Positions 1 through 64,000 of a DNA stretch of 64,000 nt are shown here, piece after piece. The translations under genes and the position numbers were made by a program. How positions within the stretch are numbered: position 1 is the first letter of the stretch; each line of letters starts with the position of its first letter. Source of the stretch: an uncultured Bacteroidota bacterium (GTDB lineage Bacteria > Bacteroidota > Bacteroidia > Flavobacteriales > Flavobacteriaceae); assembly GCA_902581145.1 (NCBI GenBank), contig CACHNE010000008.1, positions 1 through 64,000 of the forward strand, written 5' to 3'. The notes below the pieces were generated by a model. The model saw only the letters and a list, made by a program, of their open reading frames with translations. It had not been told where the DNA came from and did no database searches.

Positions 1-1
1 A

Positions 2-916
2 TATGTGCCAGCAATAAGACACTCTTATTGGATTCATTCAGAATTTAATTTTACGAGTGACATACAAGATTTCAAATCTCGTTTATCCGATGTAGAAAGA
101 AGTGCCATTAAAAATACTATGCTTGCAATCTCACAAATAGAGGTTGCTGTAAAATCATTTTGGGGAGATCTATATCACAGAATTCCAAAACCAGAAGTTG
201 GATCTGTGGGCTCAACATTTGCGGAAAGTGAAGTTAGACACGCTGATGCCTACTCACACTTGCTTGAAATTTTAGGGTTAAACGTAGAGTTTAAAGAATT
301 AAAGAAAAAGCCTGCAATAATGAAAAGAGTTCATTACCTAGAAAAAGCATTAAAAAACTCTAGAAGTGATGACAATAGAGAATATGCAGAGTCCATTCTT
401 CTTTTCTCTTTATTCATTGAGCATGTGTCTTTATTTTCTCAGTTCTTAATTATCATGGGATTCAACAAACATAAAAATATGTTGAAGGGAATTTCTAATG
501 TTGTTGAGGCAACATCAAAAGAAGAACAGATACATGGAGATTTCGGAATCGACCTTATTAAAGTTTTACAAAAGGAAAATCCAGATTGGTTCACTGACGA
601 ATATCACAAAAGAATTCAAGACATGTGTTTAAATGCTTTCGAAGCAGAGAAAGATGTTGTTGATTGGATTTTTGAAAATGGTGAGCTAGACTTTTTACCT
701 AAAGCGGTGGTAAATGAATTCCTAAAAAATAGATTTAACAATTCACTTGAAAGTATTGGAATTGAAAAAGTATTTGATATTGACGAAGATCTTGTTGCTC
801 AAACGGAATGGTTTGATGATGAGATTATTGGAACCAAGCACGGGGATTTCTTTGTCAAAAGATCAATTAACTACAGTAAAAGAAGCCAAAGTATAACCAG
901 CGACGATTTATTTTAG
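2..916 (+). CDS. nrdB: Ribonucleotide reductase class I, beta (radical-generating) subunit, 5' end missing
   Basis: Small subunit of aerobic ribonucleotide reductase, which holds the metal-radical centre that starts reduction of ribonucleotides by NrdA. The frame is open to the window edge, so the N-terminus lies outside; the GTG at 5 is unlikely to be the start. Numbering from that GTG, the diiron/dimanganese ligands are visible: Glu46, Glu76 and His79 (in SEVRH), Glu139, and Glu174 with His177 (in EEQIH). The Tyr equivalent to E. coli Tyr122 is at position 83. The C-terminus ends in the acidic-hydrophobic SDDLF tail, of the kind that docks to NrdA. Only 3 bp separate it from nrdA, so they form one transcript. 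The visible part fits the flavobacterial NrdB type that goes with an ATP-cone-free NrdA; whether an ATP-cone lies in the missing part cannot be seen. Confidence 0.93.
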   Translation, partial: YVPAIRHSYWIHSEFNFTSDIQDFKSRLSDVERSAIKNTMLAISQIEVAVKSFWGDLYHRIPKPEVGSVGSTFAESEVRHADAYSHLLEILGLNVEFKELKKKPAIMKRVHYLEKALKNSRSDDNREYAESILLFSLFIEHVSLFSQFLIIMGFNKHKNMLKGISNVVEATSKEEQIHGDFGIDLIKVLQKENPDWFTDEYHKRIQDMCLNAFEAEKDVVDWIFENGELDFLPKAVVNEFLKNRFNNSLESIGIEKVFDIDEDLVAQTEWFDDEIIGTKHGDFFVKRSINYSKRSQSITSDDLF

Positions 917-919
917 GAT

Positions 920-2695
920 ATGGAGAAAAAGCTAACATCAATAAAGAAGACCAATCCACATCAAGATTTAATTCAAGCAAGAAAAGAGTCAATGAAAAAA
1001 ATAAACGAGAGCAATGAAAAATCATTTGAGTGGTTAAATGAAAATAGTAGAAAATTTTTAGCAGCAGGATATTTAGGAGAGGGTATCACTGCCGAAGAAA
1101 GAATTTCAAACATAGCGCAAAGAGCAGAACAACTGCTTGAAATGCCTGGCTTTGCAGACAAATTTTATTACTACATGTCCCAAGGATTTTATTCTCTTGC
1201 GTCTCCAGTTTGGTCAAACTTTGGAAAAGAAAGAGGCTTACCAATAAGCTGCTTTGGATCTCACATTGATGATGATATAGGAAACATATTATATTCCCAA
1301 TCAGAAGTAGGAATGATGTCAAAACTAGGGGGAGGAACCTCAGGATATTTCGGTAAAATCAGACATAGAGGAGCTGCTATTAAAGATAATGGAGAAGCTT
1401 CCGGCGCAGTACACATAATGAGATTATTTGAGTCCATGGTTGATGTTGTTAGTCAAGGATCTGTTAGAAGAGGTCGCTTCTCACCATATCTACCAATAGA
1501 CCATCCAGATATTATGGAGTTTTTAGAAATTGGAACTGAAGGTAACCCAATTCAAGAGCTTACTCACGGGGTTACTGTGAAAGACGATTGGATGCAACAA
1601 ATGATTGATGGCGATGTTGAGAAAAGAACTGTTTGGGCAAAAGTTTTACAAAGTAGAGGTGAGATGGGATATCCTTATATTTTCTTTACAGACAATGCAA
1701 ACAATGGTGCCGCTGATGTTTACAAAGACAAAAAGTTACCAATCTATGCAAGTAACTTATGTACAGAAATAATGTTACCATCAGACCACAATTGGTCGTT
1801 TGTTTGTGTCTTATCTAGTATTAATGTATTACACTATGATAAATGGAAAGATACTGATGCTGTAGAAACAATGATTTACTTTTTAGATGCTGTTATAACA
1901 GAATTCCTTGAAAAGCTAGAGGTTTATAAAAACTCAGAGGACTTAGATGATCAGCAAACATTCCTCTTCATGGAGCGCGCTTATAATTTCTCAAAAGAAA
2001 ATAGAGCACTCGGTATGGGTGTGCTTGGATGGCATTCACTACTTCAATCCAAAATGCTGCCTTTCGATAGTCAGGGGGCTTTTGATTTAAATAGCGAAGT
2101 TTTCAAAAATATAAAAGAACACTCAAATAAAGCATCAAGAGATTTAGCTGAAAAGTTTGGTGAGCCTGAATTATTAAAAGGCTATGGCAGAAGAAATACA
2201 ACTTTAAATGCTGTAGCACCAACTACATCTTCCGCATTTATTCTCGGTCAAGTATCTCAAGGTATAGAGCCAATTTGGTCAAATATATATGTTAAGGATA
2301 TTGCTAAAATTAAAACAACAATTAAAAATCCATTTTTAGTAAAGCTCCTTGAGGAAAAAGGAATGGATACACCTGAAGTTTGGAGGCAAATAAGAGACAG
2401 AGATGGTTCAGTTCAGGATCTTGATTTCCTTTCTGAAAATGAAAAAGAAGTATTTAAAACCTATGCAGAAATAGACCAAATGTCAATTATCTATCAAGCT
2501 GCAAATAGACAAAATCATATTGATCAAGGACAATCACTAAACATAATTATACACCCTGATACAACAACAAAAGAGATTAACAAGATTCACGTAACAGCGT
2601 GGAAGCTTGGTCTTAAATCTTTATACTATCAACACAGTATGAACGCCGCACAGAAATTTAAGCAGAAGAAAGAGTGTGAAAGTTGTGAAGGTTAA
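920..2695 (+). CDS. nrdA: Ribonucleotide reductase class I, alpha (catalytic) subunit, short form without ATP-cone
   Basis: Catalytic subunit that makes deoxyribonucleoside diphosphates, partner of NrdB just upstream. At 591 residues it is about 150-200 shorter than E. coli NrdA. The N-terminus goes almost directly into the core, so the usual N-terminal ATP-cone (overall activity site) is absent. All catalytic features are present: Cys111 in PISCFG and Cys296 in FVCVLSS (redox pair), the finger-loop N279-L-C281-T-E283 carrying the thiyl-radical Cys and its Asn and Glu partners, the APTTSS phosphate-binding loop near 433-438, the radical-transfer Tyr pair in LYYQ (569-570), and a C-terminal CESC (CxxC) for re-reduction. 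The gene is therefore complete and not a truncation. It converges on the phosphate transporter, with a short AT-rich hairpin between them. Confidence 0.95.
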   Translation: MEKKLTSIKKTNPHQDLIQARKESMKKINESNEKSFEWLNENSRKFLAAGYLGEGITAEERISNIAQRAEQLLEMPGFADKFYYYMSQGFYSLASPVWSNFGKERGLPISCFGSHIDDDIGNILYSQSEVGMMSKLGGGTSGYFGKIRHRGAAIKDNGEASGAVHIMRLFESMVDVVSQGSVRRGRFSPYLPIDHPDIMEFLEIGTEGNPIQELTHGVTVKDDWMQQMIDGDVEKRTVWAKVLQSRGEMGYPYIFFTDNANNGAADVYKDKKLPIYASNLCTEIMLPSDHNWSFVCVLSSINVLHYDKWKDTDAVETMIYFLDAVITEFLEKLEVYKNSEDLDDQQTFLFMERAYNFSKENRALGMGVLGWHSLLQSKMLPFDSQGAFDLNSEVFKNIKEHSNKASRDLAEKFGEPELLKGYGRRNTTLNAVAPTTSSAFILGQVSQGIEPIWSNIYVKDIAKIKTTIKNPFLVKLLEEKGMDTPEVWRQIRDRDGSVQDLDFLSENEKEVFKTYAEIDQMSIIYQAANRQNHIDQGQSLNIIIHPDTTTKEINKIHVTAWKLGLKSLYYQHSMNAAQKFKQKKECESCEG

Positions 2696-2705
2696 ATTAA
2701 AACCT

Positions 2706-2730
2706 TAAAACAAATAATTGTTTTATTTTA
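2706..2730 (+). terminator. Putative terminator between nrdA and the convergent PiT gene
   Basis: An 8-bp AT-rich stem (TAAAACAA / TTGTTTTA) with a 4-base loop is followed by TTTTAA. It lies just past the nrdA stop and 3' of the convergent transporter gene, so it could act on both strands. The stem is weak, so the call is tentative. Confidence 0.4.
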
Positions 2731-4987
2731 ATTCGGTTTCTGATTTAATAGAATAGTAATTTTCTAATAGTTCTTTTAAAGCAGTAAGAATTTCAGAGCA
2801 TAGACTAAGTATTTCCAAGTGTAATTTATCGTACCTTTTGTTGTCTTGGTTTTCTTCTTTGTATCTTTTGATTTGGTTCTCAATCTCATCCATTGCTTGA
2901 ATTATATCTAATAGAACATCCTCAATTTTTTTGAAGTCCTTATTGATAAAGATATTTATAACACTCTCAAATAATCTTTTAAAATTAAGATCAAGACCTA
3001 ATAAAACTTTTATGTTACTGAGTGGAAGTTTTCTTCTGTCCTCATCTACATGTTTAAGAGTTATCTTAGAAATTTTTCTTAGCCTTTTTGTTATCTGTGT
3101 TAATTTATCTAAAATTATTAGATAAAACTCTGTAGCTTTTTTGTTCGCTTTTTTATTAGACTTCAGATAATTAAAGATATTTTCTTGAAGTTCATCTACT
3201 TCATCACTTAACTTAGTTATTTGACGACTATTTTTCTTTAATAGTTTTATATCACTTTTAGAGATTCCTTCGGTTGTAAAAGTGAATATTTTAATACTTC
3301 TATTTAATACATTTTCTATATTTTTAGAGCTTTCTTTGATAACTCCGTCAAGTGTGTTTTTTTCAATTTCCAGTATTTCATTTTCTAACTTAAGTTTTTT
3401 TGCTTCTTTGTTATATCTCAAGTAATTTCTATAAAGTAAGATGCATGTAAATAAGAACAAAATTGGCATAAAAAACAAACTTGTTTCCATTAGTAAAGCA
3501 ACAAGTGCAGCAGCTGAAAATGCAACAATAGCTGTAATAAACCATCCTCCAATTACGTTTAATACTCCTGAAACTCTGAAGATTGCACTTTCACTTCCCC
3601 ACGCCCTATCAGATAATGAAGTTCCCATGGCAACCATAAATGTAACATAAGTTGTTGATAATGGTAATTTGTATGAGGTTGCAATTGAAATTAATATGGA
3701 TGCAACAATTAAATTAACCGATGCACGAACCATATCAAATGCGGGTTTTTCGATTATTGTATTTGATAATAGTAATTGATTTGAAGGAGCAAATCTATTT
3801 TCAATTATTTCTTTAATTTTTGCTGGAACAATTTTTTGAATTCCACTATTTAATTTGACAAAAAACTTTACTAGATATTTAGCTAATATGTTTGCTTTAA
3901 ACTTTTCCTTTATTTCACTTTGATCCGATAAATCAATTGAAGTTTTTAATACATTTTTTGCCCGTGATGAAAACCACAGTGTGATAACCATTATAGCACC
4001 AGCAAAAAATAAAATAAGATTTGGAGTTTCCACCTTTGATGAAAGTATTCCCATGCTGAGTTGATCTGCAGGTACACCTGAAATTGTCCATGCTTCATAT
4101 GATTGCCATGCAGCAATTGGTACACCAATGAAATTAACCAGATCATTACCTGCAAATGCCAAAGCTAATGCAAAGGTGCCAACAAGGATTATTATTTTGT
4201 AAATATTGGTTCTATATACTTCAATTAAAAAAAATGACATCAAAGACCATATTAATGTCAAGTATATAATTATTTGTGAGGCATTCCTTTCGATTAGATT
4301 ATTAATTGTTTCACCCTGAAAATAATCGAAAGTGATTTCAGAGTATGAAGTTCCTTTGATTCCTTTAATCAGTATAAAGTATGTTATAGAAGTTATTGCA
4401 ATCCCCCCAAAAATTGATGAAACAATATTTGATTTTCTTTTAAAATCAAAACTTAATATTAATCTTGACACCCACTGTACAATAGCACCTATTGTAAATG
4501 CAATAAAAACAGATAATATTATACCCAATATAATTTGCGTTGCTTTTGAGTAATTAATGTAGGTGATAAGCTCATTAATTGATTGACTGTTTTCCCATAT
4601 TTTGTAAGCTGCTATCGAAACAGCCGCTCCTAGTAATTCAAAAACAATTGAAACTGTAGTTGACGTAGGCAGCCCAAGAGTATTAAAAAAATCCAACAAA
4701 AGAATATCAGTTATCATGACCGCAAGAAAAATAATCATGATTTCATCGAAATAGTACAATTCTGGGTTGAATATTCCTTTTCTTGCAACCTCCATCATTC
4801 CACTTGAAAATATTGCCCCCAAAGCAATTCCAAAACTGGCTATTATCATTATTTTTTTAAATGACACTGCCTTTGATCCAATTGCTGAGCTTAAAAAATT
4901 TACAGCATCATTACTTACTCCAACAATCAGGTCAGCAATTGCAAGAAATCCCAGCGCTAAAACAAAAAATAAGTAAAGATTTTCCAA
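2723..4987 (-). CDS. PiT-family inorganic phosphate transporter with C-terminal PhoU-like domain
   Basis: Inner-membrane ion-coupled phosphate permease of the PiT/PHO4 family. Both halves of the inverted repeat are recognisable: the first signature has GVSNDAVNF (Asn26, Asp27) and the second FAGNDLVNF (Asn281, Asp282). The accessory LPTSTT (about 106-111) and LPLSTTYV motifs are also present. Hydrophobic segments cover roughly residues 1-525. The last 210 residues are soluble, charged and helical, with a coiled-coil-like segment around 530-560 followed by a PhoU-like helical bundle, so transporter and PhoU-type regulator are one polypeptide. At 754 residues it is much longer than a plain PiT (about 420-500). 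It is divergent from the MORN-like gene, with 222 bp between them. The neighbouring phytase and PlcP-like genes support a phosphate role. Confidence 0.92.
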   Translation of the reverse strand: MENLYLFFVLALGFLAIADLIVGVSNDAVNFLSSAIGSKAVSFKKIMIIASFGIALGAIFSSGMMEVARKGIFNPELYYFDEIMIIFLAVMITDILLLDFFNTLGLPTSTTVSIVFELLGAAVSIAAYKIWENSQSINELITYINYSKATQIILGIILSVFIAFTIGAIVQWVSRLILSFDFKRKSNIVSSIFGGIAITSITYFILIKGIKGTSYSEITFDYFQGETINNLIERNASQIIIYLTLIWSLMSFFLIEVYRTNIYKIIILVGTFALALAFAGNDLVNFIGVPIAAWQSYEAWTISGVPADQLSMGILSSKVETPNLILFFAGAIMVITLWFSSRAKNVLKTSIDLSDQSEIKEKFKANILAKYLVKFFVKLNSGIQKIVPAKIKEIIENRFAPSNQLLLSNTIIEKPAFDMVRASVNLIVASILISIATSYKLPLSTTYVTFMVAMGTSLSDRAWGSESAIFRVSGVLNVIGGWFITAIVAFSAAALVALLMETSLFFMPILFLFTCILLYRNYLRYNKEAKKLKLENEILEIEKNTLDGVIKESSKNIENVLNRSIKIFTFTTEGISKSDIKLLKKNSRQITKLSDEVDELQENIFNYLKSNKKANKKATEFYLIILDKLTQITKRLRKISKITLKHVDEDRRKLPLSNIKVLLGLDLNFKRLFESVINIFINKDFKKIEDVLLDIIQAMDEIENQIKRYKEENQDNKRYDKLHLEILSLCSEILTALKELLENYYSIKSETELK

Positions 4988-5003
4988 GCTTAATTATTTC
5001 AGA

Positions 5004-5011
5004 CAAATTTA
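5004..5011 (-). promoter_or_regulatory. Candidate -7 box for the PiT gene
   Basis: The minus strand reads TAAATTTG, a full match to the Flavobacterium -7 consensus TAnnTTTG, 17 bases upstream of the transporter ATG. No TTG is seen at the usual -33 distance. The site therefore either needs an activator or is a chance match. Confidence 0.4.
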
Positions 5012-5126
5012 CATTTATTATTGCTTTTATCATTAGCTAAATGTTAAGAATTCCTCTGTTTTTGATTGATTTTTACATATTTTGTATATATATAAAATAT
5101 TGATAATCAATTATTTAAAGAAGTAA

Positions 5127-5142
5127 TGTTAATTTAATGTTA
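5127..5142 (+). promoter_or_regulatory. TGTTA direct repeat with 11-bp period (Pho-box-like)
   Basis: Two TGTTA pentamers begin at 5127 and 5138, exactly 11 bp apart. This is the spacing of the two half-sites in E. coli Pho boxes and of TTAACA repeats in Bacillus PhoP boxes. It lies in the divergent region between the phosphate transporter and the MORN-like gene, upstream of the promoter at 5152-5181. Binding by a PhoB/PhoP-like regulator is an inference. Confidence 0.4.
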
Positions 5143-5151
5143 TGTAAATGT

Positions 5152-5181
5152 TTGAAAAATGTAAACAAATAATTATATTTG
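5152..5181 (+). promoter_or_regulatory. Sigma-A-type promoter for the MORN-like gene
   Basis: TTG at 5152-5154, a 19-bp spacer, and TATATTTG at 5174-5181 match the Flavobacterium housekeeping promoter (TTG, 17-23 bp, TAnnTTTG). The start codon at 5210 lies 28 bases past the box, leaving a short untranslated leader. Confidence 0.65.
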
Positions 5182-5195
5182 TTAACATAATGTTA
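5180..5195 (+). promoter_or_regulatory. Second TGTTA direct repeat overlapping the -7 box and start site
   Basis: TGTTA occurs at 5180-5184 and 5191-5195, again 11 bp apart, and contains the core GTTAACAT (5181-5188) that recurs upstream of both TonB-dependent receptor genes. It overlaps the end of the -7 box and the expected transcription start. If a regulator binds here it would more likely repress this promoter, or serve the opposite strand. Confidence 0.4.
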
Positions 5196-5209
5196 TTAAA
5201 CATATTGTT

Positions 5210-5581
5210 ATGAAAAATATTTATCTCTTATTTACATTGTTATTTTTCTTTTGTTACTCTCAATCTACTGTAGCTCAAAATGAAAATAAATTAATTGAAT
5301 ATAATGAGTTCACTGATCTAATCGATGTAACATATTTCTATGAAGATGGTTCTGTGCAACAGACTGGCTCTTTCAATACTAACGGTCTTCCGCATGGAAA
5401 GTGGACCGCTTATAATATGAATGGAAAAAAATTATGTGTTGGTAATTACAAAAACGGATTAAAAGATGGAAAATGGTATTTCACATTATCCGATAAGACT
5501 CAAGCTGTAGATTATATTAATTCCAAGATTATCTCTGTTGAAAATAATTTTAAAAATGAAATAGCCGTATTAGATAAATAG
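5210..5581 (+). CDS. Small exported protein with MORN-like / YwqK-type repeats
   Basis: 123 residues beginning with a signal peptide (hydrophobic residues 4-20, likely cleavage after TVAQ). The mature part holds two copies of a YEDGSVQQTGSF...G-HGKW pattern typical of MORN-variant repeats in proteins labelled YwqK-like antitoxins: around residues 44-66 (NGLPHGKWTAY) and 67-90 (NGLKDGKWYF). It is probably periplasmic or attached to the outer membrane; no catalytic residues can be proposed and the antitoxin label is not supported by any toxin neighbour. It is a single-gene unit with its own promoter upstream and a clear terminator downstream. It sits divergently from the phosphate transporter and shares Pho-box-like repeats with it, so it may belong to the phosphate response. 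Confidence 0.75.
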   Translation: MKNIYLLFTLLFFFCYSQSTVAQNENKLIEYNEFTDLIDVTYFYEDGSVQQTGSFNTNGLPHGKWTAYNMNGKKLCVGNYKNGLKDGKWYFTLSDKTQAVDYINSKIISVENNFKNEIAVLDK

Positions 5582-5602
5582 TTTCATTTATATATATAAT
5601 TG

Positions 5603-5635
5603 AAAAAGACTGTTTGAAAAAACAGTCTTTTTTTT
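5603..5635 (+). terminator. Rho-independent terminator after the MORN-like gene
   Basis: Perfect 12-bp stem AAAAAGACTGTT / AACAGTCTTTTT with a 6-base loop, running into a T-tract ending at 5635. It starts 22 bases after the stop codon. This is one of the clearest intrinsic terminators in the window. Confidence 0.85.
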
Positions 5636-5747
5636 GATTAATAAGTGTGGACTAAAAACTAATTAAAATGTACATATAAAATTAGCTTCTAATTTATTTA
5701 GTTCTGTGAACAAACAATTAAGTAATCTTTAATTAATCCGTATAGTT

Positions 5748-6773
5748 TCAACCTCCTGTTTTTAGGTTTGACAGAATGGGTATTCTGGGAAGTCTTTTTA
5801 TATAATCAATTAAAATTCTGTCAACTATATCTCTTGTATCTTGATTTAAATCTACTAAGATTTGATTTTCACTCTTAATCCATTTAGAAATCTTCTTGGA
5901 ATCTAATTTTTTTATTGATTCATATCCCATTTTTTTTAGACAAAAAGCATTATACTTTTGCTCAAATTGATTTTTCATCGGAATAACTAATAACTTCTTT
6001 TTGAGAAAAATAGCCTCTGAAGTGGTTTCAAATCCAGCATTACAGATTACACCCTCACAGGTCGAAATACTTTTAATAAATAAATTTTGACTTATAGGTT
6101 TAAAAATAAAGTTTCCATAAGTTTTTGATTTTGATACCTCTTTAGTAAAAACATGAAAATTTATATTCTTTATATCCTTTAATTTTTGAGTTATCCTTTT
6201 TACTGAGTATGAGGGAAGATAAACCGTGTAGTGAGATAATTTTTCAGGTCTAATTTTTAATAATCTTTTTTTTATAACTGGTGAAAAAATTTTTCCCCCT
6301 AAACTCTGATAATGAATACCATAGCCAATGCTTACGGGGCAATAATATTTTAAAAATAGCCTATGTAAACAGTTGTAATTTGGAAGCTTTGGTGTTTCCG
6401 GATTTAACATAGAAAATTGATTACTTAAACCAATACATTCTTTTCCATAGAATTTACAAGCCCATGAAGAAATTGGCTCAAAATCTGAAATTATCAAGTC
6501 ATAATCGTACACATTTAACGACCTTATATCTCTAATAAACTGTATCAGTTTTAAGTTAACTATAGACTTCCAAAAATCAATCCCTCCCTTTTTACCAAAT
6601 GCAAAACTAATACCCTCAAAATAGTATTTAACCTTATGATTAAGCTTCAAAGTTGAGTTTTTACCGCTTACTAAAATATCTAAATTTACCCTTCTTTCAA
6701 GAATTGGTATTATCTCATTTGCTCGAGAAATATGACCATTTCCTGTTCCTTGTATTGCATATAACACTTTCAT
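5748..6773 (-). CDS. Glycosyltransferase of the GT-B / MGT type, likely glycolipid synthase
   Basis: 341 residues. The N-terminal acceptor-side Rossmann motif GTGNGHISRA (about 9-18) and the C-terminal donor-side block CNAGFETTSEA followed by P...QFEQ are typical of GT-B enzymes related to MurG and diacylglycerol glycosyltransferases. There is no signal peptide; hydrophobic patches suit a membrane-surface enzyme. The start ATG overlaps the stop of the upstream metallophosphoesterase by one base (TAATG), so translation is probably coupled. In marine heterotrophs, PlcP releases diacylglycerol from phospholipid and a neighbouring glycosyltransferase (Agt) glycosylates it under phosphate starvation. 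The same pairing here makes that role the best guess. The sugar donor and acceptor cannot be read from the sequence. Confidence 0.75.
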   Translation of the reverse strand: MKVLYAIQGTGNGHISRANEIIPILERRVNLDILVSGKNSTLKLNHKVKYYFEGISFAFGKKGGIDFWKSIVNLKLIQFIRDIRSLNVYDYDLIISDFEPISSWACKFYGKECIGLSNQFSMLNPETPKLPNYNCLHRLFLKYYCPVSIGYGIHYQSLGGKIFSPVIKKRLLKIRPEKLSHYTVYLPSYSVKRITQKLKDIKNINFHVFTKEVSKSKTYGNFIFKPISQNLFIKSISTCEGVICNAGFETTSEAIFLKKKLLVIPMKNQFEQKYNAFCLKKMGYESIKKLDSKKISKWIKSENQILVDLNQDTRDIVDRILIDYIKRLPRIPILSNLKTGG

Positions 6774-7609
6774 TATTTGAGTAAATTATAATCTTGAAGA
6801 ATTTCATTAAAAAACTCGTTAATTGGCCTATTTTCTTCCTTAAAATCAAATTCACTGTATTCAAACCTGTATAAACTCCATTTATTTTTTTTGTACTCTA
6901 ATGATGTTAAATTTTCAATCCAATCCCCTGAATTTAAATATTTTACATTTTTACCTTTTGATTTAAATTCCTTAATACATGGTTCATGAATATGTCCACA
7001 AACAACTGAGTCATAATTATTGTCACTAGCAATATCAACAATTGTATTTTCAAATTGATTTATAAATTTTACTGCTAATTTAATTTTACCTTTTATTTTT
7101 TTTGAAAATGAATATTTTTCCTTTTTAATCAGAAATAATATTTTATTCATTACGAGATTTATCTGAATTAGCAAATCATATCCATAACCACCAAGACGTG
7201 TTAACCACTTTGAGTATTGCATGGTGACATCAAATATATCACCATGAAAAAACCAGGTTTTTTTGCCATTAAGATTTAATACTAACTTATTTGATATTTC
7301 AAGGCCTGACATTTTAAACCCAACAAGCCTTCTTAATTCCTCATCGTGATTTCCAGTTATATAATGAACTTTTACCCCTTTTGATATCCATTTTAGGATT
7401 AATCTAATAAGTTTAGTGTGATATATATCCCAGTATTTTTTTTTGAATTGCCACATATCAATGATGTCACCATTCATTATCAACATTCTAGGCTTAACAC
7501 TTCTTAGGTAGAAATATAGTTCTTTGGCCTTAGATCCAATAGATCCCAGATGTACATCCGAGATAACAATAATATCAACAGCTCTATACTTTTTGTTTTT
7601 CTCAACCAT
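6773..7609 (-). CDS. plcP: PlcP-type metallophosphoesterase (COG2908; LpxH-like), probable phospholipase C
   Basis: Calcineurin-like two-metal phosphoesterase, 278 residues. Visible metal-site motifs: Asp18-V-His20 (ISDVHLG), Asp48 (NGDIID), Asn87-His88 (GNHDE), His122 (FHGDIFDV) and GHIH at 205-208. The signature blocks HGDIFDV..KWL..LG..GYD, the AVKFI..FE helix and YLNSGDWIEN match the longer PlcP branch of the family (about 275 residues) better than canonical LpxH (about 240). PlcP cleaves phospholipid head groups to diacylglycerol when phosphate is scarce. The translationally coupled glycosyltransferase downstream and the phytase and TonB receptor upstream support this. The alternative is a UDP-2,3-diacylglucosamine hydrolase for lipid A synthesis. 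Assay or phylogeny would decide; the family assignment itself is firm. Confidence 0.85.
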   Translation of the reverse strand: MVEKNKKYRAVDIIVISDVHLGSIGSKAKELYFYLRSVKPRMLIMNGDIIDMWQFKKKYWDIYHTKLIRLILKWISKGVKVHYITGNHDEELRRLVGFKMSGLEISNKLVLNLNGKKTWFFHGDIFDVTMQYSKWLTRLGGYGYDLLIQINLVMNKILFLIKKEKYSFSKKIKGKIKLAVKFINQFENTIVDIASDNNYDSVVCGHIHEPCIKEFKSKGKNVKYLNSGDWIENLTSLEYKKNKWSLYRFEYSEFDFKEENRPINEFFNEILQDYNLLK

Positions 7610-7613
7610 AATG

Positions 7614-7621
7614 CAAAATTA
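7614..7621 (-). promoter_or_regulatory. Candidate -7 box for plcP-glycosyltransferase
   Basis: The minus strand reads TAATTTTG, matching TAnnTTTG, but only 4 bases before the plcP ATG. If used, the transcript would be leaderless or start inside the gene. No -33 TTG is seen at the right distance. Confidence 0.3.
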
Positions 7622-7674
7622 TGTTGAGTTAGGGAATATATTTTTAAGGGAAATTTAACTAATAGTTATTTTTA

Positions 7675-8706
7675 TTATTTCGATATTTTATTCCAGTCGA
7701 TTATTTTAAAATTTTGAAAGCCATCATCATTAAAACCATCTTGGACTACTAAAATTCCTTTTTTATATTTCGAAGTTCCCAAATTACTGACCTCAATTCC
7801 GTCAGTGTCAGAGGTGCCATCTACCTCGGGCCCATCAATAATCGTAACAAAACTTTTTAATATTAATGCGGCTCTGTCAATCAATGCATATCCATTACTA
7901 CCTTGAACCGAAACAACAATACTTCCTTCCCCATCACTTTTCTCATAAAGTGCTAGACCTTCAAAATCTTTTTTAAACTTTTTACTAACACCAAATATCA
8001 TTTTTCTTTCTTCTGGAATATTTGGATCAGCATTTATCTGCCATAAACCTTTATTTTCTTCTGCTACATAAAGTTTATTATAATATTCATCTGCTACTAG
8101 TCCTTCGATTAAGGTCTTAAATTTTAATGTTCTAATTTTTTCGATTGAAAGTTCATTTTCAATTTGATTAAGCTTCCACTGTTCAACTTTTCCGGAATCC
8201 TTATCACTAACAAAAATATATGTATCAAATTCATTTTGATAAAATGTAATTCCGTAGACATCACCCAAATCTGATGTATTATTTTTATTTAAAATTAATT
8301 CAAGAGAATTATTTTCAGTATTTAGTTTATACAATTCGATGCTATTGGTCGTTCTGTTTGACCCACAAACTAAAGGGAATGATTGACCATTTAGATTGAA
8401 CTTATTAATTATATCAACATTGTTAACCCTGCCAAAAGGATAATGATTGATTATTTTACCGTCTAATCCGTAAATAACCAAGCCATACTTTTTATCAGTC
8501 GCTATAATTAGAGAGCTATCAGGATATTGATAATTATTATAAATACAAATATCATCAGCTGCATCATCATTGGTTATTACCGGTTCAGTTTCTAAATCTG
8601 CAACCACCTCTTTAACAACGTAAGAGCCAGTAAATACTGGCTCTTGACTATATGTTGTTAAACTTAATACTACAAAAAAAGTAGTTAAAAAAGTAGATTT
8701 ATTCAT
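7675..8706 (-). CDS. Secreted beta-propeller phytase (3-phytase family)
   Basis: 343 residues with a signal peptide (about 1-20, ending LTTYSQ). The mature protein matches the BPP phytase fold: an early DDAADDICIY block, repeated blades with IIATDKKYGLVIYGLDGK, NRTTNSIELYKLN, FVSDKDSGKVEQWKL and YVAEENKGLW, and late acidic motifs such as DGPEVDGTSDTDGIEV that bind calcium in this family. The enzyme releases phosphate from inositol hexakisphosphate and probably acts in the periplasm or at the outer membrane. Its start lies 3 bp after the stop of the TonB-dependent receptor gene, so receptor and phytase are co-transcribed. The pair suggests uptake of phytate or other organic phosphate. About 65 bp then separate it from plcP. 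Confidence 0.88.
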   Translation of the reverse strand: MNKSTFLTTFFVVLSLTTYSQEPVFTGSYVVKEVVADLETEPVITNDDAADDICIYNNYQYPDSSLIIATDKKYGLVIYGLDGKIINHYPFGRVNNVDIINKFNLNGQSFPLVCGSNRTTNSIELYKLNTENNSLELILNKNNTSDLGDVYGITFYQNEFDTYIFVSDKDSGKVEQWKLNQIENELSIEKIRTLKFKTLIEGLVADEYYNKLYVAEENKGLWQINADPNIPEERKMIFGVSKKFKKDFEGLALYEKSDGEGSIVVSVQGSNGYALIDRAALILKSFVTIIDGPEVDGTSDTDGIEVSNLGTSKYKKGILVVQDGFNDDGFQNFKIIDWNKISK

Positions 8707-8709
8707 TTT

Positions 8710-11436
8710 CTAAAAATCATATTTCAATCCAACATTCCAATTATAACTATAATATTCAAGTTGCATTGTTCTTTCTTTAACACCTTGGAAATATCTTAGT
8801 GGTTGATTTGTTAAATTCTTTGCTTCTGCAAAAATACTTAATTTATCTGAAAGTCTATAGGTAGCATTTAAATCAACAAAAAGTTGTTCATCATAGTACC
8901 TATCTTCCCATGGATCTCCCCCAATTTCATCTAAAGCTTCTCCTGCAAAGTTAACAGATGCTCTTACAAAAAACTTCTTGCTTTCATAAGCTAAAGATGC
9001 ATTATACATGTTTTCAATTGCACCCGCAAGTGGAACATCATCTCTACCCTCAATTCCATCAGTACTTGAGTCTGTAAAAGTATAATTAGCCATTAATGTG
9101 AAGTTTTTAAGCAGCCTAGTTTGTAATCCAAATTCAAGACCAGTAACAGAGGCATTGGAACCATTTCTTACTTGTTCGTATTCATAATCAGGAGTACCAT
9201 TATAAACATAATTTTCAGTTGTAAATGTGTATAACCAGTTATCAATATTTTTGTAGAACGCTCCAACAGAAATTAATCCTGTTCCTCCAAAATAGTAATC
9301 AAGCATTAGGTCAAAATTATTTGACAGAGATGCTTCTAAATCAGGGTTACCTACTGCAATTTCTTCATCACTAGAAACTACCGCTTGATAAGGAACCAAG
9401 TCATAATAATTTGGTCTAGCAATACTATTGCTGTAACCCAAATTAGCAATAAACTTATCACTAAACTCGTGTTGTAAATTCAAGCTTGGAAGTATGTTTG
9501 AATATGAGTTTGATCCAGAAACACTTTCGATATCATCAACTGAATTATAATCACCATCCTCATCGTAAACCCTTCCTGTGTAATCTATATCTGTGTGTTC
9601 AAACCTTGCACCAACAACTACAGTTGTCTTATCTCCTAATTTGTCGGTAACCATAGCGTACGCTGCGGCAACTTTTTCGTCAGCACTATAAATTTCCCCG
9701 GCAAATTCCTCAAATAAAATTTCACTTCCATCACCAGAGTAAAAGTCTTGAGCCCCTAACCATTCAGCAGTTGCAAAATTTCCTAGCATGTACTGATCAC
9801 CTGGCTCATAGCCATCAATTGAAGCATTAAAATAATCAGCGTCAGCCATTGTGTCAAATGGGAAACCGTCTTCAAAACCTTCCCAGAAGTCATTTCTCAT
9901 TTTTTCTTTTACTTTATACTTGGCACCAAACTTAAATTTGTCATCTCCATCATTATAAGGTAATTCAAAGTTTATTTGAGCGCTTGAATTTTCTTCTTCA
10001 GTGTATTTTTGTGCTTGTTCAAAATGTCTGAATCCATATTCAGCAGGATCATTCCATTCATTTCCAGAAAAGTTAAATACAGGATATTCAGGATCACTCA
10101 AATCAATTGAGTTAAGTGGAACACTACTATTTTGAAACCTAACATATCTTTCATTAGGTCTTTCTTCGCTAGCTTTAGATGTACTTACTTTCCAATCAAT
10201 TTGTAAATTTCCAGCTAAGTGATCACCACCAAACGAAATTTTACTAACTCTTTGATCTTCTAATCTTCTGTTGTCATTTATATCATCACCAATACCACCT
10301 TTTGTTTGTTTTCTAACCCTTACTCCTTCTGAAGGATCAGCTGTCCAATCATCGATATTTGCAATTCTTACTCTAAATCTATTTTCCCAATCATCTCTGT
10401 GATTGTATATGGTCTTTAAAAATAAAGAGTTGTTATCATTTATTTCATAATCAAGGTTTAAACCAACGCTCCTTCTTGTACGCTTTACATCATATCTTCT
10501 TATATCATGTTCTCCAATAGCGCCTTCTTCAGCCCAATCGTCTGGATCATTCCATTCAAATTCAATATTATCCGATCCATAACTTTTGGTTTGAATAGAC
10601 GTACTAAATGAGTAGCTAAGTTTATCGTTCATTTTATCTGCCATTACAAAAGCAAAATTAGAGTTAGAACCATCTGATCTAATAGGTTCATCACCTGCTG
10701 AAAGAGTTGCAGATGCCCTGAATGAGCTTGGATTAGATCTTGTTACTAAATTAACAGAACCTCCAATAGCATCTCCTTCCATATCAGGGGTCATGGATTT
10801 GTTAACCTCTATTGTTTGAATCATGGCTGAAGGAATCAGGTCAAGTTGAACATTTCTATTATCACCCTCAGCAGACGGAATTCTATCTCCGTTAAGTGTT
10901 ACAGAGTTCAATGCCGAAGCAAAACCTCTTATCACAATATTTCTAGCTTCACCTTGGTCTCCTTGCATAGACACCCCAGCAACTCTCTTTAAAACGTCAC
11001 CGACATTATCGTCAGGAAATTTTCCAACCTGGTCAGCAGAAATAATGTTCGTAACATTTAAATCAGATTTTTGCTGATTTAATCCTTTAACAATTCCACT
11101 GGAATATCCAGAGACAACAATTTCAGCTAATTCAGTAGCTGATGGCTCTAATGTAAAATCTTTTGTAGTTGTTGAGTTATCGGTTAACTCAACAGATGCA
11201 GTAGCACCTTCAAATCCTATATAGGATACTTTAATTTCAACAGAACCAGAATCCAGATTTACAAATCTGTAGAATCCGTTAAAATCAGAAACAGCACCTT
11301 TATCTCCATCAACTATTAATGTAGCACCAGGAAGAGGAAATCCGTTTGAATCAATAACTCTACCCTTTAGGTTTGATTGCGAAAATGCAAATGTAAAAGA
11401 AAATAGAGTTAAAACAAGAAGAGTGATTTTTTTCAT
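8710..11436 (-). CDS. TonB-dependent outer-membrane receptor linked to phytase
   Basis: 908 residues. Order of parts: signal peptide (1-19, ending FAFSQ), a carboxypeptidase-regulatory-like beta-sandwich (about 22-105, with KGRVIDSNGFPLPGATL), a TonB-box-like LAEIVVSG (about 104-111), a plug domain (about 115-235, with VLKRVAGVSMQG and NIVIRGF) and a 22-strand-type barrel ending in Phe. It is of the stand-alone type, since no SusD-like lipoprotein follows. The co-transcribed phytase suggests that the ligand is phytate, an inositol phosphate or another organophosphate; this is inferred from context only. The upstream region holds a 17-bp inverted repeat with Pho-box-like half-sites. Import would need the ExbB/ExbD motor, a candidate for which is encoded at 28.2-30.5 kb. 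Confidence 0.92.
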   Translation of the reverse strand: MKKITLLVLTLFSFTFAFSQSNLKGRVIDSNGFPLPGATLIVDGDKGAVSDFNGFYRFVNLDSGSVEIKVSYIGFEGATASVELTDNSTTTKDFTLEPSATELAEIVVSGYSSGIVKGLNQQKSDLNVTNIISADQVGKFPDDNVGDVLKRVAGVSMQGDQGEARNIVIRGFASALNSVTLNGDRIPSAEGDNRNVQLDLIPSAMIQTIEVNKSMTPDMEGDAIGGSVNLVTRSNPSSFRASATLSAGDEPIRSDGSNSNFAFVMADKMNDKLSYSFSTSIQTKSYGSDNIEFEWNDPDDWAEEGAIGEHDIRRYDVKRTRRSVGLNLDYEINDNNSLFLKTIYNHRDDWENRFRVRIANIDDWTADPSEGVRVRKQTKGGIGDDINDNRRLEDQRVSKISFGGDHLAGNLQIDWKVSTSKASEERPNERYVRFQNSSVPLNSIDLSDPEYPVFNFSGNEWNDPAEYGFRHFEQAQKYTEEENSSAQINFELPYNDGDDKFKFGAKYKVKEKMRNDFWEGFEDGFPFDTMADADYFNASIDGYEPGDQYMLGNFATAEWLGAQDFYSGDGSEILFEEFAGEIYSADEKVAAAYAMVTDKLGDKTTVVVGARFEHTDIDYTGRVYDEDGDYNSVDDIESVSGSNSYSNILPSLNLQHEFSDKFIANLGYSNSIARPNYYDLVPYQAVVSSDEEIAVGNPDLEASLSNNFDLMLDYYFGGTGLISVGAFYKNIDNWLYTFTTENYVYNGTPDYEYEQVRNGSNASVTGLEFGLQTRLLKNFTLMANYTFTDSSTDGIEGRDDVPLAGAIENMYNASLAYESKKFFVRASVNFAGEALDEIGGDPWEDRYYDEQLFVDLNATYRLSDKLSIFAEAKNLTNQPLRYFQGVKERTMQLEYYSYNWNVGLKYDF

Positions 11437-11473
11437 TTTATTATAATTTTATAAAGTAAAGTAACACTTGATT

Positions 11474-11489
11474 TGTAAAGTTAATGTTA
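11474..11489 (-). promoter_or_regulatory. Pho-box-like direct repeat upstream of the receptor-phytase operon
   Basis: On the minus strand TTAACA and TTTACA lie with an 11-bp period (plus strand: TGTAA at 11474, TGTTA at 11485). It is placed about 40 bp upstream of the receptor start codon and overlaps one arm of the long inverted repeat. No convincing TAnnTTTG box follows, which would suit an activator-dependent promoter. Confidence 0.4.
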
Positions 11490-11518
11490 ACTAAATAAAA
11501 ATATTTAGTTAACATTAA
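11481..11518. repeat. Perfect 17-bp inverted repeat, candidate operator
   Basis: Arms 11481-11497 and 11502-11518 are exact reverse complements around an AAAA loop, and each arm contains ATGTTAAC or GTTAACAT. The stem is AT-rich with no T-tract that would make a strong terminator, though it could also slow transcription leaving the upstream receptor gene. Its position between the two receptor genes, and the core it shares with 5181-5188 and 14443-14450, suggest a protein-binding site. Confidence 0.55.
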
Positions 11519-11550
11519 TTAAGGGTAAATTGGTGATTATCAGCTATATA

Positions 11551-14367
11551 TTAAAACTTTAAACTATAGCCAATCGAAATTTCTGTACCTTGATTTCTGT
11601 ATGTCCAAATTTCATCAGAGATATTAAAGGATTCATAAACACTTTCTTTTTTACTATTTAGAATATTTTTTGCTTTAATGCTGATTGAAGATTTTCCATC
11701 ATCATCTAGGTATTTAGTTAAATTGAAATTAAGACTATGAAAAGGAACTGTGTAAACATCTGGAACAATTCCAGTACCTACCACCTCCAATGTTCTTCCT
11801 TGGACATTATAAAACAGTCCATATTGAAACCCAGTGTCTTCATTTAAAAATTCGATATTTGAATTTATTAGAAAAGGGGATTGACCTTGTAAGTCTCTGG
11901 TTGTTGAAATCGTTTCCCCATCTCTTGCAGCATTCAATCTATTATTATATTCATCTTCAAACATTTCAAGAGATGATTCTATTAATGATGCGTTAAGTGA
12001 GAATCTCCATTTTCTAATATCATCAGAGATGAAGTTTAAGGGTTTCCTTATTTCAAATTCAGCACCATATACTTTAGCTGACCCAAGATTTCTTGCAGTT
12101 AATTGATTTGGGGCTGAAGCAAAAAATGTCAATTCAATTGGATCTTTAAAAGTTTTATAAAAACCACTTATTGCAATAATATCACCCTTATCTCCAAATA
12201 CCTCATATCTAAAATCTATATTATCAATATAGGATGGCTTCAAATCTAGATTTCCAATAAATAACCTATCAGAAATTGCATCATAAATTTGAGCTCTTGA
12301 GGCTTCCTTAAAGGAAGGGCGCGCCGTAGTTTTTGAATACGAAGATCTTAAATTTGAATTTTCGTTTAAGCTCAAAATTAGATTTGCAGATGGATAAATA
12401 TCAAAATTATCTATAATTTTAGAATTGTTAAATATCTCACTACCACTTTGGTTTTGGCCGGTGTAAAAGGACTGAAATAATTCTGTTCTAACACCCAATA
12501 CAGACTTTAAATTCTTTAACAACTCAAATTCATTTGAAAAATATCCAGCATAGATTCTTTGTTCTCCTTCGTAAGAGTTAGCAGGTTGATAAAGATTGCC
12601 AAATAAAAGGTGAACACCTTGTTGTGATGTTGGAGTCCAAATGTTTTCAGAACTCAATAATGTATTTGCATCTCCATTTGTGACTACTGGATTCGTAGAG
12701 GTAAAAAGATAACTATCTAATTCAAAATCCCTGGATTTATAAGTCATACTACCACCAAATTTTAGCTTTGCAGGCTGTTCCTTAATTGTATATTTCTTCA
12801 AAAAATTAATTTGATTTGCAATATTAAATTCCGAAAGATCTCTCCAAACTCTTTGCGGATACCCTGACGAACTAGGAGCAATTATTGCGGTTCCGTCCTG
12901 AGTAATTTGAAATGAGGTTGTTCTATGATCTTTATCTTTTACAGTTGAAAATGTTGGTGATATTTTCCATTCTGTTTTCCAACCTTTTTCCCCATTGTGT
13001 ATTCCGTTCAACAAAATATTAGTAACTGATCTTTGAGTGTATTGTATGACATCTTTTGTGTATTGCTCAATTCCTCCTCCAGCACCACCTTGTGAAGCTT
13101 CTTGATTAAAGAATCCTCCAACAGATTCACCATTTTGAATATGTAAAAGGTTAAATTTATATTTAGAATTTTCCCTTTTATAAACTAATCCAGCAAGACC
13201 ACTAAGTATTATGTTATTCACACCTTCATCTCCAGAGCTTAGCCTACTAGTAAGCAGATTATAATTGGATGTGTCATTTGGATCTTTAGTTAATCTGTTA
13301 TCAATTCTGTCCTTGTAAAATGAAGTTTCATTTCTGTATGACAAAGAGAATTGATAACCCAATTTATCGTCTTTACCGACATCGAATTGATTGCCAGTCG
13401 TAAACCCAAAATTAAAATCATTTTTACTAGTTTTTCTTTCAGCTTTTAGAATTGGATTAAAAGATGAAGTGAGTTGGGTTAATACAATATCATTATCAAA
13501 TGTGCCAGGAATATATTGAAATCTGCTAATAGGAATATCTCTAGATCCACTATCAAATCCAATAAAATCTGTATTCTCGTTTGGACCATTTAAATAATCA
13601 TTTTTAAAATGCATTTCAGAGTTGTATGAAGTTCCTAGTGAAAAAGATGATTCTTTTTTAGTTGGAAAGTCCTTGGTTACAATGTCAACAACACCTCCAG
13701 TAAAATCTGCAGGATATTCTGCCGCAGCACTTTTAATAACAATTATATTTTCGAGAATATTTGTTGGAAAAATATCCATTTGAATAGTATTTCTGTCTGG
13801 ATCTAGACCAGGAATATCAACTCCGTTTAAAATGGATTTCGTATACCTATCTCCAAGTCCTCTAACATAAACATATTTACCTCCTTGCACTGAAACACCA
13901 GGAACAGATTTTACAGCACTTGCAATATTACTTGCCCCAGCTTTCTTAATTCCTTGAGATGAAAGCCCGTCAAGCATTACAGCAGATTTTTTTTGAATAT
14001 CTAATACAGCAGACTCAGTATTTTTTCTTACTGTAGTGGTAATTACAATTTCATCTAAAGTATTAGTAGATAGAGTAACATCTAGTTGTTCAACTTCATC
14101 ACTTTTTATAATTACTTCGCTTACTTCGATCGTTTGGTATCCAACAAAAGAGAATGTTAAAGTATATTCACCTGGTTCAAGATCTAATGAATATTTTCCA
14201 TCAAAATCTGTTGTAGTTCCTATTGTTGAACCTTTAACAATTACATTTGCAAACGCCATTGGTTCGTCATATTCACCGTCCATTACTAAGCCACTAATTT
14301 TCCCTTCTTGAGAAAATATAATTGAGGTTAAGGCTAGTGTAACAAAGAATAATAAGTTTTTTTTCAT
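11551..14367 (-). CDS. TonB-dependent outer-membrane receptor, second in the island
   Basis: 938 residues from the ATG at 14367. A longer frame reaching 14418 would run through a terminator hairpin and lacks a signal peptide at its front, so it was rejected. Parts in order: signal peptide (1-19, ending IIFSQ), carboxypeptidase-regulatory-like domain (about 22-105), plug (about 130-245, with SAVKSVPGVSVQGG and YVRGLGDRYT), then a barrel ending in Phe (SIGYSLKF). The gene follows a surface lipoprotein gene but is separated from it by a strong terminator and a candidate promoter, so it can be expressed on its own. The substrate is unknown; location in a phosphorus-related island and the GTTAACAT motif upstream suggest regulation by phosphate. 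Confidence 0.92.
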   Translation of the reverse strand: MKKNLLFFVTLALTSIIFSQEGKISGLVMDGEYDEPMAFANVIVKGSTIGTTTDFDGKYSLDLEPGEYTLTFSFVGYQTIEVSEVIIKSDEVEQLDVTLSTNTLDEIVITTTVRKNTESAVLDIQKKSAVMLDGLSSQGIKKAGASNIASAVKSVPGVSVQGGKYVYVRGLGDRYTKSILNGVDIPGLDPDRNTIQMDIFPTNILENIIVIKSAAAEYPADFTGGVVDIVTKDFPTKKESSFSLGTSYNSEMHFKNDYLNGPNENTDFIGFDSGSRDIPISRFQYIPGTFDNDIVLTQLTSSFNPILKAERKTSKNDFNFGFTTGNQFDVGKDDKLGYQFSLSYRNETSFYKDRIDNRLTKDPNDTSNYNLLTSRLSSGDEGVNNIILSGLAGLVYKRENSKYKFNLLHIQNGESVGGFFNQEASQGGAGGGIEQYTKDVIQYTQRSVTNILLNGIHNGEKGWKTEWKISPTFSTVKDKDHRTTSFQITQDGTAIIAPSSSGYPQRVWRDLSEFNIANQINFLKKYTIKEQPAKLKFGGSMTYKSRDFELDSYLFTSTNPVVTNGDANTLLSSENIWTPTSQQGVHLLFGNLYQPANSYEGEQRIYAGYFSNEFELLKNLKSVLGVRTELFQSFYTGQNQSGSEIFNNSKIIDNFDIYPSANLILSLNENSNLRSSYSKTTARPSFKEASRAQIYDAISDRLFIGNLDLKPSYIDNIDFRYEVFGDKGDIIAISGFYKTFKDPIELTFFASAPNQLTARNLGSAKVYGAEFEIRKPLNFISDDIRKWRFSLNASLIESSLEMFEDEYNNRLNAARDGETISTTRDLQGQSPFLINSNIEFLNEDTGFQYGLFYNVQGRTLEVVGTGIVPDVYTVPFHSLNFNLTKYLDDDGKSSISIKAKNILNSKKESVYESFNISDEIWTYRNQGTEISIGYSLKF

Positions 14368-14380
14368 ATTAGTTTGTTTT

Positions 14381-14416
14381 AAAAAAAAGTGCCTGAGTAA
14401 AATTTTACTCAGGCAC
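14381..14416 (-). terminator. Strong intrinsic terminator between lipoprotein and TonB receptor genes
   Basis: A perfect 28-bp palindrome (14389-14416, each arm GTGCCTGAGTAAAA or its complement) is followed on the minus strand by eight T. It ends transcripts from the upstream lipoprotein gene. The receptor ATG lies 14 bases beyond, so read-through or a promoter just upstream must supply the receptor mRNA. Confidence 0.85.
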
Positions 14417-14423
14417 AAATCTA
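14416..14423 (-). promoter_or_regulatory. Candidate -7 box for the second TonB receptor
   Basis: The minus strand reads TAGATTTG (TAnnTTTG), directly before the terminator palindrome. No TTG lies at -33; instead the inverted repeat 14429-14458 with the GTTAACAT core occupies the -35 zone. That is the layout expected where a bound activator replaces the -33 contact. A transcript from here would start inside the palindrome. Confidence 0.45.
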
Positions 14424-14428
14424 TTTTA

Positions 14429-14458
14429 TAAGTTAAGTAAACATGTTAACTAAACTTA
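14429..14458. repeat. Imperfect 30-bp inverted repeat carrying GTTAACAT, candidate operator
   Basis: Arms TAAGTTAAGTAAAC and GTTAACTAAACTTA are reverse complements except at two positions, around a central AT. The minus strand carries TTTAGTTAACAT, a 12-mer also present upstream of the phytase-linked receptor. A further TGTTA at 14466 lies 22 bp (two 11-bp periods) from that at 14444. Confidence 0.5.
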
Positions 14459-14478
14459 TTGTATGTGTTAACAAATTA

Positions 14479-15717
14479 TTACCAACCTAAACCAGCTGCA
14501 GCATTTGCATATGTCCATGCTAAAGCAGATGTGTCACATCCAACTGTTTGTGATCCAGCTGCAACATTTGAAGCAGTAGATCCAAAACCTGTAACAGTAA
14601 CATTATCAGCTCTATTGTTAAATATTTCTTCTAGGCTATCACCATCTGGTACTTCAATCTGCCAAGTTCCAAAAGTTAATTTTTCTTCATTATAATTAGT
14701 CGCAACACCATCATTATCTAATTCAACATCTTTTCCTGCAAAGAAGTTATATGCAGCTACATTGTTAGATGCTCCCATCGCATTTGATCTGTAGTCAGCA
14801 TACTCACCACCTTCAGCATCAAAATAACCAACCAATGTAATGTTGTTAAGTGTGAATGAATCCTCCATAGAACCTTCTGGTCCGTCAATCTCTAATCCAT
14901 GGTCAGAGTTAGCTCCAGCAAGTACAATTGCATTGCTTACAGTACCAGAATATGCTTGGTCAATATCAATTAAATCATCACCACAAGCCCAAACAAGAGC
15001 ATTGGTAACATCAACTGTTCCACCAAAGAATTCGATTCCATCATCAGAGTTAGCCACTACTTCAATGTTATTGATAGTAGTTCCGTTACCAACACCACCA
15101 AGTGTTAATCCGTTAATCTCATTATCTGCACCAATTACAGCACCACCGTGTCTAATAGATACATAAGAAATAGTTCCAGAATTATCACCCGCATTACTTC
15201 CTCCGTATAGACCAAATGTATCGTCTGCAGGAATTCCTTCGATTTGTAATTCAGAAACATCACCACTAAACGAAGAAGGTGCATTTCCTAATACTAATAG
15301 ACCTCCCCAAAGACCTTGATCGGTAGCACCTAAATTAGTACCAGCGGTTTGTCCCACTTCTATATTATCAGAAACAGAAGTAAAAATAATTGGAGCATCA
15401 GCTGTACCAACAGCATTAATCATTCCTCCTCTTGCAACTACAAGTGCAGAAGCTAAAGAACCTTGACCAGCACTACCTTTAATAATAGTACCAGCTTCAA
15501 TGTTAAGTGTCGCACCAGCGTCTACAACAACTTTTTGGTTAAGAACATAAATATTGTTCGAAGTCCAGTTGTGAGTTCCTTGAAGCATTCCAGTAACATT
15601 AATAATTTCAGAAACTGGATCTACTGGATCTACTGGATCTACTGGAGCAGGGTCGTTATCATCGTCACATGCATTAAATGCAAATAAGGCGATTGCTAAT
15701 AATAGTAATTTTTTCAT
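14479..15717 (-). CDS. Surface lipoprotein with parallel beta-helix, partner of the second TonB receptor
   Basis: 412 residues. The signal peptide ends in FNAC, a lipobox. Cys17 is followed by DDDND, resembling the acidic lipoprotein export signals that place Bacteroidota lipoproteins on the cell surface. Next comes a proline-rich linker of DPV repeats (about 27-36), then a long repeat-rich, Asn/Gly/Ala-rich region (NNIEVVANSDDGIEFFGG, NAIVLAGANSDHGLEIDG) typical of right-handed beta-helices. No catalytic residues are recognised. Relatives are often mislabelled as multidrug transporters, but there are no membrane helices here. It lies upstream of a TonB receptor on the same strand, so it may capture or bind the same ligand. 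A strong terminator between the two allows different expression levels. Confidence 0.75.
   Translation of the reverse strand: MKKLLLLAIALFAFNACDDDNDPAPVDPVDPVDPVSEIINVTGMLQGTHNWTSNNIYVLNQKVVVDAGATLNIEAGTIIKGSAGQGSLASALVVARGGMINAVGTADAPIIFTSVSDNIEVGQTAGTNLGATDQGLWGGLLVLGNAPSSFSGDVSELQIEGIPADDTFGLYGGSNAGDNSGTISYVSIRHGGAVIGADNEINGLTLGGVGNGTTINNIEVVANSDDGIEFFGGTVDVTNALVWACGDDLIDIDQAYSGTVSNAIVLAGANSDHGLEIDGPEGSMEDSFTLNNITLVGYFDAEGGEYADYRSNAMGASNNVAAYNFFAGKDVELDNDGVATNYNEEKLTFGTWQIEVPDGDSLEEIFNNRADNVTVTGFGSTASNVAAGSQTVGCDTSALAWTYANAAAGLGW
15614..15646. repeat. Three and a half tandem copies of a 9-bp unit in the lipoprotein linker
   Basis: ACTGGATCT is repeated exactly three times, followed by a partial copy. 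In the lipoprotein frame each unit adds Asp-Pro-Val. Perfect units of three codons permit slippage without frameshift, so linker length may vary between strains. Confidence 0.8.
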
Positions 15718-15827
15718 TATTGTTTTAGTTTTAAATTATGACACAAATAAACAATCAGAATTAAAGATTTTAATAACCTTATCCTTAACTTTTTATTAAT
15801 TAAATGTTATTGAAAGTAGAGTTTATG

Positions 15828-16520
15828 TTAAGTAATTGTTTTCTTCTTTTTCTTTATTTCGTAGTTATAACTTAACCTTAAGATATGAAGAGTTGGATTT
15901 TGATTATTTAAGTATTTTTGAATTATATATCTTACAGATAAACTTTTTCTTTTTTTCAGATTAAATTTTGTCCCCACATAAACCCTATACCTTTCATAAT
16001 TTTCACCAAAGTTAATTTCGTCTCTAAGAAACATTTCAAAACCAATTCTCGGGTCGTATTTCCAATTTTTAATGTCGTATTCACTGTCTAATTTTAATCT
16101 CCAAAAATTTCTATGTTCTGGATTATCAATTTTATTTTGAATCTTTTTTTGATACTGGATTCTGAATCTAAAATTTAAATTTTTGTAGTCCAACGACTTT
16201 CTAATATAGGCGTGATATCGGTTAAATTTTTCATGACCTTGAATTCCACCTTCATCGTCTAATTCGTCCAAATTTCTGTAACCCAACCCAAAAACTAATT
16301 TTTTTTGAATTTTAAAATCTGATTCAAGTTCAAAAAATGATTTCTTGTATGTTTTACCGATTGATTTTAGTCTAAGGGTACCTGAAAAGTTAAGGTTTAC
16401 AAAATCATTTAATTTGTGTTCCACACCAACTTTTGACCAGCTTTCATAAACTTCATTATTTTGTCCGAAAATTGTCAAAAACGACAAAACAAAAAATAGT
16501 AATGATAGTTTGATTTTCAT
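15828..16520 (-). CDS. DUF2490 family outer-membrane beta-barrel protein
   Basis: 230 residues with a signal peptide (about 1-19, ending TIFGQ). The remainder alternates aromatic or hydrophobic with polar residues in short amphipathic strands separated by charged turns (NLNFSGTLRLKS, RYHAYIRKSL, NFRFRIQYQKK, RYRVYVGTKF), which indicates a small outer-membrane barrel. It matches the DUF2490 pattern, whose function is unknown. It lies upstream of the lipoprotein gene on the same strand with about 110 bp between them. It could belong to the same outer-membrane uptake unit, or be independent. The C-terminal KKKKK run is unusual for a barrel, which normally ends in an aromatic residue. Confidence 0.7.
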   Translation of the reverse strand: MKIKLSLLFFVLSFLTIFGQNNEVYESWSKVGVEHKLNDFVNLNFSGTLRLKSIGKTYKKSFFELESDFKIQKKLVFGLGYRNLDELDDEGGIQGHEKFNRYHAYIRKSLDYKNLNFRFRIQYQKKIQNKIDNPEHRNFWRLKLDSEYDIKNWKYDPRIGFEMFLRDEINFGENYERYRVYVGTKFNLKKRKSLSVRYIIQKYLNNQNPTLHILRLSYNYEIKKKKKTIT

Positions 16521-16582
16521 TTCAAAATAATTTTAAATAAATATAAATGAATATTATATTATAAAAGAATTTAAACTTAAAA

Positions 16583-17353
16583 ATGGAAATTTTAATAATA
16601 GCAATAGTAGCATTTCTAGCTGCACTTCTGACCTTTTTTTCTGGCTTTGGTTTAGGTACAATACTCACACCTGTGATGCTTATTTTTTTTCCGCCTGAAA
16701 TTGCCATATCACTGACTGGAATTGTTCACTTTTGCAACAACATATTTAAGCTTTCAATTATTGGTAAACAATTTAACAAAGAAGTCTTAATTAAATTTGG
16801 AATCCCTGCAGTCTTATTTGCTTTTGTTGGATCGTATGCTTTATTCTTTATTAGTAATGAAACACTTTTTAGTCACAGTTTATTTATTAATGAAACAGAT
16901 GTTTCTTACTTACAATTTATAATCGCAATTATCTTAATAGCTTTTGCTTTAATCGACTTGATACCATTTTTTAAAAGGTTAAAATTTAATAAATCTATAC
17001 TTCCATTAGGTGGTATATTAAGTGGTTTTTTTGGGGGTCTTACGGGAAATCAGGGTGCTCTAAGAAGTGCCTTTTTGATTAAGATGGATTTAGATAAAAC
17101 TGTGTTTATAGCAACAACCGTAGTAATATCTTTTTTTGTTGATCTTACAAGAATTGGTGTCTACATATCTAACATCAAAGACTTCGAAATATCAAATTAT
17201 GTTGTTCTTGGTTTAGCAGCAAAGCTTTCAGCGATTATAGGTTCTTACATAGGATTCAAATCTCTTAAAAAGATAACTCTTAATTATATTAGAAATTTAG
17301 TTGCAGTTATGATTTTATTAATTGCATTTTTATTATTATTGGGGGTATTATAG
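16583..17353 (+). CDS. TauE/SafE family anion exporter
   Basis: 256 residues with about eight hydrophobic segments in two halves. The first half has the GFGLGTILTPVML motif near 22-34 and the second the matching SGFFGGLTGNQGALRS around 147-162, the paired glycine-rich signatures of TauE/SafE (DUF81) permeases. Members export sulfite, sulfoacetate or similar organic anions across the inner membrane; the substrate here cannot be read. It is transcribed divergently from the DUF2490 gene, and only 6 bp separate it from dgt, so the two are likely co-transcribed with tadA. Confidence 0.85.
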   Translation: MEILIIAIVAFLAALLTFFSGFGLGTILTPVMLIFFPPEIAISLTGIVHFCNNIFKLSIIGKQFNKEVLIKFGIPAVLFAFVGSYALFFISNETLFSHSLFINETDVSYLQFIIAIILIAFALIDLIPFFKRLKFNKSILPLGGILSGFFGGLTGNQGALRSAFLIKMDLDKTVFIATTVVISFFVDLTRIGVYISNIKDFEISNYVVLGLAAKLSAIIGSYIGFKSLKKITLNYIRNLVAVMILLIAFLLLLGVL

Positions 17354-17359
17354 TTTTCT

Positions 17360-18694
17360 ATGGAATGGGAAAAATTACTGTCTCTTAAGAGACATGGAGA
17401 TAACTTTAAAAGAAAAAGAATTGATCAAGACGAAACAAGGCTTGGATTTGATGTGGATTATGATCGAATCATTTTTTCTTCTGAGTTTAGGAGCCTTCAA
17501 GACAAGACTCAAGTAGTTCCATTTTCACAAGGAGATTTTGTTCACACAAGACTTACACATAGTTTAGAAACCAGTGTTGTTGGCAGATCTCTAGGTAGGA
17601 GAGTTGGTGTTGAAATTTTAAAAAAATATCCTCATTTAAAAAATGATTTGGGTTATCATGCAAATGATTTTGGAGCCATAGTTGCTTCAGCCTCACTAGC
17701 TCATGATATTGGAAATCCACCCTTTGGTCATTCAGGTGAAAAATCTATTGGTCAGTATTTTATGTCAGGGCCAGGTAAAAAATTTGGAGACATTTTAAAT
17801 GATAAAGAATTTCAAGACCTATGTGATTTTGAAGGGAATGCTAACGGTTTTAAAATTTTAACTCAGTCACGACCTGGAAGAGAGGGAGGTTTAAGACTAA
17901 GCTATGCTACTCTAGGAGCTTTTATAAAATACCCAAAAGAGTCATTACCAATCAAGCCAACCTCGGATGTTTCAGATAAAAAATATGGTTTCTTTCAAAA
18001 TGAAAAAAACATATATTTTGATATTGCTAATGAACTTGGTTTATCTAAAAATGATGGAGGGTATAATAGACACCCTTTAACTTTTCTGGTTGAGGCAGCC
18101 GATGATATATGCTATACGATAATTGATTTTGAGGATGGTATAAATTTAGGATTAGTAGACGAGGATTATGCATTAGAATATTTAATTAATCTAGTTAGGG
18201 ATTCGATTAACACAGAAAAATACCATTCTTTAAATAACACAATTGATAGAGTTAGTTATTTGAGGGCTTTATCAATTAATACACTAATTAATGAAGCAGT
18301 TGAGATATTCATTGAGAATGAAGATGATATTTTGAATGGAAAATTCAATGTGGCTTTGTTAAAAAAAAGTAAGTTCAAACCTCAAATTGCTGATATTATA
18401 AAAATTAGTATTGAAAAAATATATGAATCAAAAGAGGTAATTGAGAAAGAGGTTGCAGGTTATAATATTATCAATAAATTATTAGACACTTTTATTTCTT
18501 CTGTGAACAGATATTATGAAGGATCTCAAACTAGTTATGATGATTTAATCATAAAGTTATTACCCTCAACCACAAATTTAAATCATGATAATCTTTATTC
18601 ACGACTACTTGAAATATGTCATTATGTAGCTTCCCTTTCGGACAGGAAAGCACTGAACGTTTATAACAAAATAACCGGAGTTGAATATCAATAA
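17360..18694 (+). CDS. dgt: Deoxyguanosinetriphosphate triphosphohydrolase (HD domain)
   Basis: 444 residues. Hydrolyses dGTP to deoxyguanosine and triphosphate, helping to balance dNTP pools. The HD metal site is visible: LTHSLETSVVGRSLGR (first His), the AHDIGNPPFGHSGE block with the His-Asp pair, and later EAADDICYTIIDFED giving the distant Asp. The N-terminal RDETRLGFDVDYDRIIFSSEFRSLQDKTQV pattern is typical of dGTPases; the Asp-Glu-rich start here reads QDETRLGFDVDYDR. Length is close to the 440-500 of related enzymes. It is followed 6 bp later by tadA on the same strand. Confidence 0.92.
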   Translation: MEWEKLLSLKRHGDNFKRKRIDQDETRLGFDVDYDRIIFSSEFRSLQDKTQVVPFSQGDFVHTRLTHSLETSVVGRSLGRRVGVEILKKYPHLKNDLGYHANDFGAIVASASLAHDIGNPPFGHSGEKSIGQYFMSGPGKKFGDILNDKEFQDLCDFEGNANGFKILTQSRPGREGGLRLSYATLGAFIKYPKESLPIKPTSDVSDKKYGFFQNEKNIYFDIANELGLSKNDGGYNRHPLTFLVEAADDICYTIIDFEDGINLGLVDEDYALEYLINLVRDSINTEKYHSLNNTIDRVSYLRALSINTLINEAVEIFIENEDDILNGKFNVALLKKSKFKPQIADIIKISIEKIYESKEVIEKEVAGYNIINKLLDTFISSVNRYYEGSQTSYDDLIIKLLPSTTNLNHDNLYSRLLEICHYVASLSDRKALNVYNKITGVEYQ

Positions 18695-18700
18695 AATACA

Positions 18701-19150
18701 ATGAAAATAGAATTTGACGATAATTATTTTATGAGCAAGGCAATTGATGAAGCTAAAATAGCATTATCAAAAGGAGAGGTTCCAATTGGTGCTGTGATTG
18801 TAGCTGATAATAAAATTATTGCAAGGGCACATAATATGGTTGAAGCTTTAAATGATGTTACTGCTCATGCAGAAATTCTTGCGATAACATCTGCATCAAA
18901 TTACATTGGCGGAAAATACTTGGAAAACTGTTCCATTTATGTAACACTTGAACCTTGTCAAATGTGCGCAGGAGCATTGTATTGGAGTAGAATTTCAAAA
19001 ATTTATTTTGGAGCAGAAGACCCCAAAAGAGGTTTTAAAAAATTAGGAACCAAACTTCATCCTAAGACTAAAGTTTTTGGAGGTATACTTCAAAATGAGT
19101 GTAAAGATTTATTGGATAAATTTTTTATCTCAAGAAGAAATTTAAATTAA
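18701..19150 (+). CDS. tadA: tRNA-specific adenosine deaminase
   Basis: 149 residues. Converts adenosine 34 to inosine in the tRNA anticodon loop, an essential wobble modification. The zinc site is complete: TAHAEI (His and catalytic Glu) and LEPCQMCAGA (two Cys). GKGEVPIGAV-like sequence (SKGEVPIGAVIV) begins the deaminase core. The length suits TadA; a guanine deaminase would have a different C-terminus. The final bases overlap the end of the convergent small membrane protein gene. Confidence 0.93.
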   Translation: MKIEFDDNYFMSKAIDEAKIALSKGEVPIGAVIVADNKIIARAHNMVEALNDVTAHAEILAITSASNYIGGKYLENCSIYVTLEPCQMCAGALYWSRISKIYFGAEDPKRGFKKLGTKLHPKTKVFGGILQNECKDLLDKFFISRRNLN

Positions 19151-19374
19151 AGGTCACTATTCTCCCTAAACTTTTTAAGATTCTCACTATTTAGATAATA
19201 GTCTTTCATTTTTTTGTCCTTCCATCGATGATATGAAAAAAGAGGAAAGACGATAAAAAATAAAATTAGAACTCCGAAGCCAATATATTTTTGATAATTC
19301 TCAGATTCGCTCAGTAGTCCAAATATGATTAATGAGACAGAAAGAATAAAAAATATTAGAATAATTTTTTTCAA
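19147..19374 (-). CDS. Small membrane protein of unknown function
   Basis: 75 residues with two predicted membrane helices (about 3-20 and 31-47) and a basic, hydrophilic C-terminal tail (HRWKDKKMKDYYLN onward). No family is recognised. The gene begins 4 bp after the aspS stop on the same strand, so it is probably the last gene of the aspS transcript, and its stop overlaps the tadA stop by 4 bases. It was kept because of the tight operon spacing, the coherent helix-loop-helix-tail layout and the absence of any better frame. Confidence 0.6.
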   Translation of the reverse strand: MKKIILIFFILSVSLIIFGLLSESENYQKYIGFGVLILFFIVFPLFSYHRWKDKKMKDYYLNSENLKKFRENSDL

Positions 19375-19378
19375 AGAT

Positions 19379-21127
19379 CTAAAGTGTAGTCTTAAGATTT
19401 ATTTCTTTTAGTTGTTCATCTGAAACTGTAGATGGTGAATCAATCATCACATCTCTTCCAGAGTTATTTTTAGGAAACGCGATGAAATCTCGAATAATTT
19501 CATTTCCTCCCATAATTGCAACTAGCCTGTCAAGTCCAAATGCAATACCACCATGAGGGGGAGCCCCATATTCAAAAGCATTCATTAAAAAACCAAATTG
19601 TTTTTCTGCTTCCTCTTTTGTAAAGCCCAGACAATCAAACATCCTTTGTTGTATTTTCTTATCATGAATTCTTATGGATCCTCCTCCAATTTCATTTCCA
19701 TTTAGGACTAAATCATAGGCATCAGCCCTTACCGCTGAAGGATCAGAATCTATTAAATCTATTTGTTCTGGTTTTGGAGATGTGAATGGGTGATGCATTG
19801 CATGAAAAGCACCAGTTTCTTCATCCCATTCCAATAAAGGGAAATCTACAACCCATAGTGGTTTAAATTCTTCGGGATTTTTTAACCCTAAATTATCAGC
19901 AACGTGAACTCTCAAAGCGCCTAGTTGAGTTCTTACCTTGTCTTTATCTCCACTTAAAATAAATAAAATATCACCCCGTTTTGCTCCAGCTTTATTAGCC
20001 CAATTTTCTAAGTCAGATTGATCGTAAAATTTGTCAACAGATGATTTGTAAGTACCATCCTCTTGAATTCTTAGGTATGCCAATCCACCAGCTCCGATTT
20101 GAGGTCTTTTAACCCAATCCGTATATTTATCAATATCTTTTCTTGTAAAACTATTTCCTCCCTCAATCATAAATCCAACAACAAGTTCAGAATTATTAAA
20201 CACATTAAAGTCTCTGTTTTTTGCTACATCATTTAATTCAATAAATTTCATATTGTATCTGAGGTCGGGCTTATCAGTTCCGTAATTTTGAACAGCATCA
20301 TCATAAGTCATCACTGGGAATTTATCGAGTTTAATATTTTTAACTTTTAGAAAAAGGTGTTTAACCAAATCTTCAAAAGTATTAAGAATATCTTCCTGAC
20401 TTACAAAAGCCATCTCACAATCTATTTGTGTAAATTCAGGCTGTCTATCTGCTCTCAAATCTTCATCTCTGAAACATTTAACAATTTGAAAATATTTATC
20501 GATACCAGCCACCATTAGAAGTTGCTTAAATGTTTGAGGCGATTGTGGTAATGCGTAAAACTCACCAGGGTTCATTCTTGACGGAACCACAAAATCCCTT
20601 GCACCCTCAGGTGTTGACTTTATTAAGTATGGTGTTTCAACTTCAATAAATGAATTATTAGATAAATATGTTCTTACTTGCTGTGTGATTTTATGACGAA
20701 GTATTAAGTTGTTTTTTACAGGCTCTCTTCTTATGTCTAAGTATCGATACTTCATTCTTAATTCCTCACCACCATCAGACTCATCTTCAATTGTAAAGGG
20801 TGGAGTAATTGAGCTATTTAATATTTTTAATTCAGTCACAAGTACTTCAATATCACCAGTACTCATAAGGTCATTTTTTGAGTTTCTCTCAATAACACTT
20901 CCAGTAATATTAATAACAAACTCTCTTCCCAAAGTTTTTGCAAAATCAATAACATTAGACGGTGTTCTTTCTTGATCAAAAATTAACTGAGTTACACCAT
21001 AACGATCTCTTAGGTCAACCCACATGATGAATCCTTTATCACGAACTTTTTGGACCCATCCAGAAAGTTTCACTTCCTTGTTTAAATCATTGATTCTTAA
21101 TTCACCACAATTATGAGACCTATACAT
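19379..21127 (-). CDS. aspS: Aspartyl-tRNA synthetase
   Basis: 582 residues, class II synthetase of the bacterial type. The N-terminal OB fold binds the anticodon ([23 protein letters not shown], about 19-41). The catalytic domain has the motif 2 block [24 protein letters not shown] and the motif 3 [11 protein letters not shown] near 548-558. The large bacterial GAD insertion lies between (about 290-420). The length matches bacterial AspRS. The minus-strand box TAAATTTG upstream is a likely promoter, and a small membrane protein gene follows. Confidence 0.97.
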
Positions 21128-21145
21128 TTTATTTACTTATGACAA

Positions 21146-21180
21146 CAAATTTAGTAAGATATTATTATAATTTTCTTCAA
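21146..21180 (-). promoter_or_regulatory. Promoter for aspS
   Basis: On the minus strand TTG (21180-21178) and TAAATTTG (21153-21146) are separated by 24 bp, one more than the usual 17-23. The -7 box is a full consensus match and leaves an 18-base leader to the ATG at 21127. Confidence 0.5.
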
Positions 21181-21237
21181 TGGCAAATTAATTGATACAA
21201 TTTTTAAAAAAGTAGTAATCAATTATCATATATCTAG

Positions 21238-21245
21238 TATTTTTG
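21238..21245 (+). promoter_or_regulatory. Candidate -7 box for the polyprenyl synthase gene
   Basis: TATTTTTG matches TAnnTTTG but ends 4 bases before the ATG at 21250, so any transcript would be nearly leaderless. No TTG is seen 17-23 bp upstream. Confidence 0.3.
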
Positions 21246-21249
21246 TAAA

Positions 21250-22224
21250 ATGTTAACTGTAGAAGAATATCGCACTGAATTTTTGTCTTATCTAAATGAT
21301 TTTCAATCTCCTAGCAGTCCAAAAAATTTATATGAACCAGTCTCATACATTCTTGGTTTAAAAGGTAAAAGAATAAGACCTATTCTTACCTTACTAACCT
21401 GCGATATTTTTAATGACAATTATTCAGAAGCTCTCGATGCAGCTCTTGCAGTCGAAGTATTTCATAATTTTTCTTTAGTTCATGACGATATCATGGATGA
21501 GGCCCATTTAAGACGTGGAAATCAAACAGTTCACAAAAAATGGGATCTTAGTACTGCAATTCTTTCTGGTGATGTAATGTTGATTTTAGCCTATCAGCTT
21601 TTTGAAAACTATAAAGGTGACACCTTTGTTTCATTGGCCAAGCTTTTTAGTAAAACAGCTATTGAAGTTTGTGAGGGCCAACAAATGGATATTGATTTTT
21701 CAAAGAAGGAAGACGTCTCTGCTGATGATTACTTAAAAATGATTGAATATAAAACTGCTGTTCTAATTGGTGCTTCAATGAAAATGGGTGCAATTGTAGC
21801 AGGTGCATCGATTAAAGATCAAAATGACATTTATGAATTTGGAAAAAATTTAGGCTTAGCTTTTCAAATTCAAGATGACTATTTAGACACTTTTGGTGAA
21901 GAGGAAAAATTTGGTAAAAAAATTGGAGGTGATATTCTTGAAAACAAAAAGACCTTGTTGTTTATTAGGGCAAAACAATTATTAAGTCCAGATGAAAATG
22001 ATAGACTAATAAAATTATATTCCTCTAAATCATCAAACGATGACAACAAGATTAAAGAGGTAAAAGGTTTATTTGAAAAGTCTAATATCCCAAAAATTTT
22101 ATCTTCAGAAATTGAAAATTTTACAAATATTGCCTTTAAAATGTTAGATGGGCTGCAAATAAGTGAAGAAAAGAAAGATTTTTTACGAGATTTTGGCAAT
22201 TCTCTAATGAAAAGGAACATCTAA
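21250..22224 (+). CDS. Trans-polyprenyl diphosphate synthase (IspA/IspB type)
   Basis: 324 residues. Condenses isopentenyl diphosphate with allylic diphosphates to make C15-C40 chains for quinones or carotenoids. Both aspartate-rich motifs are present: the first in LVHDDIMDEA (DDxxD) and the second in FQIQDDYLDTFG (DDxxD), together with the KGKRIRP block near the N-terminus and GGDILENKKTLL after the second motif. The bulky residue pattern before the first motif (VEVFHNFSL) does not allow chain length to be fixed. Flavobacteria use such enzymes for menaquinone and carotenoid precursors. It stands alone between the divergent aspS and sucA. Confidence 0.93.
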   Translation: MLTVEEYRTEFLSYLNDFQSPSSPKNLYEPVSYILGLKGKRIRPILTLLTCDIFNDNYSEALDAALAVEVFHNFSLVHDDIMDEAHLRRGNQTVHKKWDLSTAILSGDVMLILAYQLFENYKGDTFVSLAKLFSKTAIEVCEGQQMDIDFSKKEDVSADDYLKMIEYKTAVLIGASMKMGAIVAGASIKDQNDIYEFGKNLGLAFQIQDDYLDTFGEEEKFGKKIGGDILENKKTLLFIRAKQLLSPDENDRLIKLYSSKSSNDDNKIKEVKGLFEKSNIPKILSSEIENFTNIAFKMLDGLQISEEKKDFLRDFGNSLMKRNI

Positions 22225-22239
22225 AATATTTATATTATT

Positions 22240-22247
22240 TACATTTG
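22240..22247 (+). promoter_or_regulatory. Candidate -7 box for sucA
   Basis: TACATTTG is a full TAnnTTTG match 18 bases before the GTG start of sucA. No -33 TTG is found at the right distance, since that zone lies in the end of the preceding gene. Confidence 0.45.
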
Positions 22248-22265
22248 TTTAGTAAATTAAACTAA

Positions 22266-25040
22266 GTGGACAACTTTTCCTTTCTTAACGCTGCACATGC
22301 AGGATATTTTTCTGACCTATATGATCAGTATTTAAAAGATCCTGATTCACTTGAGCCTAGCTGGAAAGCTTTTTTTCAAGGCTATGATTTTGCAAATAGT
22401 GACTTTCTAAAAGAAGAAATATTAGACGGGATAAGTCCACAAATTCCAGATCACGTTCTAAAAGAATTTAAGGTTATTAATCTTATCAATGGCTACAGAT
22501 CAAGAGGTCACCTATTTACGAAAACAAATCCTGTAAGGGATAGAAGAACTTACAGGCCAACTCTCTCAATCGAAAATTTTGGACTAACTAATGATGATTT
22601 AAAGACAACATTCAATGCTGGTGATATTATTGGTCTTGGTCCTCAACCCTTAAGCGTAATTATTTCACACTTAGAGGAAATTTACTGTGATAGTATTGGA
22701 GTTGAATATATGTATATTAGAAAACCTGAAATTATTTCGTGGATTCAGCAAAAACTTAATATAAATAATAATCAACCCAAATTTTCATCTTTTCAAAAGA
22801 GAAAATTAATGACAAAACTTATTGAAGCAGTTTCTTTTGAAAACTTTTTGCATACAAAGTATGTTGGACAAAAAAGATTTTCATTAGAAGGTGGGGAATC
22901 ATTAATTCCTGCTTTAGATATCTTGATTGAAGAGGCTGCTGGAAAGGGAGTGGAAGAGTTTGTTATGGGCATGGCTCATCGAGGTAGACTAAGTACACTC
23001 GTAAATATATTTGGAAAATCTGCAAAAAGTGTGTTTAGTGAGTTTGAGGGAAAAGATTATGAAGAGCAAATTTTTGATGGTGATGTAAAATATCATTTAG
23101 GATGGACAAGTGAAAGAATTACAGAAAACAATAAAAAAATTAATCTAAATATTGCTCCAAACCCCTCACATCTGGAAACAGTTGGGTCAGTTGTTCAAGG
23201 AATATCAAGGTCAAAACTTGATAAGTATTTCAATAACAACTCTGACAAGGTTCTTCCAATTATTGTACATGGTGATGCGGCTATTGCAGGACAAGGATTG
23301 GTATATGAATTAGTTCAGATGGCTAGACTTGATGGCTATGAAACAGGTGGAACAATTCATATTGTTGTCAATAATCAAGTTGGTTTTACAACAAATTATT
23401 TAGACGGAAGATCAAGCACATACTGTACAGATGTTGGTAAAGTGACTCTATCACCTGTTCTTCATGTGAACGCTGATGATGTTGAGGCTGTTGTTCATGC
23501 TGTATTATTTGCATTAGACTTTAGACTTGAATTTAAAAGAGATGTATTTATCGATTTATTAGGTTACAGAAAATATGGTCACAACGAGGGAGATGAACCA
23601 AGATTTACTCAACCAAAACTCTATAAATTAATTTCAAAACATCCAAACCCTAAAAATATTTATGCTTCCAGTTTGATTAAAGATTCTTTAATGACTGAGG
23701 AAGAAATTAAAAATATTGAATCAGAATATAGATCTAAACTTGAAAATCAGTTAGAGGATTCAAAAAAGAGTGAAAAAACAAGAATCACAAATTTTATGAG
23801 CGATGAGTGGTCTGATTATGAAACTGTCAATAACTTACAGATGAATTGGGGTGAGATAATGGTTAAGCCTGTTGACACCACATACCCTAGACTTAAACTT
23901 GATAAAATAGCAGAGGTAATTTCAAACCTACCCAGCGATAAAAAATTTATTAATAAAATCAAAAAATTAGTAAATAACAGACAAGTAATGTACGATAATG
24001 ACAAACTTGATTGGTCAATGGCTGAGCATCTAGCTTATGGAAGTTTGTTAGAAGAGGGGTATAATGTTAGAATTTCAGGACAAGATGTTGAAAGGGGTAC
24101 TTTTTCTCACAGACATGCCATAATTAAAGTTGAAGAAAGTGAAGAAGAAATATCCTTGTTAAATAACATAAATGATACCCAGGGAAAATTTACAATTTAC
24201 AATTCTTTGTTATCAGAATATGGAGTTCTTGGTTTTGAATATGGTTATGCAATGGCTGACCCTAAATCTTTGACCATATGGGAAGCCCAATTTGGAGATT
24301 TTAGTAACGGAGCTCAAATTATTATAGATCAATACCTTTTTTCAGGTGAGGCTAAATGGAAAACCCAAAACGGTTTAGTTTTATTTTTACCTCACGGATA
24401 CGAAGGTCAAGGAGCTGAGCATTCGTCGGCTAGAATGGAAAGATATTTACAGCTTTGTGCAAAGGATAATGTTTTTGTAGCTAATTGTACAACCCCTGCA
24501 AATATGTTTCATATCTTGAGAAGACAATTAAAGGCAAACTATAGAAAGCCTCTAATTATTTTTACCCCTAAAAGTTTATTAAGGCATCCGATGGTTCATT
24601 CTTCCGTTGATGATTTTGTTAAAGGTGAATTTAATCTTTTAATTGATGATGATAGTGTTTCTGTGGAAGATGTTAAGAGTGTAGTTTTTGTTTCAGGTAA
24701 ATTCTATTATGATATTCTAGAAGAAAGAGAAAGACAAGGAAGAAATAATGTTGCAATTGTTAGGCTTGAACAATTATTTCCCTTACCAAAAGAACATATT
24801 AAATCCATTATAAAAAAATATCAGAATGCTGATGATATTGTATGGGCCCAAGAGGAGCCAATAAATATGGGTGCATATGCTCATTTGTTGATTAATTTAA
24901 AGGAATCAAGAAATTTCAGAGTTGCGGCAAGAAGATTTTATTCAGCAACTGCTGCTGGTAGCTCTGCTAGATATTTAAAAAGACATAAAGAGGTTATTGA
25001 TTTCATTTTCGATAAAAATAAAAACAACCAAATTCCTTAA
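22266..25040 (+). CDS. sucA: 2-oxoglutarate dehydrogenase E1 component
   Basis: 924 residues from a GTG start, chosen because translation then begins MDNFSFLNAAHAGYF, the expected E1 N-terminus. It is the thiamine diphosphate-dependent decarboxylase of the TCA-cycle 2-oxoglutarate dehydrogenase complex. Visible blocks: LEPSWKAFFQGYD (N-terminal docking helix, about 31-43), GMAHRGRLSTLVN (about 237-249), GDAAIAGQGLVYE with cofactor contacts, RKYGHNEGDEPRFTQP, and C-terminal transketolase-like LPHGYEGQGAEHSSARMERYLQ. Length agrees with E. coli SucA (933). The E2 gene sucB follows about 1 kb downstream, with an esterase gene between. No lipoamide dehydrogenase gene is seen in the window. Confidence 0.96.
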   Translation: MDNFSFLNAAHAGYFSDLYDQYLKDPDSLEPSWKAFFQGYDFANSDFLKEEILDGISPQIPDHVLKEFKVINLINGYRSRGHLFTKTNPVRDRRTYRPTLSIENFGLTNDDLKTTFNAGDIIGLGPQPLSVIISHLEEIYCDSIGVEYMYIRKPEIISWIQQKLNINNNQPKFSSFQKRKLMTKLIEAVSFENFLHTKYVGQKRFSLEGGESLIPALDILIEEAAGKGVEEFVMGMAHRGRLSTLVNIFGKSAKSVFSEFEGKDYEEQIFDGDVKYHLGWTSERITENNKKINLNIAPNPSHLETVGSVVQGISRSKLDKYFNNNSDKVLPIIVHGDAAIAGQGLVYELVQMARLDGYETGGTIHIVVNNQVGFTTNYLDGRSSTYCTDVGKVTLSPVLHVNADDVEAVVHAVLFALDFRLEFKRDVFIDLLGYRKYGHNEGDEPRFTQPKLYKLISKHPNPKNIYASSLIKDSLMTEEEIKNIESEYRSKLENQLEDSKKSEKTRITNFMSDEWSDYETVNNLQMNWGEIMVKPVDTTYPRLKLDKIAEVISNLPSDKKFINKIKKLVNNRQVMYDNDKLDWSMAEHLAYGSLLEEGYNVRISGQDVERGTFSHRHAIIKVEESEEEISLLNNINDTQGKFTIYNSLLSEYGVLGFEYGYAMADPKSLTIWEAQFGDFSNGAQIIIDQYLFSGEAKWKTQNGLVLFLPHGYEGQGAEHSSARMERYLQLCAKDNVFVANCTTPANMFHILRRQLKANYRKPLIIFTPKSLLRHPMVHSSVDDFVKGEFNLLIDDDSVSVEDVKSVVFVSGKFYYDILEERERQGRNNVAIVRLEQLFPLPKEHIKSIIKKYQNADDIVWAQEEPINMGAYAHLLINLKESRNFRVAARRFYSATAAGSSARYLKRHKEVIDFIFDKNKNNQIP

Positions 25041-25050
25041 TAGCTTTATT

Positions 25051-25992
25051 TTGATTAAAAAATTTTACAAATTATTGTTTTTTTTTCTGATTATTTCATG
25101 TAACTCAAATGATAATTATATTGAATTACCGGAAGACACTAACAATAGTGATAATCAAAATGGATTTGCTGAAATCGAGTATGGACTTACTGAGTACGGA
25201 ATAACTTTTCAAGGAATCGATAGAGATTTTTCTGTATACATTCCAGAATCTTACACCCATGATTCCCCTTCGTCAATGATATTTGTTTTTCATGGATTTG
25301 GAGGTAGTAATGATTTTATCATGTATACTTCAAACTTTAATTCAATTTCTGAAAGAGAAAACTTTATAGTTGTATATCCTCAAGGTTCTAGTTTCTGGGG
25401 TTATCCTCACTGGAATGTTGGTGGATGGACAAACAGTAGTTCGGTTAATGATGTAGAATTTATTGATTTTTTGATTGAACTAATTTCTGATCAATATAAT
25501 ATAAACCAAGATAGAGTTTATGCTACTGGTATGTCAAATGGTGGTTTTTTCGGTTATCTTCTTGCATGTCAACTAAGCAACAAAATTGCTGCAATAGCGT
25601 CAGTAACTGGGTCGATGACGAACGAAACATTTAATAATTGTGATCCTAGCAAAGAAGTCCCTGTTTTGCAAATTCACGGAACAGAAGATCCTATTGTAAC
25701 ATATGATGGAAATTCTGCAATCGGATCAATAGGAATTGAATCAGTATTGTCTTACTGGAAATCAAATAATTATTGTGATGAACCCGTGACGACTGAATTA
25801 TATGATTCTAATCCTAATGATAGTTTCTATGTTCATAGAGTTTTATTTAATAATGGAGTGAATGGTTCAAAAGTCGATCATTACAAGGTTTATGGAGGAG
25901 AACACTTTTGGTTTATGGAGGATGACATTAACTCATCAGAGCTGATATGGGAGTTTTTTTCTCAGCATGATTTAAACGGGTACATTAATTAA
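25051..25992 (+). CDS. Lipoprotein esterase of the PHB-depolymerase / LpqC family
   Basis: 313 residues from a TTG start at 25051. This start was preferred over an ATG inside sucA because it gives a compact signal peptide, MIKKFYKLLFFFLIISC, ending in a lipobox Cys. The alpha/beta-hydrolase core shows FVFHGFGGSND (oxyanion region), the nucleophile elbow GMSNGGFFGY (catalytic Ser), HGTEDPIVTYDG (acid) and YGGEHFWF (His). Relatives are extracellular esterases acting on polyhydroxyalkanoates, feruloyl esters or acetylated polysaccharides; the substrate here is unknown. It lies 10 bp after sucA and 41 bp before sucB, splitting the usual sucAB pair. Whether it uses its own start or coupled translation cannot be told. 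Confidence 0.82.
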   Translation: MIKKFYKLLFFFLIISCNSNDNYIELPEDTNNSDNQNGFAEIEYGLTEYGITFQGIDRDFSVYIPESYTHDSPSSMIFVFHGFGGSNDFIMYTSNFNSISERENFIVVYPQGSSFWGYPHWNVGGWTNSSSVNDVEFIDFLIELISDQYNINQDRVYATGMSNGGFFGYLLACQLSNKIAAIASVTGSMTNETFNNCDPSKEVPVLQIHGTEDPIVTYDGNSAIGSIGIESVLSYWKSNNYCDEPVTTELYDSNPNDSFYVHRVLFNNGVNGSKVDHYKVYGGEHFWFMEDDINSSELIWEFFSQHDLNGYIN

Positions 25993-26033
25993 AAATAGTA
26001 ATCTTATTATTATATTAGAAATTTGAAAATATT

Positions 26034-27236
26034 ATGGTTTTAGAAATGCAGATACCATCACCTGGTGAATCAATTTCAGAAGTTGAAATTGCAGAGTGGC
26101 TTGTTAGTGATGGTGAATATGTTGAGAAGGATCAAATTATTGCTGAGATTGACAGCGATAAAGCAACTCTTGAACTCCCTGCGGAGCAATCTGGAGTAAT
26201 TACATTAAAAGCAGACGAAGGCGATGTTGTTCAAGTTGGGCAAGTGGTTTGTCACATCGATACTTCTGCTAAAGGATCTACAAAAGAAACTCCTATTACT
26301 AAGCCTGTAGAAATTGTCGAAGAAAAAAAAGAAGTATCACAGACAGTTATTGAAACTAAATCAGATGTTTTAAGTCCTGCTGCAAGAAAAATTGCAGAGG
26401 AAAAAAATATTGATATCAACCAGATTATTGGTACCGGAAAAGCTGGTAGAATTACAAAACAGGATGTTTTACTTGGCAAACCTGCCATGGGTAACTTTAA
26501 TAATTCTAATAGATCAGAATCTAGAAATAAGTTATCTATGCTTAGAAGAAAGGTTGCTGAAAGACTAGTGACTGTTAAGAATGAAACAGCGATGCTGACA
26601 ACTTTTAATGAAGTTGATATGTCTGCGATATTTGAATTAAGAAAAAAATACAAAGAAAAGTTTAAGGAAAAACACGGAGTTAATCTCGGATTTATGTCTT
26701 TTTTCACCCTAGCTAGTGTAAGAGCGCTTAAAGAATTCCCAGCTGTCAACTCAATGATAGACGGATCTGAGATGATTTCTTATAGTTATTGTGATATCAG
26801 TATTGCAGTTTCAGGCCCAAAGGGTCTAATGGTTCCAGTCATAAGAAGTGCTGAAGAACTAAAATTTAAAGGAGTTGAATTAGAAGTAAAAAGACTGGCT
26901 GAAAGAGCTCGAGAAGGTCAAATTACCGTAGATGAAATGACAGGAGGTACTTTCACAATTTCTAACGGAGGTGTTTTTGGAAGCATGTTATCTACTCCGA
27001 TTATCAATCCTCCTCAAAGCGCTATACTTGGAATGCACAATATTGTTGAAAGACCAATTGTTGTCAATGGAAAAGTTGAAATTAGACCTGTAATGTATTT
27101 AGCTCTTTCATATGATCACAGAATCATTGACGGTAGAGAAAGCGTTGGTTTCTTGGTGCATATAAAAGAGGCACTTGAAAACCCAGTAGAAATTCTTATG
27201 AATAATAAAATTGAAGAAGCTTTAGAGCTTAATTAA
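26034..27236 (+). CDS. sucB: Dihydrolipoyllysine succinyltransferase, E2 of 2-oxoglutarate dehydrogenase
   Basis: 400 residues. An N-terminal lipoyl domain (1-76) carries the lipoylated Lys43 in [10 protein letters not shown]. After an Ala/Pro/Glu-containing linker comes the peripheral E1/E3-binding domain (about 112-147, [15 protein letters not shown]...[13 protein letters not shown]). The C-terminal catalytic core ends with [13 protein letters not shown], where His362 and Asp366 are the acyltransferase residues. Length and single lipoyl domain agree with bacterial SucB. Together with sucA it forms the TCA-cycle complex. Confidence 0.96.
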
Positions 27237-27243
27237 TTTAATA

Positions 27244-28008
27244 ATGAGTTTTACGGATACTCATACCCATTTATATCTCGAACAATTTAATGATGATATA
27301 GACTCAGTAATAGAGAGTTCGATTTCTTCTAATGTAAATAGATTGTTTTTACCTGCAATAAACTCCTCACATACAGAATCCATGTTTCTGTTAAAAGAAA
27401 GATACCCAGAAAATATTTTTCTAATGTCAGGACTTCATCCTTGTTATGTTGAAGCAAATTTTCTAGATGAAATTAAACATGTTGAAATGGTTATTAATGA
27501 AAATGAGATTGTTGCTGTTGGTGAAATAGGAATAGATCTTTACTGGGATAAAACTAATTTAGAAATTCAAGTAGAAGCTTTTGAGTCTCAAATTTCTATT
27601 GCCAATAATCATAATTTACCAATAGTAATACATTGTAGAGAATCTTTTGATGAAATTTATAATGTTTTGAATAAAAACAAAGTTAATAATGGAGGAATAT
27701 TTCACTGCTTTTCAGGTGATTTGTCTCAGGCAAATAAAATTATTGATATGGGTATGAAACTTGGGATCGGAGGAGTTGTCACATTTAAAAATGGAAAAAT
27801 TGATAAGTTTTTGAACAATATTGACATAAGTAATATTGTTTTGGAAACTGACTCACCATATTTATCTCCAGCACCACTCAGGGGAAAAAGAAATGAGAGT
27901 TCAAACATAAAATACATTGCAGAAAAATTATGTGATATTTATAATCTTTCATTTCATGAAATTGCTCAAATTACTACCCAAAATTCTAAAGATGTTTTTG
28001 GGGTTTAA
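27244..28008 (+). CDS. tatD: TatD family metal-dependent hydrolase/DNase
   Basis: 254 residues, TIM-barrel metallohydrolase. Metal ligands are recognisable: TDTHTHL (5-10, HxH), VGEIGIDLYW with Glu near 98, IVIHCRES, FHCFSGD, and ETDSPYLSPAP giving the late Asp. Family members act as 3'-5' exonucleases or D-aminoacyl-tRNA-related hydrolases; the exact job of this YcfH/TatD-type protein is not settled. The start is 8 bp after sucB, so co-transcription is likely. About 65 bp of AT-rich DNA separate it from tRNA-Ser. Confidence 0.9.
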   Translation: MSFTDTHTHLYLEQFNDDIDSVIESSISSNVNRLFLPAINSSHTESMFLLKERYPENIFLMSGLHPCYVEANFLDEIKHVEMVINENEIVAVGEIGIDLYWDKTNLEIQVEAFESQISIANNHNLPIVIHCRESFDEIYNVLNKNKVNNGGIFHCFSGDLSQANKIIDMGMKLGIGGVVTFKNGKIDKFLNNIDISNIVLETDSPYLSPAPLRGKRNESSNIKYIAEKLCDIYNLSFHEIAQITTQNSKDVFGV

Positions 28009-28075
28009 TTCTTAAAAAACACAGTTTTATATTTTATAGTTTCTATTTTTTTCATTTTATTTGTTAGCTGTGCTT

Positions 28076-28163
28076 AGAGAGGTGGCCGAGTGGTCGAAGG
28101 CGCACGCCTGGAAAGTGTGTATACATCAAAAGTGTATCGAGGGTTCGAATCCCTTCCTCTCTG
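28076..28163 (+). tRNA. tRNA-Ser (anticodon GGA)
   Basis: 88 bases. The acceptor stem AGAGAGG pairs exactly with CCTCTCT, followed by discriminator G. The D arm begins TGGCCGAGTGG; the anticodon loop CTGGAAA gives GGA, reading serine UCC/UCU codons. A long variable arm (class II tRNA) precedes the T arm GGGTTCGAATCCC. CCA is not encoded. Confidence 0.95.
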
Positions 28164-28230
28164 CAGAATATGTAATTTATGTGATATATTTTTATATCTT
28201 TAACACACTAAAATATTAAACAAAAAAAAG

Positions 28231-29034
28231 ATGAAAAGATTATTTAGTTTATCGGCAATATTATTATTAATATTTGTACAATCAATACAAGGATTTCCTA
28301 TTCAAAATGATATGGAAATGATGGAGCAGGATTCAGTTCAAATAACTGATGTGGTTGAAATGGAAGAACCTGTAATGGAAGAACCTGTAGAAGAAGAGCA
28401 ATTAAATTTTCACCAAGAACTTAAAAAGAGATTTATTGAGGGTGGACCTGGATTTATGGGAATTGTACTACTTTGTTTAATTCTTGGTTTAGCAATTGCT
28501 ATTGAAAGAATTATATATCTTAACCTATCCACTACAACTGATTCAAGCAAATTAACAAGCGATGTTGAAGCTGCTATGAAGTCTGGTGGAGTTAATGCAG
28601 CTAAAGAGGTTTGTAGAAATACGCCTGGACCAGTTGCATCAATTTTTTATCAAGGTTTAGATAGGTCTAGTGAAGGAATTGAGTCAGCTGAAAAAGCTGT
28701 AATCGCTTATGGTGGTGTACAAATGGGCCAATTAGAAAAAAATGTTTCTTGGATTTCTTTATTTATTGCACTTGCTCCAATGCTTGGTTTCATGGGTACA
28801 GTAATTGGTATGATTCAAGCCTTTGATAAAATTGAAGCAGCTGGTGATATGCAGCCATCTCTTGTTGCTGGTGGTATTAAAGTAGCACTTTTAACAACTG
28901 TATTTGGATTAATTGTTGCTATCATTCTACAGATTTTTTACAATTATATAATTGCAAAAATTGACAGCATTGTGAATGATATGGAAAATGCATCAATTGA
29001 CCTAATGGATATATTAGTAAATAATAAGAAATAA
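28231..29034 (+). CDS. exbB: MotA/TolQ/ExbB-type proton channel subunit
   Basis: 267 residues. The N-terminus has a hydrophobic signal-like segment (4-21), then an acidic stretch with repeated MEEPV units (about 45-56). Three membrane helices follow (about 72-92, 170-195 and 210-235). The typical ExbB/TolQ core motif LAPMLGFMGTVIGMIQAF lies in the second helix and GGIKVALLTTVFGLIVAI in the third. It forms the inner-membrane proton channel that, with ExbD, powers TonB. It is the first gene of an operon with a small membrane protein and two ExbD genes, which could energise the TonB receptors at 8.7-14.4 kb; no tonB gene is in the window. Confidence 0.92.
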   Translation: MKRLFSLSAILLLIFVQSIQGFPIQNDMEMMEQDSVQITDVVEMEEPVMEEPVEEEQLNFHQELKKRFIEGGPGFMGIVLLCLILGLAIAIERIIYLNLSTTTDSSKLTSDVEAAMKSGGVNAAKEVCRNTPGPVASIFYQGLDRSSEGIESAEKAVIAYGGVQMGQLEKNVSWISLFIALAPMLGFMGTVIGMIQAFDKIEAAGDMQPSLVAGGIKVALLTTVFGLIVAIILQIFYNYIIAKIDSIVNDMENASIDLMDILVNNKK

Positions 29035-29036
29035 TT

Positions 29037-29441
29037 ATGAACTATAATATACTTAAATACACAGCTTTAGGATTATCTCTACTGGGTATTCTATTTGTTT
29101 TACTTATTCTGGCAGATAACCTTTTTGGTATCGATATGATATTATATAATGCATATGTTGTTCTTTTCATCATTGTTTCATCTGTATTATATTTTGGAAT
29201 AAAAAACATGGTTGGAAATAAGTCTAGCCTTATGAGTACTTTGAAAGGAGTTGGATCGTTTTTAGGTTTATTCCTTATTTGCTTTTTAATAGCTTCTGGA
29301 GAGGAGACTTTAATGAGAGAAGGAAAAATACTATCTGCTACAAGTTCTAAATTTATTGGAGCTGCATTATTCATGTTTTACTCATTGATAATAATAGCCA
29401 GTGGAACAATGTTGTTTTTTGGATTTAAAAACAGAAAATAA
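29037..29441 (+). CDS. Four-helix membrane protein of unknown function within the exbBD operon
   Basis: 134 residues, almost entirely hydrophobic, with four predicted membrane helices (about 9-28, 36-56, 70-86 and 104-128) and short charged loops. No family is recognised. It starts 2 bp after exbB and ends 6 bp before the first exbD, so it belongs to the operon and may be an accessory of the proton-channel complex. No catalytic or binding motif is visible. Confidence 0.75.
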   Translation: MNYNILKYTALGLSLLGILFVLLILADNLFGIDMILYNAYVVLFIIVSSVLYFGIKNMVGNKSSLMSTLKGVGSFLGLFLICFLIASGEETLMREGKILSATSSKFIGAALFMFYSLIIIASGTMLFFGFKNRK

Positions 29442-29447
29442 ATAATT

Positions 29448-30044
29448 ATGGCAAGAAGATCATCACCTGAAGTTAACGCAGGATCAATGGCAGATATAGC
29501 TTTTCTGTTATTAATATTTTTCTTAGTCACTACAACAATAGAAACTGACTCTGGAATTAGTCGAAAACTTCCCCCAATGGAAGAGTCTGAAGAAGATGTT
29601 GTTATTAAACAAAAAAATATTTTTACTGTTTTATTAAACGGTAAAGATCAACTGTTAGTGGAAGATGAATTAATGGATTTAGAAGAACTTAGAGAAGCAG
29701 CAATTGAATTTTTGGATAACGGTGGTGGTACAGGAGATGATGCGTGTAATTACTGTAAGGGTAAGAAAGATCCAAAATCTTCAGATAATCCTGATAAAGC
29801 CATTATTTCTCTAAAAAATGAGAGAGAAACTTCTTATGCAACTTATATTTCTGTTCAAAATGAATTAGTTGCCGCATATACTCATCTTAGAAATGTTCGA
29901 GCTCAAGAATTATATGGTGAGAGTTACTCTGAAATGATGAAGAACTATAAGGACGTTAACTGGCCAGGTAATCGAGATAAACTTAAGGAAAATATTAATA
30001 CACTTAGGAAAGAATACCCACAGAAACTTTCTGAAGTTCAGTAA
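29448..30044 (+). CDS. exbD: ExbD/TolR-type subunit 1
   Basis: 198 residues. A short cytoplasmic N-terminus leads to one membrane helix, NAGSMADIAFLLLIFFLVTT, with the essential proton-carrying Asp at 16, followed by a periplasmic domain. It is longer than usual ExbD (about 140) because of an insertion around residues 95-120 carrying a CNYCKGKK segment (CxxC), which might bind a metal or form a disulphide; this is a guess. It pairs with the second ExbD and with ExbB in the same operon. Bacteroidota commonly carry two ExbD paralogues in tandem. Confidence 0.9.
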   Translation: MARRSSPEVNAGSMADIAFLLLIFFLVTTTIETDSGISRKLPPMEESEEDVVIKQKNIFTVLLNGKDQLLVEDELMDLEELREAAIEFLDNGGGTGDDACNYCKGKKDPKSSDNPDKAIISLKNERETSYATYISVQNELVAAYTHLRNVRAQELYGESYSEMMKNYKDVNWPGNRDKLKENINTLRKEYPQKLSEVQ

Positions 30045-30059
30045 AATATTATAAATAGT

Positions 30060-30542
30060 ATGTCAAAATTTAATAAAAAGAAAAAAGGAGATTTGCCTGC
30101 TGTAAATACAGCTTCACTTCCTGATATTGTTTTTATGCTTTTATTCTTTTTTATGGTAGCTACTGTAATGAGGGATAATGAGTTAAAAATTAAAAATGAA
30201 TTACCAGCTGCCAATGAAGTTGAAAAACTAGATAAAAAAGAGCTAGTAATGTACATATACGCAGGTAAACCAAATTTTGGTTATCAATCTAAATTTGGTA
30301 CCGAGGCAAGATTACAGCTAAATGATAAGTTTTCAGAAGTTTCTGATATACCAGCTTTTATATATGCTGAAAGAGAATCAAAGAGGGAAGAGCTAAGACC
30401 TTTTTTAACCACAGCACTAAAGGTTGATAAAGAAACTAACATGGGTATTGTTGGTGATATAAAACAGGAGCTCAGAAAGGTTAATGCTTTGAAGATAAAC
30501 TATACCACAAGGATTGGTGACGTTTCGTTAAATAAGCAATAA
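30060..30542 (+). CDS. exbD: ExbD/TolR-type subunit 2
   Basis: 160 residues. A lysine-rich cytoplasmic start (KFNKKKKGD) is followed by a membrane helix, SLPDIVFMLLFFFMVATV, with the conserved Asp near 22, then a periplasmic domain with MYIYAGKP and a C-terminal basic-hydrophobic end. Fifteen bases separate it from the first ExbD gene. It ends 3 bp from the convergent rpoN stop; no terminator hairpin is visible in that gap. Confidence 0.9.
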   Translation: MSKFNKKKKGDLPAVNTASLPDIVFMLLFFFMVATVMRDNELKIKNELPAANEVEKLDKKELVMYIYAGKPNFGYQSKFGTEARLQLNDKFSEVSDIPAFIYAERESKREELRPFLTTALKVDKETNMGIVGDIKQELRKVNALKINYTTRIGDVSLNKQ

Positions 30543-30545
30543 AAA

Positions 30546-31973
30546 TTATATTTCTTTTCTCAATCTAGCTACTGGGATATTAAGCTGTTCTCGATATTTT
30601 GCGACTGTTCTTCTTGCTATTTTATAACCTTTCTCATTAAGAATTTTAACAAGCTTTTCATCTGTTTCAGGTTTTCTTTTATTCTCGTTAACAATAATCT
30701 TTTCAAGAATTTTTTTAATTTCAATTGTTGAAATTTCTTCTCCACTTGTTGTTTTCATTGATTCACTAAAGAACTCTTTTAATAATTTTGTTCCATATGG
30801 AGTGTCAACATATTTACTATTAGCTACTCTAGATATAGTAGATATATCCATTTCTATTTCATTGGCAATATCTTTAAGAATCATAGGTTTTATTTTCCTT
30901 TCATCTCCGCTTAGAAAATACTCTTTTTGATAATTCATTATTGCTTGCATTGTTATCATAAGAGTTTGCTGTCTTTGTTTTACAGCATCGATAAACCATT
31001 TTGCAGAATCAAGTTTTTGTTTAATAAATTGAATAGCTTCCTTTTGAGACTTAGATTTATTTTTTTCTAGTTTATATCCCCTTAACATTTCATCATAATC
31101 TCTTGAAATGTTTAAAGTTGGGCTGTTTCGATAATTAAGATTAAGATTAAGCTCATTATTTTCAATTGCTATTTTAAAATCTGGAATCACCTGCTCTATT
31201 GGTTTTCCTCCTCCCGAATAAGAGCCACCTGGTTTTGGATTAAGCTTTGATATTAATGAAATTATTTCTTTAAGTTTGGATTCATCGATTGAATATTTAT
31301 TCATCAGCTTTTCAAAGTGCTTTTTTGAAAATTGTTCAAATGAATTTTTGATAATTTCAATTGCTAAATCAACATATTTAGTTCTTTTTTTTCTTTTTAA
31401 TTGGATAATTAAACATTGTTGAAGATTAAGAGCACCAACTCCAGGCGGATCAAAATCCTGAACTATTTTTAGTACATCCATTAACTCATCTTCATCCACA
31501 AAAAGATTTTGTGTAAATGCTAGATCATCAATAATTTCTTCTAATTCCAGTCTAATATATCCAGACTCGTCTATACTACCGACTAAAAATTCGGCTATTT
31601 TCATTTTTTTTTCGTTAAGACTTATTGGTTTTAGTTGTGCAAGTAAATGTTGAGTAAAAGAGATCCCCGACGAAAAAGGAATGTTTTTATCTTCTGCTCT
31701 ACTTGAATTATTTGAGCTTAGTTTGTATGCAGGTGTATCATCATAATTTAAATAGTCATCAATATTAATATCATCAGAATCAGAGAAATCATCCTGACTT
31801 TCTTGTTGATTGTCATCTTCAGAATTTTGACCCTGTTCAAGCGCTGGATTTTCCTCAATTTCTCGCTGGATCTTTTGTTCAAAATCCAATGTAGGAAGTT
31901 GTATCAACTTCATAAGTTGAATTTGCTGGGGAGATAACTTCTGCGATAATTTTAATTTAAGATATTGTTTCAT
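30546..31973 (-). CDS. rpoN: RNA polymerase sigma-54 factor
   Basis: 475 residues. Region I (LSQKLSPQQIQLMKLIQLP, about 8-26) is Gln/Leu-rich as expected for activator interaction. An acidic Asp/Glu/Gln-rich region II follows (about 45-85), then the core-binding region (NPKPGGSYSGG and DFDPPGVGALN) and a C-terminal helix-turn-helix. The RpoN box ARRTVAKYRE near the end recognises the -24 element. It would direct transcription from -24/-12 promoters with an AAA+ activator; no activator gene is in the window. It lies 5 bp downstream of asnS on the same strand. Confidence 0.95.
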   Translation of the reverse strand: MKQYLKLKLSQKLSPQQIQLMKLIQLPTLDFEQKIQREIEENPALEQGQNSEDDNQQESQDDFSDSDDINIDDYLNYDDTPAYKLSSNNSSRAEDKNIPFSSGISFTQHLLAQLKPISLNEKKMKIAEFLVGSIDESGYIRLELEEIIDDLAFTQNLFVDEDELMDVLKIVQDFDPPGVGALNLQQCLIIQLKRKKRTKYVDLAIEIIKNSFEQFSKKHFEKLMNKYSIDESKLKEIISLISKLNPKPGGSYSGGGKPIEQVIPDFKIAIENNELNLNLNYRNSPTLNISRDYDEMLRGYKLEKNKSKSQKEAIQFIKQKLDSAKWFIDAVKQRQQTLMITMQAIMNYQKEYFLSGDERKIKPMILKDIANEIEMDISTISRVANSKYVDTPYGTKLLKEFFSESMKTTSGEEISTIEIKKILEKIIVNENKRKPETDEKLVKILNEKGYKIARRTVAKYREQLNIPVARLRKEI

Positions 31974-31978
31974 TTTGA

Positions 31979-33415
31979 TTAAAACTCAGCATTTTGAGGC
32001 GTTCTCGGAAATGGGATTACATCACGAATATTTGACATACCAGTTGCAAACATAACAAGTCTCTCAAAGCCTAACCCAAATCCAGAGTGAACGGCCGTAC
32101 CATATTTTCTTAAATCAGTATACCACCATAATTCCTTTTCATCTATACCAACTTTTTTAATCCTTTTCAATAGAACATCTAATCTCTCCTCTCTTTCAGA
32201 ACCACCAACAATTTCACCAATACCCGGAAATAATATATCCATAGCCCTAACTGTTTTTTTATCATCATTTAGCCTCATATAGAAAGATTTGATTTTTGCA
32301 GGATAATTATATATAATAACAGGACATTTAAATTCTTTTTCTACAAGAAATCTTTCATGTTCGCTTTGTAAATCAGTTCCCCAATCATCAATTAAATATT
32401 TAAATTTCTTCTTTTTATTAGGCTTACAGTTTCTTAAAATTTCAAATGCTTCAGTATAAGTAATAATTTTAAATTCATTTTCAATTACAAATTTCAGTTT
32501 TTCGATCAAGGTAAGCTCACCTCTTTCATTTTGCGGCTTTTGTTTTTCTTCAACAATAAGTCTGTTTTCTAAAAATTTTAAATCTTCGATATTATTTTTA
32601 ACTATATAAGAAAGAATATATTTTAAAAAACCTTCGGCAAGTTTCATGTTGCCATTGATATCCATAAAAGCAACTTCAGGCTCAATCATCCAGAACTCTG
32701 ATAAGTGTCTAGATGTATTTGAATTTTCAGCTCGAAAAGTTGGTCCAAAAGTATATACTTTACCCATTGACATTGCATAAGCTTCAGCCTCTAATTGACC
32801 TGAGACAGTCAGGTTAGTTTCTTTTCCAAAAAAATCTTTCTTAAAATCAATTTTACCATTATCGTCTATTGGTGGATTTTTCATATCCAATGTAGACACC
32901 CTAAATTGTTCACCAGCCCCTTCTGCGTCACTTGCTGTAATTATAGGCGTATGAACATAGTAAAAGCCATTATTTTTAAAATAATCATGAATTGCAAAAG
33001 ATAAATTCGATCTAATTCTCATAACCGCTCCAAATGTATTTGTCCTAGTTCTCAAATGAGCATTTTCTCTTAGAAATTCAAAAGAATGTTTCTTCGGTTG
33101 TATTGGGTATGTTTCAGGATTACAATCTCCTAAAATTTTACAGCTATCTACTTTTAATTCAACATTTTGCTGAGAGCCTTGACTGCTAACTAAAGATCCA
33201 CTTACATTTATAGCTGCCCCTGTAGAAATCGATTTTAAAATTTCATCATCCGTATTTTCAAAATCAATCACACATTGAAGATTATCTAAACCTGATCCAT
33301 CATTTAATGCAATAAATCGATTGGCTCTAAATGTTTTTACCCAGCCTGAAATAGATACTTTTTTATCTAAAAACTTATTGGAATGTAAAATATCATTTAT
33401 CGAAACTTCATTCAT
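31979..33415 (-). CDS. asnS: Asparaginyl-tRNA synthetase
   Basis: 478 residues. N-terminal OB fold (VSISGWVKTFRANRFIALNDGSG, about 20-42), class II catalytic domain with motif 2 GPTFRAENSNTSRHLSEFWMIEPE and motif 3 GFGLGFERLVMFATG. The SEFWMIEPE sequence and AsnRS length distinguish it from AspRS. The organism therefore charges tRNA-Asn directly. The minus-strand box TATATTTG lies 16 bases before the ATG. rpoN follows immediately. Confidence 0.96.
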   Translation of the reverse strand: MNEVSINDILHSNKFLDKKVSISGWVKTFRANRFIALNDGSGLDNLQCVIDFENTDDEILKSISTGAAINVSGSLVSSQGSQQNVELKVDSCKILGDCNPETYPIQPKKHSFEFLRENAHLRTRTNTFGAVMRIRSNLSFAIHDYFKNNGFYYVHTPIITASDAEGAGEQFRVSTLDMKNPPIDDNGKIDFKKDFFGKETNLTVSGQLEAEAYAMSMGKVYTFGPTFRAENSNTSRHLSEFWMIEPEVAFMDINGNMKLAEGFLKYILSYIVKNNIEDLKFLENRLIVEEKQKPQNERGELTLIEKLKFVIENEFKIITYTEAFEILRNCKPNKKKKFKYLIDDWGTDLQSEHERFLVEKEFKCPVIIYNYPAKIKSFYMRLNDDKKTVRAMDILFPGIGEIVGGSEREERLDVLLKRIKKVGIDEKELWWYTDLRKYGTAVHSGFGLGFERLVMFATGMSNIRDVIPFPRTPQNAEF

Positions 33416-33430
33416 TTCAAATTATTTATT

Positions 33431-33438
33431 CAAATATA
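33431..33438 (-). promoter_or_regulatory. Candidate -7 box for asnS-rpoN
   Basis: Minus-strand TATATTTG is a full TAnnTTTG match 15 bases upstream of the asnS ATG. The -33 TTG is not evident in the short gap before the RND transporter gene. Confidence 0.45.
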
Positions 33439-33456
33439 TGTTTTTGAAAGTTAATA

Positions 33457-35847
33457 TTATAATTCCTCTTGATCTGAAAGTATCTTAATTTTAGGTTCTT
33501 TTAGTACTTTTTCATTTGCTATAGATCTTTCAAGGGATAAAAGTAATGAAGGAAGTAATAATAAATTAGAAAGCATTGCAAGAAGAAGTGTTCCTGAAAC
33601 CAGCGCACCAAGAGCAACGGTACCTCCAAAATTTGAAACAATGAAAACCGAGAAACCAAAAAATAAAACAATTGAAGTATAAAACATACTTAATCCAGTT
33701 TCCCTAACTGAGTTATAAACAGATTTTTTTATTTGCCACTTATTGTCTTGAAGTTCTTGTCGATATTTTGCCAGAAAATGTATTGTATCGTCTACTGAAA
33801 TACCAAAGGCAATGCTGAATATTAGAATTGTTGAGGGTTTGATAGGAATACCGATAAAACCCATAAGTCCAGCTGTTATCAGTAAGGGTAATAAATTAGG
33901 AATAAGAGAAATAATAATCATTCTTAAATTCCTAAATAAATATGCCATGAATAAAGATATCAGAAAGATTGCAAGTCCTAGTGACCAAACCAAGTTATCA
34001 ACTAAAAAATAAGTTCCTTTTTGGAAAAGATAGGCCTTACCGGTTAAAAATACTTCATATCTGTCAGGAGGCAAAAACTTCTCTATTTTTTCATTTAATT
34101 CTTCTTCAATTCTTTCCATTCTTTCAATTTTCATGTCCTTCATGAATGTAGTTATTCTGGTATATTGAGCTGTACTATCAATGTAGGGCTTAAGAAGGTC
34201 AACATCTCCTGAAACATCAGAATTTTTAACATAAGATGCTATAAAAGTTTCTTCTTGCTTTGTTGGAACTTGATAATATTTTGGATTACCATTATAAAAT
34301 GCTTGTTTTGAATATTTTACTCCGTTAACCAAAGAAATAGGCTTGGATAATTCTGGAAATTCAGTAATTGCATTTTGAACTTTCTCTAAATTTCTAATCG
34401 TTGATAGTCTTCGAACAGACTCTTTCCTACCTCCATCAATATATATTTCTAAGGGCAGAATTCCGTTAAATTCCTTTTCATAATACATTATATCATCAAA
34501 AAATTCAGTATTTCTTGGCATATCATCAATAAAACTTCCAGAGATTTCAATTTTATATATACCAATTATACTAACTGCTAACATGATTACAGAAATAATA
34601 TAAACTTCAATCCTTTTATTTTTAACCACACTGACCATCCAATTTAATAGTTTAATAATCCATTGTCTGTTTTGATGTTTTAGGTGTTCTTCTCTAGGCA
34701 TAGGTAAGAAGCTGTATACAATCGGAATAATTAATAAACACAGTATAAAAATTGATAAAATACTTAGTGATGCTACCAATCCAAACTCAGAAAGTAGTTT
34801 ACTATTTGTTGTGATAAATGTTGCAAATCCAGAGGCAGTTGTTACATTAGTCATCAGAGTTGCGTTTCCTATCTTAGTAATAACTTTATCTAAAGCTATT
34901 TGTTTATTGCCATGTATATTGAGCTCTCGCTGATATTTGTTGATTAGAAAAATACAGTTAGGCATTCCAATTACAATTATTAATGGAGGAATTATAGCTG
35001 TTAATACAGTCAATTCATAACCCAATAATCCAACAATTCCAAGGGTCCACATAACGCCAATTGAAACTGTAAAAACGGAAATAATAGTTGCTCTGAAGGA
35101 CCTAAAAAATAAAAAGAAGATAATAGATGTAACCAAAGCAGCAAGAATAAGAAACTTACCTAATTCTGCTTTAATTGTCTGAGAGTATTTAGTCCTTACA
35201 TATGGCATCCCAGAAATTCTCACATCAAGATTATATTTTTCTTCAAATGTTTTTACCCTCGGCTCAAGAATATTTACAACAAAATCTTCTCTTTTGACCG
35301 TATTTACAACCTCAGTTCTTAGATTGATTGCTGTTCGAACAGCCTTTGATTCAGAATTAATCAAAAATTTATCATAAAAAGGAGATTTATTAAAAATCTC
35401 TTCTTTAAGTAAGTCAAGTTGAAATTTATTTGTAATCGAGTCTTCTATAAAAGGCTCTATGAAAAACTGTCGAGAAGATTTGTTTTTTTTAAGTTTTTGA
35501 AGATCTCCAAAGGCAATTACTGTGGATACATCTGGGTGATCTTTGAAGCTTTGAGACAGATTATTCCATGCATTTAATTTTTCAATTGTAAAAAGAGTTG
35601 AATCTTTTACAGAGATAACTATTAGATTACCCTCTTCACCAAATTTATCAGTAAATTTTTTGTACTTAATATTTTCAGGATGTGTTTCAGGAAGTAAGTT
35701 AGCTTCAGTATAAGTAAACCTTATATTATCCCAATTAGTACTAAAAAAATAGGTAGCTAACCCTAGAGAAAAAATAATAAGTATCCTATTATTTAAAATT
35801 AACTTTGAGATTTTTTTCCAAAATCCAGAAAAAATAGACTTAAACAT
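33457..35847 (-). CDS. RND/MMPL family membrane transporter
   Basis: 796 residues with the RND layout: a first helix (about 20-36), a large extracytoplasmic domain, five to six helices (about 225-385), a helix near 413-430, a second extracytoplasmic domain (about 435-610) and five final helices (about 620-770). The sterol-sensing/MMPL-like blocks GMPNCIFLINKYQRE and FGISVDDTIHFLAKYRQE in matching positions carry the typical Asp and His residues. Such proteins move lipids, hopanoids or hydrophobic compounds; the substrate is unknown. No membrane-fusion protein or outer-membrane partner adjoins it, which argues against a tripartite drug pump. It is on the same strand as asnS, 41 bp upstream. 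Confidence 0.85.
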   Translation of the reverse strand: MFKSIFSGFWKKISKLILNNRILIIFSLGLATYFFSTNWDNIRFTYTEANLLPETHPENIKYKKFTDKFGEEGNLIVISVKDSTLFTIEKLNAWNNLSQSFKDHPDVSTVIAFGDLQKLKKNKSSRQFFIEPFIEDSITNKFQLDLLKEEIFNKSPFYDKFLINSESKAVRTAINLRTEVVNTVKREDFVVNILEPRVKTFEEKYNLDVRISGMPYVRTKYSQTIKAELGKFLILAALVTSIIFFLFFRSFRATIISVFTVSIGVMWTLGIVGLLGYELTVLTAIIPPLIIVIGMPNCIFLINKYQRELNIHGNKQIALDKVITKIGNATLMTNVTTASGFATFITTNSKLLSEFGLVASLSILSIFILCLLIIPIVYSFLPMPREEHLKHQNRQWIIKLLNWMVSVVKNKRIEVYIISVIMLAVSIIGIYKIEISGSFIDDMPRNTEFFDDIMYYEKEFNGILPLEIYIDGGRKESVRRLSTIRNLEKVQNAITEFPELSKPISLVNGVKYSKQAFYNGNPKYYQVPTKQEETFIASYVKNSDVSGDVDLLKPYIDSTAQYTRITTFMKDMKIERMERIEEELNEKIEKFLPPDRYEVFLTGKAYLFQKGTYFLVDNLVWSLGLAIFLISLFMAYLFRNLRMIIISLIPNLLPLLITAGLMGFIGIPIKPSTILIFSIAFGISVDDTIHFLAKYRQELQDNKWQIKKSVYNSVRETGLSMFYTSIVLFFGFSVFIVSNFGGTVALGALVSGTLLLAMLSNLLLLPSLLLSLERSIANEKVLKEPKIKILSDQEEL

Positions 35848-35911
35848 TTATTTTGATTAGTGTGTATAAAGATAGTAATTACTAGTTGTCAAAAAGTGAA
35901 AAAATAGAAAT

Positions 35912-36469
35912 TTATAGGGTCATTATTTCTTGCTGCTTTTTTTCAAAAATTTGATCTACTTTTTTTATGTTATTATCAGTAATTTCTTGAATATCAAGCT
36001 CTGAATTCTTTTTTAGATCTTCAGAAAAATCAGATGATTTTTTTATCTCATTATTAGCTTCTTTCCTAGCATTTCTAATAGCAATTTTAGCTTCTTCAAT
36101 TTCGCTTTTTGCTTGTTTTACTAGCTCTCTTCTCCTTTCTTCAGTAAGAGTTGGCACATTAATTATAATATTTTCACCATTATTCATTGGGTTGAAGCCA
36201 AGATTTGCTACTTCAATTCCTTTTTCGATTTCTGGCAGCATAGTTTTGTCCCATGGTTGAATTATTAATGTTCGTCCATCTGGTGTATTTACATTAGCAA
36301 CCTGCGAAATTGGAGTACTTGTTCCGTAATAATCGACAAATACATTTGTCAGCATATTTGGGTTTGCTTTTCCAGCTCTGATATTTAAAAGTTTTTTTTC
36401 AAGATGAGATATAGCATTTGACATCGAGTCCTTTGCTAAATCAAATATAATTTCTAAATCTTCATTCAT
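35912..36469 (-). CDS. frr: Ribosome recycling factor
   Basis: 185 residues, the standard length. Works with EF-G to split the post-termination ribosome. The conserved HLEKKLLNIRAGKANPNML block (about 22-40), DYYGTSTPISQVANV, WDKTMLPEIEKGI and LTEERRRELVKQAK are all present. It follows pyrH by 9 bp, as in many bacteria, as the last gene of the translation cluster. Confidence 0.97.
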   Translation of the reverse strand: MNEDLEIIFDLAKDSMSNAISHLEKKLLNIRAGKANPNMLTNVFVDYYGTSTPISQVANVNTPDGRTLIIQPWDKTMLPEIEKGIEVANLGFNPMNNGENIIINVPTLTEERRRELVKQAKSEIEEAKIAIRNARKEANNEIKKSSDFSEDLKKNSELDIQEITDNNIKKVDQIFEKKQQEIMTL

Positions 36470-36478
36470 AGTTAAGTT

Positions 36479-37183
36479 TTATAAATTGACTAATGTTCCT
36501 ACATTTTCACCGTTGAGAACTTTTAATAAATTATTCTCTTGATTCATGTCAAATACAATAATTGGAAGTTTATTTTCATGACTTAATGTAAATGCTGTAG
36601 TATCCATGATTTTCAGACCTTTACTAATAGCTTCTTTGAAAGTGATTTTTTCAAATTTAAATGCATCAGAATTCTTGTTAGGATCTTCATTGTAAATACC
36701 ATCGACTCTGGTTCCTTTTAGAATTACGTCAGCTTCAATTTCAATAGCTCTAAGAACAGCAGCAGAATCAGTAGTGAAGTACGGATTTCCTGTACCAGCA
36801 CTAAAAATCACAATTCTTTTTTTATCTAGATGTCTTAATGCTTTTCTCTTTATGAATGGCTCAGCAACCTTATTAACATTTATTGCACTTTGTAATCTTG
36901 TCGGTATCCCAATATTCTCAAGAGTATTCTGTAGTGCTAGACCATTAATAAGTGTAGCTAACATACCCATGTAATCTCCTTGAACCCTGTCAATTTTAAA
37001 TTCGTTGTTAAAACCTCGGTATATATTTCCACCACCGATTACTATTGCAATTTCAACCCCCTTATCATAAATCTTCTTAATTTCATTGGAGTATTTAATT
37101 AAGATCTCTGGGTCAATTCCTCCTGCTTTATCTCCTACTAAAGCTTCACCTGAAAGTTTAAGTAGAATTCTTTTGTACTTCAT
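36479..37183 (-). CDS. pyrH: UMP kinase
   Basis: 234 residues. Hexameric amino-acid-kinase-fold enzyme phosphorylating UMP to UDP. Motifs: LKLSGEAL (phosphate loop, 8-15), IVIGGGNIYRG, GDYMGMLATLINGLALQ, and FSAGTGNPYFTTDSAAVLRA for nucleotide binding. A full -7 box lies 20 bases upstream, so pyrH-frr can be transcribed separately from tsf. Confidence 0.97.
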   Translation of the reverse strand: MKYKRILLKLSGEALVGDKAGGIDPEILIKYSNEIKKIYDKGVEIAIVIGGGNIYRGFNNEFKIDRVQGDYMGMLATLINGLALQNTLENIGIPTRLQSAINVNKVAEPFIKRKALRHLDKKRIVIFSAGTGNPYFTTDSAAVLRAIEIEADVILKGTRVDGIYNEDPNKNSDAFKFEKITFKEAISKGLKIMDTTAFTLSHENKLPIIVFDMNQENNLLKVLNGENVGTLVNL

Positions 37184-37203
37184 TTGAAATAATATATTTC
37201 AAA

Positions 37204-37211
37204 CAAATATA
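37204..37211 (-). promoter_or_regulatory. Candidate -7 box for pyrH-frr
   Basis: Minus-strand TATATTTG matches TAnnTTTG in the 64-bp gap between tsf and pyrH. No TTG appears 17-23 bp upstream. Confidence 0.4.
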
Positions 37212-37247
37212 CTACACATTTAGTGTGAAAAAAAATAAGAAATATAT

Positions 37248-38072
37248 TTAGCCTATAGAAACTCTACTGTATGAAGTAATTTTAGTTTCAGTACTAAATG
37301 ATGATAAATATTGCGAGACACTTTGCTTACTATTTTTGATAAAAGCTTGATGAATTAAAGTATTATCCTTAAAGAATCTTTTTAATTTACCCTGAGCAAT
37401 TTTGTCAAGCATTTCATCTGGTTTGCCTTTAGCTCTAAGTTGGTCTTTAGCAATCTCAATTTCTTTTTCAATAACTGCAGAATCAACACTATCCTCATCA
37501 AGTGCAATCGGATTCATAGCTGCAATTTGCATAGAAATATCTTTTGCAGCAATTTCAATATTTTCACATTTATTAGAAAAACCTACTAGTGAAGAAATTT
37601 TATTACCAGCGTGTATATAAGTCCCAACAAAATCAGCATCAATCCTGCTGAAGTCATTAATCTGAATTTTTTCTCCGATAACACCTGTCTGTTCGATAAG
37701 CTTTTCTTCGATACTCATTCCGTCAATATCAGACTTTAATAATTCTTCTTTAGTTCTGCAATTTAATCCGGCAGAAGCAATCTTGTGAGCTAGACTGATA
37801 AAATCTTCATTTTTCCCAACAAAGTCAGTTTCACAAGCAAGTACAATACCTACCCCTGTAGAATTATCTTCATTTGCAATTGCAATTGCAACTCCCTCTG
37901 ATGATTCTCTATCAGCTCTCTTAGCTGCAACTTTTTGCCCTTTTTTTCTTAAAATTTCGATTGCAGCATCAAAATCACCATTTGATTCAACTAGTGCTTT
38001 CTTGCAATCCATCATTCCAGCACCGGTTGTTTTTCTTAATTTATTTACTTCAGCGGCAGTTACTTTTACCAT
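37248..38072 (-). CDS. tsf: Translation elongation factor Ts
   Basis: 274 residues. Recharges EF-Tu with GTP. The N-terminal UBA-like domain has VNKLRKTTGAGMMDCKKAL (8-28), and the exchange core has the TDFVGKNEDF block (about 80-89) with the conserved TDF. C-terminal helical parts QYLSSF close the protein. It starts 3 bp after rpsB stop, the classic rpsB-tsf pair. Confidence 0.97.
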   Translation of the reverse strand: MVKVTAAEVNKLRKTTGAGMMDCKKALVESNGDFDAAIEILRKKGQKVAAKRADRESSEGVAIAIANEDNSTGVGIVLACETDFVGKNEDFISLAHKIASAGLNCRTKEELLKSDIDGMSIEEKLIEQTGVIGEKIQINDFSRIDADFVGTYIHAGNKISSLVGFSNKCENIEIAAKDISMQIAAMNPIALDEDSVDSAVIEKEIEIAKDQLRAKGKPDEMLDKIAQGKLKRFFKDNTLIHQAFIKNSKQSVSQYLSSFSTETKITSYSRVSIG

Positions 38073-38075
38073 GAC

Positions 38076-38948
38076 TTACTTTTTTGCTTTTTTACTTTTT
38101 TTCTTTATCTCTTTTTCTTCAGCTGGGGCCTCTTCAGCAGCAACTTCTTCTACTGGAGTTTCTTCAACAACATTTTCTTTAACAACAGTTTCTTCCACCA
38201 GTAACTCCTCAGCAACAGCTTTAGTTTCTTTATCTTGCGTTTCCTCTTTATCTTTTCCTGAATTTCTTTCTTCTAAACCTTCCTGAATTGCAGAACCAAC
38301 ATGTTCTAAAATTTTGGAGATAGATTTTGAAGCGTCATCATTTGCTGGAATCACATAGTCAATTTCACGTGGATCAGAATTAGTGTCCACCATCGCAAAT
38401 ATTGGTATATTAAGTTTTTGTGCTTCCTTAACGGCGATTTTTTCTCTTAAAATGTCTACGATAAATATTGCACCAGGTAATCTGGTCATATTAGAAATTG
38501 ACCCAAGATTTTTCTCTAATTTTTCTCTCAACCTTCCAATTTGAAGCTTTTCTTTTTTTGATAAAGAATTAAAAGTTCCGTCTTGTTTCATTCTGTCAAT
38601 TGATGACATTTTTTTAACGGCCTTTCTAATAGTTACGAAGTTAGTTAACATACCACCAGGCCATCTTTCTGTAATATAGGGCATATTAATTTTCTTAGAA
38701 GATTCTGAAACGATATCTTTTGCTTGTTTTTTTGTTGCAACAAATAATATTTTTCTTCCCGATGAAGCAATTTTTTTCAATGCGTTAGAAGCTTCTTCTA
38801 GCTTTGCAACGGTTTTGTAAAGATTTATGATATGAATCCCATTTCTTTCCATATAAATATATGGAGACATATTTGGATTCCATTTTCTTGTTAGGTGACC
38901 AAAGTGTACACCAGCTTTAATTAATTCTGAAACTTGTTCTTTTCCCAT
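38076..38948 (-). CDS. rpsB: Small ribosomal subunit protein uS2, with long acidic tail
   Basis: 290 residues. The S2 core is clear: LIKAGVHFGHLTRKWNPNM (9-27), YTERWPGGMLTNF-like block (YITERWPGGMLTNFVTI), RLPGAIFIVD and PIFAMVDTNSDPREIDYVIPANDDA. Core S2 ends near residue 232; the remaining 55 or so residues are a Glu/Ala/Val-rich tail ending in a lysine-rich KKKSKKAKK. Such tails occur in Bacteroidota S2 but their role is unknown. Ninety-odd bases separate it from rpsI upstream on the same strand, with no clear promoter seen. Confidence 0.96.
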   Translation of the reverse strand: MGKEQVSELIKAGVHFGHLTRKWNPNMSPYIYMERNGIHIINLYKTVAKLEEASNALKKIASSGRKILFVATKKQAKDIVSESSKKINMPYITERWPGGMLTNFVTIRKAVKKMSSIDRMKQDGTFNSLSKKEKLQIGRLREKLEKNLGSISNMTRLPGAIFIVDILREKIAVKEAQKLNIPIFAMVDTNSDPREIDYVIPANDDASKSISKILEHVGSAIQEGLEERNSGKDKEETQDKETKAVAEELLVEETVVKENVVEETPVEEVAAEEAPAEEKEIKKKSKKAKK

Positions 38949-39042
38949 TTTTTTTAGTTTACGTTCTTATTTATTAGCAATACTTAAGTGGTATAAATTT
39001 AATTTTAAGCCTTAAATATTTAGATGCTAAACTAATTTTATA

Positions 39043-39432
39043 TTATCTCTTAGAGAACTGGAATTTTTTCCTAGCTTTCTTCTGACCAAACTTCTTTCTT
39101 TCAACCATTCTTGGATCTCTTGTCAATAAACCAAGAGGCTTAAGAAGTTCACGATTTTTTTCATCAACCTCACATAATGCACGGGAAATTGCTAGTCGAA
39201 TAGCTTCAACTTGACCAGTCATTCCTCCTCCATACACATTTACAGTCATGTCAAATTTGTTAACATTGTCACATACATTAAAGGGTTGGTTTATTTTGAA
39301 TTGATGAGCTGAAGTTGGAAAATAATCTTTCCAATCTTTTGTGTTAACAGTAAAGTTGCCTTTTCCTTTTTTTAAATAGATTCTTGCAACCGATGTTTTT
39401 CTTCTACCAATTTTATGTACAACTGTATCCAT
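39043..39432 (-). CDS. rpsI: Small ribosomal subunit protein uS9
   Basis: 129 residues. IGRRKTSVARIYLKKGKG opens the protein, and the C-terminal GQKKARKKFQFSKR tail, which reaches the P-site tRNA, ends with the expected Lys-Arg. The YGGGMTGQVEAIRLAISRAL block is also present. The start overlaps the rplM stop by one base, so L13 and S9 are translationally coupled. Confidence 0.97.
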   Translation of the reverse strand: MDTVVHKIGRRKTSVARIYLKKGKGNFTVNTKDWKDYFPTSAHQFKINQPFNVCDNVNKFDMTVNVYGGGMTGQVEAIRLAISRALCEVDEKNRELLKPLGLLTRDPRMVERKKFGQKKARKKFQFSKR

Positions 39433-39887
39433 TAATTAACTTTATTTAAATCGATTAATGATGGCTTTTGAGCCTCAAACTTATGATCAGAATCAGCGAA
39501 AACATAAAGGTTTCTAAAAAGATCAGCTCCTAACTTATTTTTTGGAAGCATTCCCTTAACCGATTTCTCTATAATAGAATTAGGATTTTTTTCAAACTGC
39601 TCGGTAGCATTTAGGGATCTTTGACCACCAGGGTAACCGGTATATCTAATATATTTTTTTTGCTCCCACTTGTTTCCAGTAAGATTAATTTTCTTGGAAT
39701 TTATAACGATAACATTATCACCGCAATCAACATGAGGAGTAAAATTAGGTTTGTGTTTGCCTCTTAATAGAATAGCAACCTTAGAAGCTAATCTGCCTAG
39801 ATTTTGACCATCAGCGTCTACCAAAACCCAGTTCTTATTAACTGTTTTTTTATTTGCTGAAATTGTTTTAAAACTTACTGTATCCAA
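39432..39887 (-). CDS. rplM: Large ribosomal subunit protein uL13
   Basis: 151 residues. WVLVDADGQNLGRLASKVAILLRGKHKP and the VDCGDNVIVIN block are diagnostic, as are the YTGYPGG and KGMLPKNKLG segments. It is the first gene of the translation cluster and has a full-consensus promoter 34 bases upstream. Confidence 0.97.
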   Translation of the reverse strand: MDTVSFKTISANKKTVNKNWVLVDADGQNLGRLASKVAILLRGKHKPNFTPHVDCGDNVIVINSKKINLTGNKWEQKKYIRYTGYPGGQRSLNATEQFEKNPNSIIEKSVKGMLPKNKLGADLFRNLYVFADSDHKFEAQKPSLIDLNKVN

Positions 39888-39921
39888 AATTCTGTTTTTT
39901 TCTGTCTCTCAAAAGAGCATG

Positions 39922-39951
39922 CAAATCTACAATTATATATTTTATTAGCAA
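39922..39951 (-). promoter_or_regulatory. Promoter of the rplM-rpsI operon
   Basis: On the minus strand TTG (39951-39949), a 19-bp spacer and TAGATTTG (39929-39922) match the Flavobacterium consensus in both elements and spacing. The start codon is at 39887, giving a leader of roughly 30 bases. Confidence 0.65.
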
Positions 39952-39994
39952 ATAGATAAAGAAATTTTTTTTCTTGAAGGACTTTATCAGGTTA

Positions 39995-42721
39995 TTAATG
40001 TGCTTCTAACCAGTTTAATCCATAATTTAAATCAACGGTGAGAGGAACATTTATTTCGAACGCTTTTTCCATTTCTTTTTTTGTTAATTCTATCATCTCA
40101 TTCAATTCGGGCTTAAAAACATCAAAAACTAATTCATCATGTATCTGTAAGAGCATCTTACTTTTATAATTTCCTTTAGATAATTTCCTTTGAATATTTA
40201 TCATTGCAATTTTTATGATATCTGCTGCACTTCCCTGAACAGGTGCATTTATAGCATTTCTTTCTGCAGCACCTCTAACCACACTATTTTGAGAATTGAT
40301 ATCCTTTAAGTATCTTCTTCTCCCTAAAACAGTTTCTACATAACCATTATTTCTTGCAAATGAAATTTGATTATTAATATATTTTTTGAGTTTTGGATAT
40401 TTTTCAAAATATTTTTCAATCAGCTCCTTAGATTCTGTTCTATTGAGATTTGTTTGATTACTTAAACCAAAAGCAGAAACACCATAGATAATACCAAAAT
40501 TTACAACTTTAGCATTAGATCTTTGTTCCTTGGAAACTTTATTTATTGGTACATTAAAAACTGCAGAGGCTGTTGAGGCGTGAATGTCTTCCTTATTTTT
40601 AAAAGCATTCATCATATTTTCCTCATTGCTAAGAGATGCTATAATTCTTAACTCAATTTGTGAGTAATCTGCAGCCATTAAAAAATAATCTTTGTTTCTG
40701 GCAATGAATGCTTTTCTTACCTCACGACCTCTATTTGTTCTTATCGGTATATTTTGGAGATTTGGATTAATACTACTCAACCTGCCTGTTGATGCAACAG
40801 TTTGCACATATTCTGTATGAATTCTGTTTGTGGATTTGTCGAGTTGTTTGGGAAGTGAATTGATGTATGTATTTAGTAATTTCGATATACTTCTGAATTT
40901 TAAAACTAATTTCACTAAATCACTCTTTGATGAAAGTTCATTTAAAACTTCTTCTGATGTTGAGTACTGTCCAGTTTTGGTTTTTTTTGGGTTACTGATT
41001 ATTTTCATTTTATCAAATAAAACCTCACCAAGCTGTTTTGGAGATGAAATATTGAATTCTTCCCCAGCCAATTCATATATTTCTTTTGTGATATCTTCCA
41101 ATTCGTTGGTTGTTCTTTCTGACAATTTTTTCAAAAACTTTACGTCTAAATTTATTCCCTCAATTTCCATTTTAGCTAGGGTTTTTAAAAGGGGAATTTC
41201 GATTTCGTTGTAAAGCTTTATCTGATTAAACTTCTCTAAATCAGATTTTAATAAATTTTTCAACTTAAATGTAAGGCAAGAAACTTCGTAATCCTTTAAT
41301 TCTTCAAACTTCTTATTTACAGAAACATTGAGATAATTATTTGATAAATTAATTAAATCATGACTTATGTCTGGATTAATTAAATAATGTGCAAGTTTTA
41401 TATCAAAGATGTCACCAAGAATGGTAATTTTCTTTCTGTTTAGAACTTTAATATCAAATTTTAGATCGTTTGATATTTTAGCTATTTCATCATTCTCAAA
41501 AAATATTTTGATTATTTCATCAAACTTTTTAATATCACTTTTTAAGACATAGCAAACATCATTTTGCCAACAAAATGAAATGGATTTTAATATTGATTCA
41601 TAATCCCCATTTTTTTCTATGTACAGATGATAACTTACCTCCGTTTGTTGCTTTAATTTTTTTAAAAATAATTTAACCGAAACATCAGATTCAATGTGTT
41701 GATAAATTACACTTAATTTTCCCTTATCATGGGCTTTAGTATTGTTTTCAAAAAGGTTGAATTGCCCAAAGCCCGGATTCAAATCAATATTATTTTCTTT
41801 CTTTATTTTTTGTGGTTCAGATTTATTTTCTTCATTGTTTATTGAAAAAATTGAGTTTAAAGAGCTGATAATTCTTCTAAACTCTAGTTCTTCAAATATT
41901 TCCCTAGCTTTATCAAGATTGGTAACATTTAATTTTAATTCTTCAATGTTATAATCAATTGGAACATCAGTAATTATTGTTGCTAATTTTTTTGAAAGAA
42001 TACCAAGCTTTTTATTTTGTTCAATTTTTTCTTTAAGCTTTCCTTTTAATTCAGTGGTATTTTGTAGCAAGCCTTCTAATGAACCAAACTCTTTTAAGAA
42101 TTTTTTTGCCGTCTTATCTCCAACACCAGGTAAACCAGGAATATTATCAACTGAATCTCCTTTCATCGCTAAAAAATCAATAACCTGAGATGTTTGAGAA
42201 ATTTCAAATTTTTCTAGAACTTGATTTACACCCCAGATCTCATAACCCCCTCCAAAAACTGGACGATACATATAAATTGACTCATCAACAAGTTGAGCAA
42301 AGTCTTTGTCAGGCGTCACCATATATGTCTCAAAATTTTCAGATTTTACTTTTTTTGCAATTGTTCCTATAATATCATCAGCCTCATAGCCTTCTTTAAC
42401 TAAAACGGAAATATTAAGAGATTTTAAAATTTCTTCTATAATCGGGACAGAAATTTTGATTGCCTCAGGTGTCTCATCCCGATTAGCTTTATATTGATCA
42501 AATATTTTGATTCTGTCTTGACTACCACCTTTGTCAAAGCAAACTGCTAAATAATCAGGGCTTTCTCTTTTTATAACATCAAAAAGAGAATTAGTAAACC
42601 CTAAAATTGCAGATGTGTCTAAGCCTTTAGAATTGATTCTTGGATTTTTGATAAATGCGTAATAGCCTCGAAATATTAAAGCGTAGGCATCAATCAGAAA
42701 TAATCGTTTTTTTTTATTCAT
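39995..42721 (-). CDS. polA: DNA polymerase I with apparently degenerate proofreading domain
   Basis: 908 residues. The 5'-3' exonuclease domain is intact (1-290: LIDAYALIFRGYYA, CFDKG, EADDIIGT, TPDKDFAQL, GDSVDNIPGLPGVGDKTA). The polymerase domain has motifs A (DYSQIELRI), B (RSNAKVVNFGIIYG) and C (IHDELVFD). In the middle 3'-5' exonuclease domain, the Exo I site reads YHLYIEKNG (about 364-372) where active enzymes have an Asp-x-Glu; Exo II keeps an Asp (NDLKFDIKVL, about 418-427); Exo III (about 478-488) lacks the Tyr and Asp expected in YAxEDAD. Proofreading is therefore probably lost. It abuts the asparaginase gene directly (no gap), in one transcript with the MFS gene. Confidence 0.95.
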   Translation of the reverse strand: MNKKKRLFLIDAYALIFRGYYAFIKNPRINSKGLDTSAILGFTNSLFDVIKRESPDYLAVCFDKGGSQDRIKIFDQYKANRDETPEAIKISVPIIEEILKSLNISVLVKEGYEADDIIGTIAKKVKSENFETYMVTPDKDFAQLVDESIYMYRPVFGGGYEIWGVNQVLEKFEISQTSQVIDFLAMKGDSVDNIPGLPGVGDKTAKKFLKEFGSLEGLLQNTTELKGKLKEKIEQNKKLGILSKKLATIITDVPIDYNIEELKLNVTNLDKAREIFEELEFRRIISSLNSIFSINNEENKSEPQKIKKENNIDLNPGFGQFNLFENNTKAHDKGKLSVIYQHIESDVSVKLFLKKLKQQTEVSYHLYIEKNGDYESILKSISFCWQNDVCYVLKSDIKKFDEIIKIFFENDEIAKISNDLKFDIKVLNRKKITILGDIFDIKLAHYLINPDISHDLINLSNNYLNVSVNKKFEELKDYEVSCLTFKLKNLLKSDLEKFNQIKLYNEIEIPLLKTLAKMEIEGINLDVKFLKKLSERTTNELEDITKEIYELAGEEFNISSPKQLGEVLFDKMKIISNPKKTKTGQYSTSEEVLNELSSKSDLVKLVLKFRSISKLLNTYINSLPKQLDKSTNRIHTEYVQTVASTGRLSSINPNLQNIPIRTNRGREVRKAFIARNKDYFLMAADYSQIELRIIASLSNEENMMNAFKNKEDIHASTASAVFNVPINKVSKEQRSNAKVVNFGIIYGVSAFGLSNQTNLNRTESKELIEKYFEKYPKLKKYINNQISFARNNGYVETVLGRRRYLKDINSQNSVVRGAAERNAINAPVQGSAADIIKIAMINIQRKLSKGNYKSKMLLQIHDELVFDVFKPELNEMIELTKKEMEKAFEINVPLTVDLNYGLNWLEAH

Positions 42722-43690
42722 TTATCCCTGTTTGTGATAATATGGGGAGTCAAAATTTATATTGCCTTCTTTGTTGTATTGAGTCATACTAAAACCTTTC
42801 TGTATTGAAAATGTTCCAGTTTCTCCCTTCTTGTTTAATGCAATATAACCAACCTGAAAGTTTTTATAATTACTGTTGGGTTTCTTAACAATTCGCTTGA
42901 CAGCTATTTTACAAGCATCACTGGGAGAATATCCCTGTCTCATTAGTTCAACAACTAAAAAGCTACCTACTGTTTTTAAAACCTCTTCACCTAATCCAGT
43001 TGCAACCGCGCCACCAACTTCATTATCAATAAACAATCCTGAACCAATAATAGGAGAATCACCCACTCTTCCTTGCATTTTATAAGCTAATCCACTTGTA
43101 GTACAACCTCCGCTTATATTTTGGTTTTTATCTATTGCCAGCATTCCTATTGTATCATGATTTTCAATATTGATAATAGGTTTATATTCTTCATTTTCCT
43201 TCCACTTAATCCAGTCTTTTTTTGACTTCTCGGTCAATAGATTTTCCTTTTTAAAACCCATCGAAATAGCAAATTTTTTTGCTCCTTCACCAGCTAACAT
43301 TACGTGTGGAGTTTTTTCCATTACCATTCTTGCAACAGAAATTGCGTGCTTTATCTCCTTAAGGTAAACTACAGAGCCACAATTTCCATAATAATCCATA
43401 ATACATGCATCAAGAGTAACATTTCCTTCCCTATCTGGAAGTCCCCCAATTCCAACGGATTGACCTTTTTTGTTTGCTTCCTCAACTCTACAACCTTGTT
43501 CAACGGCATCAAGTGAATTTCCGCCAGAGGATAAAATCTCCCATGCTCTTTTAGTGGCATTTTTAACATCCCAGGTTGCAATCACTATGGGAAAGTTAGA
43601 TAAACTGTTGTTTGAATAAGTTTTATCAATTTTAAGACCGAGTCCAAGTGAAGCAATCCCAGTGCTTTTAATAAAACTTCTTCTATTCAT
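42722..43690 (-). CDS. Glycosylasparaginase (N4-(beta-N-acetylglucosaminyl)-L-asparaginase), Ntn hydrolase
   Basis: 322 residues. The N-terminus NRRSFIKSTGIASLGLGL is a twin-arginine-type signal, so the enzyme is probably exported folded. The autoprocessing site is visible as ENHD-Thr180-IGML, where Thr180 becomes the N-terminal nucleophile after self-cleavage. Substrate-site sequences GCTTSG, MQGRVGDSPIIGSG and GGAVATGLGEE follow the family pattern. The enzyme cleaves the GlcNAc-Asn bond left after degradation of N-glycoproteins, releasing aspartate and an amino sugar. It is followed directly by polA and preceded by a sugar MFS transporter with a 1-base gap, which may take up the released sugar. 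Confidence 0.9.
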   Translation of the reverse strand: MNRRSFIKSTGIASLGLGLKIDKTYSNNSLSNFPIVIATWDVKNATKRAWEILSSGGNSLDAVEQGCRVEEANKKGQSVGIGGLPDREGNVTLDACIMDYYGNCGSVVYLKEIKHAISVARMVMEKTPHVMLAGEGAKKFAISMGFKKENLLTEKSKKDWIKWKENEEYKPIINIENHDTIGMLAIDKNQNISGGCTTSGLAYKMQGRVGDSPIIGSGLFIDNEVGGAVATGLGEEVLKTVGSFLVVELMRQGYSPSDACKIAVKRIVKKPNSNYKNFQVGYIALNKKGETGTFSIQKGFSMTQYNKEGNINFDSPYYHKQG

Positions 43691-43691
43691 T

Positions 43692-45335
43692 TTAAATCAA
43701 TTTTTGCTTAGATAAAATTTGTTTTGTAGTAATTGAATAAACGAGTAGGAATACAAAACACAAAACAGCTACCCAGTATGAGGTTATCATTCCGAAAATA
43801 TCGGCAAGCTTTCCCTGAAGGGGAGGTATAATTGCTCCACCAAGTATCATCATCACTAAAAAAGATGAGCCTTGAGAAGTATATTTTCCAAGACCAGTAA
43901 TACTTAATGAAAATATACAAGGCCACATTATAGAGCAAAAAAGACCACCGGTTAAGAACGCAAATAAAGCTATTTCACCTGAACCAAATATTCCAATTAA
44001 CATGGCAATAACACCAAGTAAACTGAATATCGCCATGATTTTTAAAGCATTATCTTTAGCTAAGTAAAAACCTATAATTTGAATAACAATTAACAATGAA
44101 AATATTCCTATTTCTGAAAAAGTCAGAGGGTTACTAAATGCATTTACTGCTATTACCACACCAAATGCTATGAAAGGTGTAATAAATAAAAGAATCTTTT
44201 TAAGAGATTCCGAAATATCAAAAGCTCCAATCGATCCAGTCCACCTTCCAATCATTAATCCACCCCAATACAATGCAATATATTTTGCACTTTGAGCCTC
44301 ATCAAGAACAGGAAGACCTATTGCATTTATTCCTTCACCAATATCTGCCTTTAATAATTCACCAAGATTACTTTGAATAGTTACTTCTACACCCACATAG
44401 GTAAATATGGCAAGCATTCCCCAAGCAAGTTGAGGATATTTTAAAGCTCCCCATCCCTTAGAATTTTTACTTGCCGAAGAATTAGCTCTGAATACGAGTG
44501 CAAAAACAGAAATCAGACAGATTAATGTTAAAACTAATCTTGTTATTTCTAAATCTTCTACCGGGCTATTTTCAAATGCTGGAGTATAAGAATAGAAAAT
44601 CCAGCCAAAACAAAGAGTCATTATCAGAGTCATAACAATCAGCATTGTTTTAGCCTTTGAGGCAGACTCAAAGGGTTCATCGTTTTTAGCGTCGGGAAGT
44701 TTTTTTGACAAGTAGAAAAATCCAGCAACTAATAAAAAAGCTATTGCAACTGCAATATATAAACCTTGAACAGAGCTTAATTCAATAACATCCCAGTTAA
44801 CCTCAGAAGCTGAACCAAATAAAACAAAAGCAATTAGAATTGGGCCAATGGCAGTTCCGAAGGAATTTACTCCACCTGCTAAATTAAGCCTATTAGATCC
44901 GGTAGAGGGGTCTCCTAGGGATACTGCAAAAGGATTTGCTGCAGTTTGTTGGAGTGAAAAACCAAGTCCGATGATAAATAATGCGATTAAGACATAATAA
45001 AAGACTTGGGTATCTCCTTGCTCAGCACCATTTACTGATGGATACATTATTAGCGCCCCAAAAATTGAAATAATTAGACCGTAAATAATTCCTTTTTTAT
45101 AACCCCAGTTGTTTAAAATATCTTTTTTGGAATAACTTGACCATACAAACAGGATTAAAGCACCTATGAAATAAGCCCCATAAAAGGCAAATTCGACTAG
45201 CTGAGCTTGAAATTGATCAATTTGAAAGTAGGTTTTACAGAAAGGAATAAATACACCATTTGATGCTCCAAAAAATCCCCAAAAGAAAAACACAGTTATT
45301 AAAGTAAATAATGCAGAATTATTTTGATTTTTCAT
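43692..45335 (-). CDS. MFS sugar transporter of the FucP/NagP type
   Basis: 547 residues with about 12-14 membrane helices. The opening FFFWGFFGASNGVFIPF and the LQQTAANPFAVSLGDP block in helix 4-5 are typical of the fucose/glucose/GlcNAc permease (FHS) group, as is NLAGGVNSFGTAIGPI. It is longer than usual FucP (about 430), with extra loops around residues 215-300. The substrate is probably a hexose or GlcNAc; the downstream glycosylasparaginase favours GlcNAc, by inference. It is the first gene of a minus-strand unit with the asparaginase and polA. Confidence 0.85.
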   Translation of the reverse strand: MKNQNNSALFTLITVFFFWGFFGASNGVFIPFCKTYFQIDQFQAQLVEFAFYGAYFIGALILFVWSSYSKKDILNNWGYKKGIIYGLIISIFGALIMYPSVNGAEQGDTQVFYYVLIALFIIGLGFSLQQTAANPFAVSLGDPSTGSNRLNLAGGVNSFGTAIGPILIAFVLFGSASEVNWDVIELSSVQGLYIAVAIAFLLVAGFFYLSKKLPDAKNDEPFESASKAKTMLIVMTLIMTLCFGWIFYSYTPAFENSPVEDLEITRLVLTLICLISVFALVFRANSSASKNSKGWGALKYPQLAWGMLAIFTYVGVEVTIQSNLGELLKADIGEGINAIGLPVLDEAQSAKYIALYWGGLMIGRWTGSIGAFDISESLKKILLFITPFIAFGVVIAVNAFSNPLTFSEIGIFSLLIVIQIIGFYLAKDNALKIMAIFSLLGVIAMLIGIFGSGEIALFAFLTGGLFCSIMWPCIFSLSITGLGKYTSQGSSFLVMMILGGAIIPPLQGKLADIFGMITSYWVAVLCFVFLLVYSITTKQILSKQKLI

Positions 45336-45520
45336 GATTTAGAAAGGTTAGTTTATTTGTTCTAAAATAATAAAAACCTATGTATAATTAGATTCTTAAA
45401 TTTTAAAGATTTTAACAATATAACTTAATTAATTGACTAACATTGATTTAGGTTAAACTTTTATTAAAATACTAATCTTAAAATCTAAATTTTCCAATAT
45501 TGATTGAACGTGGGTGTTAT

Positions 45521-48500
45521 CTAAAGAAATAAATCCAGGTAGTCATTAAATTCTTTCATTCTAGTGTCTAAGAATTCTTCTTCCTCGAAATTTATTAATA
45601 CATCAACCAAAGATCTATATCTTTCAATGTCGGTGTAAATTTCTTCTGCGTATCTGTTTTTAGCTGAATTGCTAAAAGTACTGTAGTAAAACAGATTTTC
45701 CTGATATTTTGCAGCTATTTCATCAAATATTTTTCTGGCTTTCTCACCACTATTTAATCTGTAATATGAACTCATAAATGGCTCTAGGAGTGTATAATAT
45801 CCGAATTTATCAATAGGCAACTTTTGCATACAATTGTCAAGTAACCTTTCTGCTTCGATAAAATTATTCTCTATTATCAATTGATCAACAAGTCTAGATA
45901 AATTGCTTCTGTAAGTAATGCTGTTTTTTCTTGACTCTACGTCTAAATATATTTCAATTTCACTATCTGTACCCCAATTCCATTTATTTACTATACTAGT
46001 CATCTTTTCAGAATCAATCATACCCATCTCATAGGGGTTTGATTGATCAATTGGGGTTTTTATCGGCACTAATTTATAACACATTCCGTCTAATTGTAAA
46101 AAATCTTTCATCCATAAGTAATCTTCATCTCCGAAGGCTCCACCGGTAAAGTAAATTGGCCTTTCCCAATTATTGTTAGCTATTATATCAAGCATAATCA
46201 ATCTGTTTTTATAAAGAGCTTGTGATTTAATTTTAATAAATATTTCATCTTCAATCAAATCTGTATATTTTTTCCCAATGATTTTATTTTTTAATACATT
46301 TTTAACATTAACAGGAATTCTAACGTTTTCAGTTGGTAAAAAATTTGCGTTATAGTCTTGGCTTCTTAACCCGGCAACTTCATACCCCTGCCTTTTTAGA
46401 ATTTCACCATATTTGAAGTCCTTTTCATCTTGCGTTATAAAATCTAAGAAAACGTCAACATCAACAGTATCTTGACTAATTTCTTCTTTAATTATATAAT
46501 CCCTTGTTCCATGTCTGTACTTTTCTGACGTTAAGCTTGAGGGAATGGGGTCACTTTCGTAAGCTTTTCTTTTCATTTGGTTAATGTACCAATCTGTACT
46601 AAGAAGACTTGTGTTTACCACCCGAACATCTGTTCTAATTCCTTCGATTTCTTGAGCATACCAAAGAGGAAAGGTATCATTATCCCCTATTGTGAATAGA
46701 ATCGCATTTTCATCACACGATTCCAGATAATTAACCGCCATTGCATATGCTGTATATCTGTTACTTCTGTCATGATCATCCCAGTTATTTATTGCTAAAT
46801 TGAGTGGTACTAGTAAAAGACACAAAATAATCGGTATTATCATTATTCCTTTAACTTTAATTTTTCTAAAGAATTTTGACATGTAGTATGTTCCAAGACC
46901 AATAATTATTGAAAAAACATAGAAGGATCCAACAACTGAATAGTCTCTTTCTCTAGGCTCGAAGGGCCTTACGTTTGTGTAGACTTGAATCGCTAAACCT
47001 GTAAATACAAAAAATAATAATAGAATCCAGAAGTATTCTTTATTTGTCTTATACAGGAAATATAACCCTAGTAATCCTAGCAAAAGTGGTAACATAAAAT
47101 ATGTGTTTCTTGCTTTGTTTTCCAGAACATCAGTTGGTAAATTTTTTTGTGTTACTCCAAGATGCCATTCGTCAATAAAATTTATTCCACTTATCCAATT
47201 TCCATTCATATTCATTTTACCTTGAATATCATCTTGGCGACCGGAAAAATTCCACATAAAATAACGCCAATACATATATCCAATTTGATAATCAAATAGA
47301 TAATATAGATTACTTAATATAGATGGTTTTTCAACATCTAAGAATTGACCATATTGTCTCAAAAAATTATGAAAGTCTTCATAATCAACCTCATTATTAT
47401 TAATTTTTGATTTAAAATTTCTTACAAATTCGACCAATTCATTCTCAGAAATATATTTGGATTTTATTTTGAAATCCAAATAACCAGAATAGTTAAGATA
47501 GTTTTTTGCATGTTCTGAACTCCACATTCTAGGTAATATAGATGCATGATCAGAGTTAAAATTTTGAACTGCATTTTTGTAGTCATTTACTATTACATAT
47601 TTATTATTAATTAAGTCTTTCTCGTATTTTGGATTATCATCTTTATATGGCTTATTTTTATCTAGTCCAGAATACTGATCGGAAAATAATGGCCCATAAA
47701 AAAGATAGGTTTTCGGATATTGTTCAAGATTATAGTAAGCTAAAAGTTCTCTTGCATTTGATGGATCGTTTTCATTAACTACAACATCAGCATTTGCACG
47801 AATTGGTAAAATTAACCAAGATGAAAAACCAATAAAAATAAACAGGAAGCATAGAGTTATAGTGTTTGCTCTTACCATTCCTTTTTTTCTTGTATAGTTT
47901 ATCAAAAAATAAAATGCATAAACAATAGCTATAAAAGCCACTAAAGTTCCTGAATTAAACGGTAGACCTAAATTATTTACAAATAATAGTTCAATTGCAC
48001 TAAAAAATTTTAATGTGTTGGGAAGTAATAATTTGAAGACACCCATTAGAATTCCTAATCCAATTATATTAGCAATAAAAAATCCAATAATCGGGTTAAG
48101 TTTTGTTGAATTTAATATCGTCTTTTGATTTTTAAAGTAGTAAATCATAACTATTGCTGGGATTACAAGTAATCCCATGAAATGAACTCCAAACGATAGG
48201 CCAATAACAAAGCAAATAAGTAATAACCATTTATTTCCTCTTGAATTATGCATGTCAGCTTCCCATCTTAATCCTAAATAAAAGATAACAGCCATAATCA
48301 GCGTAGCCATTGCATAAACCTCAGTTTCAACAGCGCTAAACCAAAAGGTATCTGTAAATGCGAATGCCAGAGATCCAACCAGTGCAGATCCAGAAATTAA
48401 TATTTGTTTATTTATTGAAGATTCGCTGGTATCCGTTATTTTTTTGAGTATTAGTATAATTGACCAATACATGAATGAAATGGCAAGTGCACTAGCAAAT

Positions 48501-48745
48501 CCACTCATTAAATTCATTATAAAACCTATGTTTTCCTTTTCGAATGCAAAAATTGAAAAAATTGCTCCTAACATTTGATACAGGGGAGCTCCTGGGGGAT
48601 GTCCCACTTGAAGTTTTGCTGAGGTGGTTATGTATTCACCGGTATCCCAAAAACCAACTGTTGGCTCAGCGGTCAAATAATAAACGATAAAAGATATCAG
48701 AAAACAAATCCACCCGATGATCAAATTAAGTTTTCTATCGTTCAT
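45521..48745 (-). CDS. DUF2723 membrane protein, putative protein O-glycosyltransferase
   Basis: 1074 residues. The N-terminal half carries about 11-13 membrane helices; the first loop has TAEPTVGFWDTGEYI...LQVGHPPGAPLYQ, the signature of DUF2723, with acidic residues arranged as in GT-C glycosyltransferases (PMT/OST-like). A second membrane block lies around 560-670, with RPFEPRERDYSVVGSFY. The C-terminal 400 residues are mostly soluble (with NWERPIYFTGGAFGDEDY) and end in TPR-like helices. It is widespread in Bacteroidota and likely moves a lipid-linked sugar to exported proteins; donor and target are unknown. It stands alone, divergent from tRNA-Gln. Confidence 0.85.
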   Translation of the reverse strand: MNDRKLNLIIGWICFLISFIVYYLTAEPTVGFWDTGEYITTSAKLQVGHPPGAPLYQMLGAIFSIFAFEKENIGFIMNLMSGFASALAISFMYWSIILILKKITDTSESSINKQILISGSALVGSLAFAFTDTFWFSAVETEVYAMATLIMAVIFYLGLRWEADMHNSRGNKWLLLICFVIGLSFGVHFMGLLVIPAIVMIYYFKNQKTILNSTKLNPIIGFFIANIIGLGILMGVFKLLLPNTLKFFSAIELLFVNNLGLPFNSGTLVAFIAIVYAFYFLINYTRKKGMVRANTITLCFLFIFIGFSSWLILPIRANADVVVNENDPSNARELLAYYNLEQYPKTYLFYGPLFSDQYSGLDKNKPYKDDNPKYEKDLINNKYVIVNDYKNAVQNFNSDHASILPRMWSSEHAKNYLNYSGYLDFKIKSKYISENELVEFVRNFKSKINNNEVDYEDFHNFLRQYGQFLDVEKPSILSNLYYLFDYQIGYMYWRYFMWNFSGRQDDIQGKMNMNGNWISGINFIDEWHLGVTQKNLPTDVLENKARNTYFMLPLLLGLLGLYFLYKTNKEYFWILLLFFVFTGLAIQVYTNVRPFEPRERDYSVVGSFYVFSIIIGLGTYYMSKFFRKIKVKGIMIIPIILCLLLVPLNLAINNWDDHDRSNRYTAYAMAVNYLESCDENAILFTIGDNDTFPLWYAQEIEGIRTDVRVVNTSLLSTDWYINQMKRKAYESDPIPSSLTSEKYRHGTRDYIIKEEISQDTVDVDVFLDFITQDEKDFKYGEILKRQGYEVAGLRSQDYNANFLPTENVRIPVNVKNVLKNKIIGKKYTDLIEDEIFIKIKSQALYKNRLIMLDIIANNNWERPIYFTGGAFGDEDYLWMKDFLQLDGMCYKLVPIKTPIDQSNPYEMGMIDSEKMTSIVNKWNWGTDSEIEIYLDVESRKNSITYRSNLSRLVDQLIIENNFIEAERLLDNCMQKLPIDKFGYYTLLEPFMSSYYRLNSGEKARKIFDEIAAKYQENLFYYSTFSNSAKNRYAEEIYTDIERYRSLVDVLINFEEEEFLDTRMKEFNDYLDLFL

Positions 48746-48759
48746 ATTTAAATTTTTTT

Positions 48760-48794
48760 CAAATGTATTAATAAAATACTCTTCTTAAGTTCAA
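48760..48794 (-). promoter_or_regulatory. Promoter of the DUF2723 gene
   Basis: On the minus strand TTG (48794-48792) and TACATTTG (48767-48760) are 24 bp apart, one above the usual range. The -7 box lies 14 bases before the ATG. Confidence 0.45.
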
Positions 48795-48821
48795 TTATTA
48801 AACATAATTAATGAAATTACA

Positions 48822-48850
48822 TTGCTGAAATAAAATTTATTTTAAATTTG
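48822..48850 (+). promoter_or_regulatory. Promoter of tRNA-Gln
   Basis: TTG at 48822-48824, an 18-bp spacer and TAAATTTG at 48843-48850 match the Flavobacterium consensus in full. The mature tRNA begins 10 bases after the box. Confidence 0.7.
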
Positions 48851-48859
48851 CAACCTCAA

Positions 48860-48932
48860 TGGCCTATGGTGTAACTGGCAACACGTCTGGTTTTGGTCCA
48901 GAAGAGTCTAGGTTCGATCCCTAGTAGGCCAA
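48860..48932 (+). tRNA. tRNA-Gln (anticodon TTG)
   Basis: 73 bases. Acceptor TGGCCTA pairs exactly with TAGGCCA; discriminator A. The anticodon stem TCTGG/CCAGA encloses the loop TTTTGGT, giving TTG. The T arm reads CTAGGTTCGATCCCTAG. CCA is not encoded. It lies directly upstream of rimP-nusA-infB. Confidence 0.95.
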
Positions 48933-48968
48933 CAAAGAGCAAATATTAGCTAATGAAATAAATTATTG

Positions 48969-48976
48969 TATATTTG
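48969..48976 (+). promoter_or_regulatory. Candidate -7 box for rimP-nusA-infB
   Basis: TATATTTG is a full TAnnTTTG match between tRNA-Gln and rimP. A transcript from here would enter the terminator-like hairpin within about 20-25 bases. No good -33 TTG is seen, so read-through from the tRNA promoter may also contribute. Confidence 0.45.
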
Positions 48977-49001
48977 CACAACTGATTAATGAAAATATTA
49001 T

Positions 49002-49027
49002 GAGGGGACTAAAAGTCCCCTCTTTTT
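49002..49027 (+). terminator. Terminator or attenuator between tRNA-Gln and rimP
   Basis: A perfect 9-bp stem GAGGGGACT / AGTCCCCTC with an AAA loop is followed by TTTTTAT. The GC-rich stem stands out in this AT-rich region and has the form of an intrinsic terminator. It lies 9 bases before the chosen rimP start, so it either ends the tRNA-Gln transcript or attenuates the operon. Confidence 0.8.
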
Positions 49028-49035
49028 ATAGTAGA

Positions 49036-49497
49036 ATGTTAAAAGAAAAAATAGACTTATTATTATCTGATTGTTTTGATCAAAGACCTGATCTGTTTTT
49101 AATAGATTTTTCGATTTCTGAAAATAATGAGATTAGTGTTTCTATTGATGGGGATAATGGAGTAAAAGTTGAAGATTGTATGTTTATCAGTAGAGAAATT
49201 GAAGGCAATTTAGACAGGGATGAAATTGATTTTTCTCTTAAGGTGGCATCATGTGGTGCAACATCACCTCTTATTAAAGCCCGTCAATACTCTAAGCATT
49301 ATGGTAGAACCCTTTCAATCAAGACATCTGATGACCAGTACGAAGGTAAGTTAACAAGTGCTAATGAAAAGTTTATAAATATTGTTTGGAAAGTAAGAGA
49401 ACCCAAACCAATAGGAAAAGGGAAAATCACAGTGGAAAAATCAATTGATATTGATTATAATCAAATTAAAGAAGCAAAAGTAAAAGTAAAATTTTAA
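49036..49497 (+). CDS. rimP: Ribosome maturation factor RimP
   Basis: 153 residues from the ATG at 49036. The ATG at 49000 would translate through the terminator hairpin and adds a non-conserved MRGLKVPSFYSR, so the later start was chosen. RimP helps 30S subunit assembly. The N-terminal alpha/beta domain ends with VEDCMFISREIEGNLD and FSLKVASCGATSPL, corresponding to the usual CxxxSRxIexxLD and YxLEVSSPGxxxPL blocks; the C-terminal SH3-like domain follows. It is followed 3 bp later by nusA. Confidence 0.9.
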   Translation: MLKEKIDLLLSDCFDQRPDLFLIDFSISENNEISVSIDGDNGVKVEDCMFISREIEGNLDRDEIDFSLKVASCGATSPLIKARQYSKHYGRTLSIKTSDDQYEGKLTSANEKFINIVWKVREPKPIGKGKITVEKSIDIDYNQIKEAKVKVKF

Positions 49498-49500
49498 AAT

Positions 49501-50733
49501 ATGGATAATCTAACGCTAATTGAATCATTTTCGGAATTTAAAGACGATAAGTTAATTGACAGAGTTACACTTATGGCTATTTTAGAGGAAGTATTCAGAT
49601 CTGCACTTAGAAGAAAGTATGGTGATGATGAAAATTTTGATATTATTATCAACCCAGATAAAGGAGATTTAGAGATATGGAGAAACAGAATTGTTGTTGA
49701 AGATGATAATGTTGAAGATGATAATCTCGAAATCGGACTAACCGAAGCAAGAAAAATTGAGCCTGATTTTGAGGTTGGAGAAGATGTTTCAGAGGAGGTA
49801 AAATTAATTGATCTAGGAAGAAGGGCTATCTTAGCTTTACGTCAAAATTTAACCGCTAAGATTCATGAACACGATAACACAAATGTTTACAAAAAGTTTA
49901 AGGAACTTGAAGGTGAAATATATTCTGCTGAAGTTCATCACATTAGACACAAGGCAATTATTTTACTTGATGACGAAGGAAATGAAATAGTGATGCCAAA
50001 AGACAGACAAATTCCCTCAGATTTTTTCAGAAAGGGAGACAACATAAGAGGTGTAATTGAAAGTGTTGAACTTATTGGGACCAAGCCGTCTATCATCCTT
50101 TCAAGAACCTCTCCAGTTTTCTTAGAAAAATTATTTGAACAAGAAATTCCGGAAGTTTTTGATGGTTTAATAACTATAAAAAAAGTGGTAAGAATCCCTG
50201 GTGAAAAAGCTAAAGTTGCAGTAGATTCATATGATGATAGAATTGACCCTGTGGGAGCATGTGTAGGAATGAAAGGATCTAGGATACATGGTATTGTTAG
50301 GGAGTTAGGTAATGAGAACATAGACGTTATAAACTATACAAATAATCTTCAGTTGTTTATAACAAGAGCATTAAATCCTGCTAGGATAAATTCAATGAAA
50401 ATTGATGAAGATAACAAAAGAGTCGAGGTAATTCTAAATCCTGAAGAAGTTAGTAAAGCTATTGGTAGAGGAGGTCATAATATAAGATTAGCTGGTCAAT
50501 TAACCGGCTACGAGATTGACGTCTTCAGAGAGGGTGTCGAAGAGGATGTTGAATTGACAGAGTTTTCTGATGAAATAGACTCATGGATCATTGAAGAATT
50601 AGCCAAAGCAGGTCTTGATACTGCTAAAAGTGTTTTAGAACAAGATGCCGAAGACTTAGTAAAAAGGACTGATTTAGAAGAGGAAACAATTAATGATGTA
50701 TTGAAGATTCTAAAAGAAGAATTTGAAGATTAA
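49501..50733 (+). CDS. nusA: Transcription termination/antitermination factor NusA
   Basis: 410 residues. The N-terminal RNA-polymerase-binding domain (1-130) is followed by an S1 domain (about 135-200, [19 protein letters not shown]), KH1 with [24 protein letters not shown] (about 245-268) and KH2 with [22 protein letters not shown]. The C-terminal 50 residues form one helix-hairpin-type segment ([14 protein letters not shown]), shorter than the double repeat of E. coli NusA. It sits between rimP and infB, the conserved order. NusA acts at hairpins, which is of note given the hairpin in this operon's leader. Confidence 0.96.
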
Positions 50734-50750
50734 AAAGAACTAAAAGTTAT

Positions 50751-53312
50751 ATGGCAGACACAATCAGGTTAAATAAAGCTCTAAGGGAATTAAACATTTC
50801 CATTGATAGAGTAGCAGATTTTTTAGAGTCAAAGGGTCATACCATTGAAAAGAGACCAACAACTAAAATTTCTAAAGATCTTTATAACCTTTTATGTGAT
50901 GAGTTTCAAATTGACGCTGATAAAAAAATTGCTTCAAAGGAAGTTGTTGAAGCAAAAAATAAAGAAAAAGAAGAGATTAGGGAAAAACAAGAACGCCAGC
51001 AACAAGATTCCCTAAAACATGAGTCAGAAATAATTAGGGCTTCCTCTAAAGTAGTTCAGTTTAAAAAATTAGGTAAAATTGATCTTGAGTCAAAGATAGA
51101 AGTCGAAAAAGCTGAAACCCCAGATCAAACAAATAGTGTAGCAAAAGAAAAAGAAACTCAAAAATCTACACCTGAAAATATTGAAAACTTAAAAACAGAT
51201 AATTACAAAAAATTGTCTGGACTTAAGTCAACTGGTGAAACAATTGATTTAAATCAATTTAAAAAAACTGAATCATCTGAATCTACTCCCAAGTCCAAGA
51301 AAAGAAGAAGGAGGATAGCTTCTAAGCAGGATGATTCAAATCAAAACAATAATACAAGTTTTAAAGCTAAGCAAAAAGATAGATTTAAAAGACCAACCAA
51401 AGAAGAGCCAAGCGAAGAAGAAGTACAGCAGCAGATTAAAGAGACACTTGAAAAATTACAAGGAAAATCATCAAAGGGAAAAGCTGCAAAGTACAGAAGG
51501 GACAAAAGGGATCAACATAAGCAAAAATCAGAAGAAGAATTAGCTGCTCTTGAAGAGGAGAGTAAAATATTGAAAGTAACCGAATTTGTTACCGCCAGTG
51601 AAATTGCTACAATGATGGATGTTTCCCCGACAGAAATAATCTCAGCTTGTATGACTTTAGGAATGATGGTTACATTAAATCAAAGACTAGATGCTGAGAC
51701 TCTCTCAATTGTTGCTGAAGAGTTTGGATATAAAGTTGAATTTGTTACCGCCGAAATTGAAGACGAAAATATTGAATTTGAGGATTCGCCTGAAGATCTT
51801 AAACACAGACCACCTATAGTAACTGTGATGGGTCATGTTGACCACGGAAAAACCTCATTGCTTGATTACATAAGAAAAGAAAATGTAATTGCTGGTGAGT
51901 CAGGAGGAATAACGCAGCATATCGGTGCATATGGGGTAGAACTTCAGGATGGTCAAAAAATAACGTTTTTAGACACACCTGGTCACGAAGCATTTACTGC
52001 GATGAGGGCTAGAGGTGCGCAGGTCACCGATTTGGCCATAATTGTTGTTGCAGCAGATGATGATATTATGCCACAAACTAAAGAAGCTATTTCTCACGCT
52101 CAGGCTGCATCTGTTCCAATTGTTTTTGCTATTAATAAAATTGATAAACCAAATTCAAACCCTGATAAAATTAAAGAAGGTCTTTCAAACATGAATTTAC
52201 TGGTTGAGGATTGGGGAGGAAAAATTCAATCACATGATATTTCTGCCCTCAAGGGTGACGGAGTTAACGAATTACTGGAAAAAGTTCTTCTTGAAGCTGA
52301 GTTGTTAGAGCTAAAGGCTAATCCAAATAAAGATGCAAGTGGAACTGTTGTTGAAGCATTTCTAGATAAGGGAAGAGGTTATATTTCTACAATTTTGGTT
52401 CAGACAGGAACTTTAAAAATTGGTGATTTTGTACTCGCAGGTAAAAATAGCGGTAAAGTAAAGGCAATGCATGATGAACGAGGAAATGAAGTTAAAGAAG
52501 CAGGTCCATCAACACCAATTTCAATACTTGGATTAGATGGTGCACCTCAAGCAGGTGATAAATTTTCTGTTTTTTCTGATGAGAGAGAAGCCAAACAAAT
52601 CGCCAACAAAAGAACACAATTACAACGTGAGCAAACTGTCAGAACACAAAAACATATTACTCTTGATGAAATCGGAAGAAGAATTGCCCTTGGCGAATTC
52701 AAAGAGTTAAATATTATTCTCAAGGGTGATGTGGATGGATCTGTTGAGGCCTTAACGGATTCGCTTCAAAAATTATCAACTGAAGAGATACAAGTCAACA
52801 TAATTCATAAGGCCGTTGGAGCTATTACCGAAAGTGATGTTTTATTAGCATCTGCTTCTGATGCTATTGTTGTTGGTTTTAATGTTCGCCCAATGGGTAA
52901 TGCTAGACAAATTGCTGATAAAGAACAAATTGATATTAGAACCTATTCGATTATATATGACGCAATAAATGACGTTAAGGATGCGATGGAAGGTATGTTA
53001 TCCCCTGACTTTAAAGAGGAAATTACGGGTCTATGTGAAATTAGAGAGACTTTTAAAATTTCTAAAATCGGAACTATTGCAGGTTGTATGGTGACAAAAG
53101 GAAAAATTGTTAGAAATTCTGAAATTAGATTAATTAGGGAAGGTGTTGTGATTTTTACAGGTTCTTTATCATCACTAAAGAGATTTAAAGATGATGCTAA
53201 AGAGGTTACAAAAGGATATGATTGTGGATTACAGGTAAAAGATTATAATGACATCAAAGTAGGTGATGAGATTGAAGGATTTATTAATGTTGCCATAAAG
53301 AAAAAAATTTAA
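50751..53312 (+). CDS. infB: Translation initiation factor IF-2
   Basis: 853 residues. The N-terminal third is a variable Lys/Glu/Ser-rich linker containing a basic KKRRRRI run (about 183-189). The GTPase domain has GHVDHGKTS (about 362), DTPGHEAF, and NKID; the later beta-barrel domains include [10 protein letters not shown] and the C-terminal initiator-tRNA domain ends in GDEIEGF. Places formyl-Met-tRNA on the 30S subunit. It converges with the SPOR gene with a 4-base overlap and no visible hairpin between them. Confidence 0.97.
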
Positions 53313-53722
53313 TCTAACTCAGAATTTTCCTTGTCTTTTGACTCATCCATGTCATCTATTATCTCGGTATACTCTGGACGAAAAATAAAAGCACTTCTAA
53401 ATTTTTTTCTAATCTCTATAAGTTTTTTATCGGCCTCAAGTTGATTGTAAAAATTACCAACCCATATTTTATAATTAGGAGTTTCGTATATAATGTTAGC
53501 AGACGTATCGTTAAAAATCTCGAGATATTCTTTCATTACTAGTTCAGCATTTTCTCGGTCTCCATTAAAAATCTGTATTCTAAGGTTCTGAACTTTACTA
53601 TTTAACTCTTTTTTTAATTTAATGATGCTATCAAGTTTACTACTTTGATTGACAGTTATCTTACCGTTTTGACTAAGAATCGGAAAGCATGAAAATAGTA
53701 AGCAGATAAATAAGATTCTCAT
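53309..53722 (-). CDS. Exported SPOR-domain protein
   Basis: 137 residues with a signal peptide (about 1-17, ending PILSQ). The mature protein is basic and helical at first; a SPOR-like fold follows (about 45-115), with [52 protein letters not shown] domains bind denuded peptidoglycan, so it may act at the cell wall or division site. The acidic C-terminal end ([15 protein letters not shown]) is unusual for the family. It is a single gene, convergent with infB. Confidence 0.8.
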
Positions 53723-53858
53723 TTCAATTTTCTTAAAAAATTTGATTTGATTTAGCTTTAAATAAAAGAAATCAATTTTTTTTATTTAGAATCGATATAA
53801 ATTAGTATTTTACCGATAATATTAGCAAATTTATGAATAAAAAAAACATTTAAGATGT

Positions 53859-53866
53859 TATTTTTG
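53859..53866 (+). promoter_or_regulatory. Candidate -7 box for the act-cox operon
   Basis: TATTTTTG matches TAnnTTTG 28 bases before the actA ATG at 53895. No -33 TTG lies at the right spacing. Confidence 0.4.
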
Positions 53867-53894
53867 TGCTTGATTTTTAACAGGCGATTTTTGA

Positions 53895-55226
53895 ATGGAT
53901 TCAAAAAATAATAGAAGAGGATTTTCGGTATTTAAGTTTAACCAACCAACCTTTCAAAAAACGACAACGTATCGTTCAATTTTTTTCGCCCTATTTTTAA
54001 TTTTTAGTTTATCAATTTTTGCGCAGGACGGTGACCCTGTTGCCGGAAAAGCCCTTTTCAATACGAACTGTGCTTCTTGCCATAAATTAGATAAAAAAAT
54101 GACAGGACCTGCACTGAGGTATGTTGAAAAAAGATTGTCCGAGGATGAAGGTCTAGACAGACAATGGCTTTATTCATGGATCAGAAATAGCTCAGCCATG
54201 ATTAAGTCTGGTGATGCTTATGCTAATAAAATTTATGAGGAGTACAATAAGTCAGCAATGACAGCTTACCCTCAACTTACCAACACAGATATTGATAATA
54301 TCTTAGCATATACTGCTCAAGATAAAGTTGTACCAAAACCTGCAGCCGTAGTTGCGGCAGTAAACACTGGCCCCTCAAACGGACTTGGTTTAACTGACGA
54401 AATTATTCTAGGAGTATTTACGATACTGTTTTTATTATTGTCTCTTGGGCTAGTGGTAGTAACAAAAACCCTTAAAAATCTAGCTGAATTAAAAGGTGTT
54501 AAGATAAAAGAAAAGAAAAAAGGTAAGCCGATATGGAAAGCATATCTTGAAAACCAATTTTTAATGCTCTGCACAGCAATATTGTTCTTACTTGTAAGTG
54601 CATACGGTTTTTACGGATGGACTATGCAAGTTGGTGTCAATCAAGGTTACATGCCTGTGCAACCAATCCATTATTCACATAAGATCCATTCAGGTGATAA
54701 TAAAATAGATTGTAACTACTGTCATTCTTCTGCAAAAGTTAGTAAGCATTCAGGAATTCCATCGCTAAATATTTGTATGAATTGTCATAAAAGTATTTAC
54801 GAATACAATGGTGAAACAACCGAAGAATACACTAAAGAATTCTACGATGCAGAAATTCAAAAATTATATAAGGCCGTTGGATGGGATGATGAGGCGCAAG
54901 AATACACTGGTGTTACTTATCCGGTAAAATGGGTTAGAATTCACAACCTTCCAGATTTTGCATATTTTAATCATTCACAGCACGTGTCTGTAGCAGGAAT
55001 TGAATGTCAAACTTGTCATGGTCCGGTAGAAGAAATGGAGATAATGTACCAGCACTCTCCTCTTACAATGGGTTGGTGTATTAATTGTCATCGTGAAACT
55101 AATGTGAAAATCAAAGACAATGAATATTATGATAGAATCCATGCAGAATTATCAAAAAAATACGGAGTCGAAGAATTAACTGCAGCTCAAATGGGAGGAC
55201 TTGAATGTGGTAAGTGTCATTATTAA
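53895..55226 (+). CDS. actA: Alternative Complex III subunit A, six-haem cytochrome c with fused monohaem domain
   Basis: 443 residues. Alternative Complex III oxidises menaquinol and passes electrons to cytochrome c or the oxidase. An N-terminal hydrophobic segment (about 27-43) precedes a class I-type cytochrome domain (C59ASCH63, with a possible Met ligand in SAMTAYP). Two membrane helices follow (about 170-190 and 220-240), then a pentahaem part with CNYCH, CMNCH, CQTCH, CINCH and CGKCH. Six CxxCH sites are seen in total, one more than the five of the Rhodothermus-type ActA. It is the first gene of the actABCDEF-coxBA operon. Confidence 0.92.
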   Translation: MDSKNNRRGFSVFKFNQPTFQKTTTYRSIFFALFLIFSLSIFAQDGDPVAGKALFNTNCASCHKLDKKMTGPALRYVEKRLSEDEGLDRQWLYSWIRNSSAMIKSGDAYANKIYEEYNKSAMTAYPQLTNTDIDNILAYTAQDKVVPKPAAVVAAVNTGPSNGLGLTDEIILGVFTILFLLLSLGLVVVTKTLKNLAELKGVKIKEKKKGKPIWKAYLENQFLMLCTAILFLLVSAYGFYGWTMQVGVNQGYMPVQPIHYSHKIHSGDNKIDCNYCHSSAKVSKHSGIPSLNICMNCHKSIYEYNGETTEEYTKEFYDAEIQKLYKAVGWDDEAQEYTGVTYPVKWVRIHNLPDFAYFNHSQHVSVAGIECQTCHGPVEEMEIMYQHSPLTMGWCINCHRETNVKIKDNEYYDRIHAELSKKYGVEELTAAQMGGLECGKCHY

Positions 55227-55243
55227 AATAGATAAAATTAGAT

Positions 55244-58200
55244 ATGTCAAATAATAAAAAATATTGGAAAAATTTAGCAGAGCTTGATTCTGCAAATGAC
55301 AATGTATTTGACAAATTGCAAAACAAAGAATTTGTTGAAGAAATCCCTGTCGATGAGTTTTTATCAAACAAGGATAATCTTTCTAATAGCTCCACAACTA
55401 GAAGGGACTTTTTAAAGTATATTGGATTTAGTACAGCAGCGGCTACTTTAGCTGCATGTGAAGGTCCCGTTGTAAAATCAATTCCTTATGTTGTCCAGCC
55501 AAAGGAAATTATTCCTGGTGTTGCTAATTACTATGCTACAACAATTGGAAACGGATATGATTTTGCAAACATATTGATTAAAAACAGAGAAGGAAGACCA
55601 ATTAAAGTTGAAAAAAACTCTATGGCACCCGAGGAACATGCTGCTAATGCAAGAGTTCATGCGTCAATTCTTGATTTATATGATAGTGCTAGACTTGCAC
55701 AACCAACAAAAGATAATATGCCTATTTCATGGTTTGGGTTCGAGTATGAAACCAAAGCAGGTCTGGAAGAAATTTCCAAATCTAATAGAGATATAGTTTT
55801 ACTGACCCAAACTTTTGCAAGTCCATCAACAAGAAAATTAATTGACGATTTTAAAGCTAAATACAGAAATGTAAGACATGTTGTATATGATTCAATTTCT
55901 GAATCTAAGGCTCTTGATGCATATGAGTCAAAATACGGATTAAGAGGATTAGCAAATTATGATTTTTCAAAATCTAAAGTTATAGTCTCTGTAGGCGCTG
56001 ATTTTCTTGGAGATTGGCAAGGTGGAGGATTTGATGTTTCATATGCAAAAGGTAGAATCCCTAATAAGGGAAAAATGTCTAGACATATTCAGTTTGAATC
56101 AAATATGACTCTTTCAGGGGCAAACTCAGATATGCGTATCCCTTTAAAGTATGATGAGCAAAAGCTTGTGATATTAGAAATTTATAATTCGCTATTTAGT
56201 AAAGAAATAAAAATAGATTCAAATCTATCAATCTCAGATAAACTAAGAAAAGCCATTGATAATACAATTGAAGAAATTAAATCAAATAAAAAGGGTTCTG
56301 TGGTTATTTCTGGAATTCAAGATGAAAATTACCAGAATTTAATTCTTCTAATAAATGAAAAACTTTCGAGCAATTCATTTAATCCTTCAAAAACAATATT
56401 GACCAGAGACGGAAAAGATGAAGATGTGTTACAACTTATTTCAGACATGAATCAAGGAAAGGTTGGTGCACTTATAATGTGTGGTGTCAATCCTGCTTAC
56501 ACATTATCAAATTCCGAAGAATTTATTAAATCATTGAAATCATTAGAAATGTCTATTTGTTTTTCAATGAAAAATGATGAGACAGCTAACCATTCAAAAT
56601 ATGTTGCTGCTTCAAATCATTATTTAGAATCCTGGTGTGATTATGAGCTAGTGTCAAATGAATTTTCATTAGCCCAACCAGTTATTAAAACTCTTTTCGA
56701 TACTAAACAATTTCAAGAAATATTGTTGGTTTGGAATGAAAATAAGACCACTGTTCATGATTATATTAAAAATTATTGGAACGATAATATATTAGGAGTC
56801 GATTCCTGGAGTAAAGCATTACATGATGGTATTTTTGTTAAAAGAAGAAAAAATAAAATCTTATCAAAGTCAAAATCAAATAAAAATGTATTTAAGCTGG
56901 AGGATATCAACACATCAAATAAATTTGAGTTGAATATATATCCAAAAACAGGAATGGGAGATGGACAACATGCCAATAATCCTTGGCTACAAGAGTTTCC
57001 CGATCCCCTAACTCGTGCTACTTGGGACAATTATCTTACCATTTCTGAGTATGATGCAAAAGAACTTGGGCTTTATTTGGAACCTAGTACGTTTTTTAAT
57101 CAGTCAAGAAATGATGCAAATGGTGGACTAAACGGAAAATACGCAATTGTTAAGTTAGGGAATAAAGAATTAAAAGTACCTGCTTTAATCCAACCTGGTC
57201 AGGCAAGAGGTACTGTTGGGTTGGCTTTTGGTTATGGAAGATCCCAAGGGGTTAAGTCAGAAATGATGACAGGTGTTAATGCTTACGAATTATATAAAAA
57301 CTTTAACTCTTCTCAAAGAGTAGAAATTTCTTCAACGAATGAAATTCATGAGTTTGCATGTATCCAACTTCAAAATACACTTATGGGTAGAGGAGATATT
57401 ATTAAGGAAACCAGTTTAGAAATTTTCAATACCAAAGACTCAAGTGTTTGGAATAGTGAAGCGGTTGTATCCCTTAATCATATTGAAACACCAGTTTCAT
57501 CCCCGGATGTCGATTTATGGCAAGAATTTGACAGATCAATTGGCCATCATTTTAATTTATCTATTGATCTTAATGCTTGTACGGGATGCGGTGCTTGTGT
57601 AATTGCTTGTCACACTGAAAATAATGTTCCAGTTGTAGGTAAAAGTGAAATTAGAAAGAGTAGAGACATGCATTGGTTAAGAATTGACAGATACTATTCC
57701 TCCGAAGATTCTTTTTATGAAGATGACATGAAAAAGGATAATATTAGTGGCCTTAGTAGTTCGCTTACATCTTTTGGTGAATTAGAAAATCCATCGGAGA
57801 ATCCTCAGGTGGCTTTTCAGCCTATAATGTGTCAACATTGTAATCACGCACCATGTGAAACAGTTTGCCCAGTTGCAGCTTCAAGTCACGGAAGACAAGG
57901 ACAAAATCATATGGCCTACAATAGATGTGTTGGTACAAGATATTGTGCTAATAACTGTCCATATAAGGTTAGAAGATTTAACTGGTTCCTTTACAATGGA
58001 AATGATGAATTTGATTATCACATGAATAATGATCTTGGAAGAATGGTAATTAACCCTGATGTAACCGTTAGGTCAAGGGGAGTAATGGAAAAATGTTCAA
58101 TGTGTATACAAAGTACACAGGCTGTGATTTTAAAGGCTAAGCTTGAGGGAAGACCTGTTGCTGAGGGTGAATTTAACGATAAGGTAGCTTGTTCAGCAGC

Positions 58201-58363
58201 ATGTACAACTGGTGCCATTAAATTTGGAGATATTAATGAAAAAGATAGTGAGATATACAAACTCAAAAACGATGACAGAGCGTATCATTTACTTGATGCG
58301 GTTGGAACAAAACCAAATGTTGTATATCAAGTAAAAGTTAGAAATACTAAAAATAAAGTTTAG
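55244..58363 (+). CDS. actB: Alternative Complex III subunit B, molybdopterin-like and Fe-S protein
   Basis: 1039 residues. A twin-arginine motif TTRRDFLKY (51-59) lies in an N-terminal extension, followed by a hydrophobic segment and AAC72, which looks like a lipobox and may anchor the protein. The large middle part resembles molybdopterin oxidoreductases but, as known for ActB, is not expected to bind the cofactor. The C-terminal ferredoxin-like part carries four cysteine clusters: CTGCGACVIACH, CQHCNHAPCETVCPV, CVGTRYCANNCP and CSMC...CSAACTTGAI, for [4Fe-4S]/[3Fe-4S] centres. It lies 17 bp after actA. Confidence 0.93.
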   Translation: MSNNKKYWKNLAELDSANDNVFDKLQNKEFVEEIPVDEFLSNKDNLSNSSTTRRDFLKYIGFSTAAATLAACEGPVVKSIPYVVQPKEIIPGVANYYATTIGNGYDFANILIKNREGRPIKVEKNSMAPEEHAANARVHASILDLYDSARLAQPTKDNMPISWFGFEYETKAGLEEISKSNRDIVLLTQTFASPSTRKLIDDFKAKYRNVRHVVYDSISESKALDAYESKYGLRGLANYDFSKSKVIVSVGADFLGDWQGGGFDVSYAKGRIPNKGKMSRHIQFESNMTLSGANSDMRIPLKYDEQKLVILEIYNSLFSKEIKIDSNLSISDKLRKAIDNTIEEIKSNKKGSVVISGIQDENYQNLILLINEKLSSNSFNPSKTILTRDGKDEDVLQLISDMNQGKVGALIMCGVNPAYTLSNSEEFIKSLKSLEMSICFSMKNDETANHSKYVAASNHYLESWCDYELVSNEFSLAQPVIKTLFDTKQFQEILLVWNENKTTVHDYIKNYWNDNILGVDSWSKALHDGIFVKRRKNKILSKSKSNKNVFKLEDINTSNKFELNIYPKTGMGDGQHANNPWLQEFPDPLTRATWDNYLTISEYDAKELGLYLEPSTFFNQSRNDANGGLNGKYAIVKLGNKELKVPALIQPGQARGTVGLAFGYGRSQGVKSEMMTGVNAYELYKNFNSSQRVEISSTNEIHEFACIQLQNTLMGRGDIIKETSLEIFNTKDSSVWNSEAVVSLNHIETPVSSPDVDLWQEFDRSIGHHFNLSIDLNACTGCGACVIACHTENNVPVVGKSEIRKSRDMHWLRIDRYYSSEDSFYEDDMKKDNISGLSSSLTSFGELENPSENPQVAFQPIMCQHCNHAPCETVCPVAASSHGRQGQNHMAYNRCVGTRYCANNCPYKVRRFNWFLYNGNDEFDYHMNNDLGRMVINPDVTVRSRGVMEKCSMCIQSTQAVILKAKLEGRPVAEGEFNDKVACSAACTTGAIKFGDINEKDSEIYKLKNDDRAYHLLDAVGTKPNVVYQVKVRNTKNKV

Positions 58364-58376
58364 AAATAAATAGATT

Positions 58377-59822
58377 ATGGGATCGCATTACGAAGCACCA
58401 ATTAGAAGACCTTTAGTCGCAGGTGAGAAATCTTACCACGACGTGACGGTTGATATTGCGAAGCCAATTGAAACCAAAGCCAATAAGCAATGGTGGATTG
58501 TTTTCACAATATCATTAGTGATGTTTTTGTGGGGTCTTGGTTGTATAATTTATACAATATCAACCGGTCTTGGCGTCTGGGGTTTAAATAAAACTGTTGG
58601 ATGGGCATGGGATATTACAAATTTTGTTTGGTGGGTTGGAATCGGTCATGCTGGAACACTGATTTCAGCTGTTTTATTATTGTTCAGACAAAAATGGAGA
58701 ATGGCAATTAACAGATCTGCTGAAGCAATGACAATATTTTCTGTAATCCAAGCTGGTTTATTTCCGATAATTCACATGGGACGACCATGGCTTGCATACT
58801 GGATGCTTCCGATACCAAATGGATTTGGATCTTTGTGGGTTAACTTTAACTCTCCACTTTTATGGGATGTTTTTGCAATTTCAACTTATTTATCTGTTTC
58901 TCTTGTTTTTTGGTGGACAGGTCTTTTACCAGATTTTGCAATGATTCGTGATAGGGCAGTTAAGCCTTTTCAAAAAAAAATTTATAGTATATTAAGTTTT
59001 GGATGGTCTGGTCGTGCAAAAGATTGGCAAAGATTTGAGGAAGTGTCACTAGTATTAGCAGGACTTGCTACACCACTTGTTCTCTCTGTACACACTATTG
59101 TATCTTTTGATTTTGCTACTTCAGTGATTCCTGGTTGGCATACTACTATATTTCCTCCATATTTTGTAGCTGGAGCAATTTTCTCAGGATTTGCTATGGT
59201 TCAAACTCTTCTAATAATTATGAGAAAAGTATGTGACCTTGAAGAATACATTACATTACAGCATATCGAATTGATGAATATTGTCATTATGATTACAGGT
59301 TCAATAGTGGGAGTTGCATATATAACAGAATTATTTATAGCATGGTATTCTGGAGTTGAGTATGAACAATATGCATTTTTAAACAGAGCTACTGGACCTT
59401 ATGCATGGGCTTATTGGGCAATGATGAGTTGTAATGTATTTTCTCCACAATTTATGTGGTTTAAAAAGTTGAGAACTAGTATAATGTTTTCTTTCTTTAT
59501 TTCGATTGTGGTTAATATTGGAATGTGGTTTGAAAGATTTGTTATTATTGTAACATCACTTCACAGGGATTATTTACCATCATCATGGACGATGTTCTCT
59601 CCTACCTTTGTAGACATAAGCATTTTTGTTGGTACTATAGGATTCTTTTTTGTTTTGTTTTTATTGTATGCAAGAACTTTTCCTGTAATTGCCCAGGCCG
59701 AGGTAAAAACAATACTAAAAAGCTCAGGTGAAAAGTATAAGAAATTAAGAGACAGTGGAAAGTCTTTGGTTGGCACTGGTGCTGATTCAAGAACTTCAAA
59801 AATTAAAAAAATTAAAAAGTAA
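58377..59822 (+). CDS. actC: Alternative Complex III subunit C, NrfD-like quinol-binding membrane protein
   Basis: 481 residues with ten predicted membrane helices, the NrfD/PsrC fold that oxidises menaquinol at the periplasmic side. Recognised parts: WAWDITNFVWWVGIGHAGTLISA, IHMGRPWLAYWMLPIPN and VLSVHTIVSFDFATSVIPGWH, with conserved His and Asp residues in the helices. The C-terminus is a lysine-rich cytoplasmic tail. It is followed by actD with a 1-base gap. Confidence 0.94.
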   Translation: MGSHYEAPIRRPLVAGEKSYHDVTVDIAKPIETKANKQWWIVFTISLVMFLWGLGCIIYTISTGLGVWGLNKTVGWAWDITNFVWWVGIGHAGTLISAVLLLFRQKWRMAINRSAEAMTIFSVIQAGLFPIIHMGRPWLAYWMLPIPNGFGSLWVNFNSPLLWDVFAISTYLSVSLVFWWTGLLPDFAMIRDRAVKPFQKKIYSILSFGWSGRAKDWQRFEEVSLVLAGLATPLVLSVHTIVSFDFATSVIPGWHTTIFPPYFVAGAIFSGFAMVQTLLIIMRKVCDLEEYITLQHIELMNIVIMITGSIVGVAYITELFIAWYSGVEYEQYAFLNRATGPYAWAYWAMMSCNVFSPQFMWFKKLRTSIMFSFFISIVVNIGMWFERFVIIVTSLHRDYLPSSWTMFSPTFVDISIFVGTIGFFFVLFLLYARTFPVIAQAEVKTILKSSGEKYKKLRDSGKSLVGTGADSRTSKIKKIKK

Positions 59823-59823
59823 T

Positions 59824-60357
59824 ATGGGATCAATAAAAATATTTCATGCCTTATATAATGATGATGACATCTTACTTTCAGCTGTAAAGAAGATCAAAGA
59901 AAAACATTATGATATTGATGAAGTTTACACACCCTTTCCAGTTCACGGTTTGGATAAGGTGATGGGTCTAGAACCAACTAGAATTGCTATAGCTGCTTTT
60001 ATTTATGGTTGTATTGGAATTACGGTTGCTACATTAATGATGAATTATATTATGATAGTAGATTGGCCTCAAAATATTGGTGGAAAGCCAAGTTTTAGCT
60101 ACATAGAAAATATGCCAGCTTTTGTTCCTATTATGTTTGAAATGACAGTATTTCATGCTGCGCATTTAATGGTAATTACTTTTTATTTAAGAAGTAGAAT
60201 GTGGCCTTTAAAAAAAGCCGAAAATCCTGACCCAAGAACAACTGATGATCATTTTTTAATTGAAATTAGCACTGACAAACCTGTTGCTGGACTAAGAAAA
60301 CTACTAAAAGATTCAGGAGCTGTAGAGATTAACGAAGTAAAACCCAAAGAGTATTAA
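59824..60357 (+). CDS. actD: Alternative Complex III subunit D (DUF3341)
   Basis: 177 residues from the ATG at 59824. The frame extends upstream into actC, but MGSIKIFHALYNDDD is the expected DUF3341 start. The cytoplasmic N-terminal part (KEKHYDIDEVYTPFPVHGLDK) is followed by two membrane helices (about 58-79 and 95-125). It is a structural subunit without a cofactor. The stop overlaps the actE start by one base. Confidence 0.92.
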   Translation: MGSIKIFHALYNDDDILLSAVKKIKEKHYDIDEVYTPFPVHGLDKVMGLEPTRIAIAAFIYGCIGITVATLMMNYIMIVDWPQNIGGKPSFSYIENMPAFVPIMFEMTVFHAAHLMVITFYLRSRMWPLKKAENPDPRTTDDHFLIEISTDKPVAGLRKLLKDSGAVEINEVKPKEY

Positions 60358-60914
60358 TGATGAATCATAGTTATAAAATATTATTAATATTTACCATACT
60401 TCTTCAATCATGTTGGGGTGATAAAGGTGCTCCAAATTATGAGTATATGCCTAATATGTATGAATCTTTAAGTTATGAGGCTTATTCAGAAAATCAAATA
60501 TTTGAAGATGAATTATCTGCGAGGTTTCCTGTTGAGGGTACAATCCCAAGAGGCTATTCACTATATGACTATGAAGACACCAATGAAGGTTATGATTTGG
60601 CAAAAAAAGAACTTATTAATCCTTATGAATTCAGTGATGCTGATATGTTAAAAGCTAAGGAGTTATACACTGTTTATTGTGGAGTTTGTCATGGTTCAAA
60701 GGGTGCAGGTCAAGGAATTCTCGTTAAAAGAGAAAAGATATTAGGAATTCCAAGTTATGCAGATCAAGGAAGAGCAATAACATCTGGTAGTACTTACCAC
60801 GTAATTTACTATGGTAAAAATACTATGGGATCTTATGCAAATCAGCTTAATGAAAAAGAAAGATGGATGGTAACAAGTTATGTTATGAAATTAAAATCAG
60901 ATTTAAGTAAATAG
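60357..60914 (+). CDS. actE: Alternative Complex III subunit E, monohaem cytochrome c lipoprotein
   Basis: 185 residues. A signal sequence ends in LLQSC19, a lipobox, so the protein is lipid-anchored at the periplasmic face. The class I cytochrome domain has C108GVCH112 and a Met ligand candidate at M157 (GKNTMGSY). The preceding PNMYESLSYEAYSEN region is typical of ActE. A second ATG at 60360 is equally possible as start. Confidence 0.93.
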   Translation: MMNHSYKILLIFTILLQSCWGDKGAPNYEYMPNMYESLSYEAYSENQIFEDELSARFPVEGTIPRGYSLYDYEDTNEGYDLAKKELINPYEFSDADMLKAKELYTVYCGVCHGSKGAGQGILVKREKILGIPSYADQGRAITSGSTYHVIYYGKNTMGSYANQLNEKERWMVTSYVMKLKSDLSK

Positions 60915-60922
60915 AATTTAAT

Positions 60923-62257
60923 ATGTATACCTTATCAAATAGATTTAAGATTTTTTCATTATCCTTAATAATTTTAGGTTCGTTGGGCTGGTTCTATTCT
61001 TACACTGCATCACACTTGACGCTTGATGAAGTCAAGGTTTTAATTGCTGAAGAATCTCATCACGGCTCTCATTCTGATGATATGCATAACATGAGTCATC
61101 AAAACGAAAAACATCACAATGAAGATTCTCATCATGGAGATGAAGCCCATGGGCATGAGGATGAGCATGCTGAACATGTTTTACACCAAATACATAATAG
61201 ACCATATGCGGCACTTTATGTTGCTGCTTTTTTCTTTATGATGATATCACTTGGTGTACTTGCATTTTATGCAATTCAGTACGCTTCTCAAGCCGGTTGG
61301 TCACCCGTTTTATTTAGAGTAATGGAATCCATCACATATTATCTTCTTCCTGGAGCTATCATTGTTCTTCTAATCGCAATTATTGGTGATAAACACATAT
61401 TTATTTGGATGGATCCTGAAGTTGTAGCCCATGATGAAATCATACAAGGTAAAGAGAGTTGGTTGAATAAAAATGCATTTATTTTAAGAGGCTTAATTTA
61501 TATTGGTGGATGGTCATTATATAGGTACTTTTCAAGAAAGTTTTCTTTAGCACAAGATAATGCTAAGGATAATAAAAATTTTAAAAGAAATTTTCAACTT
61601 TCTGCAGGATTTCTAGTATTCTTTATTTACACAGAATCCATGATGTCTTGGGATTGGATAATGAGTGTTGACCCACACTGGTTTAGTACTTTATTTGGTT
61701 GGTATGTGTTTGCAAGTATGGTAGTAAGTGGTATTACCGTTATTGCTCTAATTACGATTTATCTTCAAACAAAAGGACTTATGAAATATGTGAATGATAG
61801 TCACTTACATGATTTAGCTAAGTTTATGTTTGGTTTTAGTGTGTTCTGGGCTTATTTATGGTTTTCACAATTCATGTTGATTTGGTATGCTAATATTCCT
61901 GAAGAGGTTACATACTTTGTAACTAGAATTGAGATGTATCCAATTCCATTTTTTACTATGTTTTGTCTTAATTTCATATTCCCATTTTTGGTATTAATGA
62001 ATAGTGACTACAAGAGAGTCCCAATATTTATAATAATGGCAGGGGTGATAATTTTAATCGGTCATTATATGGATGTGTATATGATGATAATGCCTGCAAC
62101 AGTGATCGATAGATACGGCTTTGGAATTGCAGAATTTAGTTCCATATTAATATTTTTAGGCTTATTTTTGCTACTTGTTTTTTATTCATTATCAAAAGAA
62201 GAATTATTAGCAAAAGGAAACCCAATGATTAAGGAAAGTGAAAACTTCCATTACTAA
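60923..62257 (+). CDS. actF: Alternative Complex III subunit F with histidine-rich insertion
   Basis: 444 residues, membrane subunit related to the NrfD-like ActC. After the first helix (about 9-27) comes a periplasmic segment (46-91) holding fifteen His with many Asp and Glu, a likely metal-binding stretch. Nine or so helices follow, with SAGFLVFFIYTESMMSWDWIMSVDPHWFSTLFGWYVFAS as the most family-specific region. It lies directly before the oxidase genes. Confidence 0.93.
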   Translation: MYTLSNRFKIFSLSLIILGSLGWFYSYTASHLTLDEVKVLIAEESHHGSHSDDMHNMSHQNEKHHNEDSHHGDEAHGHEDEHAEHVLHQIHNRPYAALYVAAFFFMMISLGVLAFYAIQYASQAGWSPVLFRVMESITYYLLPGAIIVLLIAIIGDKHIFIWMDPEVVAHDEIIQGKESWLNKNAFILRGLIYIGGWSLYRYFSRKFSLAQDNAKDNKNFKRNFQLSAGFLVFFIYTESMMSWDWIMSVDPHWFSTLFGWYVFASMVVSGITVIALITIYLQTKGLMKYVNDSHLHDLAKFMFGFSVFWAYLWFSQFMLIWYANIPEEVTYFVTRIEMYPIPFFTMFCLNFIFPFLVLMNSDYKRVPIFIIMAGVIILIGHYMDVYMMIMPATVIDRYGFGIAEFSSILIFLGLFLLLVFYSLSKEELLAKGNPMIKESENFHY

Positions 62258-62272
62258 ATTGAAGAAGATAAT

Positions 62273-63358
62273 ATGACTACATTATTTATAGTATTAATTT
62301 TAACATTTATTACAATTGCCATTTGGCAAATGATTAAAATATTTGACTTATCTAAAGCAATTTCTGGAGTAAAAGTTGATGATTCTCAAATTGCTAATGA
62401 TAAGGATAATACGACACAGGCTAAATTAATGCTTGGTTTTCTCGCTTTTATATATGCTATAACTATTTTTTCACTTGTAAAATATGGCAAATTTCCATTG
62501 ATATCTAATGCTGCATCAGAGCATGGTGCGCAGATAGATACTCTTATGATTTGGACTATGGTTTTAATTTTCATAGTTCAAACAATTACACAATTCCTTT
62601 TATATTTCTTTGCATACAAGTACAAGGGTAGTAAAAAATCCAAAGCATTATTTTATACTGATAATCACAAACTTGAGTTAATGTGGACTGTTATTCCTGC
62701 GATAGTTTTGACTGGGTTTATTACCTATGGTCTTTTAACTTGGTCAGATGTTATGAATATGCAAAAAAATGATGATCCAATGGTAATCGAATTATATGCT
62801 CAACAATTTAATTGGAAGGCTAGATACGCTGGAAATGATAATGTCCTTGGAAAATCCAATGTCAGATTAATAGATATTGATAGAGCTAATATTTTAGGGG
62901 TTGATGAAAATGATCCTAACGGACAAGACGATGTGATAACTACTGAACTTCATTTACCTGTTAACAGACCAATATTGTTTGTTATGAGATCACAGGATGT
63001 TATTCATTCTGCTTACATGCCACACTTTAGAGCGCAAATGAATTGTGTTCCAGGAATGGTTACTAAATTTACATTTACTCCGACTGTTACTACAGAAGAA
63101 ATGAGGCAAAATCCATCAATGATTGATAAAGTGATTAACATTAATAATATTAGAGAAGAAAAAAGTGAAGAGCTCGCCCTTAAGGGTGAAGAGCCTTTAG
63201 ACCCATATGAATTTGACTACTTGCTTTTATGTAATAAAATTTGTGGTAAATCTCATTACAATATGCAAATGAAAATTATTGTTGAAACTCAAGAAGAGTT
63301 TGATAATTGGTATAATCAGCAAACAGTATTTAAGAATTCGCTAATTGCACAAAATTAA
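62273..63358 (+). CDS. coxB: Cytochrome c oxidase subunit II
   Basis: 361 residues. Three hydrophobic segments (about 1-18, 44-63, 80-110 and 125-147 partly) precede the cupredoxin domain. The dinuclear CuA site is complete: the loop C320NKIC324GKSH328YNM331 and the upstream His in DVIHSAYMPHF. Acidic and Trp residues for cytochrome docking are present (QQFNWKARY). There is no CxxCH, so this is not a caa3-type fusion. It follows actF by 15 bp. Confidence 0.94.
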   Translation: MTTLFIVLILTFITIAIWQMIKIFDLSKAISGVKVDDSQIANDKDNTTQAKLMLGFLAFIYAITIFSLVKYGKFPLISNAASEHGAQIDTLMIWTMVLIFIVQTITQFLLYFFAYKYKGSKKSKALFYTDNHKLELMWTVIPAIVLTGFITYGLLTWSDVMNMQKNDDPMVIELYAQQFNWKARYAGNDNVLGKSNVRLIDIDRANILGVDENDPNGQDDVITTELHLPVNRPILFVMRSQDVIHSAYMPHFRAQMNCVPGMVTKFTFTPTVTTEEMRQNPSMIDKVININNIREEKSEELALKGEEPLDPYEFDYLLLCNKICGKSHYNMQMKIIVETQEEFDNWYNQQTVFKNSLIAQN

Positions 63359-63362
63359 GACT

Positions 63363-64000
63363 ATGGCAGAATATATAGAATTTGATAAAGATCATCACGC
63401 TCATCATCACAAAGAGACATTTATAACTAAATATATTTTTAGTCAAGATCATAAAATGATTGCTAAACAATATTTGTTTACTGGTGTCTTTTTTATGGGC
63501 ATTATTGGAATTTTAATGTCGGCGTTAATGAGAATGCAAATTGCATGGCCTGAGGAACCTAACATATTTTTTGATTTCTTATTAGGAAAATGGGCGCCTG
63601 AAGGAGTAATGGATGCTGACATTTATTTAGCACTTGTAACAATGCATGGAACTATTATGGTTTTCTTTGTCTTGACGGCAGGATTAAGTGGAACCTTCAG
63701 TAATCTACTTATCCCATTACAATTGGGTGCTAGAGATATGGCTTCTGGTTTTCTTAATATGGTAGCATTTTGGTTATTTTTTGTTTCTACTGTCTTGATG
63801 GTTGCATCAATATTTGTTGAAGCTGGACCAGCTGCAGCAGGTTGGACAATTTACCCCCCATTAAGTGCTTTAGAAATGGCCCAGCCTGGATCCGGTTTAG
63901 GGATGACATTGTGGTTAGTCTCGATGGCATTTTTTATAGCATCCTCATTACTTGGATCATTAAATTATATTGTTACTGTTTTGAATTTACGAACAAAAGG
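63363..64000 (+). CDS. coxA: Cytochrome c oxidase subunit I, 3' end beyond the window
   Basis: The frame from ATG 63363 stays open for 212 codons to the window end. The N-terminus MAEYIEFDKDHHAHHH is histidine-rich. The first helices follow: HKMIAKQYLFTGVFFMGIIG, then LVTMHGTIMVFFVLTAGLSG with the haem a ligand His, then NLLIPLQLGARDMA and WTIYPPLS, all typical of A-type haem-copper oxidases. It would reduce oxygen to water and pump protons. The start is 4 bp after coxB. Confidence 0.95.
   Translation, partial: MAEYIEFDKDHHAHHHKETFITKYIFSQDHKMIAKQYLFTGVFFMGIIGILMSALMRMQIAWPEEPNIFFDFLLGKWAPEGVMDADIYLALVTMHGTIMVFFVLTAGLSGTFSNLLIPLQLGARDMASGFLNMVAFWLFFVSTVLMVASIFVEAGPAAAGWTIYPPLSALEMAQPGSGLGMTLWLVSMAFFIASSLLGSLNYIVTVLNLRTK

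What the first reader, a model, noticed from the sequence alone, without database searches (positions are those of the whole stretch)
2723..16520. Compact phosphorus-scavenging island combining uptake, hydrolysis, lipid remodelling and a shared candidate operator
Within 14 kb lie a PiT permease fused to a PhoU-like domain, a PlcP-type phosphoesterase with a glycosyltransferase, a beta-propeller phytase with its own TonB receptor, a second TonB receptor with a surface lipoprotein, a DUF2490 barrel and a MORN-like exported protein. Each enzyme family is known; the combination, with a recurrent intergenic motif, looks like one regulon in one place. No pstSCAB, phoB or phoR genes are seen in it.
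Basis: partly seen in the sequence, partly recalled or inferred. Interest (0 to 1): 0.7.

Follow-up and report, generated by a model that had tools for sequence, protein, structure and literature searches.

The report
Swappable phosphorus-scavenging gene island
In a group of small-genome Flavobacteriaceae bacteria, one chromosomal spot holds either a simple phosphate-uptake set or an eight- or nine-gene phosphorus-scavenging kit, and the sets appear to have been swapped between lineages, most likely under a phosphate-starvation switch.

Summary
The gene content is real. The 14-kb block encodes a PiT phosphate permease, a PlcP-type phosphoesterase with a glycosyltransferase, a beta-propeller phytase with its own TonB receptor, and a second receptor paired with a lipoprotein. 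The PhoU fusion and MORN assignment are not supported. The gene order recurs in relatives. Phytase, plcP and lipoprotein are found in the same 6 of 21 genus genomes. Eight others show a short alternative at that place: a different PiT (52-55% identical), a porin, and usually DUF2490. Close relatives G011 and G018 have 94-96% identical flanks but different alleles; G018's is 92% identical to that of G016, whose flank is only 79% identical, indicating exchange by recombination. The shared operator is confirmed at two promoters as an 11-bp tandem ATGTTAA array, the architecture of a PHO box, and recurs before homologous genes in other genera. PstS was found in none of 21 genomes; a PhoBR-like pair lies elsewhere. 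Most components correspond, by annotation, to the Flavobacterium johnsoniae PHO regulon. Low-phosphate induction could not be tested.

The parts
2723..4987 (-). PiT-family phosphate permease (PF01384), 754 aa, TTG start seen in the window and three relatives; helical C-terminal tail (about 540-754) of unproven relationship to PhoU
5126..5165 (.). PHO-box-like operator: four ATGTTAA-type units at 11-bp period in the divergent PiT/small-gene gap
   Evidence: 24 of 28, 0 of 500 shuffles; aligned in 5 genomes; near-identical array before the same small gene in another genus, L198
5180..5196 (-). second 11-bp-spaced repeat pair ATAACA-N5-TTAACA in the same gap; not well kept in the other island genomes
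5748..6773 (-). glycosyltransferase (PF13528; TIGR00661 MJ1255 family below its cut-off), probable non-phosphorus glycolipid synthesis
   Evidence: next to a plcP homologue in 7 of 9 plcP loci fetched from outside the genus
6773..7609 (-). PlcP-type calcineurin-like phosphoesterase; a separate, only 27% identical relative (taken as LpxH) lies elsewhere in the same genome
7675..8706 (-). beta-propeller phytase (PF02333) with N-terminal signal-like sequence
8710..11436 (-). TonB-dependent receptor coupled to the phytase (TIGR01782 above cut-off)
   Evidence: adjacent to phytase in Tenacibaculum L015/L044 and in L213-L215
11473..11512 (.). PHO-box-like operator before the receptor-phytase-plcP-glycosyltransferase gene run (includes TTAACA-N5-TTTACA on the minus strand, 11474-11490); overlaps a perfect inverted repeat with 17-bp arms (11481-11518)
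   Evidence: 11-bp repeats also visible at this place in G011 and G008
11551..14367 (-). second TonB-dependent receptor; start taken as the ATG at 14367, not the TTG at 14418
14389..14416 (-). intrinsic terminator hairpin plus T8 between lipoprotein and receptor 2, with compensatory changes among the six aligned genomes
14479..15717 (-). lipoprotein, probable right-handed beta helix (weak model); resembles the FII/FI low-phosphate lipoproteins of F. johnsoniae in context
   Evidence: FII/FI description from PMC8115612
15828..16520 (-). DUF2490 protein, present in both alleles in diverged versions, absent from this site in G008, G011 and G018
16583..17353 (+). TauE-type permease: right flank, shared by both alleles, not part of the island

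Best explanation
The block is a phosphorus-acquisition locus of the PHO regulon and one of two alternative alleles at a fixed chromosomal site (after ribonucleotide reductase genes, before the TauE permease and dgt). Shown by sequence: gene content, conserved order, joint occurrence, alternative allele with shared flanks, recombination signature, 11-bp repeat operators at two promoters, no PstS found in the genus. Inferred: when phosphate falls, the PhoBR-like pair encoded elsewhere activates two main promoters. One drives PiT and the small divergent protein. The other drives a receptor-phytase-PlcP-glycosyltransferase run. The first receptor brings phytate-like organophosphates into the periplasm, where phytase releases phosphate for PiT. 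PlcP and the glycosyltransferase replace phospholipids by glycolipids to spare phosphorus. A third unit makes an abundant surface lipoprotein, with reduced read-through past a terminator into its receptor, as a second organic-phosphorus capture system. Lineages holding the short allele rely on a porin plus PiT for free phosphate; alleles move between lineages by homologous recombination in the flanks.
For: Families. The order PiT-small gene-GT-plcP-phytase-receptor-receptor-lipoprotein is contiguous in G005 (L012), G003 (L014) and G011 (L050) besides the window, split over two contigs in G006, cut by a contig end in G008. Phytase, plcP and lipoprotein are each in the same 6 of 21 genus genomes. 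Short allele PiT-porin in 8 loci, 7 with DUF2490, plus a ninth (G013) cut by a contig end; the porin has no match in the six island loci searched. It passes the Porin_O_P cut-off in G001 and G010, not in G018. Against short-allele genomes, PiT is 52-55% and DUF2490 49-52% identical while nrdA is 86-98% and dgt 91-95% (G018, which has another RNR, dgt 88%). G011 (island) against G018 (short): flanks 96.4% and 94.0% by DNA, inside only PiT at 69%; G018 against G016: PiT-porin 92.1%, right flank 79.0%. The island PiTs form a 100/100 clade; the dgt tree puts G011, G008 and G018 together (100/100). Operators; test outside the genus: 9 of 28 phosphorus-gene intergenic regions against 3 of 83 controls reach 12 of 14 at period 11, against at most 1 of 28 at periods 9, 10, 12, 13 (Fisher P 1.7e-4); with three units 5 of 28 against 3 of 83 reach 16 of 21. 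The short allele also has an 11-bp repeat, TTAACATTGAGTTAACATT, before its porin in 7 of 8 loci and a degenerate form in G018. PstS 0 of 21, control 13 of 14. The PhoBR-like pair is 66% and 49% identical to a pair beside lipoprotein-receptor in L200, with related pairs in L201 and L203. F. johnsoniae genes of the same annotation induced by Pi depletion (PMC8115612).
Against: No expression data. Operators before receptor 2, the lipoprotein, plcP and DUF2490 are not better than shuffles in the window. The exact repeat pair is not enriched genome-wide (21 against 27 for the reversed control). The response regulator scores 208 bits for PhoB, under the curated 296. In F. johnsoniae the OprP-type porin was not induced, and PiT does not appear among induced genes in the passages read. 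All 21 genus genomes are incomplete (56-86%), so single absences are weak; the strength is in the joint pattern. G019 carries an odd PiT fragment beside dgt that fits neither allele. The genome-density P values computed ignore that intergenic DNA is AT-richer, and the 28 regions include related genomes (two Tenacibaculum, for example).
Confidence: 0.75

Rival explanations
1. A vertically inherited phosphorus gene cluster that was lost piecemeal in relatives, with no lateral exchange.
For: Island genes of G011 and the window are about as diverged (75%) as their flanks (77.6%); PiT, small gene, receptor 2 and lipoprotein lie together near dgt in two other genera (L198, L199), so part of the cluster is old.
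Against: Loss cannot give G018 a PiT-porin block 92% identical to G016 beside a 79% flank, nor the conflict of the PiT and dgt trees. Old vertical origin of part of the cluster and later exchange are compatible.
Confidence: 0.15
2. A carbohydrate or general TonB-receptor locus into which a phytase happened to settle; not phosphate-regulated.
For: Receptors have broad substrates (recalled) and the lipoprotein model's best, non-significant matches are beta-helix proteins, many polysaccharide-active.
Against: PiT, PlcP-GT and phytase all point to phosphorus; no polysaccharide-degrading enzyme family was found in the block; PHO-box-like repeats with the right period; lipoprotein-receptor pair beside PhoBR-like genes in other genera and in F. 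johnsoniae (PMC8115612).
Confidence: 0.07
3. The 11-bp repeats belong to another OmpR-family regulator (the one at G000:C3, RprY-like by recall) rather than the PhoB-like one.
For: OmpR-family regulators in general bind tandem half-sites (recalled); a second full-length OmpR-type regulator recurs in the genus and carries Response_reg and Trans_reg_C domains.
Against: Only the PhoB-like pair resembles, at 66% and 49%, genes neighbouring the lipoprotein-receptor pair in other genera; the best NCBIfam match of the regulator is PhoB, and PhoR is second (after PnpS) for the kinase, all below cut-off.
Confidence: 0.12

Closest known systems
Flavobacterium johnsoniae PHO regulon and phosphate utilisation systems PUSI-IV (PMC8115612; passages read)
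   Same: Phytase plus TonB receptor (Fjoh_1367/1368), TonB receptor plus FII lipoprotein (Fjoh_0545/0546), glycosyltransferase, PlcP, OprP-type porin and PhoBR are all listed there; the first six were induced by Pi depletion, phoB modestly, OprP and phoR not
   Different: There the genes are scattered over several loci and the lipoprotein-receptor pair sits in the phoBR operon; here they are in one 14-kb allele without phoBR and next to the PiT gene. Correspondence is by annotation; sequences were not aligned
PlcP-glycosyltransferase lipid-remodelling gene pair (PMC4796936; passages and section 13)
   Same: plcP next to a glycosyltransferase, the commonest neighbour reported (over 25% of isolates), with putative PHO boxes at plcP clusters
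   Different: Here it appears to be the tail of a phytase-receptor transcription unit; the glycosyltransferase was not compared with Agt
PHO box of PhoB/PhoP regulators (PMC4415409, passages)
   Same: 11-nt direct repeat units, seven conserved and four loose bases
   Different: Unit ATGTTAA instead of CTGTCAT (E. coli); resembles the B. subtilis TTAACA-N5-TTAACA box (recalled)
TonB receptor beside a phytase gene in Citromicrobium (PMC3400609, passage)
   Same: Same gene pairing, read there as phytic acid uptake
   Different: Alphaproteobacterium (recalled), no wider phosphorus locus described in the passage
Phosphorus-gene islands of Prochlorococcus and replacement-type flexible genomic islands (recalled, not read)
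   Same: Phosphorus genes vary among close relatives at a fixed place
   Different: Here two alternative alleles, one apparently for phosphate only and one for organic phosphorus plus lipid remodelling, in Bacteroidota

Membership tests
Beta-propeller phytase | full-length PF02333 / homology to Bacillus-type phytase structures | tested here: met
   (residues 4-342, 252 bits over 21)
PiT phosphate permease | PF01384 over cut-off | tested here: met
   114.9 bits over 33.7
PiT-PhoU fusion | recognisable PhoU domain in the C-terminal tail | tested here: inconclusive
   PF01895 18.0 bits under the 23.5 cut-off; hhalign probability 1.3%; model unusable
PlcP | calcineurin-like phosphoesterase distinct from LpxH and paired with glycosyltransferase | tested here: met
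   LpxH models match only below cut-off (50.9 of 134 bits)
PlcP | phospholipase C activity on membrane phospholipids | not testable with these tools
   needs assay
PlcP | sequence grouping with characterised PlcP proteins | not tested
   no characterised PlcP sequence was fetched
MORN-repeat protein | MORN Pfam match | tested here: not met
   no family at E 0.001
PHO box | tandem 11-nt direct repeats upstream | tested here: met
   two promoters; outside the genus
PHO box | binding by PhoB and low-phosphate induction | not testable with these tools
   none
PhoBR (regulator at G000:C1) | curated PhoB/PhoR score | tested here: not met
   208 of 296 bits (TIGR02154), 230 of 334 (TIGR02966); best-matching regulator family is PhoB
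PhoBR (regulator at G000:C1) | orthology to a PhoBR-like pair linked to lipoprotein-receptor genes | tested here: met
   66% and 49% identity to the pair in L200, with a tyrosyl-tRNA synthetase gene nearby in both; no tree was built
F. johnsoniae-type PHO locus (PUSIV) | lipoprotein-receptor pair adjacent to phoBR | tested here: not met
   not adjacent in the window; adjacent in 3 of the 8 lipoprotein loci fetched, out of 29 genomes outside the genus with a match
Replacement-type (allelic) genomic island | shared flanks, sharp borders, alternative content, tree conflict | tested here: met
Mobile integrative island | integrase or tRNA at the borders | tested here: not met
   no integrase among the ten block proteins scanned nor, by eye, among the other ORFs of 1-24 kb; the only tRNAs are at 28 and 49 kb. 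Attachment repeats were not searched for

The most novel reading that the evidence does not exclude
One locus acts as a swappable phosphorus-strategy switch for the genus: lineages trade a phosphate-only allele for an organic-phosphorus and lipid-remodelling allele by homologous recombination, and because no PstS and no convincing free PhoU were found in the genus, phosphate sensing by the PhoBR-like pair must work without them, possibly through the helical tail of the PiT permease encoded at that very locus.
Probability: 0.2. Interest if true: 0.75.

Novelty: new variant of a known kind. Interest (0 to 1): 0.5.

Why it matters
It shows a PHO regulon that is scattered in Flavobacterium packed into a single portable allele, gives a testable PHO-box sequence for Flavobacteriales, and offers a marker (island versus short allele) whose frequency should follow phosphate scarcity. 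It also poses a clear question: how PhoR-like signalling works in a genus where no PstS could be found.

Tried and rejected
PhoU fusion: tested by Pfam, PF01895 genome search, profile-profile comparison and AlphaFold; not supported. Word-based operator TTTAGTTAACAT: no enrichment in the window as a whole. GTTAACA alone is enriched (21 against 10.2 expected, 0 of 100 shuffles) but also sits inside a ribosomal-protein gene, so it was dropped for the 11-bp-period model. The hexamer-pair scan at 11 bp alone did not stand out from other spacings in the window (15 hits at 11 against 4-17 at others). The exact pair TGTTA-N6-TGTWW is not enriched genome-wide (21 against 27 for the reversed control); 4 of the 21 lie in island gaps. 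A PafA-like phosphatase gene has one such pair upstream, but it is not kept in all relatives, so it is not claimed. The inverted repeat at 11481-11518 was considered as the operator itself; it is not kept in G003, G011 or G008. The lipoprotein model is weak (pLDDT 52.5) and Foldseek gave no match at E 0.001; the top matches listed are mostly beta-helix proteins. Conservation of the 5126-5166 block over the rest of its gap is not significant (28 of 41 against 100 of 181 invariant columns, P 0.09).

Rows left out: in the trees, G019 was dropped and matches covering under 75% of a protein, intergenic regions outside 50-700 bases, and L217 (same genus as L212); some genes in the list, among them plcP of L206 and lipoprotein of L198, gave no region that passed, and one counted region (L213) precedes a distant paralogue of the receptors. 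Outside the genus I fetched wider stretches for 8 of 29 genomes with a lipoprotein match and for 9 of 14 close plcP places. The porin family check covered 3 of the 8 short-allele loci.
Full report
What was checked. The window lies in an incomplete genome (G000, 1.29 Mb in 44 contigs, 68.5% complete) of a genus with 21 genomes held. A search of 60 genomes including the 21 of the genus for PF01895 touched the PiT tail in three genus members, among them the window, at 17-18 bits, below the 23.5-bit cut-off; profile-profile comparison with seven PhoU proteins was only just above the shuffle range. I therefore describe a helical tail, not a PhoU fusion.

Gene order and occurrence. The order nrdBA / PiT / small gene / GT-plcP-phytase-receptor / receptor-lipoprotein / DUF2490 / TauE-dgt is repeated in L012 (G005) and L014 (G003), and in two contigs of G006 (L013, L037). 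G011 has the same without DUF2490 and beside another ribonucleotide reductase; G008 is cut by a contig end inside the glycosyltransferase. Phytase is found in 6 of 21 genus genomes; close plcP homologues (74% identity or more) and the lipoprotein are in the same six. The 25-29% plcP hits in nearly all genus genomes I take to be LpxH.

The alternative allele. In eight other genomes (G001, G002, G004, G007, G010, G012, G016, G018) the same site holds PiT and a porin of about 332 aa, with DUF2490 in seven of them. A ninth, G013, shows PiT and part of the porin at a contig end. The porin has no match in the six island loci searched with it (L012, L013, L014, L037, L050, L052). It passes the Porin_O_P cut-off in G001 (24.7 of 20.9 bits) and G010 (23.8) but not in G018. 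Of the remaining six genomes, two (G014, G017) show PiT at a contig edge, one (G019) an odd PiT fragment beside dgt, and three (G009, G015, G020) no PiT match. Across alleles PiT is 52-55% and DUF2490 49-52% identical, while nrdA is 86-98% and dgt 91-95% (in G018, which has another RNR, dgt is 88%). Between G011 (island) and G018 (short) the flanks are 94.0% and 96.4% identical by DNA, yet inside them only PiT aligns, at 69%. G018's PiT-porin block is 92.1% identical to that of G016 and 92.6% to G012, although their right flanks are 79-80% identical. In the PiT tree the island proteins form a 100/100 clade, while the dgt tree unites G011, G008 and G018 at 100/100 and puts the window's group with short-allele G010 at 98/97 (treekit warns of long branches in the PiT tree). 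This is the signature of allele exchange by recombination. No integrase or border tRNA was seen.

Older roots. In two other genera of the family (L198, L199) PiT, a Porin_O_P protein (44 and 46.5 bits), the small gene, receptor 2 and the lipoprotein lie together next to or near dgt. The island therefore looks like an older PiT-lipoprotein locus that lost the porin and carries an added receptor-phytase-plcP-GT run; the short allele keeps PiT and porin. The direction of these changes is inference.

Operators. A PHO box consists of 11-nt direct repeat units (PMC4415409, passages). Scoring ATGTTAA units at 11-bp period, the 64-kb window holds two places with at least 21 of 28: the divergent PiT/small-gene gap (24 of 28; 0 of 500 shuffles; best other period 20) and the gap before the phytase receptor (21 of 28; 1 of 500). 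The same test fails for the gaps before receptor 2, the lipoprotein, plcP and DUF2490. A test outside the genus, with the unit fixed beforehand, gave 9 of 28 phosphorus-gene intergenic regions and 3 of 83 control regions at 12 of 14 or better with period 11; periods 9, 10, 12 and 13 gave 0-1 of 28. Phosphorus regions are longer on average (239 against 173 bases), which the other periods control for; related genomes among the 28 are not independent. The short allele has TTAACATTGAGTTAACATT before its porin in 7 of 8 loci. Searches of the held library listed no paper whose title or abstract start describes a PHO box for Flavobacteriales, nor one on such an exchanged phosphorus locus in this group; most listed papers were not opened. 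PMC4796936 reports putative PHO boxes at plcP clusters without giving a flavobacterial sequence in the parts I read.

Regulator and sensing. PstS (PF12849) was found in 0 of 21 genus genomes, with 13 of 14 controls positive; PstA, PstB and PstC were not searched. Free PhoU was not found except for a fragment on one small contig of G015, the same contig that carries that genome's only over-cut-off PhoB, probably contamination. A PhoB-like regulator with a PhoR-like kinase lies at G000:C1, 66% and 49% identical to a pair that in L200 stands directly beside a tandem lipoprotein gene and receptor 2; L201 and L203 show the same linkage at lower identity. Scores stay under the curated PhoB and PhoR cut-offs, so this assignment rests on position and best match.

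Lipoprotein and receptor 2. A terminator hairpin (14389-14416) with T8 lies between the lipoprotein and its receptor and is kept in all six island genomes, with changes on both sides of the stem in G003 and G011/G008. With no supported operator before the receptor, I infer partial read-through that makes far more lipoprotein than receptor. This fits the F. [quoted passage not shown] FI-FIII are said there to share homology with a low-phosphate lipoprotein of Caulobacter.

Verdict. A genuine phosphorus-acquisition locus of a known regulon type, packed into one exchangeable allele. Regulation and function remain to be measured.

Noticed in passing
L187 (G019:C34) 1-2589: A PiT fragment 81% identical to the island-type PiT, ending before the tail, runs in the same direction into dgt; fits neither allele and may be a rearrangement or assembly fault.
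   Followed up: partly
G000:C6 about 48000-49614 (L250): PF01663 phosphatase gene (PafA-like by recall) beside an MlaE permease gene, with a single 11-bp repeat pair between them that is only partly kept in relatives.
   Followed up: yes
window 1-2705 against L181: nrdBA of the window is 93% identical to G016 although the right flank is only 80.5%, suggesting that recombination tracts also reach into the left flank.
   Followed up: partly
L050 and L188, left flank: G011 and G018 carry a different ribonucleotide reductase (about 823 aa large subunit, 27-28% identical) at the place of nrdBA, so the left neighbour differs too.
   Followed up: partly
G015:C150: Small contig with the only over-cut-off PhoB and a PhoU fragment in the genus; probably a contaminant.
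   Followed up: no
window 39258-39349: GTTAACA palindromes inside the ribosomal protein S9 gene, showing that the bare word is not specific to phosphorus genes.
   Followed up: no
L198 256-2034: In genus g9 a Na+/Pi-cotransporter (PF02690) lies next to the PiT gene, so that locus gathers yet another phosphate importer.
   Followed up: partly
L200 7527-9908: In G031 the lipoprotein homologue is a 793-aa tandem duplication, two copies in one frame, directly beside the PhoB-like gene.
   Followed up: no
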